The notes under the pieces were generated by a model. That model did not search any database. It worked only from the letters and a program-made list of their open reading frames with translations, and was not told where the DNA came from. This document shows, piece after piece, positions 1 to 64,000 of a stretch of 64,000 nt of DNA. This stretch comes from Pectobacterium araliae (lineage in GTDB: Bacteria > Pseudomonadota > Gammaproteobacteria > Enterobacterales > Enterobacteriaceae): the NCBI RefSeq assembly GCF_037076465.1, contig NZ_AP028908.1:496001-560000 (forward strand), given 5' to 3'. The translations under genes were made by a program, and so were the position numbers. Positions within the stretch are counted from its first letter, which is position 1. Each line of letters opens with the position of its first letter.

Positions 1-1
1 T

Positions 2-607
2 GCCGGACTGATTCCCGTCGATAGCGGCGATATCCTGTTTGACGGCAAAACGCTGTCAGAAACCCGAATTGGGTATGTGTTTCAAAACTACCGTGATGCG
101 CTTTTTCCCTGGATGAGCGCCTGGAAGAATATTGCCTATCCGCTGGTGCGCAGTGGGATGAGCAAACACGATGTGCAGACGCGGATGGATGAACTGATTG
201 CGATGTTTGATATTCGTTTTGATCTTCAACGTTACCCGTATGAACTTTCGGGCGGGCAGCAGCAGACGGTGTGTATTATGCGGGCGCTAGCGACGGGGCC
301 GGAGGTGATGTTTCTGGACGAGCCGTTCTCGGCGCTGGATTTTGAAATGACACTGTTCATCCGCGACAAGCTGCAAGAGGTTCAATTGGCGACGGGGGTG
401 ACGATGGTGATTGTGTCACACGATTTGGAAGATGCGGTGTTTCTGGCGGACGAAATTCTGCTGCTGACGCGTCGGCCAACGACGGTGTCGGAGATTGTTC
501 CTTTCGATTTAGTGCGTCCACGTGGTGCCGAGGCGATGAGCGATCCAGAGTTTATTCGCGTCAAGGCGCATACGCTGGAAGTATTCAAACGCGAAATGGC
601 GGCATAG
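2..607 (+). CDS. ABC transporter ATP-binding protein, 5' partial
   Basis: The frame is open from base 2, so the start and the Walker A motif lie outside the window. About 201 residues remain. Visible motifs are the Q-loop (YVFQN), the ABC signature LSGGQQQT, Walker B with catalytic Glu (VMFLDEPFSALD) and the switch His (IVSHDLEDA). The signature tail reads QTVCIMRAL where most family members have Q-R-V-A-I-A-R-A-L, a modest deviation. This pattern and the short C-terminus fit the nitrate/taurine/sulfonate (SsuB/TauB-like) ATPases that power uptake of small anions or thiamine-like compounds at the inner membrane. The partner permease and binding protein would lie upstream, out of view, so the substrate cannot be assigned. 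Confidence 0.9.
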   Translation, partial: AGLIPVDSGDILFDGKTLSETRIGYVFQNYRDALFPWMSAWKNIAYPLVRSGMSKHDVQTRMDELIAMFDIRFDLQRYPYELSGGQQQTVCIMRALATGPEVMFLDEPFSALDFEMTLFIRDKLQEVQLATGVTMVIVSHDLEDAVFLADEILLLTRRPTTVSEIVPFDLVRPRGAEAMSDPEFIRVKAHTLEVFKREMAA

Positions 608-621
608 GGAACACCGATCGG

Positions 622-661
622 TGTCAGTCTCCCAACTGGCAATATGTTTGGGAGACTGACA
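622..661. terminator. Perfect 14-bp inverted repeat after the ABC gene
   Basis: Arms 622-635 and 648-661 are perfectly complementary around a 12-nt loop, 14 bases after the ATPase stop codon. No T-run follows on the plus strand, so it is either a weak or bidirectional terminator or an RNA-stabilising hairpin. Confidence 0.5.
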
Positions 662-676
662 GCGAAAATCTACTCT

Positions 677-1070
677 TCACTCAGCGAACGCGGTTCGTGT
701 TCTTTTCTTAATATGCCCTGTCACCAGCCCCACGAGGGACGCTGCGATAATCATGTTGAGTGTCGTGAAATTGGCTTCACGGGAATGTACTGTCATTGTG
801 CTTCCAATAGGGGGGTTAACAAGGCTCTTCAATCCCGGAAAGGCAGAGAGAAACTTCCTTCATGAGCCAGGTATGAAATCGTGCGTATTTTTCATTTTGC
901 TCAAGGGGGACGGGCGATAACAAGTAATAAGCAGAACCATCTCGCGCAAATCCATACGGTGCATGCAATTGTCCGCTACCTATTTCATCCTGCACCATCA
1001 GAAAAGACGCCATTGCCATCCCTAACCCTGAAACTGCCGCCTGAATGCACAGGTAAAAGTGCTCATAGTC
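677..1070 (-). pseudogene. LysR-type regulator C-terminal remnant, with a short membrane-like ORF behind it
   Basis: On the minus strand an open frame that ends at 816 reads like the end of a LysR-family effector-binding domain: a GLGMAMASF segment, a QLHAPYGF segment and a final FHTWLMKEVSLCL helix. The DNA-binding N-terminus is absent; the homologous-looking stretch stops near 1070, where the LysE-type gene begins on the opposite strand. Behind it, at 677-796, is a 39-residue minus-strand frame with one hydrophobic stretch (NMIIAASLVGLVTG) that looks like the tail of a permease; I cannot name it. Both pieces look like decay products. A complete LysR gene would be divergent from the exporter, as expected for a regulator of a LysE-type efflux gene. 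Confidence 0.55.
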
Positions 1071-1697
1071 CGCTCTGGTACTGCCTTTGAGATTTCCGTC
1101 GCCACTATCACCATTTTGGCGGTGATCAGCCCGGAGCCTGATTTTGCGATGGTGACCCGCAACAGCTATGCGTTTGGCTCGCGCGCCGGACTACTCAGCG
1201 CATTTGGCATTGCCTGCGGCGTCCAGATTCATGTGATGTATGCCGTTTTTGGCATTGCAATATTCATTGTTAACTCCCCGATGGTGTTTATGGCGATGAA
1301 GATTTTTGGAGCGTCATATCTGATTTACCTAGGGTATAACTCATTAACCAACACGAGAAAAATAACGTTTGAGCAGGCTGCTGGTCATGTGCCGTCGTCG
1401 CTTGCTGCATTTCGTATGGGGTTTCTCACCAATGCCCTTAACCCGAAAACGATGCTGTTTGTGGTCGCTACCTATACTCAGATCGTACAGCCCGGCAGCC
1501 CAATGAGCCATAATTTTGGCTACGGGTTATTTATGTCGGTAGCGCACTGGGTCTGGTTCAGTCTTGTTGCGCTGTTTTTTGCCGCACCGGCTATGCGTCG
1601 TCGGTTACTCGATCGTCAACATCTGATCGATAAAGGGATCGGCATTGCCCTGATCGTATTAGGTGCTTCTCTGGCGTTTACCAAAATTACCCTCTAG
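1059..1697 (+). CDS. LysE/RhtB family amino-acid exporter, possibly altered N-terminus
   Basis: Polytopic inner-membrane protein of about 212 residues with LysE/RhtB hallmarks: an N-terminal helix running into ISPEPDFAMV (the family usually has ISPGPDF, so Gly is replaced by Glu), then SRAGLLSAFGIACG, a GFLTNALNPKTM loop and hydrophobic segments to the end. The family exports amino acids or homoserine lactone-like compounds. The only open start is GTG 1059, which lies inside the LysR remnant's complementary sequence and has no clear ribosome-binding site. The normal start and promoter may therefore have been removed with the regulator by a deletion near 1070-1090. The gene may be silent or expressed from outside. 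Confidence 0.7.
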   Translation: MLIVRSGTAFEISVATITILAVISPEPDFAMVTRNSYAFGSRAGLLSAFGIACGVQIHVMYAVFGIAIFIVNSPMVFMAMKIFGASYLIYLGYNSLTNTRKITFEQAAGHVPSSLAAFRMGFLTNALNPKTMLFVVATYTQIVQPGSPMSHNFGYGLFMSVAHWVWFSLVALFFAAPAMRRRLLDRQHLIDKGIGIALIVLGASLAFTKITL

Positions 1698-1814
1698 AGG
1701 CCATGATGGCGAAATGATGAATTCGATAAACTGTACATAAAGAAATGGAGAATCAGGCAAGAAAACAGTTGGAATGCTATACCTGTTTGCTGGGGGAATT
1801 GAGGAAAATAGTCT

Positions 1815-1858
1815 GTTTCTCAACGTCATCAGTTTCTCAACATAATCGGTTTCTCAAC
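1815..1858 (+). repeat. Three 10-bp direct repeats at 17-bp period upstream of the alcohol dehydrogenase
   Basis: GTTTCTCAAC occurs at 1815-1824, 1832-1841 and 1849-1858, with exactly 17 bases from start to start. The last copy ends 17 bases before the ATG at 1875. This may be a regulator-binding array or a small replication-slippage tandem. Confidence 0.75.
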
Positions 1859-1874
1859 AGAAAAGGAAATAGCC

Positions 1875-2924
1875 ATGCTTGTACACGCGTATGGAGCCCA
1901 TGCGGGCGACAAAGCTCTTGAGCCGTTGAAGATTGTGCGACGTGCACCAGGAGCTCACGATGTTCAGATTGAGATTGCGTACTGCGGTATCTGCCATTCG
2001 GACCTGCATCAGGTGCGTGCGGAATGGGCAGGCACCCAGTTTCCCTGCGTTCCCGGCCATGAGATTGTTGGGCGGGTGTCTGCGGTCGGGGCGCATGTTT
2101 CGGCCTTTAAGGCGGGCGATCTGGTGGGGATTGGCTGCATCGTAGACAGCTGTCGACACTGCGAAGAATGTGATGATGGCTTAGAAAACTACTGTGACGG
2201 TATGGTCGGCACGTATAACGGTCCGACAGCAGATGAGCCCGGCTGGACGCTTGGCGGTTATTCTCAGCAAATCGTCGTGCATGAGCGCTATGTGTTGCGC
2301 GTCCGTCATTCTGAGACGGAGCTGGCTGCCGTCGCGCCGCTGCTGTGCGCAGGGATTACCACCTATTCGCCGTTGCGGCATTGGAATGCCGGGCCGGGTA
2401 AAAAAGTGGGTGTTGTGGGGATCGGCGGGCTTGGCCACATGGGGATCAAACTGGCACATGCTATGGGGGCCTATGTCGTTGCGTTCACGACGTCCGAATC
2501 TAAACGCGACGCTGCAAAAGCGTTGGGCGCAAACGAGGTTGTGGTGTCTCGTCACGCAGAAGAAATGGCAGCGCACGCGGGCAGCTTCGATTTAATCCTC
2601 AATACCGTTGCTGCGCCGCACGATCTGGATGCATTTTTGGTGCTGCTGAAACGCGATGGTGCGCTCACGCTGGTCGGTGCGCCTGCGTCACCGCATCCTT
2701 CTCCCAACGTGTTCAACCTGATCATGAAACGCCGTACGGTGGCAGGATCGATGATCGGTGGCATTCCTGAAACACAGGAAATGTTGGATTTCTGCGCTGA
2801 ACACGGGATTGTGTCAGATATTGAGCTGATCCGCGCTGACGAGATCAATGAGGCCTACGAGCGGATGCTCAAAGGCGATGTGAAATATCGCTTCGTCATT
2901 GATAATGCGACACTAAATGCCTGA
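1875..2924 (+). CDS. Zinc-dependent NAD(P) alcohol/aldehyde dehydrogenase (YahK-like)
   Basis: A 349-residue cytosolic medium-chain dehydrogenase. Catalytic zinc ligands are visible as Cys40 (CGICHSDLH), His62-Glu63 (PGHE) and the Cys in PLLCAGITTYSPL; four structural zinc cysteines follow in CRHCEECDDGLENYC (about residues 93-107). The Rossmann motif GIGGLGHMG lies near residue 180. It most resembles the YahK/cinnamyl-alcohol dehydrogenase-like group that reduces a broad range of aldehydes to alcohols, usually with NADPH. ATG 1875 is chosen because AAAAGGAAA precedes it. It appears monocistronic: a 10-bp inverted repeat follows at 2934-2967. The substrate is not determined by sequence. Confidence 0.88.
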   Translation: MLVHAYGAHAGDKALEPLKIVRRAPGAHDVQIEIAYCGICHSDLHQVRAEWAGTQFPCVPGHEIVGRVSAVGAHVSAFKAGDLVGIGCIVDSCRHCEECDDGLENYCDGMVGTYNGPTADEPGWTLGGYSQQIVVHERYVLRVRHSETELAAVAPLLCAGITTYSPLRHWNAGPGKKVGVVGIGGLGHMGIKLAHAMGAYVVAFTTSESKRDAAKALGANEVVVSRHAEEMAAHAGSFDLILNTVAAPHDLDAFLVLLKRDGALTLVGAPASPHPSPNVFNLIMKRRTVAGSMIGGIPETQEMLDFCAEHGIVSDIELIRADEINEAYERMLKGDVKYRFVIDNATLNA

Positions 2925-2933
2925 TTAGCTTGA

Positions 2934-2967
2934 TTCCCACAGCACCTGTTTTCCGGCGCTGTGGGAA
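2934..2967 (+). terminator. Inverted repeat after the alcohol dehydrogenase
   Basis: TTCCCACAGC (2934-2943) pairs with GCTGTGGGAA (2958-2967) around a 14-nt loop, ten bases past the stop codon. There is no real T-tract, so termination may be inefficient. Confidence 0.55.
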
Positions 2968-3134
2968 CGTTATTAAACCATTCATCACGCCTTCTCTACA
3001 TCGTGAGAAAAGCCAATCCATCGTCATTTCCTGTCACCAACAGCGTCTGGATGCGGTATTATTCATCGTCACTATTCATTGTTACACCAACGCGTTGATT
3101 TTCCTTCTCTATCACAGCGAAAAGACAGTCTAAA

Positions 3135-3677
3135 ATGGAAATTTATCTTGGTTTAGCTCTGGTTGGTCTGGTGTTTATCTGGGCGATTTTTACCTACAAC
3201 CGGTTGATCTCTCTGCGACGTTTTAAAGATGAAGCCTGGAGCGGTATTGCGGTACAACTGAAACGCCGTCACGATCTGGCTCCTAATCTGTTGACGTTAG
3301 TTAAGCGTTACGCACAGCATGAAAAAGATCTGCTGGAAGCGATTTCTCGTCAGCGCACCAGTCAGGCTGGCAGCACCCGCCACATTGCTCAGAATGAACG
3401 AGAATACTCAGGGACGCTGGGGCGTTTTTTTGCTCTGGCAGAAGCCTATCCTGACCTGAAGGCCAACCAAAACTTCCTCGCCTTGCAGCAATCGCTTTCT
3501 GAAATTGAAGAACAGCTTCAGATGTCGCGCCGCTATTTCAATGCCACGGTGCGGGATTTGAATATTCAGGTGGAATCCTTCCCCAGCTTGTTAATCGCAA
3601 AACTGTTCCAGTTTAAAACCGAACCGTTCTTTGAACTGGAGAATCTTGCAGAAGGCGATGTTCCACGGATGGAGTAA
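3135..3677 (+). CDS. LemA family membrane protein
   Basis: 180 residues. An N-terminal membrane anchor (about residues 3-20) is followed by the LemA core: YNRLISLRR, then LKRRHDLAPNLL, where the family normally has a RRxDLIPNL-type segment, and amphipathic helices to a FNATVRDLNIQVE motif. LemA proteins are helical membrane-anchored proteins with an extracytoplasmic N-terminus and no established biochemical role. Here the gene overlaps or nearly abuts a DUF2207 gene, the standard LemA partner, and the pair is probably one operon with the gene at 5806. Confidence 0.88.
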   Translation: MEIYLGLALVGLVFIWAIFTYNRLISLRRFKDEAWSGIAVQLKRRHDLAPNLLTLVKRYAQHEKDLLEAISRQRTSQAGSTRHIAQNEREYSGTLGRFFALAEAYPDLKANQNFLALQQSLSEIEEQLQMSRRYFNATVRDLNIQVESFPSLLIAKLFQFKTEPFFELENLAEGDVPRME

Positions 3678-3681
3678 CGTG

Positions 3682-5742
3682 ATGGCAAGGTTATGGAGGG
3701 GAGTGCGCTGTTGCAGCTGGCTCGTTTTACTCTGCTGGAGTGTTCTGGTTCAGGCAAACGCCTCGGATCGGACGTTTTACCCAGGAATCAGTGTTGCACC
3801 CAGTGCGAGTTTGTATCAACGGGGCATGGGCGAACGTATTTTACTGTTTGATTCGCAGGCTCGTTTTCAGATGGATGGCTCTATGCAGGTGGAGGAGACC
3901 ATTCAGGTGCAATCGAACGGTGAGCAGATCAAACGGGGGATATTTCGCACGCTCCCGCTGGTCTGGCACCGGCAGGACGGCAGCACGTTTCTCCTGCAAT
4001 ATCACGTTAAGCAGGTACTGCGTGATGGTGTGCCTGAAAATTACATCCTTGAACAAAATCATGAGCAACTTAAGGTATTAATTGGCAGTGCCGATCGTTT
4101 GTTACCGCCCGGAATATATCGTTACCGTATCCAGTATCAGGTGAGTAACCATTTTAGTCGGTTTCCTGAGTGGGATGAGCTGTACTGGAATGTGACGGGC
4201 AACGGTTGGAGTTACCCCATCAATAACGTCCGTTTTCGTCTGTACTTACCCGAACAAGACGCATTTCTTACGCCTGAGGGTAAAGACGCTCGTTTGCGCT
4301 CCATCGATGTGTATACCGGTCAGCCCGGCGAGAAAGGTCATAATGCGCGTATTTTAGCGGCTGGTAGCATTGAGACTCTTGCCCCGCTGGATAGTGGAGA
4401 AGGGCTAACGGTTGTCTACACGTGGCCGCGCAGCATTCTGGCTTCGGCTCCTGCACCACAGGAAGACTCGCTGTTGGGGCATTGGCTTTCGCCCACGCTG
4501 AAAAGTGGAATACTGTGGTTTCCTCCCTTCCTGATCGTGGCTTACTACCTGTTTTGGTGGGGTAAACATATCACTCCCCTTAGCTTAACTAAACCTGCGG
4601 TCATGCCGTTGTATAACGTTCCCAATGGTATTTCGCCCGGCTATGTGCGTTACCTCTGTCAACGAACCTACGATAACGTCGCTTTCTCCAGTAATGTATT
4701 GGATTTGGTCGCCAAGCGTGCAATCGCCCTCACAAAAACCATCCAGAAGCCGAGAAAAACCCACAGTGGCATGACGCCGCAGCGAGAAGAACAGTGGCTC
4801 ACTCGCTTACCTGACAGCGAGTCTCACAAACTGACGCCTGAGGATAAACAGCTCCTCAGTACCTTGTTTCCCGGCAAGACGAGGAAACTGGATATTACGG
4901 TAACTAGCATGCGTTCAGTCCCGATGCAGAAGGCGCGTAAGGCGCAGGAGGAACATTATGAAAAAATGCACCCGACGCTGTTTTTATCGATTGCAGGCGC
5001 AGTGAAAGTGGGCATCGCGCTAAGTTTGTTGGTTCCGGTGCTATATGGTTTGTTCTTCAATCTCTGGGCGGCGGTGAGTACGATGATCTGTCTGCCTTTC
5101 CTGCTGTTCAGCACGATGTTGTGTCTGCAATTATTGAAATACGCACGCTATTCCGCGCTGCTAAAGAATAGTGAGAAAAGTAAAGCCTCGCTTTTTCTGG
5201 TGGTGGCCGGGTTTCTCTTTACGCTGCCTTTTGGCCTCGGACTGTTTCGCTTACTGACCTCATCTCAACTGCCAGATGACTATCAGGGAGCCTTATTGGT
5301 CAGTCTGTTATTGTGCCTGGGGTTCTTCTGCATCGTACCGCGTTATACCCAAAAGGGGCTGGATGGTTTGGCTGTCGCTAAAGGGATGACCCTGTACCTC
5401 CGTGCCGCAGAAGAACGCCGTTATGAAACGTTGTATCCGCCTGATGAGCGAGTGACTCATTTTGAACGTATGTTGCCTTATGCGCTGGCATTGGGCGTGG
5501 GGGACACCTGGGCTAATACATTCGCTCAGTATCTGAAACTCCATCGCATGACCTCTGATGTCTTTTCCCACACGCAGTGGGATGGGTTGTCCCAGTTCAA
5601 CAACGCATGTAGCGCTTCGTCAAAGACGGTTGTGTATTCCGGTTCTGGTGGTGGAGGCGGTGGCAGTTCCAGTGGTTCCGGTTCCTCCGGCAGGGGATCG
5701 TCGGGGGGCGGCTCTGGCGGTGGTGGCGGAGGAGGATGGTAA
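3682..5742 (+). CDS. DUF2207 membrane protein (YciQ-like)
   Basis: Start ATG 3682 (GTG 3679 is the alternative) is chosen because GGATGGAG precedes it and because the next residues form a clear signal peptide (MARLWRGVRCC then a hydrophobic run ending in QANA). About 686 residues: an exported N-terminal beta-rich DUF2207 domain (to about residue 270), one transmembrane helix near residues 280-300, a cytosolic region, two more membrane segments, and a C-terminal tail of almost pure Gly/Ser ending in W. That Gly/Ser tail is typical of the YciQ family. Function is unknown; the constant pairing with LemA suggests a joint envelope role. Confidence 0.85.
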   Translation: MARLWRGVRCCSWLVLLCWSVLVQANASDRTFYPGISVAPSASLYQRGMGERILLFDSQARFQMDGSMQVEETIQVQSNGEQIKRGIFRTLPLVWHRQDGSTFLLQYHVKQVLRDGVPENYILEQNHEQLKVLIGSADRLLPPGIYRYRIQYQVSNHFSRFPEWDELYWNVTGNGWSYPINNVRFRLYLPEQDAFLTPEGKDARLRSIDVYTGQPGEKGHNARILAAGSIETLAPLDSGEGLTVVYTWPRSILASAPAPQEDSLLGHWLSPTLKSGILWFPPFLIVAYYLFWWGKHITPLSLTKPAVMPLYNVPNGISPGYVRYLCQRTYDNVAFSSNVLDLVAKRAIALTKTIQKPRKTHSGMTPQREEQWLTRLPDSESHKLTPEDKQLLSTLFPGKTRKLDITVTSMRSVPMQKARKAQEEHYEKMHPTLFLSIAGAVKVGIALSLLVPVLYGLFFNLWAAVSTMICLPFLLFSTMLCLQLLKYARYSALLKNSEKSKASLFLVVAGFLFTLPFGLGLFRLLTSSQLPDDYQGALLVSLLLCLGFFCIVPRYTQKGLDGLAVAKGMTLYLRAAEERRYETLYPPDERVTHFERMLPYALALGVGDTWANTFAQYLKLHRMTSDVFSHTQWDGLSQFNNACSASSKTVVYSGSGGGGGGSSSGSGSSGRGSSGGGSGGGGGGGW

Positions 5743-5805
5743 ATATCATCAATACTGATTTTTTGGCTAACGTTTCATCTGCGATAAATAAGGAAAAAAA
5801 GAAAA

Positions 5806-7518
5806 ATGACGGATAGCCATTCAAACGAAACCGCGGGATCACTACAACACGAACTGCCTTTGCGGGATGAATCGCTCAAGGTCATCAGCGAATGGTTTGA
5901 GGCGCTGGAGAAAAGGGGCGATGTTGATAACGTCGTATCGCGAACCACGCTGCAAGCTGGTATTTATAACGATGTGATACTGGATTATGCGCCGGGCCGG
6001 ACGTCGATATCCTCTGAAGTGAAAAGTGATGCTGATGGGCTGTCTCCCGGTAGTCGAATCGGGGCGTTGAGCGTCGCGCAAATACAGAAAGAGGTGGTTC
6101 CGGTACTGGCTCAGGCTATTGCCCGATGGGTCGAGAAACTGGCAGATACTGCGGTGATTGATTATCGGTTTTGCTTCCGTGCCGTGTTTCCAGCAACGGA
6201 AGGTCGCTTGCTGATTACGCTATTTACGTTCACCAACGAGGCGAAAAAACAGCAGCTACTTGAGTCTATTCACGCTTATATCGATCGGCACCTTACCCAT
6301 GGCAGTGCGCCGACAGACGAGTTGCAAACCTTCTTTCTGGCTCGTCACTTACTTGATGACCAACTCTTTCCCTCGCAGGATATCCGCTGGATCATGACGC
6401 AGTTTGAACACATTCAGCAGCGAAACGCAGGGCATGCGGAATTGTCGGAGCATCGGCGCAGGATTGTCCGCGCATTAAGAACGTGGGTCGATCAGCAATT
6501 TTTGTTGCACTATTGCGATGTGTCCAAACCCGAATATTTCTTTGAACCAGATATCTATACCCTCAAGCCCGGTATTGCACTGGATTTACAGGATGCACAA
6601 ACGCTTCACCCCGTTGAGTTAGTGCTCTATGCGGCAGTCATGATTCTGCGTTATGAACCTTCCTACAGTAAGTCCCAGGCACTGGAATATCTGAATATCG
6701 CGAAGCAATTGGGTTCCCCGCGTGCGGTCAGCATGATGGAAGAAGGAAGCGGCGCGTTTGAACAAGAACAAATCAATCTGAAAAATGAGTGGGTGGAATG
6801 CGTGGCGAATGATGTGTTTTCTACCATCACGGTGCGTGTTCGTCAGGAAAGCGCCGAAGCGTATGAACAGGTGCTGCGTTTCATTACACGTTTACTGACG
6901 CTCGGTTTTCCGAAGAGTTACAAGATTGTTCTGAAATCGTCGGTGCGCCAGTATCTTCCCATCAAAGGGCTGGCAAAATCGGATACCCACCGCTTTTTTG
7001 CTAACGCGTTGCAGTATGCATCGGCTTCTCCGCTTCTTGAGGACTATACGCGGGCTGCGATTGAGACATTTGAATGGTACGCCGATTCGGAAGGCGAGAA
7101 GTGCTGTATGCCGGGAAGCTATGCGGTGTTTGGGTTGGGGCTGACCGATGCAGGGTATTTCCCGCTCGTAAAAGAGTATATGGAAAGCGTGGATGACGAG
7201 CACCAATCGGTACACGATGGCTTTATTCGTACGTTTTTCGATAAGCATGGCGTGACGGTACAAAACGTGGCGACGCTGGTTGCCTGTCTGAGCCATGCGA
7301 CGGAAAGCCTCAAGCTGAATATGCTGCCTGCACTAGAAGATGATGTATTGTTCGGGCAACTGGTCGAAGAAGTGCGGATGCGAAAACCTGCTGTGATAGA
7401 ACATATTTTGTACCTCATCTGGGGCAATGCCAAGAAGCTCGCCGCACTGGTGAAAAAATCGGAAGCGAAGCGCGGCGCGTTATTGACGTCGCTTATTCAG
7501 GCTTCGGCCGAATCCTAA
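5806..7518 (+). CDS. Uncharacterised 570-residue protein (DUF6138-like)
   Basis: A soluble, acidic, mostly helical protein with no signal peptide and no membrane segment. It starts with a low-complexity leader, then EALEKRGDVDNVV, and contains an even spread of helices resembling a repeat or scaffold protein. I recall similar proteins under the label DUF6138, but that is memory, not a computed match. It lies 63 bases after the DUF2207 gene on the same strand, with AAGGAAAAAAAG before ATG 5806, so it is probably co-transcribed with lemA and yciQ-like genes. No catalytic motif was recognised. Confidence 0.75.
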   Translation: MTDSHSNETAGSLQHELPLRDESLKVISEWFEALEKRGDVDNVVSRTTLQAGIYNDVILDYAPGRTSISSEVKSDADGLSPGSRIGALSVAQIQKEVVPVLAQAIARWVEKLADTAVIDYRFCFRAVFPATEGRLLITLFTFTNEAKKQQLLESIHAYIDRHLTHGSAPTDELQTFFLARHLLDDQLFPSQDIRWIMTQFEHIQQRNAGHAELSEHRRRIVRALRTWVDQQFLLHYCDVSKPEYFFEPDIYTLKPGIALDLQDAQTLHPVELVLYAAVMILRYEPSYSKSQALEYLNIAKQLGSPRAVSMMEEGSGAFEQEQINLKNEWVECVANDVFSTITVRVRQESAEAYEQVLRFITRLLTLGFPKSYKIVLKSSVRQYLPIKGLAKSDTHRFFANALQYASASPLLEDYTRAAIETFEWYADSEGEKCCMPGSYAVFGLGLTDAGYFPLVKEYMESVDDEHQSVHDGFIRTFFDKHGVTVQNVATLVACLSHATESLKLNMLPALEDDVLFGQLVEEVRMRKPAVIEHILYLIWGNAKKLAALVKKSEAKRGALLTSLIQASAES

Positions 7519-7582
7519 ACGTAATGACGATAACGCTGGGTGAGGGTATATGTTGTGCCTCATCCTATGGAGGAACGTATTG

Positions 7583-8509
7583 ATGACCGCTGTTCTGCTG
7601 CTGGACTCGCGCGCTGATGAAATCGGCTCTGTCTTACACCATGCTGCACCGGAGCTTGAGCTGATGCTGTCAAACGGTACGGCAGAACAGGCTGCGAGCT
7701 GCCCGATTTGGCTGGGGGAACCAGACACTGCAGCGGCATTGCTGGCTCAGGGAGCCAAACCGAAATGGCTACAGTCTACCTGGGCAGGGTTCAAACCGCT
7801 GTTGGCCGATGGGTTACCACGTGATTACCGTTTAAGCCGCGCCGTTGGGGTGTTTGGGCAGCCGATAGCAGAATATGTGATTGCCTATATGCTCAGGCAT
7901 GAGCTGCGTTTGGGGGAGCGGCAAATCAGTCAGGAAGAACGGCGATGGGATCACCGCTTGCCAGGATCGCTGGCGGATAAAAATGTGCTGATCGTTGGTG
8001 CGGGAGAGATTGGCTGTGAAGTCGCGGGCTTCCTACGGCCTTTTGGCGTTGAACTGTACGGCATCGTCAGTACGCCAAGGCATCGGACTGATTTTAAAAA
8101 GATGATGAATTTGGCTGAGCTACCTGTCGCGATACCGGAGGCCGATTACGTCATCAACCTGCTGCCAGATACGTCGGCGACGACCGACATCTATAATGCC
8201 AATCTGTTTGCTGCTATGAAGCCTTCGGCGCTGTTTATTAATGTAGGGCGCGGTAGCGCGGTAGTCGATGATGACTTACGGGCGGCGCTATGTGATGCGC
8301 AAATTGCAGGCGCGGTACTGGATGTATTCAGACAAGAGCCGCTACCGTACAACCATCCGTTCTGGAATACGCCGAACCTAACATTGACGGCACATATTGC
8401 CGGACCGATGGTGCCGGGGCTGATGGGACGATTATTTCTGGATAATCTTGCTCGTTTCCATGCCGATGATGTACTGCGTGGAGAGGTGGATTTTAGCCGC
8501 GAGTATTGA
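7583..8509 (+). CDS. D-2-hydroxyacid dehydrogenase family protein
   Basis: ATG 7583 is preferred over the upstream ATG 7550 because GGAGG sits just before it. The 308 residues contain the Rossmann motif VGAGEIG and the three catalytic landmarks of the family: Arg in NVGRGSAV, Glu in FRQEPLP, and His in TAHIAGP. Such enzymes reduce 2-keto acids, glyoxylate or hydroxypyruvate with NAD(P)H, or work in reverse. It resembles the GhrA/phosphoglycerate dehydrogenase-like branch. The exact substrate is not readable. It is the last core-like gene before the tRNA-Gly and the island. Confidence 0.88.
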   Translation: MTAVLLLDSRADEIGSVLHHAAPELELMLSNGTAEQAASCPIWLGEPDTAAALLAQGAKPKWLQSTWAGFKPLLADGLPRDYRLSRAVGVFGQPIAEYVIAYMLRHELRLGERQISQEERRWDHRLPGSLADKNVLIVGAGEIGCEVAGFLRPFGVELYGIVSTPRHRTDFKKMMNLAELPVAIPEADYVINLLPDTSATTDIYNANLFAAMKPSALFINVGRGSAVVDDDLRAALCDAQIAGAVLDVFRQEPLPYNHPFWNTPNLTLTAHIAGPMVPGLMGRLFLDNLARFHADDVLRGEVDFSREY

Positions 8510-8956
8510 ACGCTAAATTAATTACCGTCATATCGATATGGGGGTTGATATCCTGACAAGGCATCTCGCACGTTTCGCCCCTGGTGATGGCACGGCTTCG
8601 GAGATCCACCAACGGAACTGGAATAGCAACGGATATAACCAAATATAATTAATAATATCAGGTTCCCGAAATGCTAAGCGGTGTAATGAAAGATCGCTGA
8701 TGCCTGAGTGGTTGGTCTGTGGAAGCTGGTTCAGAGCTTGCTTCCACTGCGTGGTACTGGCTGAAACCGCACCGAGCGGTTTTCAGTGAAAAGGGCTTGC
8801 CACGTTAAGTTGATTGGTACATAATGCTGACCGTTGAATCGTCAAGTGAGTAAATAGTGATTAAATTCATTATGTTACATGTAATTTGACAGGGTTTAAA
8901 TCAGTTCTACTCTCAGCGCTGTTTTCTGAAGTAAAAGATAATAAATCCGATTCTAT
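8510..8956. other. Gene-free stretch upstream of the tRNA
   Basis: About 450 bases without a convincing gene. It contains an imperfect hairpin at 8761-8786 (CTGAAACCGC / GCGGTTTTCAG) and the putative tRNA promoter at 8886-8913. Nothing else was recognised. Confidence 0.6.
8886..8913 (+). promoter_or_regulatory. Putative sigma-70 promoter of tRNA-Gly
   Basis: TTGACA at 8886-8891 followed after 16 bases by TACTCT at 8908-8913. It sits 43 bases before the tRNA. The -35 is perfect and the -10 weak. Confidence 0.5.
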
Positions 8957-9032
<76 letters not shown>

Positions 9033-9078
9033 ATTTGTGATCTGTAGACTGCTACTGAAGTCTGCAAGTCGTTGAAAA

Positions 9079-9102
9079 TAGGACCTTCGGGTCCTTTTTT
9101 CG
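9079..9102 (+). terminator. Rho-independent terminator after tRNA-Gly
   Basis: Stem GGACC (9081-9085), TTCG tetraloop, stem GGTCC (9090-9094), then six T residues. It is ideally placed to end the tRNA transcript. Confidence 0.9.
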
Positions 9103-9261
9103 TTCCAGCGAAGTCTACTGGAATCCGTCTACATCCACGCTTTTTTTAGTCCATTTTTTAGTCCATAAAAAACGGGTGCGTGGGGTTCCGTATTCTTGCT
9201 GGGTCGGAGCGAGCCATGGGTCGAGGATCTAGCCTAACTCTTCAAGTTAGGAGCTGGAACT

Positions 9262-11070
9262 ATGGCACTATCAGACATGGCGGTTCACCAAGCCAGGGCA
9301 ACAGGCAAGGCCTATACACTTGGCGACATCGATGGTCTCTCATTGGCTGTGACCGACATGGGCAGTCGGTCTTGGCACTTTCGCTATTCTTGGGCTGGCA
9401 AGCAGAAACGTATGTCCTTGGGGACTTACCCTGAGGTCGGTTTGGGTGAAGCGCGAACGCTGCGCGATCAGGCTCGTGCCCTGCTTGCCAAGGGCATCAA
9501 CCCCAAGCTCGATCGTAAGCATAAACGGCAGTCTGTACGACTTGCCGATGAGCACACATTCAAGGCTGTGTTTCTTCAATGGGTTGAGCATCGAAAGCTA
9601 GAACTCAAAGAGGGGCGCAACAGCACCTTGTCGCAAATCCTGCGTATCTTTGAGCGTGATGTGCTGCCAAGCCTGAGTAAGCTATCTATTTACGACGTTC
9701 GTCGTGCCGACTTGCTGAACGTGCTCTCCAAGATTGAGCAGCGTGAGGCGTTCACCACCGCAGAGAAAGTACGCTCCTGGCTCAATCAACTGTTTCGCTT
9801 TGCGCAGGTGAAAGTCGAAAGACTGGAGAGCAATCCGGCATCTGACTTGGATGTGGTTGCTGTTCCTGCTCCACCTGTTGTTCACAATCCTTTCTTGCGT
9901 TTACCTGAGCTACCCGAGCTTCTGCAGAAAGTGCGACGTTATCGTGGGTCGATCACGACGCAACTTGGAATCCGCTTGTTGCTGCTGACGGGAGTGCGTA
10001 CAGGTGAGTTACGGTTGGCGACTCCGGAGCAGTTCGACTTGGAACAAGGGCTGTGGATTATTCCTCCGGAAGTGGTCAAGCAGTTGCAGACTGATATACG
10101 CAAGAAAGGCAAGCGACCCCAGGATATTCCCTCCTATATCGTACCGTTGTCTATTCAGGCGATTGAGATCGTTCGCTACCTGCTCGAAGAGGTTAGGCCA
10201 GCACAACGATATCTTTTCTCGCATCGTAGCGATCTGAAAAAGCGTATCAGCGAGAACACGTTGAACGGTGCCCTCAAGCGCATGGGCTATCAGGATTTGC
10301 TCACTGGTCACGGCATCCGTGGCACGATCTCCACTGCACTCAACGAAGTGGGCTACCCCAAAGTTTGGGTGGACGCCCAGCTTTCGCATTGCGATCCCAA
10401 CCAGGTGAGCGCAGCTTACAACCATGCACTCTATGTCGAGCCCCGACGCAAGATGATGCAGGACTGGGCGGATCGGTTGGACTTGCTGGAGCAGGGAGAA
10501 GTAGAAGCGGCCAGTCAGCATCTGACCATTCGCATTGATGGTGTGCCCGTTCTGGATGAAAGCAATGGAGCAGAGGCAATGCTGAAAGATGTGTCACCTG
10601 TTATCGGTGGCATTACGCCTCACCGCTTGTCTGCTGTGCCGGCACGCCCTGTGCCTGAACCTGTCGTTGAAATCCCTGTTTCTGACCTGCAGCGTGAGCG
10701 GATGGAAATGCTTGCAGCTTATGAAGCACCGCACAACTTGCCAGTCGTTCAGTTTGCCAAACTGGCTGGCAAATCCAAGGAGCAGATTAATCGAGAAATC
10801 AAGGCGGGCAAGTTGTTGACAATCAGCCTTGGGAACCGTGGGCAGAGGGTGCCTGAGTGGCAGTTGGTGCCGATGAAACTCAAACTGACGCAGGTTATGA
10901 TAAAGCAGCTTCCTCATGCTGAGGGATGGGAGATATATCGCTTGTTAACCGAACCTCATTTTGATCTGGATGATTGTGCAGCCATTGATATTGTTACACC
11001 GAACAATATGGGCAATGTTGTACAGGTGTTACTGCCATCACAAGCACTTGAGTTTGACAGAAAGGTGTGA
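9262..11070 (+). CDS. P4-type tyrosine integrase with an unusual C-terminal extension
   Basis: 602 residues. The N-terminal arm-binding domain (about 5-95, YTLGDIDGLSLAV...RMSLGTYPEVGLGEAR) and the catalytic domain (about 205-400) are of the P4/DUF4102 class. Catalytic residues visible: Arg246 (LTGVRTGEL), His350 and Arg353 (GHGIRGT), His376 (LSHCDPN) and the nucleophile Tyr386 (AAYNHA). This enzyme should integrate and excise the island at the tRNA-Gly. Most relatives stop near residue 410-420; here about 190 more residues follow, with a stretch KSKEQINREIKAGKLL and an end like the RES-Xre/MbcA/ParS antitoxin family. AGGAG precedes ATG 9262. The frame is intact. Confidence 0.92.
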   Translation: MALSDMAVHQARATGKAYTLGDIDGLSLAVTDMGSRSWHFRYSWAGKQKRMSLGTYPEVGLGEARTLRDQARALLAKGINPKLDRKHKRQSVRLADEHTFKAVFLQWVEHRKLELKEGRNSTLSQILRIFERDVLPSLSKLSIYDVRRADLLNVLSKIEQREAFTTAEKVRSWLNQLFRFAQVKVERLESNPASDLDVVAVPAPPVVHNPFLRLPELPELLQKVRRYRGSITTQLGIRLLLLTGVRTGELRLATPEQFDLEQGLWIIPPEVVKQLQTDIRKKGKRPQDIPSYIVPLSIQAIEIVRYLLEEVRPAQRYLFSHRSDLKKRISENTLNGALKRMGYQDLLTGHGIRGTISTALNEVGYPKVWVDAQLSHCDPNQVSAAYNHALYVEPRRKMMQDWADRLDLLEQGEVEAASQHLTIRIDGVPVLDESNGAEAMLKDVSPVIGGITPHRLSAVPARPVPEPVVEIPVSDLQRERMEMLAAYEAPHNLPVVQFAKLAGKSKEQINREIKAGKLLTISLGNRGQRVPEWQLVPMKLKLTQVMIKQLPHAEGWEIYRLLTEPHFDLDDCAAIDIVTPNNMGNVVQVLLPSQALEFDRKV

Positions 11071-11222
11071 GGAGACTTGTGGGGCGCTCGGCTAAGCTAT
11101 ACGCCCTTTGGTCTGGATGAGGGGGGATCGATCATAACGACGCTCGAAGGCACTATATTTATTTACGGTAAATCCAGCTAATGGATAAGATGTGCGTCTA
11201 ACTACACAACGAGCGATGTCCT

Positions 11223-12157
11223 ATGAAAGATTCTCCTGTGTTAAAACTTCAAGATATGGCTGGCTCAAGCTCTACCAATATTGAAGATTTGCTCTCAAGA
11301 GCAAAAATGATATCAGTGAAACTTGGTTTGAAAGATATTTCAGAATGGCTGGAATACGAGCTAAATGGTTATCCTAGCTACGATTTGTTGCCTGGCTATA
11401 GAGTTCTAGCAGGCACTCCCATTCGAGCCTTTAATCCTTATGTGGGGTGAATACCTTGTAATCTTGGTAATGTAGCTGATCAATATCAAGAAATGTATGT
11501 CTCACTAACCACGGTTCATATAAATAATCCTGTGTCGATGCTGGTTGAATATTCTAAAAGTGAATCTACGCTTTATACGGACACTTGCCTGCATTTATGG
11601 CTGATTTTCTACAGAAGACCACTAGTTCCAATTTTCGACTGTGCTGGGAAATAAATCAAACGCAAATCACTAAAATGATATCAAATATCAGATCTAAGAT
11701 ATTGGATTGGTCGTTGTTACTTGAGGGCAAAGGTATTTTTGGTGATGGATTGTTGTTTTCAATAGAAGAAAAGAGGGAGGCGCAGAGCGTGACTTATAAT
11801 AATACGATTAATAATCATGGTAATGGAATGACCGTAATTGGTGACGTTAATAATGATAAGGGCGTCGTCGGTGGTGCTGTTAGTCATGTAAAACAGAAAA
11901 ATATTAATGCTGAATTCAGCATTCTTGAGCGCCAACTCAAAGAACATGGTATTGAGGATTCTGATATTCAAGAACTCAAGCAGGTTGTTGAACAGATTCC
12001 CAAACCGTCTTCCAAAGAAGAGGTTGAGAAAGGCTTTGGGGCGTGGATCGGTAAGATGACAGGTAAAGCATTTACAGGGGCAATAAAAATTGCTGGAGCA
12101 GCAGCACCTGCACTGCTTACTAACTACATCTGCCATCACTATGGTATTCCCGTATAA
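11223..12157 (+). pseudogene. AbiTii-like abortive-infection gene, broken by a stop and a frameshift
   Basis: The first piece (11223-11450) begins MKDSPVLKLQDMAGSS and matches my recollection of the AbiTii domain (ISEWLEYELNGYP). A TGA at 11448-11450 interrupts a likely Gly-Trp-Ile-Pro, consistent with TGG to TGA. The same frame then continues (GNVADQYQEMYVSL) until about 11582, where one base appears to be missing; the +2 frame carries on to 12157 (LPAFMADFLQK ... SKILDWSLLLEGKGIFG), followed by a Gly/Asn-rich NTINNHGNG segment and a C-terminal hydrophobic stretch. Relatives are associated with phage exclusion by abortive infection. With both lesions the full protein cannot be made. The family name is from memory of domain features. 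Confidence 0.6.
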
Positions 12158-12396
12158 GTTCCTATCAGTATGAAGAAGAAGTATGCCTAGGTCATTTATT
12201 TGCATACCTTTCTTATGTGATAGTGCCTTAATGATGTGGGTTGTCTCTCTGTCGATGCGAATGCATTGTTGTTAATAATGCTTTTGTTATTTTCTGGAAA
12301 TAAGTAGTGTCGCTGATTTTGTTGGGTAGAGGCATCCCTTGTTTTTCATAATCATTAAATTGATGCAACGCTTATTTCCCTGGTGTGGAACGCAAG

Positions 12397-12654
12397 TCAA
12401 TCAACTATTCCTAGTTTTCTTTCCAGTTTATTGCCATCATCATCAAAATACCGACTAGGCCAGATTTCGGCGGGTTCCACGCCGAGTGCATTGGCAATCA
12501 GTTGTTCGCCTTTCGGCCAGGAGCGTGTGAGTGCGTTGGCGAGAGTAGATGAGCTTAGCCCGGCTTGTCGGGACAAAGTCGCCAGTGTGGTGTGCTTTTT
12601 GCGAAGGCCTGCGATGATATCGGCGTTGTGCCAGTCCTGCTTGTTCATTGTCAT
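12397..12654 (-). CDS. Nlp/Ner-family helix-turn-helix regulator
   Basis: 85 residues (or 83 from the second Met). The sequence DWHNADIIAGLRKK, then TLATLSRQAGLSSSTLANAL and GVEPAEIWPSRY is characteristic of the Ner/Nlp group derived from phage Mu Ner, which includes E. coli SfsB. These are small DNA-binding repressors or activators. It is transcribed away from hcp and separated from it by a 420-base regulatory stretch. Whether it controls the effector cluster is unknown. Confidence 0.85.
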   Translation of the reverse strand: MTMNKQDWHNADIIAGLRKKHTTLATLSRQAGLSSSTLANALTRSWPKGEQLIANALGVEPAEIWPSRYFDDDGNKLERKLGIVD

Positions 12655-13073
12655 ATGAAGTAACCCTGAGTCTTACTGCTGGTGGCGATTCAGACAGGGT
12701 TTGCACTGCCGGGTATTTGGTCCAAAATTAATATTTTCAGTTTATTCTTTGGGAGATTAATAGTCATAACCTTCCAAAGAGACCGCAGCCTAAAAAACTA
12801 ACAAAAATTATCAGAATAAACGCGAATCTCAGGCCATTTCTTGCGCAGATCGCAGAACAATCCAACTGTCTGGGTCAGTTTTACAAAGAATCATCATTGT
12901 TTCGTGGGGTGCTGAGCAACTTCTTGCTCAAATTTGGCTTAGTAAAAATTTGAGTTAAATAAATTCATAGTAAAAACAATTAGATAAAAATTGGCATGGG
13001 AATTGCTATACGGAGTGTGAAGTTATTCAATCCGTTTAACAACACAGTCCGTTCAACAACAAGGAGCATTACT
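12655..13073. promoter_or_regulatory. Regulatory region between nlp-like gene and hcp
   Basis: A 419-base AT-rich stretch with no gene of its own. It holds two overlapping inverted repeats: GAGCAA/TTGCTC at 12914-12929 and CTCAAATTT/AAATTTGAG at 12927-12954, and the sigma-54 promoter at 12991-13007. The repeats sit about 64-104 bases upstream of the expected transcription start, a usual distance for activator sites. Confidence 0.6.
12991..13007 (+). promoter_or_regulatory. Sigma-54 (-24/-12) promoter for hcp
   Basis: TTGGCATGGGAATTGCT matches the consensus YTGGCACGrNNNTTGCW at every defined position but one (T for C at position 7). GG and GC are separated by exactly 10 bases. The expected transcript starts near 13018, 56 bases before the hcp ATG. 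Confidence 0.8.
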
Positions 13074-13592
13074 ATGCCAACTCCATGCTATATCAGCATC
13101 GAAGGGAAAACCCAGGGCAACATCACCGCAGGGGCGTTCACCTCTGATTCCGTCGGCAACATCTACGTGCAGGGCCACGAAGATGAAATGCTGGTACAGG
13201 AATTCAAACACGTCGTCACCGTACCAACCGACCCGCAGTCCGGTCAGCCATCCGGCCAGCGTGTGCATAAACCGTTCAAGTTCACCGTGGCGCTGAACAA
13301 AGCCGTTCCGCTGCTGTATAACGCGCTGTCTACCGGTGAAATGCTGCCCACTGTGACCCTGAAGTGGTATCGCACCTCCGTGGAAGGCAAGCAGGAGCAC
13401 TTCTTCTCTACCGTGCTGACCGACGCCACCATCGTGGACATCAACTGCCAGATGCCACACTGTCAGGACCCGTCCAAACTGGACTACACCCAGTTAATCG
13501 AAGTGTCGCTGGCTTACCGCAAAATCGACTGGGAACACACCGTTGCCGGCACTTCCGGTTCTGATGACTGGCGTGCGCCGGTCGAAGCGTAA
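13074..13592 (+). CDS. hcp: Hcp, type VI secretion tube protein
   Basis: 172 residues starting MPTPCYISIEGKTQG, the hallmark Hcp opening. Hcp forms hexameric rings that stack into the secreted tube. ATG 13074 is chosen over 12996 because AAGGAG precedes it and because the upstream ATG lies within the sigma-54 promoter. It is the first gene of an hcp-vgrG-eagR-rhs cluster. No other T6SS structural genes (sheath, baseplate, ClpV) are in the window, so this is an auxiliary cluster that relies on a machine encoded elsewhere. Confidence 0.96.
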   Translation: MPTPCYISIEGKTQGNITAGAFTSDSVGNIYVQGHEDEMLVQEFKHVVTVPTDPQSGQPSGQRVHKPFKFTVALNKAVPLLYNALSTGEMLPTVTLKWYRTSVEGKQEHFFSTVLTDATIVDINCQMPHCQDPSKLDYTQLIEVSLAYRKIDWEHTVAGTSGSDDWRAPVEA

Positions 13593-13605
13593 TCCTGTTG
13601 TATTC

Positions 13606-13630
13606 AACCCGGGCTTGTCCCGGGTTTTCT
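13606..13630 (+). terminator. Hairpin between hcp and vgrG
   Basis: AACCCGGG (13606-13613) pairs with CCCGGGTT (13619-13626), followed by TTCT. It probably ends part of the transcripts so that hcp is made in excess of vgrG. Confidence 0.7.
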
Positions 13631-13704
13631 GCGTGTACTGTCCTGAGGTCTGATTCTCCAGACCTGAGTGCAGACAACACGATGTTCAAAGCGAGGGAAT
13701 CAAC

Positions 13705-15555
13705 GTGGCAAACAGTACAGGATTACAGTTCACGGTAACGGTCGGCGCCCTGCCTGCCTCGACCTTTGCCGTGGTGGATTTTCAGCTCAGCGAGGCACTG
13801 AACCAGCCGTTTGCCCTGTCGCTGAATCTGGCCAGCCCGTTGCCCAGCATCGACTTTGGTGCAGTACTCGACCAGCCCTGTGAGCTGCTGGTGTGGTACG
13901 AAGGCGAACTGAAGCGCCGGGTCAGCGGCATGGTCAGCGCCTTTGCCCAGGGCGACACCGGCTTTCGTCGCACCCGCTATCAGGCAGAAGTACGTCCCGC
14001 GCTGTGGCGGCTGGGGCTGCGTACCAACGCCCGTATTTTTCAGGCGCAAAAGCCGGAGGCGATTATCGGTACATTGCTGGAAGAGTCCGGCATTACCGAT
14101 TATGCCTTTGCACTGCGTCACGACCACGCCCCGCGCGAATACTGCGTGCAGTATCGGGAAAGCGATTTGGCGTTTGTCACCCGACTGGCGGCAGAGGAAG
14201 GGCTGTATTTCTTCCATGAGTTTGAAGAGAGTAAACACCGCGTCGTTTTTGCGGATGATGCAGGCGCACTCAGCAAAGGCCCGGAACTGTTCTTCAACCT
14301 TGCGACACAGGGCCTGAGCGAAGGCGACTATGTACGTCGTTTCCGCTATGCCGAGGCCGTCAGTACCGCCGAAGTCGCGCTCAAGGATTACAGCTTCAAA
14401 ACCCCCACCTATGGTCTGCTGCACAGCAAGATGGGCAGCGAGCTAGAACACCAGCGCGAAAGTTATCAGCACTTCGACTACCCCGGCCGCTTCAAACAGG
14501 ACCCAAGCGGCAAGGCCTTTACCGGCTACCGGCTGGATGCGTTAAGAGCAGGAGCGATGACCGGCTCTGGCGAATCGAATGCCGCGATGCTGATGCCGGG
14601 CAGCAGTTTTACCCTGACGGAGCATCCTAACCCGACGCTGAATAGTGGCTGGCAACTGGTTGCCATTACCCACAGCGGGCAGCAACCGCAGGCGCTGGAA
14701 GAGGAAAGCGGCGGCGAACCCACCACCTACAGCAACAGCTTTGAGGTTATCAGTGCCAAATCGACCTGGCGCGCCGACCTGCCGTACAAACCGATGGTCG
14801 ATGGCCCGCAGATTGCCACCGTGGTCGGCCCGGCGGGGGAAGAAATCTACTGTGACGAATACGGCCGCATCAAACTGCAATTTCCGTGGGATCGCTACGG
14901 CGCCAGCGACGACCAGAGCTCCTGCTGGGTACGCGTCAGTCAGGGCTGGGCAGGTGGTCAGTACGGGCTGATAGCCATCCCGCGTATCGGCCACGAGGTG
15001 ATTGTCAGCTTCCTCGAAGGTGACCCGGACCAGCCGATTGTCACCGGCAGAACCTTCCACGCCACCAATCCGTCGCCGTACCCGCTGCCCGCCAACAAGA
15101 CGCGCACCTCACTGCGCACTTCAACGCACAAGGGGGCCGGGTTCAACGAACTGCGCTTTGAAGACCAGGCCGGGCAGGAAGAAGTGTTCATCCATGCTCA
15201 GAAAGACATGAACACAGTAGTGCTGAACAACCGTAAGACCACCATCACGGCTGACCATGAGGAAAGCGTGGGCGGTAATCAGGCGGTGTCGGTGGTGAAA
15301 GACCAGTCCACCGAAATCCAGGGGCAACAGGGCATCGCCATCAGCGGCGGTCGCAGCACGGTCATTGGTGACACGGAAGCACAAGATGAGGCGCACGACA
15401 GCCTACAGGTGAAAAACAACATTGCCATCCAGTCGCAGAAGGGGGGCATCCTGATAGCGACGGACAAGGGCTTTATTGGTATCGGTGCAGACGGGGTCAT
15501 CAACATCAAGGGCACTCACATTGTCATCAATGGCCAGCAAATCGACCTGAACTGA
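13705..15555 (+). CDS. vgrG: VgrG/TssI, type VI spike protein
   Basis: 616 residues with GTG start after GAGGGAATCAAC. The N-terminal gp27-like part (to about residue 370) includes [23 protein letters not shown] (abbreviated here as the [15 protein letters not shown] region); the gp5-like OB-fold follows ([45 protein letters not shown]), and the C-terminus is a beta-helical needle with repeated short strands ending in GQQIDLN. There is no extra C-terminal effector domain, so its cargo is the PAAR-Rhs protein encoded two genes downstream. It would form the trimeric spike on the Hcp tube. Confidence 0.96.
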
Positions 15556-15580
15556 ACAACAAGAACAAGGACACGTGAAC

Positions 15581-16024
15581 ATGTACCAGATGAACGAAGG
15601 CACGCTGGCTATTCCTGCGCAGTGGCGTGATGAATCCCTGCACGTTTTTGTCCTGCCGGATGAAACCACTAACCTGGTGGTGAACCGCACCCCGACGGAA
15701 CCCGGTCAGGCAGCGGAAACGGTTTATGAAAAAACGCTGGAACAGTTTTCTACCCATCTCACGGGTTACAACGAGGTGCTGTCCTGGGAACTGACGCTGG
15801 CAGGCGTGCCCGCTCCCGCACTGGAATACACCTGGCAGTCACCGGAAGGGAAAATGCATCAGGTAGTGGTGATGCAGGTGCGGGGTAACCTGTTGCTGAC
15901 GTTCACCATTACCGCTGCCGAGGTGCTGAGTGATGCCCGTAAAGCGGAGCTGCTGGCCGTGATTGAGACGTTTAATGCGGCTGAACCTGCCACAGCGGAG
16001 GATAAGGCTGGCCGCCATGCGTGA
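15581..16024 (+). CDS. EagR-type effector chaperone (DUF1795/DcrB-like)
   Basis: 147 residues starting MYQMNEGTLAIP (ATG 15581, with CAAGGAC upstream; GTG 15575 is possible). The DUF1795 fold is recognisable from LHVFVLPDETTNLVVNR and the final helix. EagR proteins are cytosolic chaperones that shield the N-terminal transmembrane helices of PAAR-type Rhs effectors before loading onto VgrG. The gene lies between vgrG and rhs and overlaps the rhs start by 8 bases (ATGCGTGA), the usual arrangement and a sign of translational coupling. Confidence 0.92.
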   Translation: MYQMNEGTLAIPAQWRDESLHVFVLPDETTNLVVNRTPTEPGQAAETVYEKTLEQFSTHLTGYNEVLSWELTLAGVPAPALEYTWQSPEGKMHQVVVMQVRGNLLLTFTITAAEVLSDARKAELLAVIETFNAAEPATAEDKAGRHA

Positions 16025-19000
16025 TGAAATCCTCTCCCGTATTGCACGGGTGGGCGCGATGCACGCGGGCAATCGACCGACGTTACCGCCTGATTTACCG
16101 GCACCCGGCAGCGGCTCGCCGCCGACCTCACCGGGCAAGGCTATCAAACACAGCAGCTTTCTGGGGGCGCTGCTTGGTGCGGTGGCTGGGGCGCTGGTCG
16201 CCGCCGTCGCGTTTGCCGCTGCCTCTGCTGTCGTTGCCGGCCTGGTATTGTTAACCGGGGTAACGGGCGGAGCAGGACTGGCTCTGGTTATCGGTGCAGC
16301 CAAACTGGCGCTTGGATTCGGGGCTGTATTCGCGTTGAGTGGCTTAATCTCCGATGTCAGTCGAAAGACCGCTGCCATGGTAGACAGTGTCATGCCTGCG
16401 TCGGGTATGGTCAAAGGTGGTTCAAAGACCGTGTTTGTCGAGGGCAACCCAGTGTCCCGCGCCGAAATCGATGCGGTGCTTTGCGATAAACATAACGGCC
16501 CGCAACTGATTGCCCAGGGCAGTGAAACCGTGTTCGTTGAGGGCTACCATGCCGCACGGGTGGGGGATAAAACTGTGTGCGGCGCGACCCTCAAAGAGGG
16601 GGCTTCAACAGTGTTCTTCGGCTCCGGTCAGGCTTCGCCGCTCAAGGTTCAGGATGAGTTCAGTGGCTGGCAGAAGGCGCTGATACTCGCGGTGGAGTTT
16701 CTGGTGCCCCCCAGCCGGGGCCTGTTTCGGGGACTGGGCAAACTCTTCACTAAAGGGCCGATGGCGGTGCTGAGGGGCATGCAGGCCGGGGCATCATTCG
16801 CCCTGAAAGGACTCCGTAGTGCCGTAGAGTGTGCCAAAAATGGTTTTAAGAACAGTAAAGGACTGGCGCGTGTCACCGAATCCGTTCGCGGCTTCCTGAA
16901 AGACCCCGTCTATATCGCCAGTGGCGAGGTCATTGAAAAACGCCTCGATCTGGAACTGGGCCAGACCATTCCTCTGTTGTTTGAACGCACCTACCGCTCT
17001 GGTAGCCCCCACACTGGCTTGCTGGGACACGGCTGGCACGATAGTTGGAGTGAAGTCGCGACCCTCAGCGACGATAACGGTGACCCCCATGTCACCATTA
17101 CGCTGGCGCAGGGCTACGATATCGACTTTACTTTCGGGCTCGGTGCCACCGTGGTGTACTGCGCCGAATACCCCGAATTTAAACTGGTCAAGCAGCATAA
17201 CGGTTTTCACCTGTGGCACCGCGACAGCCAGACCTGGCGTGCCTTTACCGTCAAGCAGGGCGACCAGTTGCTGTTGTCGGCCATTACCGACAACCACCAG
17301 AATCGTATCGACTTTCTCCGCGACCCCAAAGGCTACCTGCGTAAAATACGGCACAGCGACAGCATCGAGCTGTTGCTGGTGTGGCAGGGTGAGTTTCTGC
17401 GTCAGATACAGCGCATTGATGGCGGCCAGAAAACCATGCTGGCCGAATACCGGCAGGACGAACAGGGGCGACTGGTCGAGGCGGATGCCGCCCATGCCTA
17501 TCACCTGTTTTACGAGTATGACAACCATAGCCGTCTGACTCGCTGGCACGACAACGATAAAACCTGGGCGCATTATGAGTATGACCTTCAGGGGCGGTGC
17601 ATTTACACCACCTGTGCTGACGGCTACCTGACCGCCGGTTTTGAGTACCTGACCGACCGCGTGGTGATGACTGACGGACAGGGCCAACGCAGTGAATATG
17701 GCTTCAATGACCTCTACCTGATGGCCTGGGAGAAATCCCCACTCGGCCATGTCACCCATTATGAATACGATGACGTCGGCAACCTGCTGCGGGAAATCTC
17801 TCCGGCAGGGCGGGTGGTGGAATTTGCCTATCTGGATGATACCGGGCTGGTCAGTACCTTTACCGACGGCAGCGGCCACCAGTGGCACTACCAGTATGAC
17901 GACCATGAGCGGCTTGTCGGGATTACCGACCCGCTCGCGCGCCACTGGGCGTGGCAGTACGACAGCACCGGTAATCCGCAGAGCCTGACCGGGCCGGACA
18001 ACAGCGAAGTGTGTTTTGCCTGGAACCGTTACGGCCTGCTGACTGAAGTCAGCGACCAGAACGGTCAGGTACAGGCCAGCCTGTTTTATGACCACCGGCA
18101 GCGCCTGATGAGTGCCACGGATGCAGAATCCCGCACTCAGCAACTGCGCTACGACCCGCAGGACCGACTCACAAGCTGGACGCGCCCGGACGGTTCAACC
18201 TACCGCCTCGGTTATCGCCGTGCAAGCTGGAAGCTACCGGAGCAACTGCTGCGCCCGGATGACAAGCAAGAGCAACGCCAGTACGACAAACATAACAACC
18301 TGCTGAACTACACCGACGGTAACGGCGCAGTATGGGCACAAACCTATGGCGCGTTCGACCTGCTGACCTCACGCACCGATGCGGCAGGCCGCACCTGGCA
18401 GTATGAGTACGACAAAGAAAGCCAGCAGCTTGTCTGCGTTACGGCACCGGACGGCAACCGCTGGCAGTGGTGGCTGGATGCAGACGGACGTGTCATACGT
18501 GAACGTGACATGGCGGGGACGGAAACCCACTATGGTTACGATGAAGACGGTCACTGCATCAGCCTGCGCAACGGCGAAGGAGAAACCCGCCACTTTCTGT
18601 ACGACGGGCGTGGACTGCTGATAAAAGAAACCGCGCCGGACGACACCCTGCACTACCGCTATGACGCGGCAGGTCGGCTGACTGAAGTCACGTCCGCCAC
18701 CAGTCATATCCAGTTGGCGTATGACGAGCGCGACCGTGTGGTAGAGGAGTACAACAGCGGTTCGGTCATCCGACGCCACTATCAGGACGCATCGCACACC
18801 GTTACCCGCAGCCTGTACTGGGACGGTGAAGAGGACAGTGCGGCACTGACCAGCACCTTCCGCTATAGCGCGACGGGTGAACTGCGCCAGGTACAGTTGC
18901 CGGATGGCGCGGAGTTAACGCTGGCTCATGATGCCGCCGGACGTGAATCTACCCGCCACAGCAATGGCGGTTTTACACAGCAGCGTGAATACGACGCCAT

Positions 19001-20270
19001 GGGCTGGCTGACGCGGGAAATGAGTGGCCAGTCGGTGGACGGTCGCCTGCACCCCACCCAGACGCGGGAATACCTCTACGACGGTGCAGGCAACCTGACC
19101 GGCACCCGACGCAACCGCGAAGCGGCTGGCTATCAACTCGATGCCAGCGGACGGGTGCTGTCAGTACTGAGCGGTGGCGCGGGGCGCAGCATCAATACTG
19201 AAGAACAATACCGCTACACCCGCAGTGGCCTGCCACAGGACGCCACCCGCCTGACCGACTGGCAGGCCGGACGCCTGACCCAGCAGGATAACACTCACTA
19301 CCAGTACGACAAGGCCGGACGGCTGATACGTAAACAGGTGGTGCAGCCGGGCTACCGGCCGCAGGTGTGGCACTACCGCTGGGACAGCCGTAATCAGCTT
19401 AGAGTCGTGGACACGCCGACAGGAGAACGCTGGTACTACCGCTACGACCCGTTCGGACGACGTATCGGCAAACGCTGTGAGCAAACGCAGGACGAACTCC
19501 GCTACCTGTGGGACGGCGACCAGATTGCCGAAGTGCGGCACTATCGTGACAACCAGCTTATCAGCCGCCGCCACTGGGTACATAACGGCTGGGAGCTGCT
19601 GGTACAACAGCGGCAAAATACAGACGGCAGTTGGGAAACGGACTTTGTCACCAGCGGCCATAACGGCGAACCGCAGGCCATTTTTAATCCGCAAGGCGAA
19701 CTGCGCTGGCAGGCTCCGCGTACCAACTTATGGGGCCAGCGCTATACCGATAATATTGAAAAACTCGATCCGGGACTGGCGTTTGCCGGGCAATACCGTG
19801 ACGCTGAAAGCGGCTTGTGCTATAACAGATTTCGGTACTATGACCCGACGGGTGGATGCTATGTCTCGCCTGACCCGATAGGGCTGGCGGGGGGAGAGAA
19901 CCTGTATGCTTATGCGCCGAACCCGCTGATGTGGATCGACCCGCTGGGGCTTGCTAAGTGTTCAACCGACAAAACTCGCGTTCGTCATTATACAAACAGG
20001 AAGGGGTCTAACGGAATTATGGATAGTGGGGTTATAAAGGCTCAGGATAATAACCGTGTATATGTTGAACCAGCTAAAAATAAACCATTAAGCCCTAAAG
20101 ATGCAGAATCAAAATATCAAATAAAGCCAGGAAAAGGACGAGACTATATAGAGACAGATGTACCAAATGACTCATTGGAATGGATCACTAATCCTCGCTA
20201 TCACCGTGAAGAACTTACGATTAAAAGTGATGTTAAACTGGATAATCCTCAGGTATTTAGGAGAAAGTGA
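16017..20270 (+). CDS. rhs: PAAR-Rhs effector with ADP-ribosyltransferase-like (HYD1) tip
   Basis: 1417 residues. Residues about 48-112 are very hydrophobic, the prePAAR membrane region bound by EagR; about 130-210 is the PAAR spike tip (SKTVFVEGNPVSR); about 290-1310 are YD repeats forming the Rhs cocoon. The core ends at the conserved PNPLMWIDPLGL. The variable tip (about 104 residues, from KCSTDKTRVRHYTN) contains RHYTNRKGSNGI, VYVEPA and GRDYIETDVP, which resemble HYD1-type ADP-ribosyltransferases. Base composition drops from GC-rich core to AT-rich tip at about 19960. The toxin assignment is by motif memory. The immunity gene follows after one base. Confidence 0.93.
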   Translation: MRDEILSRIARVGAMHAGNRPTLPPDLPAPGSGSPPTSPGKAIKHSSFLGALLGAVAGALVAAVAFAAASAVVAGLVLLTGVTGGAGLALVIGAAKLALGFGAVFALSGLISDVSRKTAAMVDSVMPASGMVKGGSKTVFVEGNPVSRAEIDAVLCDKHNGPQLIAQGSETVFVEGYHAARVGDKTVCGATLKEGASTVFFGSGQASPLKVQDEFSGWQKALILAVEFLVPPSRGLFRGLGKLFTKGPMAVLRGMQAGASFALKGLRSAVECAKNGFKNSKGLARVTESVRGFLKDPVYIASGEVIEKRLDLELGQTIPLLFERTYRSGSPHTGLLGHGWHDSWSEVATLSDDNGDPHVTITLAQGYDIDFTFGLGATVVYCAEYPEFKLVKQHNGFHLWHRDSQTWRAFTVKQGDQLLLSAITDNHQNRIDFLRDPKGYLRKIRHSDSIELLLVWQGEFLRQIQRIDGGQKTMLAEYRQDEQGRLVEADAAHAYHLFYEYDNHSRLTRWHDNDKTWAHYEYDLQGRCIYTTCADGYLTAGFEYLTDRVVMTDGQGQRSEYGFNDLYLMAWEKSPLGHVTHYEYDDVGNLLREISPAGRVVEFAYLDDTGLVSTFTDGSGHQWHYQYDDHERLVGITDPLARHWAWQYDSTGNPQSLTGPDNSEVCFAWNRYGLLTEVSDQNGQVQASLFYDHRQRLMSATDAESRTQQLRYDPQDRLTSWTRPDGSTYRLGYRRASWKLPEQLLRPDDKQEQRQYDKHNNLLNYTDGNGAVWAQTYGAFDLLTSRTDAAGRTWQYEYDKESQQLVCVTAPDGNRWQWWLDADGRVIRERDMAGTETHYGYDEDGHCISLRNGEGETRHFLYDGRGLLIKETAPDDTLHYRYDAAGRLTEVTSATSHIQLAYDERDRVVEEYNSGSVIRRHYQDASHTVTRSLYWDGEEDSAALTSTFRYSATGELRQVQLPDGAELTLAHDAAGRESTRHSNGGFTQQREYDAMGWLTREMSGQSVDGRLHPTQTREYLYDGAGNLTGTRRNREAAGYQLDASGRVLSVLSGGAGRSINTEEQYRYTRSGLPQDATRLTDWQAGRLTQQDNTHYQYDKAGRLIRKQVVQPGYRPQVWHYRWDSRNQLRVVDTPTGERWYYRYDPFGRRIGKRCEQTQDELRYLWDGDQIAEVRHYRDNQLISRRHWVHNGWELLVQQRQNTDGSWETDFVTSGHNGEPQAIFNPQGELRWQAPRTNLWGQRYTDNIEKLDPGLAFAGQYRDAESGLCYNRFRYYDPTGGCYVSPDPIGLAGGENLYAYAPNPLMWIDPLGLAKCSTDKTRVRHYTNRKGSNGIMDSGVIKAQDNNRVYVEPAKNKPLSPKDAESKYQIKPGKGRDYIETDVPNDSLEWITNPRYHREELTIKSDVKLDNPQVFRRK
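17820..19940 (+). repeat. Rhs core segment duplicated at 28971-31090
   Basis: The two stretches are nearly identical base for base with an offset of about 11151. Differences are scattered single bases, denser towards the 3' end. A third, shorter copy (19186-19900 against about 32366-33060) also exists. These long direct repeats are substrates for recombination that could swap toxin tips. Confidence 0.9.
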
Positions 20271-20271
20271 T

Positions 20272-20589
20272 ATGTTAAAAGAAAACGAAAAAATAACCTT
20301 CTCTGGTTCGGAAATTATCGAGGCTATTAAAGAGGTTAACTATATCCTAATTTCACTAAATAAAATAGGTAACCACTATTACAACGAGGCTGAAATATCA
20401 AATGAAAGGGTGATTGAGTATAAACTGGAAACTGCTGATTTTATTGATAGAAATGAAATTTGCACAAAACTAGCTAATATAAGAAAAATATTGTCAGAAA
20501 AATTTAATGATGAACTTGGCACTGACGATATGGATGATATCGAAAGGGCTACTGAAGAAACCATATACTGGGAAAAGCCAGGGGACTAA
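20272..20589 (+). CDS. Probable immunity protein for the Rhs HYD1-like toxin
   Basis: 105 residues, ATG 20272 preceded by AGGAGA; one base separates it from the rhs stop. AT-rich and acidic (many Glu/Asp, ends ERATEETIYWEKPGD). No family is recognised. Its position directly after the toxin tip and its different composition from the rhs core are the standard signs of a cognate immunity gene. Function is inferred from position only. Confidence 0.75.
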   Translation: MLKENEKITFSGSEIIEAIKEVNYILISLNKIGNHYYNEAEISNERVIEYKLETADFIDRNEICTKLANIRKILSEKFNDELGTDDMDDIERATEETIYWEKPGD

Positions 20590-20598
20590 TGAGTAGGT

Positions 20599-20640
20599 CG
20601 GGAGAATATTATTAATGTTCTCCCGGCCTCATTTTACTTG
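20599..20640 (+). terminator. Terminator after the first rhs immunity gene
   Basis: CGGGAGAA (20599-20606) pairs with TTCTCCCG (20618-20625), followed by GCCTCATTTTA. It would end the hcp-vgrG-rhs transcript. Confidence 0.65.
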
Positions 20641-20658
20641 TCGCTCATTTATAGTTAT

Positions 20659-20994
20659 TTACAGCTTAATCATTCCCCGCCAGTTCCAGCCCGCCGGGAA
20701 AACGGTAAGCCAGTGCGTAACAGCGTATTCATCGAACGGCGCAATACTCAGCGCTTGCAGGTCTTGCCAGAGTGCGCGGATATCCTGCGTGGTGATGACA
20801 ATACAACCCGGCATGATGCGCAGCTTCAGCGGCTGTCCGGTACTGAACCCGGCTTCCTTCAGCCAGTGGCCGCTGAGGTTAATCGCGGGCGTGTCGTGGT
20901 TGCCCTTAATCGGTCGATAGTCAACACGGGTAAAACGCTCGTGCTGAGAGATTTTAAAAACGGTGGTATCTGGCGTAGAATGCGCGTCAGCCAT
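20659..20994 (-). CDS. symE: SymE family toxin-like protein
   Basis: 111 residues from ATG 20994 (AGGAGTAG upstream on the minus strand). The SymE core is visible: PAINLSGHWLKEAGF, then GQPLKLRIMPGCIVIT. In E. coli SymE is an SOS-induced toxin (AbrB-fold) repressed by the antisense RNA SymR. Unlike E. coli, no LexA box was seen in its upstream 78 bases. It lies downstream of an HTH gene on the same strand. SymE genes often sit beside rhs loci, and truncated copies occur twice more in this window. Confidence 0.85.
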   Translation of the reverse strand: MADAHSTPDTTVFKISQHERFTRVDYRPIKGNHDTPAINLSGHWLKEAGFSTGQPLKLRIMPGCIVITTQDIRALWQDLQALSIAPFDEYAVTHWLTVFPAGWNWRGMIKL

Positions 20995-21072
20995 GGTAAC
21001 TACTCCTTTTAGTTGCTTGTGGTTAGCGGCGTTGGTGTGTTGCAATCACGCCAGCGCCGCGTCAGTTCAGAC

Positions 21073-21441
21073 TCAGCCTAATAAGCGCTTTGCCTGATGT
21101 TTTAAAATCATGGCATCCAGAATCGATGTGACCGACTTCTGTTCTTCCTCATCCATCTGCTTAACGGCTTCAAACTTCAGCTTTAACTCATCCTGCGGTT
21201 CGCGTTCGCCTTCCTCGAAAATCAGCCAGTCAGCCGACACGTTAAAGGTGACGGCAATACGCTTGAGAATGTCTAAAGAGGGCTGCGCCTCACCGGACTC
21301 GTAGCGGCGAACCTGCGTCAAATGAATCCCCACTTTGTCAGCCATCTGTGGCTGAGTCAGCCTGTGTTGCTTGCGCAGTTGCAGAAAACGGGTTGAAAAG
21401 CTCATCCAGAACATCCCCTGATAATTACCGGTATCGTTCAT
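21073..21441 (-). CDS. XRE-family transcriptional regulator
   Basis: 122 residues. Helix-turn-helix at about residues 25-75 (LTQPQMADKVGIHLTQVRRYESGEAQPS), followed by an acidic tail (ADWLIFEEGEREPQDEL). It is divergent from the CHC2 primase-like gene with only 50 bases between, suggesting that it represses both promoters, and runs in the same direction as symE. Confidence 0.88.
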   Translation of the reverse strand: MNDTGNYQGMFWMSFSTRFLQLRKQHRLTQPQMADKVGIHLTQVRRYESGEAQPSLDILKRIAVTFNVSADWLIFEEGEREPQDELKLKFEAVKQMDEEEQKSVTSILDAMILKHQAKRLLG

Positions 21442-21491
21442 TTAATAGTATCCAATAAGGTCATTGACAAGGTTTTATAAGGAACATTTTT

Positions 21492-23358
21492 ATGGCACGC
21501 ATCCCCGAATCCGAGTTGCAGCACCTGAAAGCCGCCGTGCCGTTAGTGGATGTGGTGCGCTCGCAGGGGCGGCAGGTGTTCAAGCGCGGTAAAGACGTCG
21601 TGGTGCTGTGTCCGTTCCATCAGGAGAAAAACCCGTCCTGCGTTATCAGCTCGGACAAAAATCTCTATCACTGCTTCGGCTGTGACGCAGGCGGCTCGGT
21701 GCTGGACTGGGTGATGAAAACGGAAGGCTTAAGCCTGCACCGGGCGGCTGACCGTCTGCGCGGTGAGCTGGGTGTGGTGCCTGCGGCAGCGCCGTTGCCG
21801 ACTGTTGGTGATATCGCGGATGAGCAGGAAAGGCAGTCACTGCTGAGCCGGGTGGTTGAGTTCTATCACCACACGCTGCTGAACGCGCCGGAGGCTATCG
21901 CCTATCTGGAAAAGCGCCGCCTCAACCATCCTGAGTTAGTCGCGCAGTTCCGCTTAGGGTTCGCTAATAGGACGCTGGGCTACCGTCTGCCCGCGAAGAA
22001 GCTGAAAGACGGCGCAGCGGTCAGAGGCCAGTTGCAGGCCATCGGCGTGATGCGCTCATCCGGCCATGAACATCTGGCGGGGTCGTTAGTCGTTCCGGTT
22101 ATCGATATGAACGGTCAGGTGCGGGAGATGTACGGTCGTAAGGTGGGCAGTGAGTTACGCAAAGGCACGCCGCTGCATCTGTATCTGCCGGGCGCACATG
22201 GCGGGGTGTGGAACGAGCAGGCACTGGTTGCCAGTAAAACGGTCATCTTATGTGAAGCGCTTATCGATGCGATGTCGTTCTGGGTGGCGGGCTACGGCGG
22301 CGTATGCGCTGAAACTGCTCCAGTCGGACGGAGAGTTAACCATCGCCAGTACGGGTAAGGATGATACGACGGGAAACCTTGTCACCAAGCAATACACGGT
22401 AAAAGGTCCCGTCATGTTGATGCTGACCACCACGGCCATCGACGTGGATGAAGAACTGTTAAACCGCTGTCTTGTTCTCTCGGTGAACGAGTCCCGTGAA
22501 CAGACTGAGGCAATCCACGCCTTGCAGCGGCATAAACAGACGCTGGAAGGGTTGCTGATGGAGAACGAGAAAGGCTATCTCACCGAACTGCACCAAAACG
22601 CCCAGCGGTTACTGAAACCGTTAAAGGTGGTGAACCCGTTTGCCTCACAGCTTACGTTCCTGAGCGACAAGACGCGCACGCGCCGTGACCATATGAAATA
22701 CCTGACGTTAATCCAGTCTATCGCGCTGTTGCACCAGTATCAGCGGGAAGTGAAGACGGTGGAGCACCGAGGAACGGTCATCGAATATATCGAGGTTGAA
22801 CGGTCGGATATCGTGCTGGCCAACAAGCTGGCGCATGAAATCCTTGGTCGCACACTGGATGAAATGCCGCCACAGACGAGGAAGCTGCTGCTGCTGATAC
22901 AGGGCTGGATAAAAGAGAGCGGCCAGCCGAAAACGGAATACCACTTCACCCGCAAACAGCTACGGGACGCGGTGCAGTGGGGCGATACGCAACTGAAAAT
23001 CCACCTTGCCCGGCTGGTTGAACTGGAATACCTGATGCTGCATAAGCGCGGGCTGACGTTCTGCTATGAACTGCTGTTCGATGGTGATGCTCAGTCGGAT
23101 AACGCGTATCTGTGCGGGCTTATCAATATACCGGAAGCGTCCCCGGAAACGGTAAAAATAACAGAGAAAGATAACTACGACTCCGCCCGGTCGGGGGGAA
23201 ATGAAAAGCGGTCGGCTTCTGGTCGGGGTGCGGTCGGCGGTCGGTCGGATAAGGCTATCACCACTAAAGCCAGTGCTGGAAAGGGTTCTGTGCCATCCGG
23301 TCGGGTTAACGGCAAAAGCACTGTTCCGGCAACACACGGTAAGCCCATCGTACCGTAG
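21492..23358 (+). pseudogene. CHC2/Toprim DNA-primase-like gene with internal deletion and frameshift
   Basis: The first frame (21492-22300) has a CHC2 zinc finger (CPFHQEKNPSC ... YHCFGCDAGG, residues about 40-70) and the start of a Toprim domain (VILCEALIDAMSFWVAGYG). At about 22300 the homologous sequence jumps to a downstream region in another frame (YALKLLQSDGELTIASTGKD, from 22303) that continues to 23358. That part (LLNRCLVLSVNESREQT) resembles the end of the large primase/ATPase proteins of integrative elements, and the Walker region between is missing. A complete relative is expected to be around 950 residues. The product is therefore not functional as a primase. Confidence 0.75.
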
Positions 23359-23391
23359 TTCCCTTCCCCCTCTCACGCAGGACGCGCCGCC

Positions 23392-24405
23392 ATGACCAAA
23401 CCCAATCCATCCAGCCCGAAAACCCCTTACCTTAGCCGCCAGACGCAGACGTTACGCCAGCACACCGGGCATTACCTTGACCGCCTGAACGCCGCAGGCT
23501 ACAGCGCCCGCACGCAGGAGAGCTACCGGGAGCGGCTGCTGCCGTTCGTGGCGTGGTGTGAGGACAGAGGGTTGCAGTATGCGCCACAGGTGAGTCTTGC
23601 GGTGCTGGAAGGGTATCAGCGCTGGCTGCGGGGTTATCGCAAGGCAGACGGTCACCCGTTAACGGCAGGCAGTCAGTTAAACCGTCTGACGGGTATCCGT
23701 ATGCTGTTCCGCTGGCTGCTGAAGCGGCACGTTATCCTGTATAACCCGGCAGAAATGTTGACGTTACCGAAGGAAGAGAAACGGCTTCCGGCGCAGGTGC
23801 TGAGCGTGGAGGAAACGGGAGGCGTGTTGCAGTCGGTGGAGAGCGGGACGGTTCTCGGGCTGCGTAACCGGGTGATACTGGAAGTGTTGTGGAGCAGCGG
23901 CGTTCGCCGGGCGGAAGCAGTGAGCCTGATGCTGAATGATATCGACCTGAGCCGGGGCGTGATGGTGGTGCGTCAGGGCAAGGGGAATAAAGACCGGGTG
24001 GTGCCGCTGGGAGAGCGGGCATGTAAGTGGCTGGTACGCTACCTGAATCATGCGCGGCCAGAACTGGCGAAACGCTATGACAGCGGGCACCTGTTTATCA
24101 GCCACCGGGGAAAAGGACTGGCGCGGGTGACACTGACGCAGATGGCAGGGAAAGCTATCCGTGAAACGGGACACCTGGATAAACCGGGGGCGTGCCATGT
24201 GTTCCGGCACTCGATGGCCACGCAGATGCTGGAGAACGGCGCAGACACGCGGCACATACAAGCCATCTTAGGCCATGAGAAGCTGGAGACGACGCAAATC
24301 TACACGCGGGTCGCCATCGGTCACTTGCAGAAGGTGCATGAACAGACGCACCCGACAGAGCGGAAACAGAAAGCCCGGCGTAAACCGGACAGCACCAAAA
24401 AGTAG
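23392..24405 (+). CDS. XerC/D-like tyrosine recombinase
   Basis: 337 residues. SAM-like N-terminal domain to about residue 115, catalytic domain thereafter with Arg (SSGVRRAE), Lys (GKGNKDR), HxxR (HVFRHSMAT), GH (ILGHEKLETTQIYTRV) with Tyr as nucleophile. It follows the CHC2 gene by 33 bases; this primase-recombinase pair is common in one group of enterobacterial integrative elements. The frame is intact. It could act on the GC-rich, hairpin-rich region directly downstream. Confidence 0.9.
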   Translation: MTKPNPSSPKTPYLSRQTQTLRQHTGHYLDRLNAAGYSARTQESYRERLLPFVAWCEDRGLQYAPQVSLAVLEGYQRWLRGYRKADGHPLTAGSQLNRLTGIRMLFRWLLKRHVILYNPAEMLTLPKEEKRLPAQVLSVEETGGVLQSVESGTVLGLRNRVILEVLWSSGVRRAEAVSLMLNDIDLSRGVMVVRQGKGNKDRVVPLGERACKWLVRYLNHARPELAKRYDSGHLFISHRGKGLARVTLTQMAGKAIRETGHLDKPGACHVFRHSMATQMLENGADTRHIQAILGHEKLETTQIYTRVAIGHLQKVHEQTHPTERKQKARRKPDSTKK

Positions 24406-25360
24406 CTCGTTCCCTTCAACATCGCGGTACGGTGCAGGGCAAACGCTGCGCCGTCCGTGGCGCACCGCTTGCCTTATGTGGCTAAGGCGCTCCGGCGGTA
24501 AATGTCGCCCGGCCAGCGCCAGCCAACGGCGTTCTCTGCACTCAACGTTGCTGGCCGAACGTCATTCAACATAATGTGGCATTACGCGAAAGCCGCTGAA
24601 CGCGGCCAACGCGTAACACACATTATATCTGCGCCGGTCAGGGTAAGGGCGCACTGCGGTCTTCCTCGGCAAAGGCGTGCGGCTGACCGCCGGGGTTCGG
24701 CTCTCTGGCGCGGTGTGGCGCACAGCTCGCCAGCTCGCTCTGCTGCGAACATCAGCATCCTTCCCTGGCTCTGACGGTGTGGCCGCCTTCCCTGGCGGCG
24801 CTGGCATCGGTGCCAACCTTCAGCAAACATCAACGTCAACATCAACGCCAAAGCGGAAGCCGTTCCTTCGTCACGGCGCTTAACGGCTTAATGCCCGCCC
24901 GGCTGCGTCTGGCTACGCGGGGTCGCAGTCACAGGCTCCTTGCTCCTTCCCCGCTCGCCAGCTTCCGCATCCCGCCCCGGTGTGGCGTGGTCATGCAAAC
25001 CCGCCGCTCTCTCCGGCACCGTGCAACAGAGCGTCGCAGGCCGACGCTTGCGGACTCTTTGCTGCCCGCACCCGCAGAACCCGCACGGCTTCCCCAACCG
25101 AGTTGCGGAAGCCGTGCGGGTTGAGGTGGTAAACCCCGAAAGACAAAACGACTAATGGCAGCGGCTGTCGCCGCTGCTATGATGTGGCTTAGGCAGACAG
25201 GGAAGTCACAGCATGGCGGTAGCGTGTCCGGGGGTAAAAGTGCGTGTCGGGGTGTTCGGGTTACGGGCGTGTTAATGTGGCCGAAAACGCTTCCTGAAAA
25301 GCCTGCCACTTCAACAGGTTAAGTGCGCTAAAAAGTACGACGAACCTCTGGTAATCCCTA
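24406..25360. other. GC-rich gene-free region with strong hairpins
   Basis: About 950 bases with no credible gene: open frames here lack codon bias, start signals and recognisable domains. The stretch contains GCCGCC/GGCGGC (24782-24799), a perfect 16-bp inverted repeat (25078-25093 with 25107-25122) and GCAGCGGC/GCCGCTGC (25158-25177). It ends where rhs homology resumes. It may hold an attachment site or origin for the recombinase module. Confidence 0.6.
25078..25122. repeat. Perfect 16-bp inverted repeat
   Basis: AACCCGCACGGCTTCC (25078-25093) is the exact reverse complement of 25107-25122 around a 13-nt loop. It is not followed by a T-run. Confidence 0.85.
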
Positions 25361-25652
25361 TGACCCGATAGGGCTACTTGGTGGGGAGAGTAACTACGGG
25401 TATGTTCAGAATCCGGTCTGTTGGATCGACCCATTCGGGTTGGCTGGGTGTTCCAAAGAGTTAGCACAAAGAAAAGCACAGGAACTTCGTGATAGTGCTA
25501 CATCAAATACACAAAGAAGTAAGTTACCCAGAGCAACATCGGCGGTAGTCGATAAGGCTACAGGTAAAGTCTATTTTGGATTCAGTGGGCGACCTCTTCC
25601 TAATTCTATTCACCCCCATTTGGCAGAAAGAATGCCTAAATAGCTTTGCATA

Positions 25653-26690
25653 TTACCGCTCCACTTTGGTCAGTCCGTGCTGATTACCCGGAAACGGTGA
25701 GGCGGCCTTCATAAACTGAGTAACACGGTTGAGTAATTGCCACATATACCGACATTGATGATTACGCGTTACCGTTTCATGTAACGACAACCATAGCCGC
25801 TCTATCGGGTTTAGCCACGGAGAATAGATTGGCAAAAACAGTATCCTGAACTTTTTATTACCTGCTAACCATCGTTCGACCTTGCGGCTTTTGTGAATGA
25901 TATAATTGTCAACCACCAACGTTATCGTTCTGGCCCGCCGATATGTTCGTTTCAATATTACTAACAGATTGATAAATAAGTCAGAGTTCTTACTGCTGCC
26001 GCTGACATAATGGACTTGTCCTGTCCCTGCATGCAGCGCGCCCGCCAGGTAATGTTTTTGATTTATCCCCGGCGTGGCGATGCGTTTTTGCTGTCCTTTT
26101 AGACACCAGTCCGAGCCAATTTTCGGGTTTAAATCGATATCGACTTCATCTTGATAAAACACCGGATTATCAACCGAGTTTTGCACCAGAGCTTGCTCGA
26201 TGGCTGTCCGTTTTTCCTCATATTGAGGGTCTTTTATCTTCAGTGTCGGCGCGGCTCTGCGCCAGACAAGGCCAGCCTGTCGCAGGTAGCGGTGCAATGT
26301 GACGGGATGAAGCGAGATATCAAAAAGCCGATTAACGACAAGCGCCAAAAGTTCGGTACTCCAGCGGGAGCGCAGCCAGCCGAAATCCTGTGGTGAACGC
26401 TGCACAAGAAGCGGCAGAATGCGCAAGATATCATCAACCGGCCACTGTGGCTCACGACCGGGCTTGAGACTTTTTAATCCATTAACACCATATAAAGTAA
26501 ACAAATTAATCCACCGACCTACCGAGGAACGAGCCGCACACAATATTCTGGCGACCTCAGTAACGGTCATTCCTTGATGCAACATGAGCATCGCCATCAG
26601 TCGGCGAGCGTGGTTTTTATCATGAGTTTGTTGAGCTTCTCTTTTCATAAGACGTCGTTCTTCATCAGGGATAAATGCTATGATCGGCAT
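25653..26690 (-). CDS. IS630 family transposase
   Basis: 345 residues. Helix-turn-helix domain at the N-terminus (MTVTEVARILCAARSSVGRW), then the DDE catalytic domain: FYQDEVDIDL, TLVVDNYIIHKSRKVERWL (first 19 residues of that motif given here) and PIYSPWLNPIERLW. The frame is intact and the gene runs against the host rhs fragment. It should catalyse cut-and-paste transposition into TA sites. Its upstream region is separated from the left transposon end by the IS110-type element, so it may now lack its own promoter or a usable pair of ends in cis at the normal distance. Confidence 0.93.
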   Translation of the reverse strand: MPIIAFIPDEERRLMKREAQQTHDKNHARRLMAMLMLHQGMTVTEVARILCAARSSVGRWINLFTLYGVNGLKSLKPGREPQWPVDDILRILPLLVQRSPQDFGWLRSRWSTELLALVVNRLFDISLHPVTLHRYLRQAGLVWRRAAPTLKIKDPQYEEKRTAIEQALVQNSVDNPVFYQDEVDIDLNPKIGSDWCLKGQQKRIATPGINQKHYLAGALHAGTGQVHYVSGSSKNSDLFINLLVILKRTYRRARTITLVVDNYIIHKSRKVERWLAGNKKFRILFLPIYSPWLNPIERLWLSLHETVTRNHQCRYMWQLLNRVTQFMKAASPFPGNQHGLTKVER

Positions 26691-26843
26691 AACTCAGTCC
26701 GGTTAGTGATGTGGGATATTTGGCGATTGATCAGATCGCTTAAATCGGACTGAGTTCCCTTCGAGTGATGTGATGGACGTCCCTCCTCAACATAATCCTG
26801 CCACACTTATGTTGAGCCGTCCCATTTATAGAGGAACAACATC

Positions 26844-27878
26844 ATGAACACGATAAAAGTCGTCGGTATCGATCTGGCTAAATCCGTTTTTCAGCTTTGT
26901 GTCTGGATGAATGATGGGACCGTTGCCTGGAATCGAAAAGTTTCTCGCAGCAAGCTGTTAGATACTGTTCGTCAATTCCCGCCGGATACACTTATCGCAA
27001 TGGAAGCTTGTGCAACCTCGCATTACTGGGGGCGGACTTTCCAATCCATGGGATACGCCATCCGGCTCATTCCAACCCAACATGTAAAGGCGTTAACTCG
27101 TCATCAGAAAAATGATGCCAATGATGCTCTAGCAATATGTGAGACGGCATTTCGTCCGGGGATTCACTTTGTTGCTGTAAAAACTCTTGAGCAGCAAGAT
27201 ATCAAAGCGCTGCGTTGTGCCCGTCAGTTGATGGTCGAACAGCGCACCGCCGCCGCCAATCAAATTCGTGCTCTGGCCGCTGAGCAGGGCTTCGAGTTCC
27301 CGGTTGGGATACACACTTTGCAACAGCGATTACCCGATTTGATTGAAGATGCGGAAAAGCCTGTGTCTCCGGTATTACGCCATTTGCTTTCCACTTTATT
27401 GGAAAACATCCACACACTGAATGAATATATTCGTTCAACAGAATATGAAATCGCAGCATTGTGTCAACAGCAACCCCGGTATCGAGCACTGATGACTATA
27501 CCGGGTGTTGGCCCGCTCATCGCCGCCGCTTTTTTAAGTGAGGTTGATGCAGAACAATTTGCTAACGGAAGACAACTTTCCGCCTGGTGTGGTCTGGTTC
27601 CCCGGCAACATAGTTCCGGCGGGAAACACATCCTCACTTCGATGACTAAAAATGGTAACTGCGACCTTCGGACACTCATCATTCATGGAGCCAGAGCGGT
27701 CATGCGCTGTGCCCAAAAGCGGGATGACCGTCTTGGAAGATGGCTTAATCATGTCACTGAGCGACGGGGAAAAATGAAAGCCACCGTGGCGCTGGCAAAT
27801 AAGTTAACACGTATTGTCTGGCGGTTGCTGTCTGAACCGGTTGATTTCAATATGGATAAGGCATTTGCGATGAAGTAA
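26844..27878 (+). CDS. IS110 family transposase
   Basis: 344 residues. RuvC-like DEDD domain begins VVGIDLAKSVFQLCVW; KNDANDALAI lies near residue 95; the C-terminal domain has TIPGVGPLIAAAFL and the Ser-containing RQHSSGGK motif that carries the serine nucleophile. IS110-family enzymes use a DEDD domain and a serine, guided by a structured bridge RNA from the element's non-coding end. The frame is intact and the start has GAGGAAC upstream. Confidence 0.94.
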   Translation: MNTIKVVGIDLAKSVFQLCVWMNDGTVAWNRKVSRSKLLDTVRQFPPDTLIAMEACATSHYWGRTFQSMGYAIRLIPTQHVKALTRHQKNDANDALAICETAFRPGIHFVAVKTLEQQDIKALRCARQLMVEQRTAAANQIRALAAEQGFEFPVGIHTLQQRLPDLIEDAEKPVSPVLRHLLSTLLENIHTLNEYIRSTEYEIAALCQQQPRYRALMTIPGVGPLIAAAFLSEVDAEQFANGRQLSAWCGLVPRQHSSGGKHILTSMTKNGNCDLRTLIIHGARAVMRCAQKRDDRLGRWLNHVTERRGKMKATVALANKLTRIVWRLLSEPVDFNMDKAFAMK

Positions 27879-28100
27879 TGATTTAGTTCGGCACAAAGTA
27901 AAAGATTTCCTGAGTTTGCAGGCACTGATGAGAAAACGGTAAACCAACCCTGTAATAACCTGAAGTAGATCCAGGTAGAAAATACCGGTCAAGTGATAAG
28001 GAAACAGGGTGCGGATGACATCATGGCGCGGGAAAATTTTCCCAAAAAGACGCCGGATATATGACAGCAAACCGTATCACGTCAGTACTTGTACGCCACG
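27879..28100 (+). ncRNA. Candidate bridge-RNA region of the IS110-type element
   Basis: The roughly 220-base non-coding right end of the element. In IS1111-group elements a bridge RNA that pairs with target and donor DNA is encoded in such an end. No RNA fold was computed; this is a family-based inference. Confidence 0.35.
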
Positions 28101-28332
28101 GGACGTCCATATATGATCTACTATTTTGCAAAGCTATTTAGTCCTAGCTTAGAAAGATGGCCTGTTCAAAATTGTGCAGAATTCAAAGGTGTGAATCAGG
28201 CTTTGCTGGATGGAGCGAGGTTAGAAAATTTGGAGGTTCATACAGTGAAAACTATATCAGGCGAAGCATTCCCAATGTGTTCTAATTGTCAAACTACCAT
28301 ATTTGGTACGATAGTTACGAGTGGGTAATTAT

Positions 28333-28770
28333 ATGAATAAATTAGTTGACCTAGCGGCAAAATATGGCGAAATAAAAAGACAGGATACTAACTTGGCTAA
28401 GTGCTTGGCAAGCATAGGAAATTTTGGCCATTCTGTTTCAGATGGATTGATTTCGTTTTTACAGGAATATAACGGTTTTCAAGGATATCACTCTGCTTAC
28501 AAAGATAATAATAGGTCTAGTAAGTTTTTCTATATAGACCCCGAAAAAGCTATCTTGGAACTATACAAGGAACAAGTTGAAAATTATGAAAAAATAACAG
28601 AATGTCCTTTAGTTCCTATTGGTGAATGTGATAACGGATACATTATCCTCATGTATGGTGATGATGTTATATACGGTGTTTTTGATGAATACATATATAA
28701 ATATGGGAAGGACATTGAATCTTGTTTTGATGTTCTAATTAATGGTAAGGAAGCTATCGAAATTAATTAA
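28333..28770 (+). CDS. SUKH-type immunity protein for the split deaminase toxin
   Basis: 145 residues, ATG 28333, four bases after the toxin stop (28326-28328). AT-rich, acidic, with a pattern VSDGLISFLQEYNGF, YIDPEKAI and FDVLINGKEAI that fits SUKH (SMI1/KNR4) superfamily proteins, the largest immunity superfamily for polymorphic toxins; the SUKH-3 subgroup often pairs with YwqJ deaminases. The frame is intact, so immunity may persist although the toxin is interrupted. Confidence 0.75.
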   Translation: MNKLVDLAAKYGEIKRQDTNLAKCLASIGNFGHSVSDGLISFLQEYNGFQGYHSAYKDNNRSSKFFYIDPEKAILELYKEQVENYEKITECPLVPIGECDNGYIILMYGDDVIYGVFDEYIYKYGKDIESCFDVLINGKEAIEIN

Positions 28771-28777
28771 AAATAAC

Positions 28778-28961
28778 GCCGGAAGCGGTCCCAACGATCC
28801 TTCCGGCTTTATTTTACCTGCTGTTTAGTACAACGATCAGACATTAATCTCCGTCTCGATCACTATCCTTCCCCGTTCCACCGTAACGGTAATCGGCATC
28901 CCCGTCATAAAACCCGACTCTTCCAGCCAGCGGCCTTTAAGGTTAGTCGCCGACGGCGGGT
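28778..28961. repeat. Intergenic cassette, copy 1 (terminator plus symE 3' end)
   Basis: Nearly identical to 32018-32201. It begins with the hairpin GCCGGAAG (28778-28785) / CTTCCGGC (28800-28807) followed by TTTATTTTA, a terminator for the upstream immunity gene, and ends in the symE remnant. Both copies lie directly between an immunity gene and a truncated rhs. Confidence 0.88.
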
Positions 28962-28962
28962 T
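28837..28962 (-). pseudogene. symE 3' remnant 1
   Basis: About 40 codons read on the minus strand: TNLKGRWLEESGFMTGMPI and ending VIETEINV. This is the C-terminal core of a SymE protein. Its 5' part is replaced by rhs sequence at about 28962, an exact fusion point between an rhs core (opposite strand) and symE. Confidence 0.8.
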
Positions 28963-31538
28963 GAGTGGTGGAATTTGCCTATCTGGACAACAGCGGACTG
29001 GTCAGTACCTTTACCGACGGCAGCGGCCACCAGTGGCACTACCAGTATGACGACCATGAGCGGCTTGTCGGGATTACCGACCCGCTCGCGCGCCACTGGG
29101 CGTGGCAGTACGACAGCACCGGTAATCCCCTGAGCCTGACCGGGCCGGACAACAGCGAAGTGCGTTTTGCCTGGAACCGTTACGGCCTGCTGACTGAAGT
29201 CAGCGACCAGAACGGTCAGGTACAGGCCAGCCTGTTTTATGACCACCGGCAGCGCCTGATGAGTGCCACGGATGCAGAATCCCGCACTCAGCAACTGCGC
29301 TACGACCCGCAGGACCGACTCACAAGCTGGACGCGCCCGGACGGTTCAACCTACCGCCTCGGTTATCGCCGTGCAAGCTGGAAGCTACCGGAGCAACTGC
29401 TGCGCCCGGATGACAAGCAAGAGCAGCGCCAGTACGACAAACATAACAACCTGCTGAACTACACCGACGGTAACGGCGCAGTATGGGCACAAACCTATGG
29501 CGCGTTCGACCTGCTGACCTCACGCACCGATGCGGCAGGCCGCAGCTGGCAGTATGAGTACGACAAAGAAAGCCAGCAGCTTGTCTGCGTTACGGCACCG
29601 GACGGCAACCGCTGGCAGTGGTGGCTGGATGCAGACGGACGTGTCATACGTGAACGTGACATGGCGGGGACGGAAACCCACTATGGTTACGATGAAGACG
29701 GTCACTGCATCAGCCTGCGCAACGGCGAAGGAGAAACCCGCCACTTTCTGTACGACGGGCGTGGACTGCTGATTAAGGAAACCGCGCCGGACGACACCCT
29801 GCACTACCGCTATGACGCGGCAGGTCGGCTGACTGAAGTCACGTCCGCCACCAGTCATATCCAGTTGGCGTATGACGAGCGCGACCGTGTGGTAGAGGAG
29901 TACAACAGCGGTTCGGTCATCCGACGCCACTATCAGGACGCATCGCACACCGTTACCCGCAGCCTGCACTGGGACGGTGAAGAGGACAGTGCGGCACTGA
30001 CCAGCACCTTCCGCTATAGCGCGACGGGTGAACTGCGCCAGGTACAGTTGCCGGATGGCGCGGAGTTAACGCTGGCTCATGATGCCGCCGGACGTGAATC
30101 TACCCGCCACAGCAATGGCGGTTTTACACAGCAGCGTGAATACGACGCCATGGGCTGGCTGACGCGGGAAATGAGTGGCCAGTCGGTGGACGGTCGCCTG
30201 CACCCCACCCAGACGCGGGAATACCTCTACGACGGTGCAGGCAACCTGACCGGCACCCGACGCAACCGCGAGGCGGCAGGCTATCAGCTCGATGCCAGCG
30301 GACGGGTGCTGTCAGTACTGAGTGGCGGCGCAGGACGTGGCGTCAATACCGAAGAGCAGTATCGCTACACCCGTAACGGGCTGCCGCAGGACACGACAAG
30401 GCTGACCGACTGGCAGGCCGGACGCCTGACGCAGCAGGACAGCACCCACTACCAGTACGACAAGGCCGGGCGGCTGATACGCAAACAGGTGGTGCAGCCG
30501 GGCTATCGGCCACAGGTGTGGCACTACCGCTGGGACAGCCGTAACCAGCTTAGAGTCGTGGACACGCCGACCGGAGAGCGTTGGTTCTACCGCTATGACC
30601 CGTTCGGACGACGTATCGGCAAACGCTGTGAGCAGACCCATGAAGACATCCGCTACCTGTGGGACGGCGACCAGATAGCCGAAGTGCGGCACTACCGCGA
30701 CAACCAGCTTATCAGCCGCCGTCACTGGGTACATAACGGCTGGGAGCTGCTGGTACAACAGCGGCAAAATACAGACGGCAGTTGGGAAACGGACTTTGTC
30801 ACCAGCGGCCATAATGGTGAACCGCAGGCCATTTTTAATCCGCAAGGCGAACTGCGCTGGCAGGCTCCCCGCACCAACTTATGGGGGAAGCGTTATACCG
30901 ATAATATTGAAAGTCTCGATCCGAGACTGGCCTTTGCCGGGCAATACCGTGACAGCGAAAGCGGGCTATGTTATAACCGTTTTCGCTATTATGATCCGAG
31001 TGGTGGATGCTATGTCTCGCCTGACCCGATAGGGATAGCGGGCGGGGATAATAATTATGCTTACGCGCCTAATCCTATTAGTTGGGTTGATCCATTGGGG
31101 TTGGCTGGGTGCTCTGTACTTGATGATATTATAAAAGACGCAAATAAAGTGGCTTCACCGGGTGGTGGAATTACATCAAAACAGGCTCAAATATTGCGGA
31201 ATAATCTTCCAGTCATTCAGAGGCGTACTGTTTTCCAAAACCAAATGGCTAGAAAAGAGTTTGTAAAAAGCCAAGATTATTTAATGAGACAATGGGAAGC
31301 TAATATGGGAGTGTCGTGGCCGAAAGGAGCTACACCACATCATATAATTCCGTTGGAGAGTGGAGGGGCAAATAAATGGTGGAATTTAATGCCAACAAAT
31401 GGAACATTGCCGAACCATTCACTTCCCGGAATACCCGGCCCTCATGCTGCTGGGGGAACGCTTCGCACAACGATTCAACAAGGGCGCAAAGCTTTACCCC
31501 CTGGAACGATAACCGATTTAAGGCTGCCATATGGTTGA
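28963..31538 (+). pseudogene. Orphan Rhs fragment 2 with HNH-type nuclease tip
   Basis: About 857 open codons, 5' truncated: no membrane region, no PAAR, no first half of the Rhs core. It begins [13 protein letters not shown] and follows the main rhs core almost base for base to the conserved [13 protein letters not shown] (about 31105). The unique tip contains [11 protein letters not shown] and NLMPTNGT, an HNH/His-Me-finger pattern for DNA cleavage. The first in-frame start is GTG 28965 without a good ribosome-binding site, so the fragment should be silent unless recombined into an intact rhs. The tip frame is open and followed by an overlapping immunity gene. Confidence 0.85.
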
Positions 31539-32010
31539 TATAACTGAAGAGATAAAAAAAATAGAAGCTGCTAGCTTTTTCTCTCTCATGGGAATTAACA
31601 ACCTCCATGAAGGAGATGTGATATTCATTGAAAATGTAAGAAAAGTATTTATTGAGCCATCAGATGCTGATTTTAAAGGGTTCTATAAAAAAACCGAGTG
31701 GCTTCCTACTTCACCCACTCAAGATGATCCATTTTATAAGAAACAAGCTAATCCAAAAGATCTTATTGAATTACGTAAAGAGATAAATAAACGTATAATA
31801 TCCGCAACAAGAGAGCTTAATAAAATTGATTTTATCTCCCCCCCTCATGATTTTAGTGTTGCAGCAAGAAATGCAATTTGTTTTGCTTTTAGGCAACTGA
31901 TTACAGAGAGGTATTTTTCTCTTGGTAACAGGTGGGAAAGGATTACTGATATTTATTACTCAGGCCATTGGCCTGTAGGTTTTGCAAAAGAAAGATATAT
32001 AGTTATTTAA
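31531..32010 (+). CDS. Probable immunity protein for the HNH Rhs tip
   Basis: 159 residues; ATG 31531 overlaps the end of the rhs fragment (stop 31538) by 8 bases. AT-rich, soluble, no domain recognised; contains [18 protein letters not shown] and a C-terminal ERYIVI. Overlap with the toxin tip and the AT-rich composition identify it as the likely cognate immunity gene. It appears to belong to no family I know. Confidence 0.72.
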
Positions 32011-32017
32011 ACAATAA

Positions 32018-32201
32018 GCCGGAAGCGATCCCAACGATCCTTCCGGCTATTTTTTACCTGCTGTTTAGTTCAACGATCAGACATTAATCTCCGTCTCAAT
32101 CACTATCCTTCCGCGCTCCACCGTCACGGTGATCGGCATCCCGGTCATAAACCCCGACTCCTCCAGCCAGCGGCCTTTAAGGTTAATCGCCGATGGCGGG
32201 T
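32018..32201. repeat. Intergenic cassette, copy 2 (terminator plus symE 3' end)
   Basis: Second copy of the 28778-28961 cassette with a few base changes. Hairpin GCCGGAAG (32018-32025) / CTTCCGGC (32040-32047), then TATTTTTTA. Confidence 0.88.
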
Positions 32202-32265
32202 TGGGCTTGCCGTTTTGCGGGGCGTATCCCACAGTGTAGTAACGTGCTGTTTTTTCCACCGCACT
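32077..32265 (-). pseudogene. symE 3' remnant 2
   Basis: About 60 codons on the minus strand (ARYYTVGYAPQNGKPNPPS ... VIETEINV), longer than remnant 1 but still lacking the start of SymE. It runs into rhs sequence at about 32262 (LTGTFSYNAAGELRQ on the plus strand). Confidence 0.8.
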
Positions 32266-33568
32266 CACCGGCACTTTCAGCTACAACGCGGCGGGTGAAC
32301 TGCGTCAGATACTGTCACCAGACGGTGTGGAGCTGACGCTGACTCACGATGTCGCTCGTCACAGAAGCGCGAATACTGAAGAACAATACCGCTACACCCG
32401 CAGTGGCCTGCCGCAGGATGCCACCCGCCTGACCGACTGGCAGGCCGGACGCCTGACGCAGCAGGACAGCACCCACTACCAGTACGACAAGGCCGGGCGG
32501 CTGATACGTAAACAGGTAGTACAGCCGGGCTACCGGCCGCAGGTGTGGCATTACCGCTGGGATAGCCGTAACCAGCTAAGGGTTGTTGATACCCCAACGG
32601 GAGAGCGCTGGTACTACCGCTACGACCCGTTCGGACGGCGCATCGGCAAGCGCTGTGAGCAAACGCAGGACGAACTCCGCTACCTGTGGGACGGCGACCA
32701 GATTGCCGAAGTGCGGCACTACCGCGACAACCAGCTTATCAGCCGCCGCCACTGGGTGCATAACGGCTGGGAGCTGCTGGTACAACAACGCCAGAATACG
32801 GACGGTAGCTGGGAAACGGACTTTGTCACCAGCGGCCATAACGGCGAACCGCAGGCCATTTTTAATCCGGAAGGCGAACTTCGCTGGCAGGCTCCGCGTG
32901 CCAACTTATGGGGCCAGCGCTATACCGATAATATTGAAAGTCTTGATCCGGGACTGGCGTTTGCCGGGCAATACCGTGACGCTGAAAGCGGCTTGTGCTA
33001 TAACAGATTTCGGTACTATGACCCGACGGGTGGATGCTACGTCTCGCCTGACCCGATTAGTGTTTTGGGTGGTGATAATAACTATGGATATGTATATAAC
33101 CCGATGGGTTGGGTTGACCCATTTGGGTTGGCAGCATGCGGGGCTGGGTCTGGAGGAAAAGGTCTCGGTGGGCATCAGGCTGTCGATCGTGCTGCTGGTG
33201 AGTTGAATGCGGCAACGCAAAGAGCGGCTCGTCTTCTTGATCGTGGTGGGCATATGAATACTGCATGGGGAAAAATTCACCAGAAATGGGCTAATAATAC
33301 CCATGTGCCTCAGTGGCTTAAGAACGTATCACGAGGAAATGCTATTCAGCAAATGACAGACAAGTTAACTGTGGATAATAGATATCTTAAAGATATTGTC
33401 CGAAATAGGACAGGGGAATGGTGGGGAAGTTTGCGGCCTGATTATCATTTAGAACTTCCGGGTGGAAAGGTTGCAGTGTTTGATATAACAACGCCAGGTC
33501 AGGCTCCTAAGATATCAAAATATAACGTTAAAGGCGTGACGGACTGGCTGATTAATATTTTATATTAA
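32262..33568 (+). pseudogene. Orphan Rhs fragment 3 with restriction-endonuclease-like tip
   Basis: 5' truncated. After about 90 bases of a divergent rhs (TFSYNAAGELRQILSPDG) it jumps, with an internal deletion near 32360, to the same core as the main rhs from [10 protein letters not shown] onward. The core ends MGWVDPFGLAACG (about 33130). The tip has LRPDYHLELPGG and VAVFDITTPGQ followed by KYNV, resembling a PD-(D/E)xK endonuclease active site (Asp and Glu/Asp around a K). Promoterless and lacking PAAR. Tip frame is open; the next gene starts 10 bases later. Confidence 0.82.
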
Positions 33569-33578
33569 GTGAGGGTGT

Positions 33579-34241
33579 ATGACAGGAAAGTTGAAAAAAG
33601 AGCTCATTAATCGATGGTCTAATGAGTTGAGTTTTGAAATAAATCGTAATCTAAAAAAAGAAGATTGGAGAGATAAGAATGTAGAAAATTCAAAATGGGG
33701 AACTCAACCCTTTGGGTTGACGGATGAGGGGAAAGTGGATTTTAGAGGGTTTTCTTTTAGGGAGCCTATTCGCTATCATTTAATAAAGGATGTTGATTTT
33801 TCATATTCAAAAAGCATAAGTGGAAATAAAGACGAGTATGGTCCATCGCGAGGAGTTACGGGATTTATTGATTCTATTTTTGATAGTTGTAAATTTGTTG
33901 GTTCGGTCTTGCCTGCAAATTTATCTGAGCGTTTTAGTTATTGTGACTTTAGTTGTGTGGTGTTTAATTCAACTAGAATGAATTCAGATTTTAATTTTTG
34001 TATTTTTGTTTCTTGTAAGATGAAGGATGTAGTGATTAGAGGGAAAAGATTTTTGGGTTGTGATTTTTCTAAGGCTGATTTGTCTAAATCTAATTTTTAT
34101 TCTTGTTGTTTTGAAGATTGTGTTTTTGATGATGCAAAGCTAAATGGCTGTAATATATCGGGAAGTACGTTTGTCAGCACTAGACCATCTGATGCCCAAA
34201 TAGCAAGCTGCTCCGTGGCAGATAAAATAAAGTTTCAGTAA
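33579..34241 (+). CDS. Pentapeptide-repeat protein, likely immunity to the Rhs-3 nuclease tip
   Basis: 220 residues, strongly AT-rich, ATG 33579 after GAGGGTGT. From about residue 60 to 205 there is a loosely periodic [A/C/S]-x-F/L-x pattern (FDSCKF, YCDFS, CIFVSCKM, GCDFSKADLSKSNF, CCFEDCVFDDAKLNGC), typical of a right-handed quadrilateral beta-helix. Some pentapeptide proteins mimic DNA and block DNA-acting enzymes. Position directly after a predicted nuclease tip suggests immunity by such mimicry or by direct capping. Function is inferred. Confidence 0.75.
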   Translation: MTGKLKKELINRWSNELSFEINRNLKKEDWRDKNVENSKWGTQPFGLTDEGKVDFRGFSFREPIRYHLIKDVDFSYSKSISGNKDEYGPSRGVTGFIDSIFDSCKFVGSVLPANLSERFSYCDFSCVVFNSTRMNSDFNFCIFVSCKMKDVVIRGKRFLGCDFSKADLSKSNFYSCCFEDCVFDDAKLNGCNISGSTFVSTRPSDAQIASCSVADKIKFQ

Positions 34242-34317
34242 ATAATGATAACGTATTTTAGGGTTGGTTCTCTACTGCAAAAAATTAGCATAAAAAGCAT
34301 ATATATAAGGACAAGGT

Positions 34318-34857
34318 ATGTCACTGTCTAACCCGGATGATTGGAAAACTGTCTTGTCTGTATTGGCGCTTGTGCTATCGATTGTGTCATTTATGTTCAC
34401 ACGAAGAAGCTGGCTTCAGTCAAATCGCCCGATAGTATCAGCATCAGTCGAAACCCATGCCGGTGGCAATGAATCAATTGCCTACAACTTAGTGCTAAGT
34501 AACACTGGAAATCGACCTGCTATAAATGTTCGCATTCGCGTTAAAGAAGTTGAGATTGACGCGTGTATATCCGAATAGGTTAAAAATCATAAAAATACGA
34601 ATTCTATATATTCTGACGTGATGAGGTGTTTCTCGGATGACGGCGAGATTCCATTGCTGTTGAACGGAAAAAGTATGGTTAATTCGTTTGGTTATACCTG
34701 CGCTGATAAACAAAAATTTTGGCTCTATGGAGTCAGTCTGCCTGTAGAAATCAAATATTGTGATTTGGATGGACGAAAGTATAAGTCAAAACAAACAATT
34801 AGAATTAAAGACTCGGAAGGTTTTGCTGGCGGAATTTGGCAGTCATCAGCTAATTAA
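34318..34857 (+). pseudogene. Small membrane-anchored protein with an in-frame amber stop
   Basis: One frame spans 180 codons with a single TAG at 34576-34578. Before it: a membrane segment near residues 10-28 (VLSVLALVLSIVSFMF) and a beta-rich part (IAYNLVLSNTGNRPAINV). After it: FSDDGEIPLLLNGKSM and IKYCDLDGRKYKSKQ, which reads like the rest of the same domain. Without the TAG it would be an intact protein. Not recognised. It may be a broken immunity-like or membrane sensor gene of the array. Confidence 0.65.
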
Positions 34858-35237
34858 TATTCAAAACTTGATCAAGCTCACTCCATGCTTGCTGCTTTCC
34901 GCAGTGAGAATTGTTTTTTGTGCCATCTGTAATCTGTCTGAAATACAGGTTATGCTATTTGCAATAAATTTACCCCACTATTCCAGTTTGTCTCTGAGGT
35001 ATGGATTGTAGATGGCTTTTATGTTCGTAAGGCTGTTAATTATTAAGTGTCAAAATAATAATGACGATGTTGGTTGTTTTTCAATTTTTGGTGAGTGACT
35101 TTTATTGATGGAAAGTGTTCCTGTGTTTCATGGGCGGCGATGCTTAGAGGTTTGCAAGTAAAATACAATCAATTCGCTCGGGTGGATAAATTATTTTATA
35201 AACGTAAAGGAATAAAAAATACGGCAAGGAGGTGGTG
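34858..35237. other. Gene-free stretch before the sigma-54 activator
   Basis: About 380 AT-rich bases. Only short, unsupported frames; no promoter matching the sigma-54 pattern was seen. Nothing else recognised. Confidence 0.6.
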
Positions 35238-36821
35238 ATGTCTGACAGCAAAGGATTGCCGAAGGGGGAACAGCGGAGTAAAAGCGGTGAAAAGTCGGGG
35301 CAGATATCCCGGCTTGATCTGGCATTGACGCTGGCTGCCCAGAACTCTGAGGCTGATTTATGTGACTGGCTTGTGTCCATGGTGGAGTCTTACTTGCAGC
35401 CCCAGGGAGCGATACTGGGGTTAGCTGATAACAGCGGCAGGCAACTCTTGTGCCAAGGCTCGGTGGCAGATGAACCCATTGTGATGGCACTTGATGTGGA
35501 TGATTTCAGCCACCCATTGGCCTATGCCCTGCATGAGAACAAGGCACATGTCTGGCCATCGTTGAATGGTGGTGCGGGTATTGAGCATCTGGCCTTTCAG
35601 CAGATGCTGTCGGAGCTGGGATCAGCGTGTGGGCTGTATGCCATACCGGTGTTATCGGATAGCGGCACTGTGCTGGGAACACTGGCGCTGCTGGATACAC
35701 CAGAACGGTTACAGCAATGGCACGATGGTGGGGAATGCAAAAAGCTGGTTCAGATATTCTGCAACCAGATGGTACTTTTGCGCCAGCGCTCGGGAGGGCA
35801 GCATGAGCAGTCAATGCTCAGTGCGTCTATCAAACGCGCTCGGGATGAGGCGTGTCAGCAGGCTCTGATAAAACGCATACAGGATGTGTTGATCGGTCAG
35901 TCGTCATATATGAGGGCGCTGCAACAGAAGATCGGGCAAGCGGCTGGGCATTCTTTGTCAGTATTGATTCTGGGTGAAACGGGTACAGGCAAGGATGTGG
36001 TAGCCCGCCTGCTGCACCAATGCTCCGTCAGGGGCGATAGGCCTTTTGTGGCGATTAACTGTGCCGCGATCCCCGATAATCTGATCGAAAGCGAGTTGTT
36101 CGGCTACCAGAAAGGGGCGTTTTCTGATGCCCTGAGCGACAAGGTTGGCTTGGTGGCGCAGGCTCATGGCGGCACGCTGTTTCTGGATGAGGTCGGGGAT
36201 ATGCCGCTTGCCATGCAGGCCAAGTTACTGAGGGTGTTGGAGACCCGGTGTTTTCGTCCTCTTGGCGCAGCGCAGGAAGTGCATTCGGATTTCCGGCTGA
36301 TTGCCGCCACACATCATTCGTTGAAAAAGCGCATAGCAGATGGTGCATTCCGCCAGGATCTCTACCACCGGTTGTGCCAGTGCGCATTGGATGTAGCGCC
36401 GCTGCGCGAACGTACAGAGGATATCCCGCTGTTGTGCCGCTACTTTATCGCGCAGTGCTGTGAACGGGAGCAGAAAGCAGCGGTGACGCCGGAGCCGTCA
36501 TTTCTGCGTCAGTTAATGCAGTACGCCTTTCCTGGCAACGTGCGGGAACTGCGCAACCTGCTGGAGGTTGCTTGCGCTCACACCTTATCCGGTCAGCAGG
36601 TCACCATGCAGGCACTGCCACCCGAGGCGCAGAAACGACTGGCAAGTGAACGGATGCAGGGAGAGGATTTTCAGCACATAGCGGATTTGCGTCTCGCAGT
36701 GCGTGTACAGGAGGCCGCTATCTTGCAAGCGAGGCTACGGCAGTTCGGTGGCGACCGTCAGGCGGCCGCAGACAGTCTGAATATACCCAAGCGTACGTTT
36801 AATCGTAAATGTCTCAGGTAG
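35238..36821 (+). CDS. Sigma-54-dependent activator of the T6SS (VasH-like) type
   Basis: 527 residues, ATG 35238 with a perfect GGAGG nearby. N-terminal GAF-like sensory region (about 30-190); AAA+ domain (about 215-450) with Walker A GETGTGKD (246-253), Walker B TLFLDE and the sensor region DFRLIAATHHSLKKR; C-terminal Fis-type HTH (GGDRQAAADSLNIPKRTF). The sigma-54-contacting loop reads GAFSDA (residues 293-298, bases 36114-36131) where GAFTGA is usual. In VasH-type systems this protein activates hcp operons; a sigma-54 promoter stands before hcp at 12991. There are no other T6SS structural genes here. Confidence 0.88.
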   Translation: MSDSKGLPKGEQRSKSGEKSGQISRLDLALTLAAQNSEADLCDWLVSMVESYLQPQGAILGLADNSGRQLLCQGSVADEPIVMALDVDDFSHPLAYALHENKAHVWPSLNGGAGIEHLAFQQMLSELGSACGLYAIPVLSDSGTVLGTLALLDTPERLQQWHDGGECKKLVQIFCNQMVLLRQRSGGQHEQSMLSASIKRARDEACQQALIKRIQDVLIGQSSYMRALQQKIGQAAGHSLSVLILGETGTGKDVVARLLHQCSVRGDRPFVAINCAAIPDNLIESELFGYQKGAFSDALSDKVGLVAQAHGGTLFLDEVGDMPLAMQAKLLRVLETRCFRPLGAAQEVHSDFRLIAATHHSLKKRIADGAFRQDLYHRLCQCALDVAPLRERTEDIPLLCRYFIAQCCEREQKAAVTPEPSFLRQLMQYAFPGNVRELRNLLEVACAHTLSGQQVTMQALPPEAQKRLASERMQGEDFQHIADLRLAVRVQEAAILQARLRQFGGDRQAAADSLNIPKRTFNRKCLR

Positions 36822-36899
36822 GGGATCAGGTATTGACGGTATTGTGCCAATGCGTTTTGAGAACGGGGAACATGTGTAGCGTGGTGCCGGATTGCATAA

Positions 36900-38408
36900 T
36901 TAAGCTGGCTTGTTCTCCAGAAGCGTTAAGTATGGATTATTGGGTGGTTGCTCCGCGAAGACGCTTGACGGCTCTGTGAGTAGGTAACCGTGCAACCGCC
37001 GGGTCTTTCTTGGCCCTGTCACCTGACATGTCCAGATGTTCAATCCGCTGGGCTGTTTGCGATGCACCTGGTGCTTTTCGAAGCGCTTTTGAATCCATTG
37101 CCAGTCCTGTAAACCCTCTTGTTTTGCCATGGTGGCAATTGTTGGGTGCTCCTGCGCATAGCGTTGAAAAATCCCTGGACTGACAAGATAGACCGTGTCG
37201 TCCACGGTATGCACCATTGCTTTGGCGTCGTTGATGATGAGCTTGCGTGATTGAACACCTTCCCTCAGCCAGACCATGAAGTGTTCGCTCGAAAGCGGTT
37301 TGACAGGCACTGGCTGTGATGATGTATCCGAGGCCTGTGGCGACATGGACTCATCCGTGTCACCAGGTGGCGAGGATGCGGGTTGTGCAGGGCTTGACGC
37401 ACTGGAAGACGGTGCAGTGTTGGGCGCTTCGGCTGGCATCAGCATTGCGAGCATGTCTTCCATGACATCGTGTGGCGTTGCGGGTGACGGTGCTGTTGCA
37501 AGAACGGGTATGGGGTGAGTGGGAGAGGTCGATACGGCTGGTTCAGGTGCGGGAGGCATCGCGTCGCTGCTATCGGGAGAACTGGTGTCGATCATTACCG
37601 TTCCTGTGAAGGGGTCTGGTCGCTCGGATGCTTCCCAAATCAGCGCCGGAGAGAGCTTCAACAGCGTGAAGCTGTGTGACCAGCCGGATGCACTGCTGAT
37701 GGTGGCTTTCCAGATGGCCTTGCCGTCCGGAGTTGGCTGCAGCACGCCATGCTCCTGCAACACGTTGAACACAGCCGTGTTATTGGATGGAATGCCTTCG
37801 ATTCCCTGTGACAGCAGATGGGCACGCAGTTTGTCAGAGACGGTCTTGCTGACCAGCCAAAGCGTATCCTCGGTCAGCCAGCCATCCGAAGCCTGGGGTT
37901 GGTTGATTTTCAGTTCCTCCTTGAGCAGGTAACGCAACCCGTCGAGTAGCTTGCGCTGTAGCGCCTGCTTGGGGGCCGTCAGGACTACGCGGTTGGGATT
38001 TCCGCCCAGCTCCTGAGCCACCGAAGCGCGATCGGCCTGGATGACGAGCTCTCCCAGCATGCCGGCGTGTTCGTATTGACCTGCAAGCACATACAGCAGC
38101 GAAGTCCAGAGGGCAGGGTAGCTGCTGAGCCAGTCGAGGATGTTGTTATCGAGTATTTGCCGGTAGAGCAAGCCTGTGGCAGCGCCGTGCAGGCGGTATT
38201 CACGGTCATCTCGGTAGCGAAAGTGGTAGGGGTGTTTCAGCGGCCCATGCCAGGGGTGCCAGAGGCTGCCATCCTCGTGCTCGATGTGCAAATCAACGGC
38301 AACCTTGCCGATGTCGTGGAGCAGGGCAGCATAAGCGATGGCCGCAGTCCAGGCTTCTGATTGAGCGGCTTGATCTTCCGGAGGTGCGCCTGCTGGTAAT
38401 CCTCCCAT
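36900..38408 (-). pseudogene. MobH-family relaxase (TraI-like), N-terminus lost
   Basis: 502 open codons. The remaining N-terminal part is LPAGAPPEDQAAQSEAW followed by an HD-type motif LLHDIGKVAVD, the MobH relaxase signature; a Pro/Ser-rich linker (about residues 270-365) leads to a C-terminal domain ending TLLENKPA. MobH relaxases nick the transfer origin of integrative conjugative elements. The start of the gene is missing; the ATG at 38408 lies at the edge of the IS3-family element and is not the native start. The island can therefore probably not mobilise itself. Confidence 0.82.
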
Positions 38409-38433
38409 TTTTAACGGAGGTCATAAGTAGAGT

Positions 38434-39234
38434 TTACGCAGCACGTAATATATGCTGCTTTGGTGTATATCCACCCAGTGCCATATTGGGCCTTTCATGA
38501 TTATAAAACCACTGCCATTCCGTTGCATACTGCTGTAATTCATCCAGTGAGGAAAATATATATTGCCCCAACCAGTCATAGCGCACTGTCCGATTATAAC
38601 GCTCAATATAAGCGTTCTGTTGCGGTTTCCTCGGCTGAATAAAATTCAGTTCAATGTCATTATTTTTAGCCCATTTACCCAACTGACCACTCGTATATTC
38701 CGGGCCGTTGTCACAGCGGATCGAGGCTGGCTTCCCACGCCATTCAATCAGGCGCTCCAGTGTTTGCTTTACCCGGGCCGCCGGTAACGAGAAGTCCACT
38801 TCTATTGCCAGTGCCTCCCGGTTAAAATCGTCAATGATGTTCAATAACCGGATTGAGCGGCCATCCGATAATTGGTCATGCATAAAATCCATCGACCCGC
38901 TTTCATTACTTTGCTCCGGTACCCTCAACGGTTCAGGCTCCTCCCGTTTCAGCCTTTTCTTCGGCTTAATGCGCATGTTCAGCGAAAGCTCACAGTAAAT
39001 CCGGTAGACCCTTTTATGGTTCCAGCCGAAGCCCTTCACATTGCGAAGATACAGATAGCACAGACCAAAACCCCAGTTTCGCTGGTTGTCGGTAATAGAC
39101 AATAACCACTCTGCAATCTGCTGATTTTCCTCATCAAATTTCGGCGTATAGCGGTAACAACTTTCACTGACTGAAAATATCCGACAGGCAAAACGAATAC
39201 TGATATGCCTGTTTTCCACGGCTGCTTTTGCCAT
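38434..39234 (-). CDS. IS3 family transposase OrfB (integrase core)
   Basis: 266 residues from ATG 39234; the natural product is probably an OrfAB fusion. DDE residues lie in [20 protein letters not shown], in IRCDNGPEY and in the final Glu of [13 protein letters not shown]. These are typical IS3-family rve domain motifs. The frame is intact. Confidence 0.93.
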
Positions 39235-39254
39235 CTGCCGACGCTGAGATGGCT

Positions 39255-39521
39255 TTACCCCTTTTTTTGCATGGCTTCCTGAATGATTTCAGCCTTAAGC
39301 CGTTCTTCCGCATACATCTTTTTGAGGCGACGGTTTTCGTCTTCCAGTTCTTTCAGACGGGTCATGAGGGACACATCCATCCCACCGAACTTAGCCCGCC
39401 ACTTGTAAAAACTGGCGCTGCTGATGCCATGCTCCCGACACAGTTCAGGCACAGGTGTTCCGGCCTCGGCTTGCTTAAGGATGGTGATGATCTGACTGTC
39501 GGTAAAACGTGATTTTTTCAT
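39255..39521 (-). CDS. IS3 family OrfA (helix-turn-helix protein)
   Basis: 88 residues: [20 protein letters not shown], an HTH, then a leucine-zipper-like coiled coil ([18 protein letters not shown]). It binds the element ends. The gene ends at a run of seven A residues followed by G (minus strand; bases 39262-39268 on the plus strand as T), a classical slippery site for -1 frameshifting to OrfB. Confidence 0.93.
39261..39268 (-). promoter_or_regulatory. Programmed -1 frameshift site of the IS3 element
   Basis: On the minus strand the codons ATG CAA AAA AAG GGG TAA end OrfA; A-AAA-AAG is a standard slippery heptamer that would place ribosomes in the OrfB frame. Confidence 0.75.
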
Positions 39522-39564
39522 AAGAATCTCCTGCGTTTAGATTACGAGAAAATTCTACTTATGA

Positions 39565-40026
39565 ATACTCTGCTTTTTCGGGGGGATTACCACCTCATTC
39601 AGCAAGCTTTTTCCTTCACCGATACCGTTACCCTGTTGCTGAGTTATAACCTTGTTCGGTACCAGATGATCAAGATGGTAGTCAGCCTTCATTGCAGGCA
39701 TGGAACAAATGGCGAAGCGGGGTCTCGCGCAGACGCTGGCATGCGGCGGTGAGTACGCTGGGTGCGAGATTCTGATAGCCTTCATCAGTCTGAAGAACGA
39801 AATCGATATCGTGTTCAGATATAAAAAATCCAGGGTCAGGAAACTGACTTTGGATTGTCTCTTACTGGCAGGATCTTTCAAGTAACTCTTAAACGATTGG
39901 GATTAGGCATCAGTAACGGTTTATTCAGTGGCAATGCGATGCAGAAGGGATTGCGGGTTGATGATCCGCGGGTCACAAACGGGGATGACCCGGATGTTTT
40001 TTATCCAGGCCATCCCATGATGCAGA
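39565..40026. other. Island right-edge region, no intact gene
   Basis: About 460 bases between the IS3 element and the FMN reductase stop. Apart from the fragment above, no gene, tRNA or duplicated tRNA-Gly 3' end was seen. Confidence 0.55.
39682..39861 (-). pseudogene. Unrecognised coding-like fragment at the island's right edge
   Basis: A 59-codon open frame without a start on the minus strand reads ISEHDIDFVLQTDEGYQN, then LAPSVLTAACQRLRETPL, a protein-like composition. Preceded by a stop at 39862-39864. Possibly the decayed end of an island or core gene. Confidence 0.3.
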
Positions 40027-40572
40027 TTATTTTTTCTGTGTGATGACGTCGGCAAGCGTTTTTATTTGCTCAGTAATCAACGCCACGATTTTCTCGTCGT
40101 GCAGATTACCCTGCTCATCAAAACCGCCAGCATACGCATTCGAAAACACTTCCGGCCTGTTGAGCGGATGAATGTTCAGGAAGACGCAGGTTTGGCGCAG
40201 ATGGTATTGTGCACGGGACGTGCCCATGCCACCGCCGGCCCCCATCAGCGCGGCAGGTTTATCGTTCAGAACATTGGTATCGGGCAGGCGGGAAAGCCAG
40301 TCGAGAATGTTCTTGAGCGCCGGCGCCACAGAGTAGTTATATTCCGTACAGGCGAACACGAAGCCGTCTGCGTTTTGCGCCTGGCGAGCGATGCGTTGTA
40401 CCGATTCTGGGATCTCGGTGAGGTCGGCGTTATAAAAAGGCACATCCAGCAGATCGGCGATTTCCAGTGATACACCCGCTGGCAGGACGGATTGAGCCGT
40501 GCGCAGCAGTCCACGGTTGGTCGATGCTTTCCGCAGGCTACCTGCAATACCTAATAGCTTAATCGAACTCAT
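40027..40572 (-). CDS. NADPH-dependent FMN reductase family protein
   Basis: 181 residues from ATG 40572 (GAGGAC upstream), preferred to the longer frame at 40599. Flavodoxin-like fold: LLGIAGSLRKAST (FMN phosphate loop), EYNYSVAPALKNILDWLSR and LMGAGGGMGTSRAQ. This family reduces flavins, quinones, azo dyes or chromate. It follows the aldehyde dehydrogenase by 10 bases and is likely in the same operon, divergent from an IclR regulator. Confidence 0.9.
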   Translation of the reverse strand: MSSIKLLGIAGSLRKASTNRGLLRTAQSVLPAGVSLEIADLLDVPFYNADLTEIPESVQRIARQAQNADGFVFACTEYNYSVAPALKNILDWLSRLPDTNVLNDKPAALMGAGGGMGTSRAQYHLRQTCVFLNIHPLNRPEVFSNAYAGGFDEQGNLHDEKIVALITEQIKTLADVITQKK

Positions 40573-40582
40573 TACAGTGTCC

Positions 40583-41974
40583 TCAAAATTCAGCGTCAAT
40601 ATCGACGATAGAAATCAATTTGTGGTTCACAAATTCTTTGATCCCTAAACCGGTAAGTTCACGCCCGTAACCTGAACGACGAACGCCGCCGAATGGCAGA
40701 TCGGCTTTCACCCGAGTCGGATGGTTGATGTAGACCATCCCCGTTGAAATCCGTTTTGCCACTTCCGCACCGTGTGCAGGGTTGCGAGTAAACACGGAAC
40801 CACCAAGGCCAAAAGGAGAATCGTTGGCAATGTTGATCGCATCATCTTCATCTTTGGCGCGAAACAGCATAGAAACCGGACCGAAAAACTCCATGTGGTA
40901 GGCGGGATTATCCGGCGTCACATCCGTCAGAATCGTTGGCTGAACGAAAGCACCTTGTTGGGGTACGATCGGACCGACTTCCAACGCAATGGCACCGTGA
41001 GAAACGGCTAACTGGATTTTTTGTTTTACTTCATCGGCCGCTTCCTGTGAAGAGAGCGGGGCAAGCGTAGTGTTTTTGTCAAACGGGTCGCCTGCGCGTA
41101 GCGCCGCAACGCCCTGTGTATAGCGATCGAAAAATTCGTCGTAAACGTCGTCAACGATGATCATCCGTTTGGAGGAAACGCAGACCTGACCACCGTTCCA
41201 GTGGCGACCAAACACGGCCCATTTCGCTGTTTTTTCCAGGTCCGCATCAGCCAGAACAACAAACGCATCAGCACCACCGAGTTCCAGCGTTGATTTCTTC
41301 AGCGCTTTTGCGGCCTGTTGCGCCACCGTTGCGCCAGCGCCTTCGGAACCTGTTAATGCGACGCCCTGGACGCGCGGATCGTTCAGAATTATTTCGATGT
41401 GCTTGCGGGTGGCATACAGATTGGTGAAAGCCCCATCCGGTAATCCCGCATCTTTCATTAGCCGCTCGAAACGGGCGGCGCTTTGCGGCACGTTTGACGC
41501 GTGTTTCAGGAGGATGGTATTACCTGCGGAAAGCTGTGGTGCGATAATGCGGGCGATCTGGTAATACGGGAAATTCCAAGGCTCGATAGCCAGCAACACA
41601 CCCAATGGTTCATGAACAATCTGTGCTGTCGCTTCTTGCGGATTGGCAACAGGGAGCGTCTCAGGTGCCAGTAAACGTTCTGCATTGTGAACATAATATT
41701 CGAAGATTTGCGCAGACAATTCGATTTCTGCATGCGCTTCGCCAATCAGTTTCCCCATTTCCAACGTCAGTAAATGCGCGAATTCATCCTTCTGCTGGCG
41801 CAGCAGGTCAGCAGCTTTTTGCAAAATGGCGGCGCGTGTTGAAAAAGAGGTGTTTTTCCAGCCAAGAAAAGCGTTGTGTGCTTTCGTGATGGCGTCAGTA
41901 ACGAACGCGTCAGTAGCGTCAGGGAACGTTTTGATGACTTCGCCCGTATACGGGTTAGTTGTTGCATATCCCAC
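40583..41974 (-). CDS. NAD(P)-dependent aldehyde dehydrogenase (succinate-semialdehyde type)
   Basis: 463 residues with GTG start at 41974 (AGGAGG upstream; the reading frame is open further but without a ribosome-binding site). Contains YATTNPYTGEV, PWNFPYYQ, LELGGADAF with the general-base Glu, and NGGQVCVSSKR with the catalytic Cys. This fits the Sad/GabD-like branch that oxidises succinate semialdehyde or other short aldehydes. It is divergent from an IclR regulator, so expression is probably tied to a small carboxylate or aldehyde. Confidence 0.9.
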   Translation of the reverse strand: MGYATTNPYTGEVIKTFPDATDAFVTDAITKAHNAFLGWKNTSFSTRAAILQKAADLLRQQKDEFAHLLTLEMGKLIGEAHAEIELSAQIFEYYVHNAERLLAPETLPVANPQEATAQIVHEPLGVLLAIEPWNFPYYQIARIIAPQLSAGNTILLKHASNVPQSAARFERLMKDAGLPDGAFTNLYATRKHIEIILNDPRVQGVALTGSEGAGATVAQQAAKALKKSTLELGGADAFVVLADADLEKTAKWAVFGRHWNGGQVCVSSKRMIIVDDVYDEFFDRYTQGVAALRAGDPFDKNTTLAPLSSQEAADEVKQKIQLAVSHGAIALEVGPIVPQQGAFVQPTILTDVTPDNPAYHMEFFGPVSMLFRAKDEDDAINIANDSPFGLGGSVFTRNPAHGAEVAKRISTGMVYINHPTRVKADLPFGGVRRSGYGRELTGLGIKEFVNHKLISIVDIDAEF

Positions 41975-42191
41975 TGTAAACCTCCTGAGGATCAGATGTT
42001 CAAAAGTATGATGCTCACATAAATTTCGGCTATCGCCCTGCCTGTAATAATAGAGTAGGGTGGCCGACGGTTGACGCTTTCTCGATGTCGTACTGCACAA
42101 GGATTCGTATAACAGCGTCATCGAGTTATAATACGCTTAGTAAAAAACAATACAATATTAACCGCAATACGGTACAGATGGTGAAGTAGCG

Positions 42192-42965
42192 ATGAAAAAG
42201 ACACAAGGCATTCAGGTTATTTCGAGAGCAATTAAAATATTACGCTTGCTGAGCGAGCGAGGCACCAGCCTGGGAGAATTAGCGCGTATGACCGATCTGC
42301 CCCGTTCGACGGTACAGCGCATTGTCGATACGTTGGCGGCGGAAAATCTGGTGGAAACCGGAGGATGTGGCGTTCGGCTTGGCTGGGGGCTTAACGAACT
42401 CGCGAAGAATGCCTATTCCGATGTGGTGGCGCAGTTACGCCATCCTCTCGAAATATTGTTTGAGAAAACACGGGAAACGGTCGATATTTCAACCTATCAT
42501 GGCCGTGAAGTGATCTTTTTGGATCGGATTGTCAGCGATCAGGCCGTGCGGGTGGTGCCGATATACGATCGGCCAAAACCGATCTATGCCATGGCGAATG
42601 GAAAAGCGATGCTGTCACTACTGACGGATGAGCAGATTGTATCCATACTGAACGGCCAGATGCCCGCGTTAACCCGAAACACAGTAACCGACATTCCGAC
42701 ATTGCTCAAACAGATTGCCGAGGTGCGCGCTACGGGACTTTCGCTTGATATTGAAGAGCATGAGGAAGGTATCTGCGCGGTAGGTATTCCTCTTGTGATA
42801 CCGGGACAATCGGCGCATGCCATTTCCGTGGTACTCCCCTCTTATCGTTTTAACGACAGGCTGCCCGAGATTAAAAATGCGTTATTGATGATGCAGAAAG
42901 CCTGTACGACGATTCTACAGCCGAAAACGGTTCTGGGGCGGGATGTGGGCATCAGGAATGAATAA
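42192..42965 (+). CDS. IclR family transcriptional regulator
   Basis: 257 residues. Winged HTH at the N-terminus (GTSLGELARMTDLPRSTVQR) and the IclR effector-binding domain (YAMANGKAMLSLLTDEQI, GLSLDIEEHEEGICAVGIP). It is divergent from the aldehyde dehydrogenase-FMN reductase pair with 217 bases between, the usual position of a local repressor or activator. Confidence 0.92.
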   Translation: MKKTQGIQVISRAIKILRLLSERGTSLGELARMTDLPRSTVQRIVDTLAAENLVETGGCGVRLGWGLNELAKNAYSDVVAQLRHPLEILFEKTRETVDISTYHGREVIFLDRIVSDQAVRVVPIYDRPKPIYAMANGKAMLSLLTDEQIVSILNGQMPALTRNTVTDIPTLLKQIAEVRATGLSLDIEEHEEGICAVGIPLVIPGQSAHAISVVLPSYRFNDRLPEIKNALLMMQKACTTILQPKTVLGRDVGIRNE

Positions 42966-43212
42966 GTGGGTCGCTGTCGTTTCCCAAATAATCCCCTCTT
43001 TTACGTCCCTATTCATGCAATTGGTAACTCTACGCAAAAGCATAATAGTGTTGATAACATTATTATCGTAGGTATTTGTCACTGTGTAAGCGAACGGCGA
43101 ACTCGTATTGTTAACGATACTCCGCTATCACATCTTAACCTCGGTCAAGGCAACAAATCTGAAGTGAAATATGACAATACGGTATTCTCGCAGTGAACGG
43201 CAGTAGCATCTA

Positions 43213-43437
43213 GACGCCTGGCAACAGAGTGGCATGTCTAAAAAACACTATTGTCGGCTGCATGACCTGAACCCGGCCACCTTTTATTACTGGCTCAAAC
43301 ACTCTCAATATGATGCCACCGTTACCATGCCCTCCGCCTTTATTCCTGCACGTCTGGTTGCGCGACGTACTGACCCGCTTACCCACTTGGCCGAACAGCC
43401 GAGTCAACGCGCTGCTATTTATTCGTATCGACAAAAG
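43213..43437 (+). pseudogene. IS66-family accessory protein remnant
   Basis: The frame reads WQQSGMSKKHYC, RLHDLNPATFYYWLKH and PSAFIPARLV, like the TnpA (Orf1) accessory protein of IS66 elements. The typical beginning and the rest of the element (Orf2 and transposase) are missing. It stands directly before the DUF4153 gene, in a 480-base region (42966-43445) otherwise without genes. Confidence 0.6.
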
Positions 43438-43445
43438 GATTTTCC

Positions 43446-45095
43446 ATGTCTGCCCGTTCTCCATCGTTAAGGTTTTATTTGGTTATTGGCCTGCTTCAGG
43501 GGCTTTTATTTGTCACCGCGCGGGAGATGAAAGAAGGCATTTTTCAGACGCTGTTGATAATGATGGCGACGGTCGGCGGAATCAGCCTGCAATGGCTGGA
43601 ACGTACACTTTTTTTGAAAAAAACGTGGTTATTGGTCAGTGTGCTGACCGTGCTGATGACCGCGATCAGTGGCTGGACTCTCTATGACAGTGGGCGATTC
43701 CTGCTGCCTGGTTCTTGGGTGCTGTGCAGCATCCTGCTCGGTTATATCAGCTGTACGTTTATTGGCTGTTGGTCAACCTGCGAAGGGCGGTGGCCGTCCT
43801 ATGACGCACTCTGTAAACATGCCTGGATCAATGTTTTTACTGTGCTAGTAGCATGGCTATTAGTTCTGGTGGTTGTGTTACTGCTCGTCTTGTGTGGCAT
43901 GCTGTTTAACATGTTGGGATTCCCACAGGTCAACAACGTATTCAGCCACTATCGGTTTTATATGCTGCTCTTGCCGATAGTGTTTTCTATTGGTATTTAC
44001 ATCGGAATGACCAAAGAAGCGGTGGTTGGACTACTGCGGGGGATTTTACTATCGGCGTGTCGTTTCCTGCTGCCGTTTAGTGCACTGATCACGGTGGTTT
44101 TCATCTTGACGCTGCCTTTTAGTGGCCTGGAACCAATATGGAATACCGGTCGTTCTACCGTCATTCTGCTATGCCTGATGGGCGTGAACCTCTTTTTGAT
44201 TAACTGCGCCGCTCAAGATGATAACGAAGGGCGTGTTTATCCGACGGTGTTACGCGGACTGGTCAGCGCTAGCGTACTGTGTCTGCCCGTTTTGATCGCA
44301 TTGGCGGGCTACTCCAGCTGGCTGCGTATCGAACAATATGGACTGACACCTTTCCGTTTTCAGTCGCTCTTTGTCGTAGCGATCGCCATGCTTTACAGTC
44401 TGGCAATGCTATGGGCTGTCATCCGACGCTCTGGCATCTGGTTAGGCCATTTACGCGCGAGCAATCCGCTACTCGCGGCGGTCACCTGCATTCTGATGAT
44501 ATTGCTGCATACGCCGCTGCTCAGCCCAGAAGCCTTTAGTGCGAGAAACCAGATTCAGCGCCTGCTGAGCGGGAAAACGCCAATCGATAAGTTTGATCTG
44601 TGGGCGCTGCGTGATGAATTAGGCGCCGCAGGTCAGCGACAGTTTACCTGGCTGGTTGAAGAATTGAAGCAAGACCGAATTCTTGATGCGGCGGGGCGTC
44701 AGGCGCTGCGCGATCGGTTAGAGGGACGTCCCGCAAAAGTCCTCCCTGTTCAGGTTGAATGGGTGGGGCCGTTTGAAGACGGGGTCGAAGACATGCTACA
44801 GGGTGATAATTTTGGTAATCGCTGTAGAGAAATGGCTTGTCTGCTCTTTGCCATTGATTTGACTGGTGATGGTCATAATGAAGTGCTCATTTTCTCCCGA
44901 GTCGGTTGGGGGGGCGGTGGGAAAATTCTCGCCCGTGATGAAAAGGGGCAGTGGCAAATTGCGGCCAGTCTCTTTAGCTCATTTGACAAAGAACAACTGA
45001 TCGCACTGATTAAGGACGGCAACGTTGAAGCCGTTATGCCACGCTTCAAGACGCTCAGAATCGGCGGTGAGGATATGGAGGTCAGGTATCCCTGA
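43446..45095 (+). CDS. DUF4153 domain membrane protein
   Basis: 549 residues with about ten hydrophobic membrane segments over the first 370 residues (first at about 10-25), then a soluble C-terminal domain (from about 385) with LTGDGHNEVLIFSRVG and GKILARDEKGQWQ. The membrane part fits DUF4153. Function is unknown. ATG 43446 has AAAGGA before it. The final part resembles an integrin-like FG-GAP fold only superficially. Confidence 0.78.
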   Translation: MSARSPSLRFYLVIGLLQGLLFVTAREMKEGIFQTLLIMMATVGGISLQWLERTLFLKKTWLLVSVLTVLMTAISGWTLYDSGRFLLPGSWVLCSILLGYISCTFIGCWSTCEGRWPSYDALCKHAWINVFTVLVAWLLVLVVVLLLVLCGMLFNMLGFPQVNNVFSHYRFYMLLLPIVFSIGIYIGMTKEAVVGLLRGILLSACRFLLPFSALITVVFILTLPFSGLEPIWNTGRSTVILLCLMGVNLFLINCAAQDDNEGRVYPTVLRGLVSASVLCLPVLIALAGYSSWLRIEQYGLTPFRFQSLFVVAIAMLYSLAMLWAVIRRSGIWLGHLRASNPLLAAVTCILMILLHTPLLSPEAFSARNQIQRLLSGKTPIDKFDLWALRDELGAAGQRQFTWLVEELKQDRILDAAGRQALRDRLEGRPAKVLPVQVEWVGPFEDGVEDMLQGDNFGNRCREMACLLFAIDLTGDGHNEVLIFSRVGWGGGGKILARDEKGQWQIAASLFSSFDKEQLIALIKDGNVEAVMPRFKTLRIGGEDMEVRYP

Positions 45096-45205
45096 TTTCA
45101 CGTTAAGTTAGGTATTACTTATCGATTCAATAAAGACAACGAATTGGTGATAACGATCACGTTTCTGTACCTTAGCCACATGCAAAAACACATGAGGATA
45201 ACGTG

Positions 45206-45769
45206 ATGTCAGTAATTAATACCCAAGTTAAACCATTCAAAAACATGGCTTTCAAAGACGGTCAATTCGTTGAAGTGACGGAGAAGAACATCGAAGGCAA
45301 ATGGAGCGTGTTCTTCTTCTATCCGGCTGACTTTACGTTTGTCTGCCCGACTGAACTGGGTGATGTCGCTGACTATTACGACGAATTCCAAGAGCGTGGC
45401 GTGGAAATCTACTCTGTTTCCACTGACACCCACTTCACACACAAAGCATGGCACAGCAGTTCTGAAACCATTGCTAAAATCAAATACACCATGATCGGTG
45501 ACCCAACGGGTCAGTTGACGCGTAATTTTGAAAATATGCGTGAAGCAGAAGGTCTGGCCGACCGTGGTACGTTCATCGTTGACCCACAGGGCATCATTCA
45601 GGCGTTAGAGATCACGGCTGAAGGTATTGGTCGTGATGCTTCTGACCTGCTGCGCAAAGTCAAAGCTGCTCAATACGTTGCATCTCACCCTGGCGAAGTC
45701 TGCCCAGCTAAATGGAAAGAAGGCGAAGCCACACTGGCTCCATCTCTGGATCTGGTTGGCAAAATCTAA
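45206..45769 (+). CDS. ahpC: AhpC, alkyl hydroperoxide reductase peroxiredoxin
   Basis: 187 residues, typical 2-Cys peroxiredoxin. Peroxidatic Cys47 in [12 protein letters not shown]; resolving Cys in GEVCPAKW near residue 166. It reduces hydrogen peroxide, organic peroxides and peroxynitrite, and is recycled by AhpF, encoded next. AGGATAACGTG precedes ATG 45206. An OxyR site would be expected upstream but I could not assign one with confidence. Confidence 0.97.
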
Positions 45770-45800
45770 GCTGACACCACGAAAAATATGGCTGTTTTGT

Positions 45801-45823
45801 CGGGTGCGATGCACCCGATTTTT
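45801..45823 (+). terminator. Attenuator hairpin between ahpC and ahpF
   Basis: CGGGTGC (45801-45807) pairs with GCACCCG (45811-45817) around GAT, followed by ATTTTT. This is a plausible partial terminator that lowers ahpF expression relative to ahpC. Confidence 0.75.
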
Positions 45824-45882
45824 CTGGTCAGCACCCCGCACCATTTTGCCTTTGTACCTATTTACCTCATTAAGGACGACCG

Positions 45883-47445
45883 ATGCTCGACAATACGATG
45901 AAAGTCCAGTTGAAAGCCTATCTGGAAAAATTAACCAAACCTGTTGAGTTAATTGCGACTCTGGATGATTCCGCTAAATCTGTGGAAGTCAGAACCTTGC
46001 TGGCCGATATTGCTGAGTTGTCCAATCAGGTCAGCTTTATTGAAGATAATAGTCTGTCGGTCCGTAAGCCTTCGTTCCTGATTACTAACCCCGGTTCCCA
46101 AAGCGGCCCACGTTTTGCCGGTGCACCGATGGGACACGAATTCACTTCCCTGATCCTGGCGTTATTGCAGGTGGGCGGCCACCCGTCGAAAGAAGCGAAA
46201 GAATTACTCGATCAAATCCGCAATCTTGACGGTTCGTTCCACTTTGAAACCTATTACTCGTTGTCCTGCCATAACTGCCCGGACGTGGTGCAGGCGCTGA
46301 ATTTAATGGCGGTATTGAATCCGAAGATCACCCATACCGCGATAGACGGCGGCGTGTTTCAGGATGAGATCCAAAACCGTAACGTCATGGGCGTTCCCAC
46401 CGTTTTCCTGAACGGTGAACATTTCAGCCAGGGGCGGACAAGCCTTGCTGAGATTGTGACTAAAATTGATACTGGCGCAGGCGCTAAACAGGTTGAGCAA
46501 CTGAACCAGCGTGATGTCTATGAGGTGTTAATCATCGGTAGCGGCCCAGCAGGGGCGGCCGCGGCGGTCTATTCAGCGCGTAAAGGCATCCGTACTGGTT
46601 TGGTCGGTGAACGCTTTGGCGGTCAGGTGCTGGATACCGTTGATATCGAGAACTACATTTCCGTGCCGAAAACGGAAGGTGCCAAACTGGCGACTGCGCT
46701 GAAGAGCCATGTTGATGACTACGATGTTGATGTGATCGATGCGCAAAGTGCAGAAGCCTTAATTCCTGGCGGAGAGCCAGGTAAACCGCATCAGGTGATT
46801 ACCGTATCCGGCGCTACGCTCAAAGCGCGTAGCGTGATTATTGCGACTGGCGCACGTTGGAGAAACATGAATGTGCCCGGTGAAGATCAGTACCGGACGC
46901 GCGGTGTAACATACTGCCCGCACTGTGATGGTCCGCTGTTCAAAGGCAAGCACGTTGCGGTAATTGGCGGCGGAAACTCTGGTGTAGAAGCGGCTATCGA
47001 TCTGGCTGGTGTGGTAAAACATGTCACGCTGCTTGAGTTTGCTCCAGAACTGAAAGCAGATTCAGTATTGCAGGAGAAGGTACGCAGCTTGCCGAATGTC
47101 GACATCATTCTGAATGCGCAAACCACAGAAGTGAAAGGTGATGGGCAGAAGGTGACGGGGCTGAGCTACAAAGATCGTGTTACCGATACGGTGCGTGATT
47201 TAACTCTGGAAGGGATCTTCGTGCAGATTGGTCTGTTGCCTAACACCCACTGGTTAGAGGGCACGGTCGCCAGAAACCGCATTGGTGAAATTGAGATCGA
47301 TGCTAAGTGTGAAACCAGTGTGAAAGGCGTCTTTGCCGCTGGTGACTGTACGACAGTACCGTACAAGCAGATCATTATCGCGACGGGTGAAGGCGCAAAA
47401 GCGTCCTTGAGCGCCTTTGATTACTTGATCAGAACGCGTGCGTAA
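45883..47445 (+). CDS. ahpF: AhpF, alkyl hydroperoxide reductase flavoprotein
   Basis: 520 residues. The N-terminal domain contains the CHNC disulfide ([11 protein letters not shown]); the central and C-terminal parts are a thioredoxin-reductase-like flavoprotein with [19 protein letters not shown] for FAD, the redox Cys pair CPHC, and NADH-binding [17 protein letters not shown]. AhpF transfers electrons from NADH to AhpC. It is in the same operon as ahpC with 113 bases between. Confidence 0.97.
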
Positions 47446-47939
47446 TATCTGCCTGTGGGAGAGGGGAACCTTAACCTCCTTCCTATACTCTGACGACAAT
47501 CTTAACGTTTTGCTCGGCGATGTCTCATAAAAGAGGCATTGCCGTCATTTCGATCGTAAAAATTAGATCTCAGCCCTTGCCAAGGGACAATAAGGAATTC
47601 ATAATGCTGGCCGCTCTGTGTTGTGGCCTGTTTTTTGTTGTGTTTACCGCATCGTATTTAGAGCGCTAGCGTTACTTCAATTCACATCGTTTTTATCAGT
47701 TAATACAAAAAATCATATTCTTCTTAACAGACTTATCCACAGACTGTTTGTTGGTTATTTATTAATCTCGCTATATTTTTGATAAAACACAATAGAGTAT
47801 CCTATTGATATTTATTCATAAAATTTACTTATAAAACGCTATAACTATCGCTTGTACTTTTTGTGACAGTTGATTGACAACGATTTTTTTTATTTATCCA
47901 CAGCGCATACGGCAAACTGATGGCAACGGTTTTAGCCGC
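47446..47939. other. Intergenic stretch between ahpF and queG
   Basis: About 490 bases, AT-rich towards queG. It contains imperfect hairpins (GGCGATGTCTC/GAGGCATTGCC near 47517-47545; CCCTTG/CAAGGG near 47574-47586) and the small ORF listed separately. No other gene was seen. Confidence 0.6.
47604..47669 (+). CDS. Candidate 21-residue membrane microprotein
   Basis: MLAALCCGLFFVVFTASYLE plus Arg, a single hydrophobic helix. TAAGGAATTC precedes the ATG at a proper distance, giving a good ribosome-binding site, and the coding region is short enough to be overlooked. Enterobacteria encode many single-helix proteins of this size. No family is recognised, and expression is unproven. Confidence 0.4.
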   Translation: MLAALCCGLFFVVFTASYLER

Positions 47940-49079
47940 TCATGCATCGCGCGGTAATCCTTTCTCCACTGCACGGATGAGTCGTTTTTTCTGTGTGGAT
48001 TGGACGTCAATTTCCGATGATGCACGGCGTGCTAGCTGCTGCTGAATCGCCCAGTGAATATGTTCATCCAACAGTTCGCTTTCACCTAGGCGGGTTTGTA
48101 GTGCTAATACGATATTATCCTGATAGGGAGCATTTCCCAGTGCGACGGCAATATTGCGTAGCCAGCGGAGATGGCCGATGCGCCGGATCGGTGAACCTTC
48201 TGTAATGCGTAAAAACTTCTCTTCATTCCAACCAAATAGCGCCAGCAATTCCGGCGTATGCAGCGCGGCACGCGGGCTGAAATCCGCTTCGTCGGTAAGC
48301 TGCGAAAATCGATTCCACGGGCAAATCAGCTGACAGTCATCGCAGCCATAGATGCGATTGCCCATTAGTGGACGAAATTCTTCAGGAATCGAGCCTTCTA
48401 ATTCGATAGTCAGATAGGAAATGCAGCGACGGGCATCAACGGTGTAAGGTGCGACAATCGCGCCGGTTGGGCAGGTGGTCATACAGGCGACACAGCGACC
48501 GCACTGTTCTTCCTGTGGCTGATCGACGGGGAGGGGCAGATCGATCAGCAGTTCACCAAGAAAGAACCAGGAACCGGCTTCTCTGTTCAGAATTAGTGAG
48601 TGTTTACCAACCCAGCCAAGCCCGGCTTTTGCAGCTAAGGGGCGTTCCATGATCGGTGCGGAATCGACGAATGGGCGAAAATTCAATTCACCGCAGTATT
48701 CCTGAATCTGATCGCCGAGCTTTTTCAAGCGCTGGCGTAACAGCTTGTGGTAATCACGACCCAGTGCATAACGGCTGACGTAGCCAAGTTCTGGATTCTT
48801 TAAGGTACTGGCGAACGCCGCTTTGGCGGGAAGATAATTCATACGCACGCTAATGACGCGCAGCGTGCCGGGCAACAGCTCATGCGGCCGCGCCCGCAGC
48901 ATGCCGTGGCGCGCCATCCAGTCCATTTCCCCGTGGTATTGCTTATCTAGCCAATCCTGAAGCCGAGGCTCTTCTGCGGACAAATCGGTGTCGCAGATGC
49001 CGACCTGCTGGAACCCCAATGCCTGTCCCCATTGTTTGATGTGTTGCGCTAATTCGTTGAGATCGTAGGGGTATGACAT
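47940..49079 (-). CDS. queG: QueG, epoxyqueuosine reductase
   Basis: 379 residues, the same length as the E. coli enzyme. Two 4Fe-4S clusters bound by CGRCVACMTTCPTGAI and GCDDCQLICPWNRF; the cobalamin-binding N-terminal region includes IRMNYLPAKAAF-like sequence and FVDSAPIMERPLAAKAGLG. It catalyses the last step of queuosine biosynthesis, reducing epoxyqueuosine on tRNA. It is divergent from nnr, as in E. coli. Confidence 0.96.
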   Translation of the reverse strand: MSYPYDLNELAQHIKQWGQALGFQQVGICDTDLSAEEPRLQDWLDKQYHGEMDWMARHGMLRARPHELLPGTLRVISVRMNYLPAKAAFASTLKNPELGYVSRYALGRDYHKLLRQRLKKLGDQIQEYCGELNFRPFVDSAPIMERPLAAKAGLGWVGKHSLILNREAGSWFFLGELLIDLPLPVDQPQEEQCGRCVACMTTCPTGAIVAPYTVDARRCISYLTIELEGSIPEEFRPLMGNRIYGCDDCQLICPWNRFSQLTDEADFSPRAALHTPELLALFGWNEEKFLRITEGSPIRRIGHLRWLRNIAVALGNAPYQDNIVLALQTRLGESELLDEHIHWAIQQQLARRASSEIDVQSTQKKRLIRAVEKGLPRDA

Positions 49080-49235
49080 GATGGGCCACAGAAATAAACA
49101 AGACGTGGTGATGTTACCATATTCGCACCGCAGAGCCGATGCTTGCCGATACGCGTGGAATTCTGGCGGTGGGTTAGGTTGCTTGCTAACTTTAAGTCAT
49201 TGTAATGAAAAAATTGTAATGAAAACGAAGAGCAA

Positions 49236-50768
49236 ATGATGAAGGGTCATGACCAAAAGCGAGAGGATGATTTGCCTGACTCGGTGTTTTACGCCGAGTG
49301 GGTACGCCGTGAAGAAGCCAGAGCGGCCAGCGAGTCGGGGCTTTCGCTGTGGGAACTCATGCAGCGTGCGGGAGAAGCCGCATTTCAGGTGGCTAGAGAA
49401 TGCTATCCCTCCGCCCGACATTGGCGGGTGCTCGCTGGGCACGGTAATAACGGTGGCGATGGCTATGTGGTCGCTAGTTTGGCGCTGGCGGCAGGCATTG
49501 AAGTCGATGTTGTTGCTTGCGCCAGTGATAAGCCGTTACCTGACGAGGCTCATCTTGCCCGGCAGCGCTGGCTGGAGCAGGGCGGGCGTGTTGAAGAGGT
49601 TAGTGCGCAGGATAGTGATGCGTCGTGGCCAGAAGGGATCGAACTCATTGTGGATGGTTTGCTGGGGACCGGTCTTTCTGCTGCACCACGCGCACCCTAT
49701 GCGGCATTAATTATGCAGGCGAATGCCCATCCCGCCCCCATTGTTTCACTCGATATTCCCTCTGGCTTAGATGCCGAAACCGGTGCTTGTACTGATGTTG
49801 CGATCTGTGCAGCACAGACGGTGACGTTTATCGCGCTGAAACCGGGACTGCTGACAGGCCGCGCGCGTGAGCAGGTCGGGATCTTGCATTACCACTCATT
49901 AGGATTGCTGACGTGGTTGAATAGCCAAACTGCACCGATCCGGCGGCTGACTGCGGCACAGCTTCCCGAATGGTTGACGCCTCGTTCCGCCGGACAACAT
50001 AAAGGGAATAACGGCAGGCTGTTGGTGGTAGGCGGCAACGCGGGCTTTGGTGGTGCGGTACTGATGGCCGCCGATGCGGCGCTGCGCAGCGGTGCGGGAT
50101 TAGTGCGAGTACTTACTCACAAACAGTATCAATCCGCGTTTCTGACGGTTCGACCTGAGCTGATGGTGCAAGAATTGACGACAGAGACGCTGCGACAGGG
50201 GTTGGAATGGGCCGACGTCGTGGTGATTGGGCCCGGTTTAGGGCAGGATGAATGGGGTAAAAACGCGCTGCGTCTGACAGAAAATTGTAACAAACCCATG
50301 TTATGGGATGCGGATGCACTTAACCTACTGGCAATCAATCCACATAAGCGGCAGAATCGCGTGCTGACGCCTCATCCCGGCGAGGCGGCACGTTTACTGA
50401 ATTGCCGCGTGTCTGATATTGAAAGTGATCGCTTACTTGCGGCCACAAAGCTGGTAAAACGCTATGGCGGCGTTGTCGTATTAAAAGGTGCGGGAACGGT
50501 GATTGCCAACCGGCAAGAAGAGATTGCTATTGCTGATGTGGGAAACCCCGGCATGGCGACGGGTGGAATGGGGGATGTGCTATCCGGTATTGTCGGTGGT
50601 TTGCTGGCGCAAAAGCTCTCGCTGTATGATGCTGCTTGTGCCGGGTGTGTCGTACACGGTGCGGCGGCCGACTGGCTGGTGACACAACGTGGTACCCGAG
50701 GTCTGTTGGCAACCGATTTACTGCCCGTGCTGTTCCGATATGTGAATCCTGATCGGGTGTTTTTTTAG
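49236..50768 (+). CDS. nnr: Bifunctional NAD(P)H-hydrate epimerase/dehydratase
   Basis: 510 residues. N-terminal epimerase (YjeF_N) with LAGHGNNGGDGYVVA and LGTGL; C-terminal ADP-dependent dehydratase (carbohydrate kinase-like) with NGRLLVVGGNAGFGGAV, LTPHPGEAARLL and GMATGGMGDVLSG. It repairs hydrated NADH and NADPH. ATG 49236 is chosen; ATG 49239 is equally possible. First gene of the tsaE-amiB-mutL-miaA-hfq cluster. Confidence 0.96.
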   Translation: MMKGHDQKREDDLPDSVFYAEWVRREEARAASESGLSLWELMQRAGEAAFQVARECYPSARHWRVLAGHGNNGGDGYVVASLALAAGIEVDVVACASDKPLPDEAHLARQRWLEQGGRVEEVSAQDSDASWPEGIELIVDGLLGTGLSAAPRAPYAALIMQANAHPAPIVSLDIPSGLDAETGACTDVAICAAQTVTFIALKPGLLTGRAREQVGILHYHSLGLLTWLNSQTAPIRRLTAAQLPEWLTPRSAGQHKGNNGRLLVVGGNAGFGGAVLMAADAALRSGAGLVRVLTHKQYQSAFLTVRPELMVQELTTETLRQGLEWADVVVIGPGLGQDEWGKNALRLTENCNKPMLWDADALNLLAINPHKRQNRVLTPHPGEAARLLNCRVSDIESDRLLAATKLVKRYGGVVVLKGAGTVIANRQEEIAIADVGNPGMATGGMGDVLSGIVGGLLAQKLSLYDAACAGCVVHGAAADWLVTQRGTRGLLATDLLPVLFRYVNPDRVFF

Positions 50769-50807
50769 CGCCGATGCTTTTAGAACTTATGTTTTTAGAA
50801 CAATAGA

Positions 50808-51290
50808 ATGAAAAAAATAGTCTTACTTCTGCCTGATGAGGCAGCAACCATTTCATTAGGCACTGCACTGGCGAAAGCCTGTGACGGCGCTTGTGTTATC
50901 CATCTTTATGGCGATCTCGGCGCGGGGAAAACGACGTTTAGTCGCGGTTTCCTACAGGCGCGCGGTCACCAGGGCAATGTCAAAAGTCCTACTTATACGT
51001 TAGTGGAACCTTATGCGTTGTCTCCACTGGCTGTTTACCACTTTGATCTCTATCGACTGGCCGACCCGGAAGAGTTGGAATTTATGGGGATTCGGGATTA
51101 CCTGACGCAGGATGCCATTTGTCTGATTGAGTGGCCGCAGCAGGGCGCTGGCGTGCTGCCCGATGCGGATATCGAACTGCATTTGCGCTATCAGGATGAG
51201 GGACGACAGGCTGAACTGTCCGCTGTCTCTGCGACGGGAGACGCGATGTTACAACGTTTTTCTCTTCAGCCAGGAACAACAGAATCATGA
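50808..51290 (+). CDS. tsaE: TsaE, tRNA threonylcarbamoyladenosine ATPase
   Basis: 160 residues with Walker [16 protein letters not shown], a central [11 protein letters not shown] and [13 protein letters not shown]. TsaE is the ATPase component that powers t6A37 formation on ANN-decoding tRNAs with TsaB and TsaD. It overlaps amiB by 4 bases and follows nnr by 39 bases. Confidence 0.95.
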
Positions 51291-52975
51291 TGAGTCGTAT
51301 GGTTAAGCTGTTCATCGGCGTATGGCTATTGCTGGCGGGATCGGCGTGGGCCGCCAATCTGTCTGATATCAAGGTGGATAATGCGTCAGGCCAGGCTACG
51401 GTGCGGCTGAGTTTTAGCGGGCAGCCGATTTATGCCTTTTTCCCGCTCAGCAACCCGGCCAGAGTGGTCATCGATATTCGTCAGACTGGCGTCATTCAGG
51501 GCTTGCCGTTGGATTTCAGCGGGCAAAATCTGATTAAGCGCGTGCGAACCAGCAACGCGCAGGATGCACAAAGCCTGCGTCTGGTGCTGGATTTAACGCA
51601 GGCGGCCAAAACGCGAGCGGTGACGCAAAAAGAAGGGGCAAGTTACGTTGTGGTCTTCACCATCACGGGTGATAAAGCGAAAACGGTACAGGCTCCAACG
51701 CCCTCCGTTCCACGGCAGCAAAACAGTGCGCCAGCAGAACCCGCTAAAAATCCATTTACTAACAAGCCGACGGTTGTCGTGAATAGCAATACGTCGTCTA
51801 CTACGCGAGTGCCAGCCCGGCAGAGTAATGAGCGTGTTGTGGTGGCGATTGATGCCGGTCACGGAGGACAAGATCCTGGCGCGATTGGCACGAACGGGCT
51901 GCGGGAGAAAAATGTCACCATTTCTATTGCCCGTAAGTTACAAGCTCTGCTGAATAGTGACCCCGCCTTTAAAGGGGTATTAACGCGCGACGGCGACTAC
52001 TTTATCTCCGTTATGGGGCGTTCGGATGTGGCGCGTAAGCAGGGTGCGAACCTGTTAGTGTCGATTCACGCCGATGCTGCGCCGAACCGCAATGCGAAAG
52101 GTGCCTCGGTCTGGGTGCTATCCAACCGTCGTGCGAATAGTGAAATGGCGAACTGGCTGGAACAGCACGAGAAACAGTCTGAATTATTGGGCGGTGCGGG
52201 CGATTTGCTGGCGAACAGCGGTGCCGATCCTTACCTTAGTCAGGCCGTGCTGGATCTGCAATTTGGGCACTCCCAGCGCGTTGGATATGACGTGGCGACC
52301 AAGGTGCTGCGTGAGCTCCAGCGTGTCGGCGGCTTGCATAAACGGCGGCCAGAGCATGCCAGTCTGGGGGTATTGCGCTCGCCGGATATTCCCTCTCTGC
52401 TGGTGGAAACTGGGTTTATCACTAATCTCTCGGAAGAGCGGCTGTTAGGGAGTAACGATTATCAGGAAAAAATCGCCAATGCGATTTATCAGGGACTGAG
52501 AAGTTACTTCCAGACGCATCCGATGCAATCGGTTCCCAAAAACGCGCTCCCAAAGCAGGAAAGCCGCCCACCACAGTCGGCGGCAAGTGATACAACAACG
52601 TCGAATGGTAGCGTAACCGCGGCAAAAGCGAGTACGGGCAGCACGCGTCATACAGTTGCACGTGGCGAGACGTTGTCTTCGATTGCCCGGCGTTATGGCG
52701 TCAGTCTTGCAGCCATGCGTGACGTGAATAAATTAAATAAAGATATCGTCTGGGTGGGACAGCGCCTGAATATTCCGGCTGCCGGGACGAAACAGACGGC
52801 GTCAACGCCCGCACCTAAAAAAGCAGCGCCGGTGAAGCATAAGGTTGTAAAGGGTGATAGCCTGAGTGCGATCGCTGCCCGCTACGGTGTCAGCATGAAA
52901 GATATCCAACAGGCGAATAATCTGCGTTCCGGCTCGGTACAACTGGGGCAAACGCTGATTATTCCGTCTGCCTGA
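51287..52975 (+). CDS. amiB: AmiB, N-acetylmuramoyl-L-alanine amidase
   Basis: 562 residues. Signal peptide ([13 protein letters not shown]), an AMIN domain (about 25-125), a Thr/Pro-rich linker, the zinc amidase_3 domain (about 180-410) with [17 protein letters not shown] and [10 protein letters not shown], and two C-terminal LysM modules ([36 protein letters not shown]). It splits septal peptidoglycan for daughter-cell separation and is activated by EnvC/FtsEX. E. coli AmiB is shorter (one LysM). It overlaps tsaE. Confidence 0.95.
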
Positions 52976-53026
52976 TGCTTCATGCTGATGATGTCGATAG
53001 ATTGAGGATAGTAAGAGGGATACGCC

Positions 53027-55009
53027 ATGCCGATTCAGGTGTTGCCACCGCAGTTGGCTAACCAGATTGCCGCCGGAGAAGTGGTTGAACGTCCGGCTTC
53101 GGTCGTGAAGGAACTGGTGGAAAACAGTCTGGATGCAGGCGCGACTCGGATTGATATCGACATTGAACGCGGTGGTGCGAAGCTGATTCGTATCCGTGAC
53201 AATGGCTCGGGCATCGGAAAGGACGAGTTAACGTTAGCGCTTGCCCGCCATGCGACCAGTAAAATCGCTACGCTCGACGATCTGGAAGCGATCGTCAGCA
53301 TGGGGTTTCGCGGCGAAGCGCTGGCGAGTATCAGCTCTGTCTCCCGTTTAACCCTGACATCACGCACTGCTGAACAGTCTGAGGCTTGGCAGGCCTATGC
53401 CGAAGGACGTGATATGGCGGTGACGGTAAAACCCGCCGCTCACCCTGTCGGCACCACGTTGGAAGTGCTGGATCTGTTTTATAACACGCCTGCCCGCCGT
53501 AAATTCATGCGCACCGAGAAAACTGAATTCACCCATATTGATGAGGTGGTGCGCCGCATTGCGCTGGCACGTTTTGATGTTGCCATCACCTTGCATCATA
53601 ACGGTAAGTTGATGCGGCAGTATCGTGCGGCACCGGATAAAAGCCAGTATGAACGTCGCTTGGGCAGCATCTGCGGTGCGACATTCCTGCAACATGCGCT
53701 GGCGATCTCCTGGCAGCATGGCGATCTCACGATTCATGGCTGGGTTGCCGATCCGGTTGGTGCCAAACAACTGCCTGATATGCAGTATTGCTACGTGAAC
53801 CAGCGCATGATGCGCGATCGGCTGATTAATCATGCTATCCGGCAGGCTTATCAAGACCAGCTTAGTGACGATCAGCAGCCCGCTTATGTGCTGTATCTGG
53901 AGATCGATCCGCATCAGGTTGATGTCAATGTTCATCCTGCTAAACATGAGGTGCGGTTCCATCAGGCTCGTCTGGTGCATGACTTTATCTATCAGGCCGT
54001 GATGTCCGTGCTACAGCAGGCATCCGCGCCGGGGCTTGGCATGACAGAGCCGGAAACCGGGAAGCCTGTACAGTGGCAGCAGGAGAACCGTCCCGCCGCT
54101 GGTGAAAACCATTTTGCCCAGCCATTGCGTACTGAAAAGCCATCTTCGGCTGGGGAGAAAACGCCGCGTACGGGTCATTCTGGTCAGGCGCGAGAAGCTA
54201 CCTATTCTGGCTATCAGCCGGAGAATCCGTATCAGAGAAAGCAGGGCGAATTGTATAAGGCACTGCTGCAACCGACAGATAGCCAGCCATCGTCTGACGA
54301 GCCGCCGACTATTGCCTCGGCAGATACCGCTGTCACACCTGCGATATCGCATGATGCCTCATTGGCTCGAACCGCAGCGGACACGGTTGCCAACAACAAT
54401 AAGCAACGTGCACCCGTTGATTCCCCGTTGGAAAGTCAATCGAGCGGTTTTGGTCGGGTGCTAGCGGTATATCCGCCGTGCTATGCACTGTTGGAGTACC
54501 ATAAAGGGTTGGCGATGCTGTCGCTTTCCGTTGCTGAGCGCTATCTGAAAGTCGTGCAGTTAACGCCATCCGAAGAGGGGCTGCGGGCACAGCCGTTACT
54601 GATTCCTCAGCGGCTGACGCTGAGCAAATCCGAACTGAATGTGCTGTCTACTCATCATGCTTTGCTGACGCGTTTTGGTATTGATGTATTGGTTGAGTCA
54701 CAGCGTGCCACGTTGCGTGCCGTACCTTTACCATTGCGCCAACAAAATTTACAAAACTTGATCTCTGAACTGATAGGCTATCTGGCCGACAATCAGACGG
54801 TTGAGACGCAGCAGGTGGAATCTGGCGCATTAGCCGCATGGATGGCAACGCGCTTGCAGAGCGAACAGGAAAACTGGAGCCACTCTCAGGCCATACAATT
54901 ACTGGCGGATGTCGAACGGCTTTGTCCGCAGTTGGCGAAAGCGCCGCCGTCTGAACTTTTATTTATGATGGACATCCAGGATGCCATCAAGGCGTTAAAG
55001 CATGAGTGA
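53027..55009 (+). CDS. mutL: MutL, DNA mismatch repair protein
   Basis: 660 residues. N-terminal GHKL ATPase motifs [21 protein letters not shown] and [11 protein letters not shown]; a long, poorly conserved linker (about residues 335-475) and a C-terminal dimerisation domain. No DQHAxxE endonuclease motif is present, as expected for dam-directed gamma-proteobacteria. It couples MutS to MutH and UvrD. The stop overlaps the miaA start by 8 bases. Confidence 0.97.
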
Positions 55010-55943
55010 TGTAGAAAAAACGTCGTTGCCGCCCGCTATTTTTATTATGGGACCGACGGCGTCAGGAAAAACGGCATTGGCAATGGCGTTACGAGAATAT
55101 TTGCCGGTGGAGTTGATTAGCGTAGATTCCGCCCTCATCTATAAAGACATGGATATCGGGACGGCGAAGCCAAGCGCGCAAGAGCTGGCGCAGGCACCGC
55201 ATCGATTGATCGATATTCTCGACCCTGCTGAATCCTATTCTGCGGCCGATTTTCGTCGTGATGCGCTACGTGAAATGGCTGACATTACCGCTGCCGGGCG
55301 CATTCCCCTTTTGGTCGGGGGGACGATGCTCTATTTCAAGGCGCTGCTGGAGGGGCTTTCTCCTCTGCCATCAGCGGATGCTGCGGTGCGCCAGCGCATT
55401 GAAGAGCAGGCAAAAGAAGTCGGTTGGGAAGCAATGCATCGGCAGCTTAGTGAGATCGACCCAGTCGCGGCAATTCGGATTCATCCAAATGATCCGCAGA
55501 GACTCTCGCGAGCACTGGAAGTTTTTTTCGTTTCAGGTAACACTTTAACTGAGCTGACAAAAACGTCTGGCGATGCGCTGCCCTATCAGGTTCATCAGTT
55601 TGCTATCGCCCCGGCGACGCGTGAATTGTTGCATCAGCGAATTGAACAGCGTTTTCATCAGATGTTGGCAGCGGGTTTTGAGACAGAAGCCAGGATATTG
55701 TTTGCCCGGCAGAACCTTCATACGGATATGCCCTCTATTCGTTGTGTTGGTTACCGCCAGATGTGGTCATATTTATCCGGTGAAATTGATTACGATGAAA
55801 TGGTTTATCGGGGAATTTGTGCGACGCGTCAGTTAGCGAAACGGCAAATGACTTGGTTGCGCGGTTGGGATGATGTCTGTTGGTTGGAGAGCGAAAAACC
55901 GACGGAAGCACTCGACAAGGTTATACAGGCTGTTCGTGCATAG
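55002..55943 (+). CDS. miaA: MiaA, tRNA dimethylallyltransferase
   Basis: 313 residues; P-loop [14 protein letters not shown], then [19 protein letters not shown] and RLIDILDP, the conserved substrate-binding parts. It adds dimethylallyl to A37 of UNN-decoding tRNAs. It lies in the mutL-miaA-hfq operon. Confidence 0.97.
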
Positions 55944-56070
55944 GTTTGTTAGTGCATAGGTTGGGTGATTGTGTACAATCGGTGAGTCTCAGCGTGCAAG
56001 TTTTTACACCGTTATTTTAGAACCGTAGGGTTCTTTGTTACAAACAACATACAAATAAGGAAAATATAGA

Positions 56071-56370
56071 ATGGCTAAGGGGCAATCTTTGCAAGATCCG
56101 TTCTTGAACGCTTTGCGTCGTGAACGTGTTCCGGTTTCGATTTATTTGGTGAACGGTATTAAGCTGCAAGGTCAGATCGAATCTTTCGATCAGTTCGTGA
56201 TTTTGTTGAAAAACACGGTCAGTCAGATGGTTTATAAACATGCCATCTCTACAGTTGTTCCTTCTCGCCCAGTGTCTCACCATAGCAACAATCCTGGCGG
56301 CAGCAGCAATTATCATGGTAGTAACACGACTGCTCAGCAACAGTCACAGGATGCTGATGACGCTGAATAA
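56071..56370 (+). CDS. hfq: Hfq, RNA chaperone
   Basis: 99 residues. Sm1 motif [20 protein letters not shown] and Sm2 motif [12 protein letters not shown] are complete, and the disordered C-terminal tail is rich in Ser, Asn, His and Gln. Hexameric Hfq pairs small RNAs with mRNAs. ATG 56071 has AAGGAAAA before it. 127 bases separate it from miaA. Confidence 0.98.
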
Positions 56371-56464
56371 GGCGTATTGTCAATTCACCACGGCGTGGGA
56401 GTGCTGGACGCATCGCTCGGCTCCTTCGCTGTGGTGTTTTTTGCTTGTTTGAGAGGTTACTCGC

Positions 56465-57745
56465 TTGTTTGACCGTTATGAATCAGGTGAACGGGCCATA
56501 TTAGTTCATATTTTTTTCTCGCAAGATAGAGATACGGACGATCTGCTAGAGTTTGAATCTCTGGTTTCTTCAGCCGGTATTGAATCTTTGCAGGTGGTTA
56601 CTGGTAGTCGTAAGGCTCCTCACCCCAAATATTTTGTCGGGGAAGGCAAAGCCGAAGAAATTGCTCAGGTAGTGAAAGAAACTGGCGCGTTTGTCGTGCT
56701 GTTTGATCATGCGCTGACGCCTGCCCAGGAACGTAATCTGGAGCGTTTGTGCGAGTGCCGGGTGATCGATCGTACCGGACTGATTTTAGATATTTTTGCC
56801 CAGCGTGCACGTACTCACGAGGGGAAATTACAGGTAGAGCTGGCACAGCTGCGTCACCTTGCAACCCGACTGGTTCGCGGCTGGACGCACCTTGAACGCC
56901 AGAAAGGCGGTATTGGTTTACGTGGCCCGGGCGAAACCCAGCTTGAAACGGATCGCCGTTTGTTGCGTAATCGTATCTCTCAGATACTGTCGCGTCTCGA
57001 ACGAGTAGAAAAACAGCGTGAACAAGGTCGCCGATCGCGGGTTCGTGCCGATGTTCCCACCGTTTCGCTGGTGGGTTATACCAACGCCGGTAAATCCACG
57101 TTGTTTAACAAGATTACATCGGCGGGTGTCTATGCCGCCGATCAGTTATTTGCCACGCTGGACCCAACATTACGCCGCATTGAGGTCGATGATGTCGGTG
57201 ATACAGTGCTGGCGGATACCGTAGGTTTTATCCGGCAGCTACCCCACGATTTGGTGGCTGCGTTTAAGGCTACATTACAGGAAACACGTCAAGCCTCACT
57301 GCTGTTGCACGTTGTTGATGCCGCCGACCCTCGTCTTGACGAGAACATCGAGGCGGTTGATGACGTACTGGCGGAAATCGAGGCGGATGAAATACCTGCG
57401 CTGTTGGTAATGAACAAGATTGATATGCTGGATGATTTCGTTCCGCGTATCGATCGCAACGAAGAGAATCTACCGGTACGGGTCTGGCTTTCAGCACAGA
57501 CTGGCGACGGTATTCCGTTGTTATTTCAGGCATTGACTGAGCGGCTTTCCGGGGAAATCGCACAACATACGTTGCATCTTCCCCCGCAGGCAGGACGCTT
57601 GCGTAGTCGTTTTTACCAGCTTCAGGCGATAGAAAAAGAATGGATTGAAGAGGATGGGCAAATTGGTTTGGTTATTCGTATGCCGATTGCCGACTGGCAC
57701 CGCCTCTGCAAAAAAGAGCAGGAACTGATGGACTATATTGTCTGA
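56465..57745 (+). CDS. hflX: HflX, ribosome-associated GTPase
   Basis: 426 residues, TTG or GTG/ATG-region start: the frame opens with [16 protein letters not shown] and TTG 56465 follows GAGAGGTTACT. N-terminal GTPase-binding domain with [18 protein letters not shown]; GTPase motifs G1 [10 protein letters not shown]3 DTVGFI and G4 NKID. HflX rescues stalled ribosomes under heat stress. It follows hfq by 94 bases in the usual order. Confidence 0.95.
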
Positions 57746-57841
57746 TTTGACTGGTAGATACAGTCTGTACGGCGAAATAGTCTGACGGACTCTGGGATAT
57801 TGAACCTGAAGAACACCTATCATAAAGAATGGAGCTAAAAC

Positions 57842-59095
57842 ATGGCGTGGAATCAGCCCGGTAATAACGGACAAGACCGCGACCCGTGGGGGAGCAGCAG
57901 CAATAATGGCGGCAACTCTGGCGGAAATAATAATAAAGGTGGCCGAGATCAGGGGCCGCCGGATCTGGACGACATCTTCCGCAAGCTGAGTAAAAAACTC
58001 AGCGAGCTGGGTGGCGGAAAAGGTTCAGGCTCGAACAACAGCGGAAATTCTGGCGGCCCAGCACTGGGGGGCCGGATCGTCGGTATCGCTGCCGTCGCTG
58101 CGGTTGTCATCTGGGCTGCTACGGGTTTCTATACCATTAAGGAAGCGGAACGCGGTGTCGTCACGCGCTTTGGTAAGTTCAGCCATCTGGTTGGGCCGGG
58201 TCTTAACTGGAAACCCACCTTTATCGACTCAGTTCGCGCGGTGAACGTTGAATCGGTACGCGAACTGGCGACGTCGGGTGTGATGTTGACATCGGATGAA
58301 AACGTGGTGCGCGTTGAAATGAACGTACAGTATCGTGTCACTCAGCCTGAACAATACCTGTTCAGCGTAACCAATGCAGATGACAGCCTGCGTCAGGCGA
58401 CTGACAGCGCGCTGCGAGGCGTGATTGGTAAGTACACGATGGACAAAATTTTGACGGAAGGCCGTACCATTGTGCGTACGGATACCCAGCGTGTACTGGA
58501 AGAAACGGTTCGTCCATACAACATGGGGATCACGCTGCTGGACGTCAACTTCCAGACCGCCCGTCCACCGGAAGAAGTGAAGGCCGCATTTGATGATGCC
58601 ATTGCCGCGCGCGAAAACGAGCAGCAATATATTCGTGAAGCGGAAGCTTACGCGAATGAAGTGCAGCCGCGTGCCAACGGTCAGGCTCAGCGTATTCTGG
58701 AAGAGTCTCGCGCTTATAAAACCCGTACCGTTCTGGAAGCTCAAGGTGAAGTTGCCCGTTTTGCCCGAGTATTACCGGAATATAAAGCAGCACCGGAAAT
58801 TACCCGCGAGCGTTTGTATATTGAAACGATGGAACGCGTGCTGAGCCATACTCGTAAAGTTCTGGTCAATGACAAAGGGAGTAACCTGATGGTACTACCG
58901 TTGGATCAGATGCTGCGTGGACAAGGCAGTGAAAATACGCAAAGCAACAGTAGTGCTAACCCACTGCGTTTGCCTGGCAACAGCAGCAGTGCGGCGAATA
59001 GCAACGCAACGCGCAGCAGTAACAATGGAAATATCATGGATCAGCGCAAAGCAAATGCGCAGCGTGATGACTTCACTCGAGTAGGGAGAGAATAA
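57842..59095 (+). CDS. hflK: HflK, FtsH modulator
   Basis: 417 residues. N-terminal Gly/Asn-rich cytosolic segment (about 1-75), a membrane helix (about 80-97, IVGIAAVAAVVIWAATGF), a prohibitin/SPFH domain (about 100-270) and a Ser/Asn-rich tail. With HflC it forms a large periplasmic cage around FtsH and regulates its proteolysis. Confidence 0.97.
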   Translation: MAWNQPGNNGQDRDPWGSSSNNGGNSGGNNNKGGRDQGPPDLDDIFRKLSKKLSELGGGKGSGSNNSGNSGGPALGGRIVGIAAVAAVVIWAATGFYTIKEAERGVVTRFGKFSHLVGPGLNWKPTFIDSVRAVNVESVRELATSGVMLTSDENVVRVEMNVQYRVTQPEQYLFSVTNADDSLRQATDSALRGVIGKYTMDKILTEGRTIVRTDTQRVLEETVRPYNMGITLLDVNFQTARPPEEVKAAFDDAIAARENEQQYIREAEAYANEVQPRANGQAQRILEESRAYKTRTVLEAQGEVARFARVLPEYKAAPEITRERLYIETMERVLSHTRKVLVNDKGSNLMVLPLDQMLRGQGSENTQSNSSANPLRLPGNSSSAANSNATRSSNNGNIMDQRKANAQRDDFTRVGRE

Positions 59096-59098
59096 TCG

Positions 59099-60094
59099 AT
59101 GCGTAAGCCCTTACTATTTATCCTGATCCTGGTACTGATGGTGGTCTATGCGTCACTGTTTGTGGTGCAGGAAGGCCAGCGCGGCATTGTAATGCGTTTT
59201 GGTAAAGTACTGCGTGATGACGAAAACAAACCGCTGATTTATGCACCGGGATTGCAGTTCAAGGTTCCGTTTATCGACTCCGTGAAAATGCTGGATGCGC
59301 GTATCCAGACGATGGAAAATCAGGCTGACCGCTTCATCACGAAAGAGCAGAAAGACCTGATTGTCGATTCCTATCTCAAATGGCGTATCAGCGATTTCAG
59401 CCGCTACTATCTAGCTACGGGCGGTGGTGACATCTCTCAGGCTGAAGTGCTGCTGAAACGTAAATTCAGTGACCGTCTGCGTTCTGAGATTGGTCGTCTG
59501 GATGTAAAAGGCATTGTTACCGACTCACGTGGTCAACTGATGTCGGACGTGCGTGAAGCGCTGAATACCGGTACGGGTGAAACCACCGAGGCCGATAATG
59601 CGATTGCATCGGCTGCTGCGCGCGTTGAGAAAGAGACGACCAGCAACGAACCTCACATCAACCCTAACAGTATGGCTGCGCTGGGTATTGAAGTTATCGA
59701 TGTGCGGATTAAACAAATCAACCTGCCAACTGAAGTGTCTGACGCTATTTATCAACGTATGCGTGCAGAGCGTGAAGCGGTAGCGCGTCGCCACCGTTCA
59801 CAAGGTCAGGAAGAGGCTGAAAAGCTGAAAGCAACGGCAGATTATGAAGTAACTCGTACGCTGGCTGAAGCCGAGCGCCAAGGGCGAATCACCCGCGGTG
59901 AAGGGGATGCCGAAGCAGCGAAATTGTTTGCGAATGCATTCAGTGAAGACCCTGACTTCTACTCTTTCGTGCGTAGCCTGCGTGCGTATGAAAGTAGCTT
60001 CAGTAATAATCAGGACGTGATGGTTCTCAGCCCGGATAGTGACTTCTTCCGCTACATGAAATCACCGGAAAGCAGTATTGCACCGCGCCGTTGA
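59099..60094 (+). CDS. hflC: HflC, FtsH modulator
   Basis: 331 residues; N-terminal signal-anchor (LLFILILVLMVVYASLFVV), then the SPFH domain (QEGQRGIVMRFGKV) and a long helical part ending PESSIAPRR. Partner of HflK; the start follows the hflK stop by three bases, so translation is coupled. Confidence 0.97.
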   Translation: MRKPLLFILILVLMVVYASLFVVQEGQRGIVMRFGKVLRDDENKPLIYAPGLQFKVPFIDSVKMLDARIQTMENQADRFITKEQKDLIVDSYLKWRISDFSRYYLATGGGDISQAEVLLKRKFSDRLRSEIGRLDVKGIVTDSRGQLMSDVREALNTGTGETTEADNAIASAAARVEKETTSNEPHINPNSMAALGIEVIDVRIKQINLPTEVSDAIYQRMRAEREAVARRHRSQGQEEAEKLKATADYEVTRTLAEAERQGRITRGEGDAEAAKLFANAFSEDPDFYSFVRSLRAYESSFSNNQDVMVLSPDSDFFRYMKSPESSIAPRR

Positions 60095-60119
60095 TCGCCA
60101 TTAACTGACATCGTTATCA

Positions 60120-60148
60120 AGCCCGGGTTATTCTCCGGGCTTTTTTTT
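60120..60148 (+). terminator. Terminator after hflC
   Basis: AGCCCGG pairs with CCGGGCT around a short AT-rich loop, followed by eight T residues. This should end the long nnr-hflC transcript. Confidence 0.92.
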
Positions 60149-60218
60149 GCCGTTTTCTGGCAAAGATCATGTAAAGGGTTTAGTCCCGTTTGTGCTTTAA
60201 ATGGGAAAAGAGGTAGTT

Positions 60219-60419
60219 ATGAATTCAACGATTTGGCTGGCGCTCGGGCTGGTTTTGGTACTTGAAGGGCTGGGGCCGCTGCTGTTTCCCCGCCTCTGGC
60301 GACGGATGATTTTGGCTATGGCACAGTTGCCGGATACTATTTTACGCCGTTTTGGCGGCGGAATAGTCGTCGCAGGGTGCGTGATCTACTACATGTTGCG
60401 TAGCCGGATGGGTGGCTAA
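60219..60419 (+). CDS. yjeT: YjeT, small DUF2065 membrane protein
   Basis: 66 residues from ATG 60219 (GAGGTAGTT upstream; ATG 60201 is less likely). Two hydrophobic helices (TIWLALGLVLVLEGLGPLLF; FGGGIVVAGCVIYYML). Typical DUF2065, of unknown function, between hflC and purA as in E. coli. Confidence 0.92.
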   Translation: MNSTIWLALGLVLVLEGLGPLLFPRLWRRMILAMAQLPDTILRRFGGGIVVAGCVIYYMLRSRMGG

Positions 60420-60437
60420 AATTAAGTGGAAAAATGT

Positions 60438-60453
60438 GCGCAATCGTGTGCTA
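60438..60453 (+). promoter_or_regulatory. Candidate PurR operator upstream of purA
   Basis: GCGCAATCGTGTGCTA resembles the PurR box ACGCAAACGTTTGCGT; the core GCAAnCGTTTGC has one mismatch (G for T). It lies just upstream of the purA -35. Confidence 0.5.
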
Positions 60454-60459
60454 AAAGTA

Positions 60460-61817
<1,358 letters not shown>

Positions 61818-61849
61818 TTGCGCCATGCTTAATGCGTGATGCAAACACG

Positions 61850-61876
61850 AAAAAGGACGGGAATCCCGTCCTTTTT
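61850..61876. terminator. Bidirectional terminator between purA and mpl
   Basis: AAAAAGGACGGG (61850-61861) pairs with CCCGTCCTTTTT (61865-61876) around AAT. The A and T runs let it serve both converging genes. Confidence 0.93.
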
Positions 61877-61923
61877 GCTATGTATCGTTTAAGTCTCGTA
61901 GAATGACGACGGCTTCTGAGTCG

Positions 61924-63309
61924 TTATTCTTGAGCCTCTTCCGCCTTCTGCGCTTTCTTCTTCAGACCATCCAGCAGCTTATTGTGGATGTTACTGAACC
62001 CGCCGTTGCTCATGACCAGGATGTGATCGCCTGGCTGTGCGGTCTTGACGATGTTCTCTATCAGCGTATCAATATCCGCGCTCCAGTGTGCGGGCTGTAT
62101 GCAGGCTTCCGCGACTTCTACGACCTGCCACGGAATATGCGTCGGTTGGAAGAGGAAAACTTCATCGGCACGGGCTAATGACGGCGCGAGTTCGTTTTTG
62201 CTCATCCCCAATTTCATGGTGTTCGAACGGGGTTCCAGTACGGCCAAAATACGGGCTGTCCCCCCTACCTTGCTGCGTAATGCCGACAGCGTAGCCAGAA
62301 TAGCAGTAGGGTGGTGTGCAAAATCGTCATACACCGCGACGCCATGTTCGGTGCCGCGTAATTCAAGGCGACGACGGGCGTTGATAAAACCACCGAGTGC
62401 GCGGCAGGCATCTTCGGGCAAGACGCCGACGTGGTGCGCAGCAGCGATGGCCATCAATCCGTTGTGCATGTTGTGTTCACCCACCAATTTCCAATGGACT
62501 TCACCGACAAGCTCGTTGTTCAGATACACTTGATATTGGCTGGCATCAATAGCCACTTTCTGTGCGCGCCACACGCCTTCTTCACCGACCAACTCCTGTT
62601 CACTCCAGCACCCCATTGCCATTACCTGTTTGAGGTTAAGATCATTGGTTGGTGAGATAATTTTCCCACTGCCTGGCACCAGTCGAACAAGATGGTGGAA
62701 CTGTTTTTGAATGGCTTTCAGATCGTCAAAGATATCGGCGTGATCGAACTCAAGGTTGTTAAGCACCAGCGTTCTTGGGCAGTAATGGACGAACTTGGAA
62801 CGTTTGTCGAAGAATGCGCAGTCGTACTCATCGGCTTCGAGCACCATGAACGGGCTGTCGCCCAACCGTGCGGAAACGGTGAAGTTGCCGGGAACGCCAC
62901 CGATCACAAAGCCAGGCTGGTAGCCACAATCTTCCAGAATCCAGGTGACCATCCCCGCCGTGGTGGTTTTACCATGTGTCCCCGCGACGGCAATCACCCA
63001 GCGATCGCGTAGCACATAATCATGCAGCCACTGTGGGCCGGAAAAATAAGGTAACCCCTGTTCCAGTACGGCCTCGACGCACGGGTTGCCGCGCGACATC
63101 GCATTACCGATGATGACGAGATCGGGGGCGGGATCAAGTTGTGCTGGATCGTATCCCTGAATCAGAGTGATTCCCTGTTCTTCCAGTAAGGTACTCATGG
63201 GGGGATAAACATTCGCATCTGAGCCCGTGACGTCATGCCCCAGTGAGCGGGCGAGTAGGGCAAGGCCACCCATAAAGGTGCCGCAGATACCTAAAATATG
63301 AATACGCAT
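61924..63309 (-). CDS. mpl: Mpl, murein peptide ligase
   Basis: 461 residues; ATG 63309 (MRIHILGICGTFMGG) is preferred to the upstream in-frame Met. ATP-binding GTHGKTTT, and the central domain DSPFMVLEADEYD. It links the tripeptide L-Ala-gamma-D-Glu-meso-DAP to UDP-MurNAc, recycling cell-wall peptides. Convergent with purA and divergent from fbp. Confidence 0.96.
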   Translation of the reverse strand: MRIHILGICGTFMGGLALLARSLGHDVTGSDANVYPPMSTLLEEQGITLIQGYDPAQLDPAPDLVIIGNAMSRGNPCVEAVLEQGLPYFSGPQWLHDYVLRDRWVIAVAGTHGKTTTAGMVTWILEDCGYQPGFVIGGVPGNFTVSARLGDSPFMVLEADEYDCAFFDKRSKFVHYCPRTLVLNNLEFDHADIFDDLKAIQKQFHHLVRLVPGSGKIISPTNDLNLKQVMAMGCWSEQELVGEEGVWRAQKVAIDASQYQVYLNNELVGEVHWKLVGEHNMHNGLMAIAAAHHVGVLPEDACRALGGFINARRRLELRGTEHGVAVYDDFAHHPTAILATLSALRSKVGGTARILAVLEPRSNTMKLGMSKNELAPSLARADEVFLFQPTHIPWQVVEVAEACIQPAHWSADIDTLIENIVKTAQPGDHILVMSNGGFSNIHNKLLDGLKKKAQKAEEAQE

Positions 63310-63478
63310 ACATTTTCCATCTTCGCAATGAGTCTGCGCCACATTCTAACGCTATGAATCCGCCATAAGAAATGGATTTGACTAGGTACTCACTTTCTCT
63401 TTGGGCTACACTGCATGCGCAAACGTTGGCGGTGCAGAAATGAAACCGCTTTTCATCCGTAGATTCTGGAATAGTGTT

Positions 63479-64000
63479 ATGAAAACGTTAGGCGAATTTA
63501 TCGTCGAAAAACAGCACGATTTCTCTCACGCCACAGGTGAGCTTACCGCGCTGCTGTCTGCTATTAAACTGGGTGCCAAGATTATTCACCGTGATATCAA
63601 CAAAGCCGGTCTGGTTGATATCCTGGGAGCCAGTGGCGTTTCTAATGTTCAGGGCGAAGTGCAGATGAAGCTTGATCTGTATGCCAATGAAAAACTGAAA
63701 GCGGCATTAAAGGCGCGTGGTGAAGTGGCAGGTATTGCCTCTGAAGAAGAAGACGAGATCGTTATCTTTGAAGGCGATAAGGCGGAAAACGCTAAGTATG
63801 TGGTTCTGATGGACCCGCTGGACGGCTCGTCGAATATTGATGTAAACGTCTCTGTTGGTACGATTTTCTCTATTTATCGCCGTATTACCCCGCTGGGAAC
63901 CTCTGTCACGGAAGCGGACTTCTTGCAGCCGGGTAGCCAGCAGGTTGCTGCGGGCTATATCGTTTACGGTTCTTCTACCATGCTGGTGTACACCACGGGT
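63479..64000 (+). CDS. fbp: Fbp, class I fructose-1,6-bisphosphatase, 3' partial
   Basis: 174 codons from ATG 63479 to the window edge. Begins [17 protein letters not shown], then a metal-binding [10 protein letters not shown] and [16 protein letters not shown], the signature of class I FBPases. It catalyses the irreversible step of gluconeogenesis and is regulated by AMP and PEP. Divergent from mpl, as in E. coli. Confidence 0.97.

What the first reader, a model, noticed from the sequence alone, without database searches (positions are those of the whole stretch)
25361..28328. A Rhs deaminase tip interrupted by an IS630 that contains an IS1111-type element; exact excision restores the frame
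The sequence shows a 12-bp terminal repeat AATAGCTTTGCA at 25639-25650 and its complement at 28127-28138, with TA on each side. Deleting 25639-28140 (element plus one TA) gives ATGCC TA GTCCTAGC and an open frame through both halves of the deaminase. A second repeat pair (26773-26783, 28100-28110) brackets an IS110 transposase inside. The immunity gene behind the toxin stays intact, so selection for immunity may outlast the toxin.
Basis: partly seen in the sequence, partly recalled or inferred. Interest (0 to 1): 0.75.

Follow-up and report, generated by a model that had tools for sequence, protein, structure and literature searches.

The report
RNA-guided jumping gene hunts IS630
A bacterial toxin gene is split by a jumping gene (IS630) that itself holds a second jumping gene near one end; all nine full copies of that second element in this genome sit at the same spot of an IS630-type element, so it is likely aimed there by a predicted guide RNA of its own, and the toxin gene is probably only a bystander.

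Summary
The nested insertion is real. An IS630 element (25639-28138, TA on both sides) splits a YwqJ-like deaminase cassette, and a complete IS1111-type element (26766-28113) lies inside its right end. The toxin is the lesser story: the cassette is an orphan Rhs tip with about 31 codons of Rhs core and a stop just upstream. The main finding is target choice. All 9 full-length copies of the IS1111 element in this genome sit at one place and orientation in an IS630-family right end (4 in IS630-A, 5 in IS630-B, 66-67% alike); four uninterrupted ends show the empty site. The non-coding region behind its transposase holds two short stretches matching the target (27964-27971, 27990-27997), in the order published for IS1111 seekRNAs. 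Across 25 distinct elements these stretches vary with each element's own target (0 of 20,000 permutations as good). IS630-aimed elements form one clade (100/99) among relatives, many of which sit at IS3 ends, in IS982-like genes or beside IS5-type transposases (with IS630, 23 of 40 contexts). Guide-RNA action and movement are inferred. Precedents exist (IS4321 in Tn21 ends, IS1383 in IS1384). The toxin halves were not joined; an intact relative carries both collinearly in one frame.

The parts
25341..25636 (+). first piece of the orphan Rhs-CT cassette (about 31 codons of Rhs core, then the start of the deaminase tip)
   Evidence: 94% identical to the intact frame in G019 (L113); core resemblance to other rhs copies 69-74%; first in-frame stop upstream at 25329
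25637..25638 (.). TA flanking IS630, left
   Evidence: read directly
25639..25650 (+). IS630 left terminal repeat AATAGCTTTGCA
   Evidence: same end in the other A copies
25653..26690 (-). IS630 transposase, 345 aa, uninterrupted
   Evidence: NF033545 247 bits (cut-off 100); DDE_3; motifs YQDEV, VVDN, NPIERLW present, (their roles recalled)
26691..26765 (.). IS630 right end, inner part; its last bases are the left half of the IS1111 target (CGAG^)
26766..28113 (+). complete IS1111-type element (1348 bp): 7-bp extension, repeat, transposase, non-coding region, repeat, 3-bp extension
   Evidence: 9 places in the genome 100% identical over this stretch; empty sites
26773..26783 (+). left subterminal inverted repeat ATGGACGTCCC
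26844..27878 (+). DEDD transposase (344 aa) of the IS1111-type element
   Evidence: NF033542 324.7 bits (cut-off 140); PF01548 and PF02371
27912..28069 (+). conserved part of the non-coding region, predicted seekRNA/bridge RNA
   Evidence: aligned with 19 other sequences; fold of 27879-28113 z -2.5; no Rfam match
27964..27971 (+). guide 1, AGTAGATC, complement of the target's right half (GATCTACT)
   Evidence: variable columns (mean identity 0.64 against 0.89 elsewhere)
27990..27997 (+). guide 2, CAAGTGAT, same as the target's left half plus TGAT
   Evidence: guide part variable (0.76 over 27989-27993), TGAT constant (0.975)
28100..28110 (+). right subterminal inverted repeat GGGACGTCCAT
28114..28138 (.). 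outer 25 bp of the IS630 right end: right half of the IS1111 target and the terminal repeat (28127-28138)
28139..28140 (.). TA flanking IS630, right
   Evidence: read directly
28143..28328 (+). second piece of the deaminase tip
   Evidence: 100% identical to the intact frame in G019; PF14431 18.5 bits, below cut-off
28321..28770 (+). SUKH-3-type immunity gene, frame intact
   Evidence: PF14433 36.1 bits (cut-off 23); relatives in 3 other genomes of the 25 searched in the genus (own included)

Best explanation
The 2.5-kb insert in the deaminase cassette is an IS630 element whose right end holds a complete IS1111-type element, which is predicted to be aimed at IS630 right ends by a guide RNA made from the non-coding region behind its transposase. 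Shown: the anatomy, the fixed site and orientation in all 9 full copies in the genome, empty sites without target duplication, and guide stretches that vary with the target across relatives. Inferred: that the RNA is made, binds the transposase, pairs with both strands of the IS630 end and directs insertion of a circular intermediate there, as published for other IS1111 elements. Also inferred: IS630 entered the orphan Rhs cassette by ordinary TA-targeted insertion, alone or already loaded, so the toxin gene is a bystander and the immunity gene remained because it lies outside the insert.
For: 9 of 9 full-length copies (11 matches; the other two are fragments of 136 and 70 bp) adjoin an IS630-family right end at the same base and in the same orientation. 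Hosts are two lineages 66-67% alike: 4 of 4 full A copies and 5 of 8 full B copies are filled; 3 B copies and one 97% A-like copy show the empty site. The only 3 exact matches to AGTGATCTAYTATT in the genome are those 3 empty B ends. In other genomes, full copies of 94% or more lie in IS630-type ends too: G021, G259 (junctions identical to L119, Martelella alba) and G088 (identical to L133); a second G088 copy (L181, L256) has only its left flank in an IS630 end. Guide 1 matches the target 8 of 8 in A and 7 of 8 in B; guide 2 with TGAT matches 8 of 8 in B and in the commonest empty end of the genus. Of 18 empty IS630 right ends among the 30 loci fetched in the genus, 11 match the 13-base target CAAGTGATCTACT exactly, 5 with one mismatch, 1 with two, 1 lacks it. 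Covariation over 25 distinct elements (this one included): own guide 1 6.12 of 8 against 3.92 for other elements' targets, guide 2 4.16 of 5 against 2.55; 0 of 20,000 permutations reach either; the same with one element per guide pair (n 19). The guides are in the IS1111 order given in PMC11187229 (introduction and half of the results read). IS630-aimed elements form one clade, 100/99: 6 rows from 4 genomes.
Against: No RNA, complex or transposition was observed. The IS630-A copies, this one included, mismatch guide 2 at one base (CGAG against CAAG), and B mismatches guide 1 at one. Misfits among the 25: guide 1 at 4 of 8 or fewer in five (L067 2, better if slid by one; L036 3; L037, L062 and L181 4), guide 2 0 of 5 in L064. 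The guide frame was chosen by eye on these same elements, so the test is not blind. 19 of 50 candidate elements lacked the conserved frame and were not tested, the IS5-type group among them. Relatedness makes the permutation figure optimistic. Rfam has no match. RNAalifold finds little covariation (-0.37 kcal/mol; 3 of 28 pairs with changes on both sides).
Confidence: 0.85

Rival explanations
1. The inner element moved rarely by itself; IS630 carrying it moves as one 2.5-kb unit, and the many identical nested copies are copies of that unit.
For: All 4 full A copies are 100% identical over the stretch searched, all loaded, each with both terminal repeats and TA. The insertion point lies 25 bp inside the end and leaves both 12-bp repeats and the transposase frame whole.
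Against: Identical inner elements sit in A and B hosts that are only 66-67% alike and in a divergent B copy (L021/L031), and near-identical ones in other IS630 types of G021, G259 and G088; that needs several independent insertions. It may still explain part of the copy number.
Confidence: 0.3
2. The fixed site comes from recognition of the IS630 end by the transposase protein or by DNA shape, with no guide RNA.
For: No RNA was measured; one short motif is present at every site.
Against: Relatives with 70-80% identical transposases use different targets, and differences between them lie in the non-coding stretches that match each target.
Confidence: 0.06
3. One reading: the main event is inactivation of a Rhs deaminase toxin with selection keeping its immunity gene.
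For: Toxin split, SUKH-3 frame intact; an intact relative of the toxin exists in G019.
Against: The cassette is an orphan without Rhs body, so loss of the toxin frame may carry no cost; the same kind of nested pair sits at eight other sites of the genome; selection after insertion cannot be tested with one genome.
Confidence: 0.12

Closest known systems
IS1383 in the inverted repeats of IS1384 (Pseudomonas putida; Mol. Genet. Genomics 265:1004, 2001; only the title seen, in the reference list of PMC11208160)
   Same: an element of this family whose specific target is the end of another insertion sequence
   Different: its host is not an IS630 element as far as recalled; no guide mapping seen; sequences not compared here
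IS4321/IS5075 in the terminal repeats of Tn21-family transposons (J. Bacteriol. 185:6371, 2003; only the title seen, in reference lists; paper not held)
   Same: IS1111 type, subterminal repeats, targets ends of another mobile element
   Different: target is a transposon's terminal repeat itself (title); here the site is 25 bp inside the IS630 end and leaves the terminal repeat whole
ISEc11, ISKpn4, ISPa11 with seekRNA (PMC11187229; abstract, introduction, two of four parts of the results, one further section and passages read)
   Same: subterminal repeats, 7/3-bp extensions, downstream non-coding region, two target-matching stretches in the same order
   Different: their targets are a short linear site, attC sites and REP sequences; here a DDE insertion sequence
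IS621 bridge RNA (PMC11208160; passages read)
   Same: DEDD recombinase guided by its own non-coding RNA; IS1111 members predicted to carry it in the right end
   Different: IS110 group, RNA in the left end, REP targets

Membership tests
IS1111 group of the IS110 family | DEDD transposase of 330-350 aa | tested here: met
   344 aa, NF033542 324.7 bits, PF01548 + PF02371; GIDLAK, MEAC, NDANDA, SSGG present
IS1111 group of the IS110 family | subterminal inverted repeats of 11-13 bp with 7-bp left and 3-bp right extensions | tested here: met
   11-bp perfect repeat; empty sites are consistent with ends at 26766 and 28113
IS1111 group of the IS110 family | long non-coding region downstream of the transposase | tested here: met
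   27879-28099, 221 bp before the right repeat
IS1111 group of the IS110 family | one target, one orientation, no target duplication | tested here: met
   9 of 9 full copies; empty sites in 3 B copies and one A-like copy
IS1111 group of the IS110 family | seekRNA with top-strand complement before bottom-strand match | tested here: met
   sequence matches and covariation only; no RNA measured
IS1111 group of the IS110 family | RNA bound to the transposase; circular intermediate | not testable with these tools
   needs the bench
IS630 family | IS630 transposase, terminal inverted repeats, TA on both sides | tested here: met
   NF033545 247 bits; repeats and TA in 12 of 12 full copies of the genome
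YwqJ-like deaminase (PF14431) | profile score over the cut-off | tested here: inconclusive
   window pieces: no match and 18.5 bits (cut-off 25.9); intact relative in G019 28.8 bits
SUKH-3 immunity (PF14433) | profile score over the cut-off, placed behind the toxin | tested here: met
   36.1 bits, cut-off 23
orphan Rhs-CT cassette | toxin tip and immunity gene without Rhs body, short stretch of core | tested here: met
   in-frame stop at 25329; within 25300-25460 core resemblance only over 25361-25453

The most novel reading that the evidence does not exclude
This element belongs to a lineage of RNA-guided insertion sequences that live by invading other insertion sequences. By changing two short guide stretches the lineage has re-aimed among IS3 ends, IS630 right ends, IS982 transposase genes and IS5-type ends. 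In the IS630 branch the insertion spares the host's terminal repeats and transposase, so the host can carry its parasite along: a hitch-hiker that turns each new IS630 copy into a vehicle.
Probability: 0.45. Interest if true: 0.75.

Novelty: new variant of a known kind. Interest (0 to 1): 0.57.

Why it matters
It gives a natural, readable test set for guide reprogramming: about two dozen related elements with different guides and known landing sites. It also suggests an RNA-programmed parasite-of-parasite relation between insertion sequences, which can be tested with two plasmids in a laboratory strain. If the host IS stays mobile, it would show how an element bound to one sequence can still spread through a genome.

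Tried and rejected
Chance nesting was rejected: 9 of 9 full copies at one site. A 4-bp target duplication (ATCA on both sides) was considered and rejected: the empty sites show that one copy can be assigned to the element's 7-bp extension, as PMC11187229 does for ISEc11. Rfam at E up to 1 on 25600-28800 gave nothing. A first version of the guide test caught the wrong CCTG and showed no signal for guide 1 (2.77 of 8 against 2.72); I saw this from its output and corrected the frame. The corrected frame was one I had already picked by eye from the same elements, so the test is not blind. E. coli genomes held 1 partial match in 5,426 (megablast). Plasmids held 1,823 records with a match, only 4 covering 80% or more of the element. 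Literature: searches with IS1111/IS110/seekRNA, IS1383/IS1384 (20), IS1111 + IS630 (55), bridge RNA + other insertion sequences (56, none), IS110 family + nested + IS630 family (63, none), IS4321/Tn21 (64) and IS110 + other IS elements (71): from the titles and abstracts listed I saw no report of an IS1111 element aimed at IS630, nor of a lineage hunting several IS families; most listed papers were not opened. PMC11187229 does not contain 'IS630' in its main text. Subscription papers and ISfinder are not held.

Rows dropped: the repeat search gave 115 rows, most pairs read in both orientations; one search used those that begin TGAT (50), of which 19 lacked the conserved frame and 31 gave 25 distinct ones; one search kept 40 contexts after removing pairs with more than 3 mismatches, repeated flanks, and L048 and L136 by hand; the tree lost three more (L057, L181, L197, matches too short). 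In one search the transposases used to find neighbours were themselves taken from these loci, so it locates them; the names come, where I had chosen the ORFs given. The first toxin piece was compared only with Pfam and with L113, not searched through genomes.
Full report
Anatomy. The window lies at 496001-560000 of a 4.66-Mb one-contig genome. Around 25.6-28.1 kb the sequence reads, from left to right: a first piece of a toxin tip, TA, an IS630 element with its transposase on the minus strand (25653-26690), and, ending 25 bp before the right end of that IS630, a complete second element with a DEDD transposase on the plus strand (26844-27878). Then come the last 25 bp of IS630, TA, the second piece of the tip and an intact SUKH-3 immunity gene.

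The toxin side. The tip is a YwqJ-like deaminase: the window's second piece scores 18.5 bits against PF14431 (cut-off 25.9), the intact relative found in genome G019 scores 28.8. G019 was the only other genome, of 25 searched in the genus with the own one included, that matched the second piece (100% identical). With the two pieces kept apart, both match one open frame of the relative, collinear and in the same frame. Upstream of the tip, within 25300-25460, only 25361-25453 resembles the other rhs copies of the window (69-74%), and a stop lies in frame at 25329. This is an orphan cassette of the kind described beside full rhs genes (PMC3150448 and PMC7043789, seen in a search listing with the start of the abstract). 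It was probably silent before the insertion (inference). Immunity relatives occur in 3 further genomes of the 25; dN/dS of 0.54 from 13 differences to G019 is too little to argue selection.

Where the inner element sits. A DNA search of the own genome gives 4 full IS630-A copies (100%), 8 full IS630-B copies (66-67%) and one split A-like copy (97%), besides a 45-bp remnant. It gives 9 full copies of the inner element, all 100% identical, plus two fragments. Every one of the 9 adjoins the right end of an IS630 copy, at the same base and in the same orientation: all 4 A copies and 5 of 8 B copies. The 3 other B copies and the A-like copy show the uninterrupted end. Comparing filled with empty gives the element as TGATGTG-ATGGACGTCCC...GGGACGTCCAT-ATA, 26766-28113, and the target as CRAG^TGATCTAYTATT (the A-like empty end reads CGACTATT after TGAT), with no duplication. 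The 7-bp and 3-bp extensions are those reported for IS1111 elements (PMC11187229, introduction read). All 12 full IS630 copies are bounded by TA (left sides, right sides). The target motif AGTGATCTAYTATT, exact, occurs nowhere else in the genome than in the 3 empty B ends.

Beyond this genome. In the genus (25 genomes) one more full copy, 95% identical, lies in an IS630-type right end of G021, where a second full IS630 copy is empty. In the family (392 genomes, where in most cases only the two best candidates per genome were scored) G259 carries one full copy of 95% and G088 two of 95% and 94%. The G259 copy and the first G088 copy have the same junctions as the named loci L119 (Martelella alba BGMRC 2031) and L133 (an Enterobacterales MAG) and lie in IS630-type ends. 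The second G088 copy (L256, same junctions as L181) has an IS630 left flank but another sequence on the right. So of 13 full copies of 94% or more that I saw, 12 have both flanks in an IS630-type end. Of 18 empty IS630 right ends that could be read among the 30 loci fetched in the genus, 11 hold CAAGTGATCTACT exactly, 5 differ at one base, 1 at two, 1 lacks it.

The guide. The non-coding region behind the transposase folds better than shuffles (z -2.5) and is conserved among relatives (84% mean column identity over 20 sequences). It holds AGTAGATC (27964-27971), the complement of the right half of the target, and 3' of it CAAGTGAT (27990-27997), the left half plus TGAT. That is the order found in IS1111 seekRNAs (PMC11187229, part 2 of the results read). 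The same two stretches are among the more variable columns of an otherwise conserved region (0.64 and 0.76 against 0.89; 6 of 151 eight-column windows are as variable as guide 1, four of them being or overlapping it). In 25 distinct elements, this one included, they match the element's own target better than those of others: guide 1 6.12 of 8 against 3.92, guide 2 4.16 of 5 against 2.55, 0 of 20,000 permutations for either, and again 0 with one element per guide pair (n 19). Examples: L157 has GTAAAACC for TGGTTTTAC, L127 AGTTGACC for TGGTCAAC, L126 AGTGATCC for TGGATCAC. Misfits are L067, L036, L037, L062 and L181 for guide 1 (4 of 8 or fewer) and L064 for guide 2 (0 of 5); 19 of 50 candidates lacked the conserved frame and were not tested. 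The frame had been chosen by eye on these elements. This is evidence for RNA guidance from sequence only.

A lineage aimed at insertion sequences. Of 40 distinct insertion contexts (this genome's among them), 23 have, within 1 kb, a transposase of IS630 (6), IS3 (11), IS982-like (3) or IS5-like (3) type; 17 have none of these. In 7 of the 11 IS3 cases a reading frame ends 6-15 bp from the insertion point, behind sequences like TGTAG^TGGTCAA, as at an IS3 end. In the IS982-like cases the insertion splits the transposase gene. The ten ORFs given all match the IS3 family model (8 over its cut-off; L131 at 153 and L061 at 47 bits fall below 160). One search names DDE_Tnp_1_3 (L060, L157), DDE_Tnp_1_5 (L145, L183), DDE_3 (L056) and rve (L122); the L159 ORF and the short L055 piece gave nothing. 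'IS982-like' and 'IS5/IS903-like' are my reading of those Pfam names from memory. On the transposase tree (37 rows) the IS630-aimed elements, 6 rows from 4 genomes, form one clade (100/99) inside a group that otherwise holds one IS3-labelled and three unassigned rows; the IS982 label needs two changes. This suggests that guides have been re-aimed more than once; the direction is inference. Other relatives sit where none of these four transposase types lies within 1 kb (for example CGCTTTG^TGCCCC in L146-L148; CAGAGG^TGACTCA in L121), so hunting insertion sequences is frequent here, not a rule.

How it probably works. IS630 inserts at TA sites, here in an orphan toxin cassette. The IS1111 element, as a circle, would be guided to the IS630 right end by its two stretches and insert there once, since insertion splits the target. 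The site lies between the IS630 transposase gene and its right terminal repeat and leaves both whole, so the loaded IS630 may stay mobile and carry the guest. Whether copies arose by repeated homing, by joint movement or both cannot be decided from one genome. Several separate homing events are needed in any case, because identical guests sit in hosts 66-67% alike.

Novelty. IS1111 elements aimed at ends of other mobile elements are known: IS4321 and IS5075 in Tn21-type ends, IS1383 in IS1384 ends (titles in reference lists). In the listings of the searches named under Tried and rejected I saw none aimed at IS630 and no lineage spread over several IS families. I therefore file it as a new variant of a known kind, mostly for the lineage-wide re-aiming; the element alone would be a new member.

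Noticed in passing
window 15963-20270, 28965-31538, 32327-33568: One full-length Rhs gene is followed by further Rhs fragments with different tips and small genes behind them (20158-20589, 31531-32010), an array of cassettes; four more long rhs frames (1388-1694 aa) lie elsewhere in the genome.
   Followed up: partly
window 20659-21045 (-), 32077-32274 (-), remnant near 28850-28960: SymE-like small proteins (recalled resemblance, no family search) recur behind the Rhs cassettes.
   Followed up: no
window 21492-24405: A DnaG-type primase gene and a XerC-like tyrosine recombinase (552 bits to PRK01287) lie between the full rhs gene and the orphan cassettes, possibly an integrated element.
   Followed up: partly
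L054 (own genome 4032900-4033039) and L039 (G001:C1:2866259-2866387): A similar left-end fragment of an IS1111 relative sits behind the same short flanking sequence in two species, apparently an old shared remnant.
   Followed up: no
L064:1430-2790: Guide 1 is of the IS982-aimed kind, but the element sits at TGTAG^TGGTATAAG and its transposase match is broken in two pieces; a mosaic or decayed element would explain it.
   Followed up: no
L146, L147, L148, L152, L172: Relatives in Colwellia, Psychromonas and Thalassotalea sit before TGCCCC (CGCTTTG^TGCCCC in three), partly in short palindromes, a target class that does not look like an insertion sequence.
   Followed up: no
own genome 1701839-1701936 (L023): A third, divergent IS630-like right end (AGGGATCTACTATT) that the inner element has not entered, within 10 kb of two nested IS630 copies.
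   Followed up: no
plasmid collection: 1,823 plasmid records hold matches to the inner element, 990 in Klebsiella and 749 in Escherichia; only 4 cover 80% or more of it.
   Followed up: no
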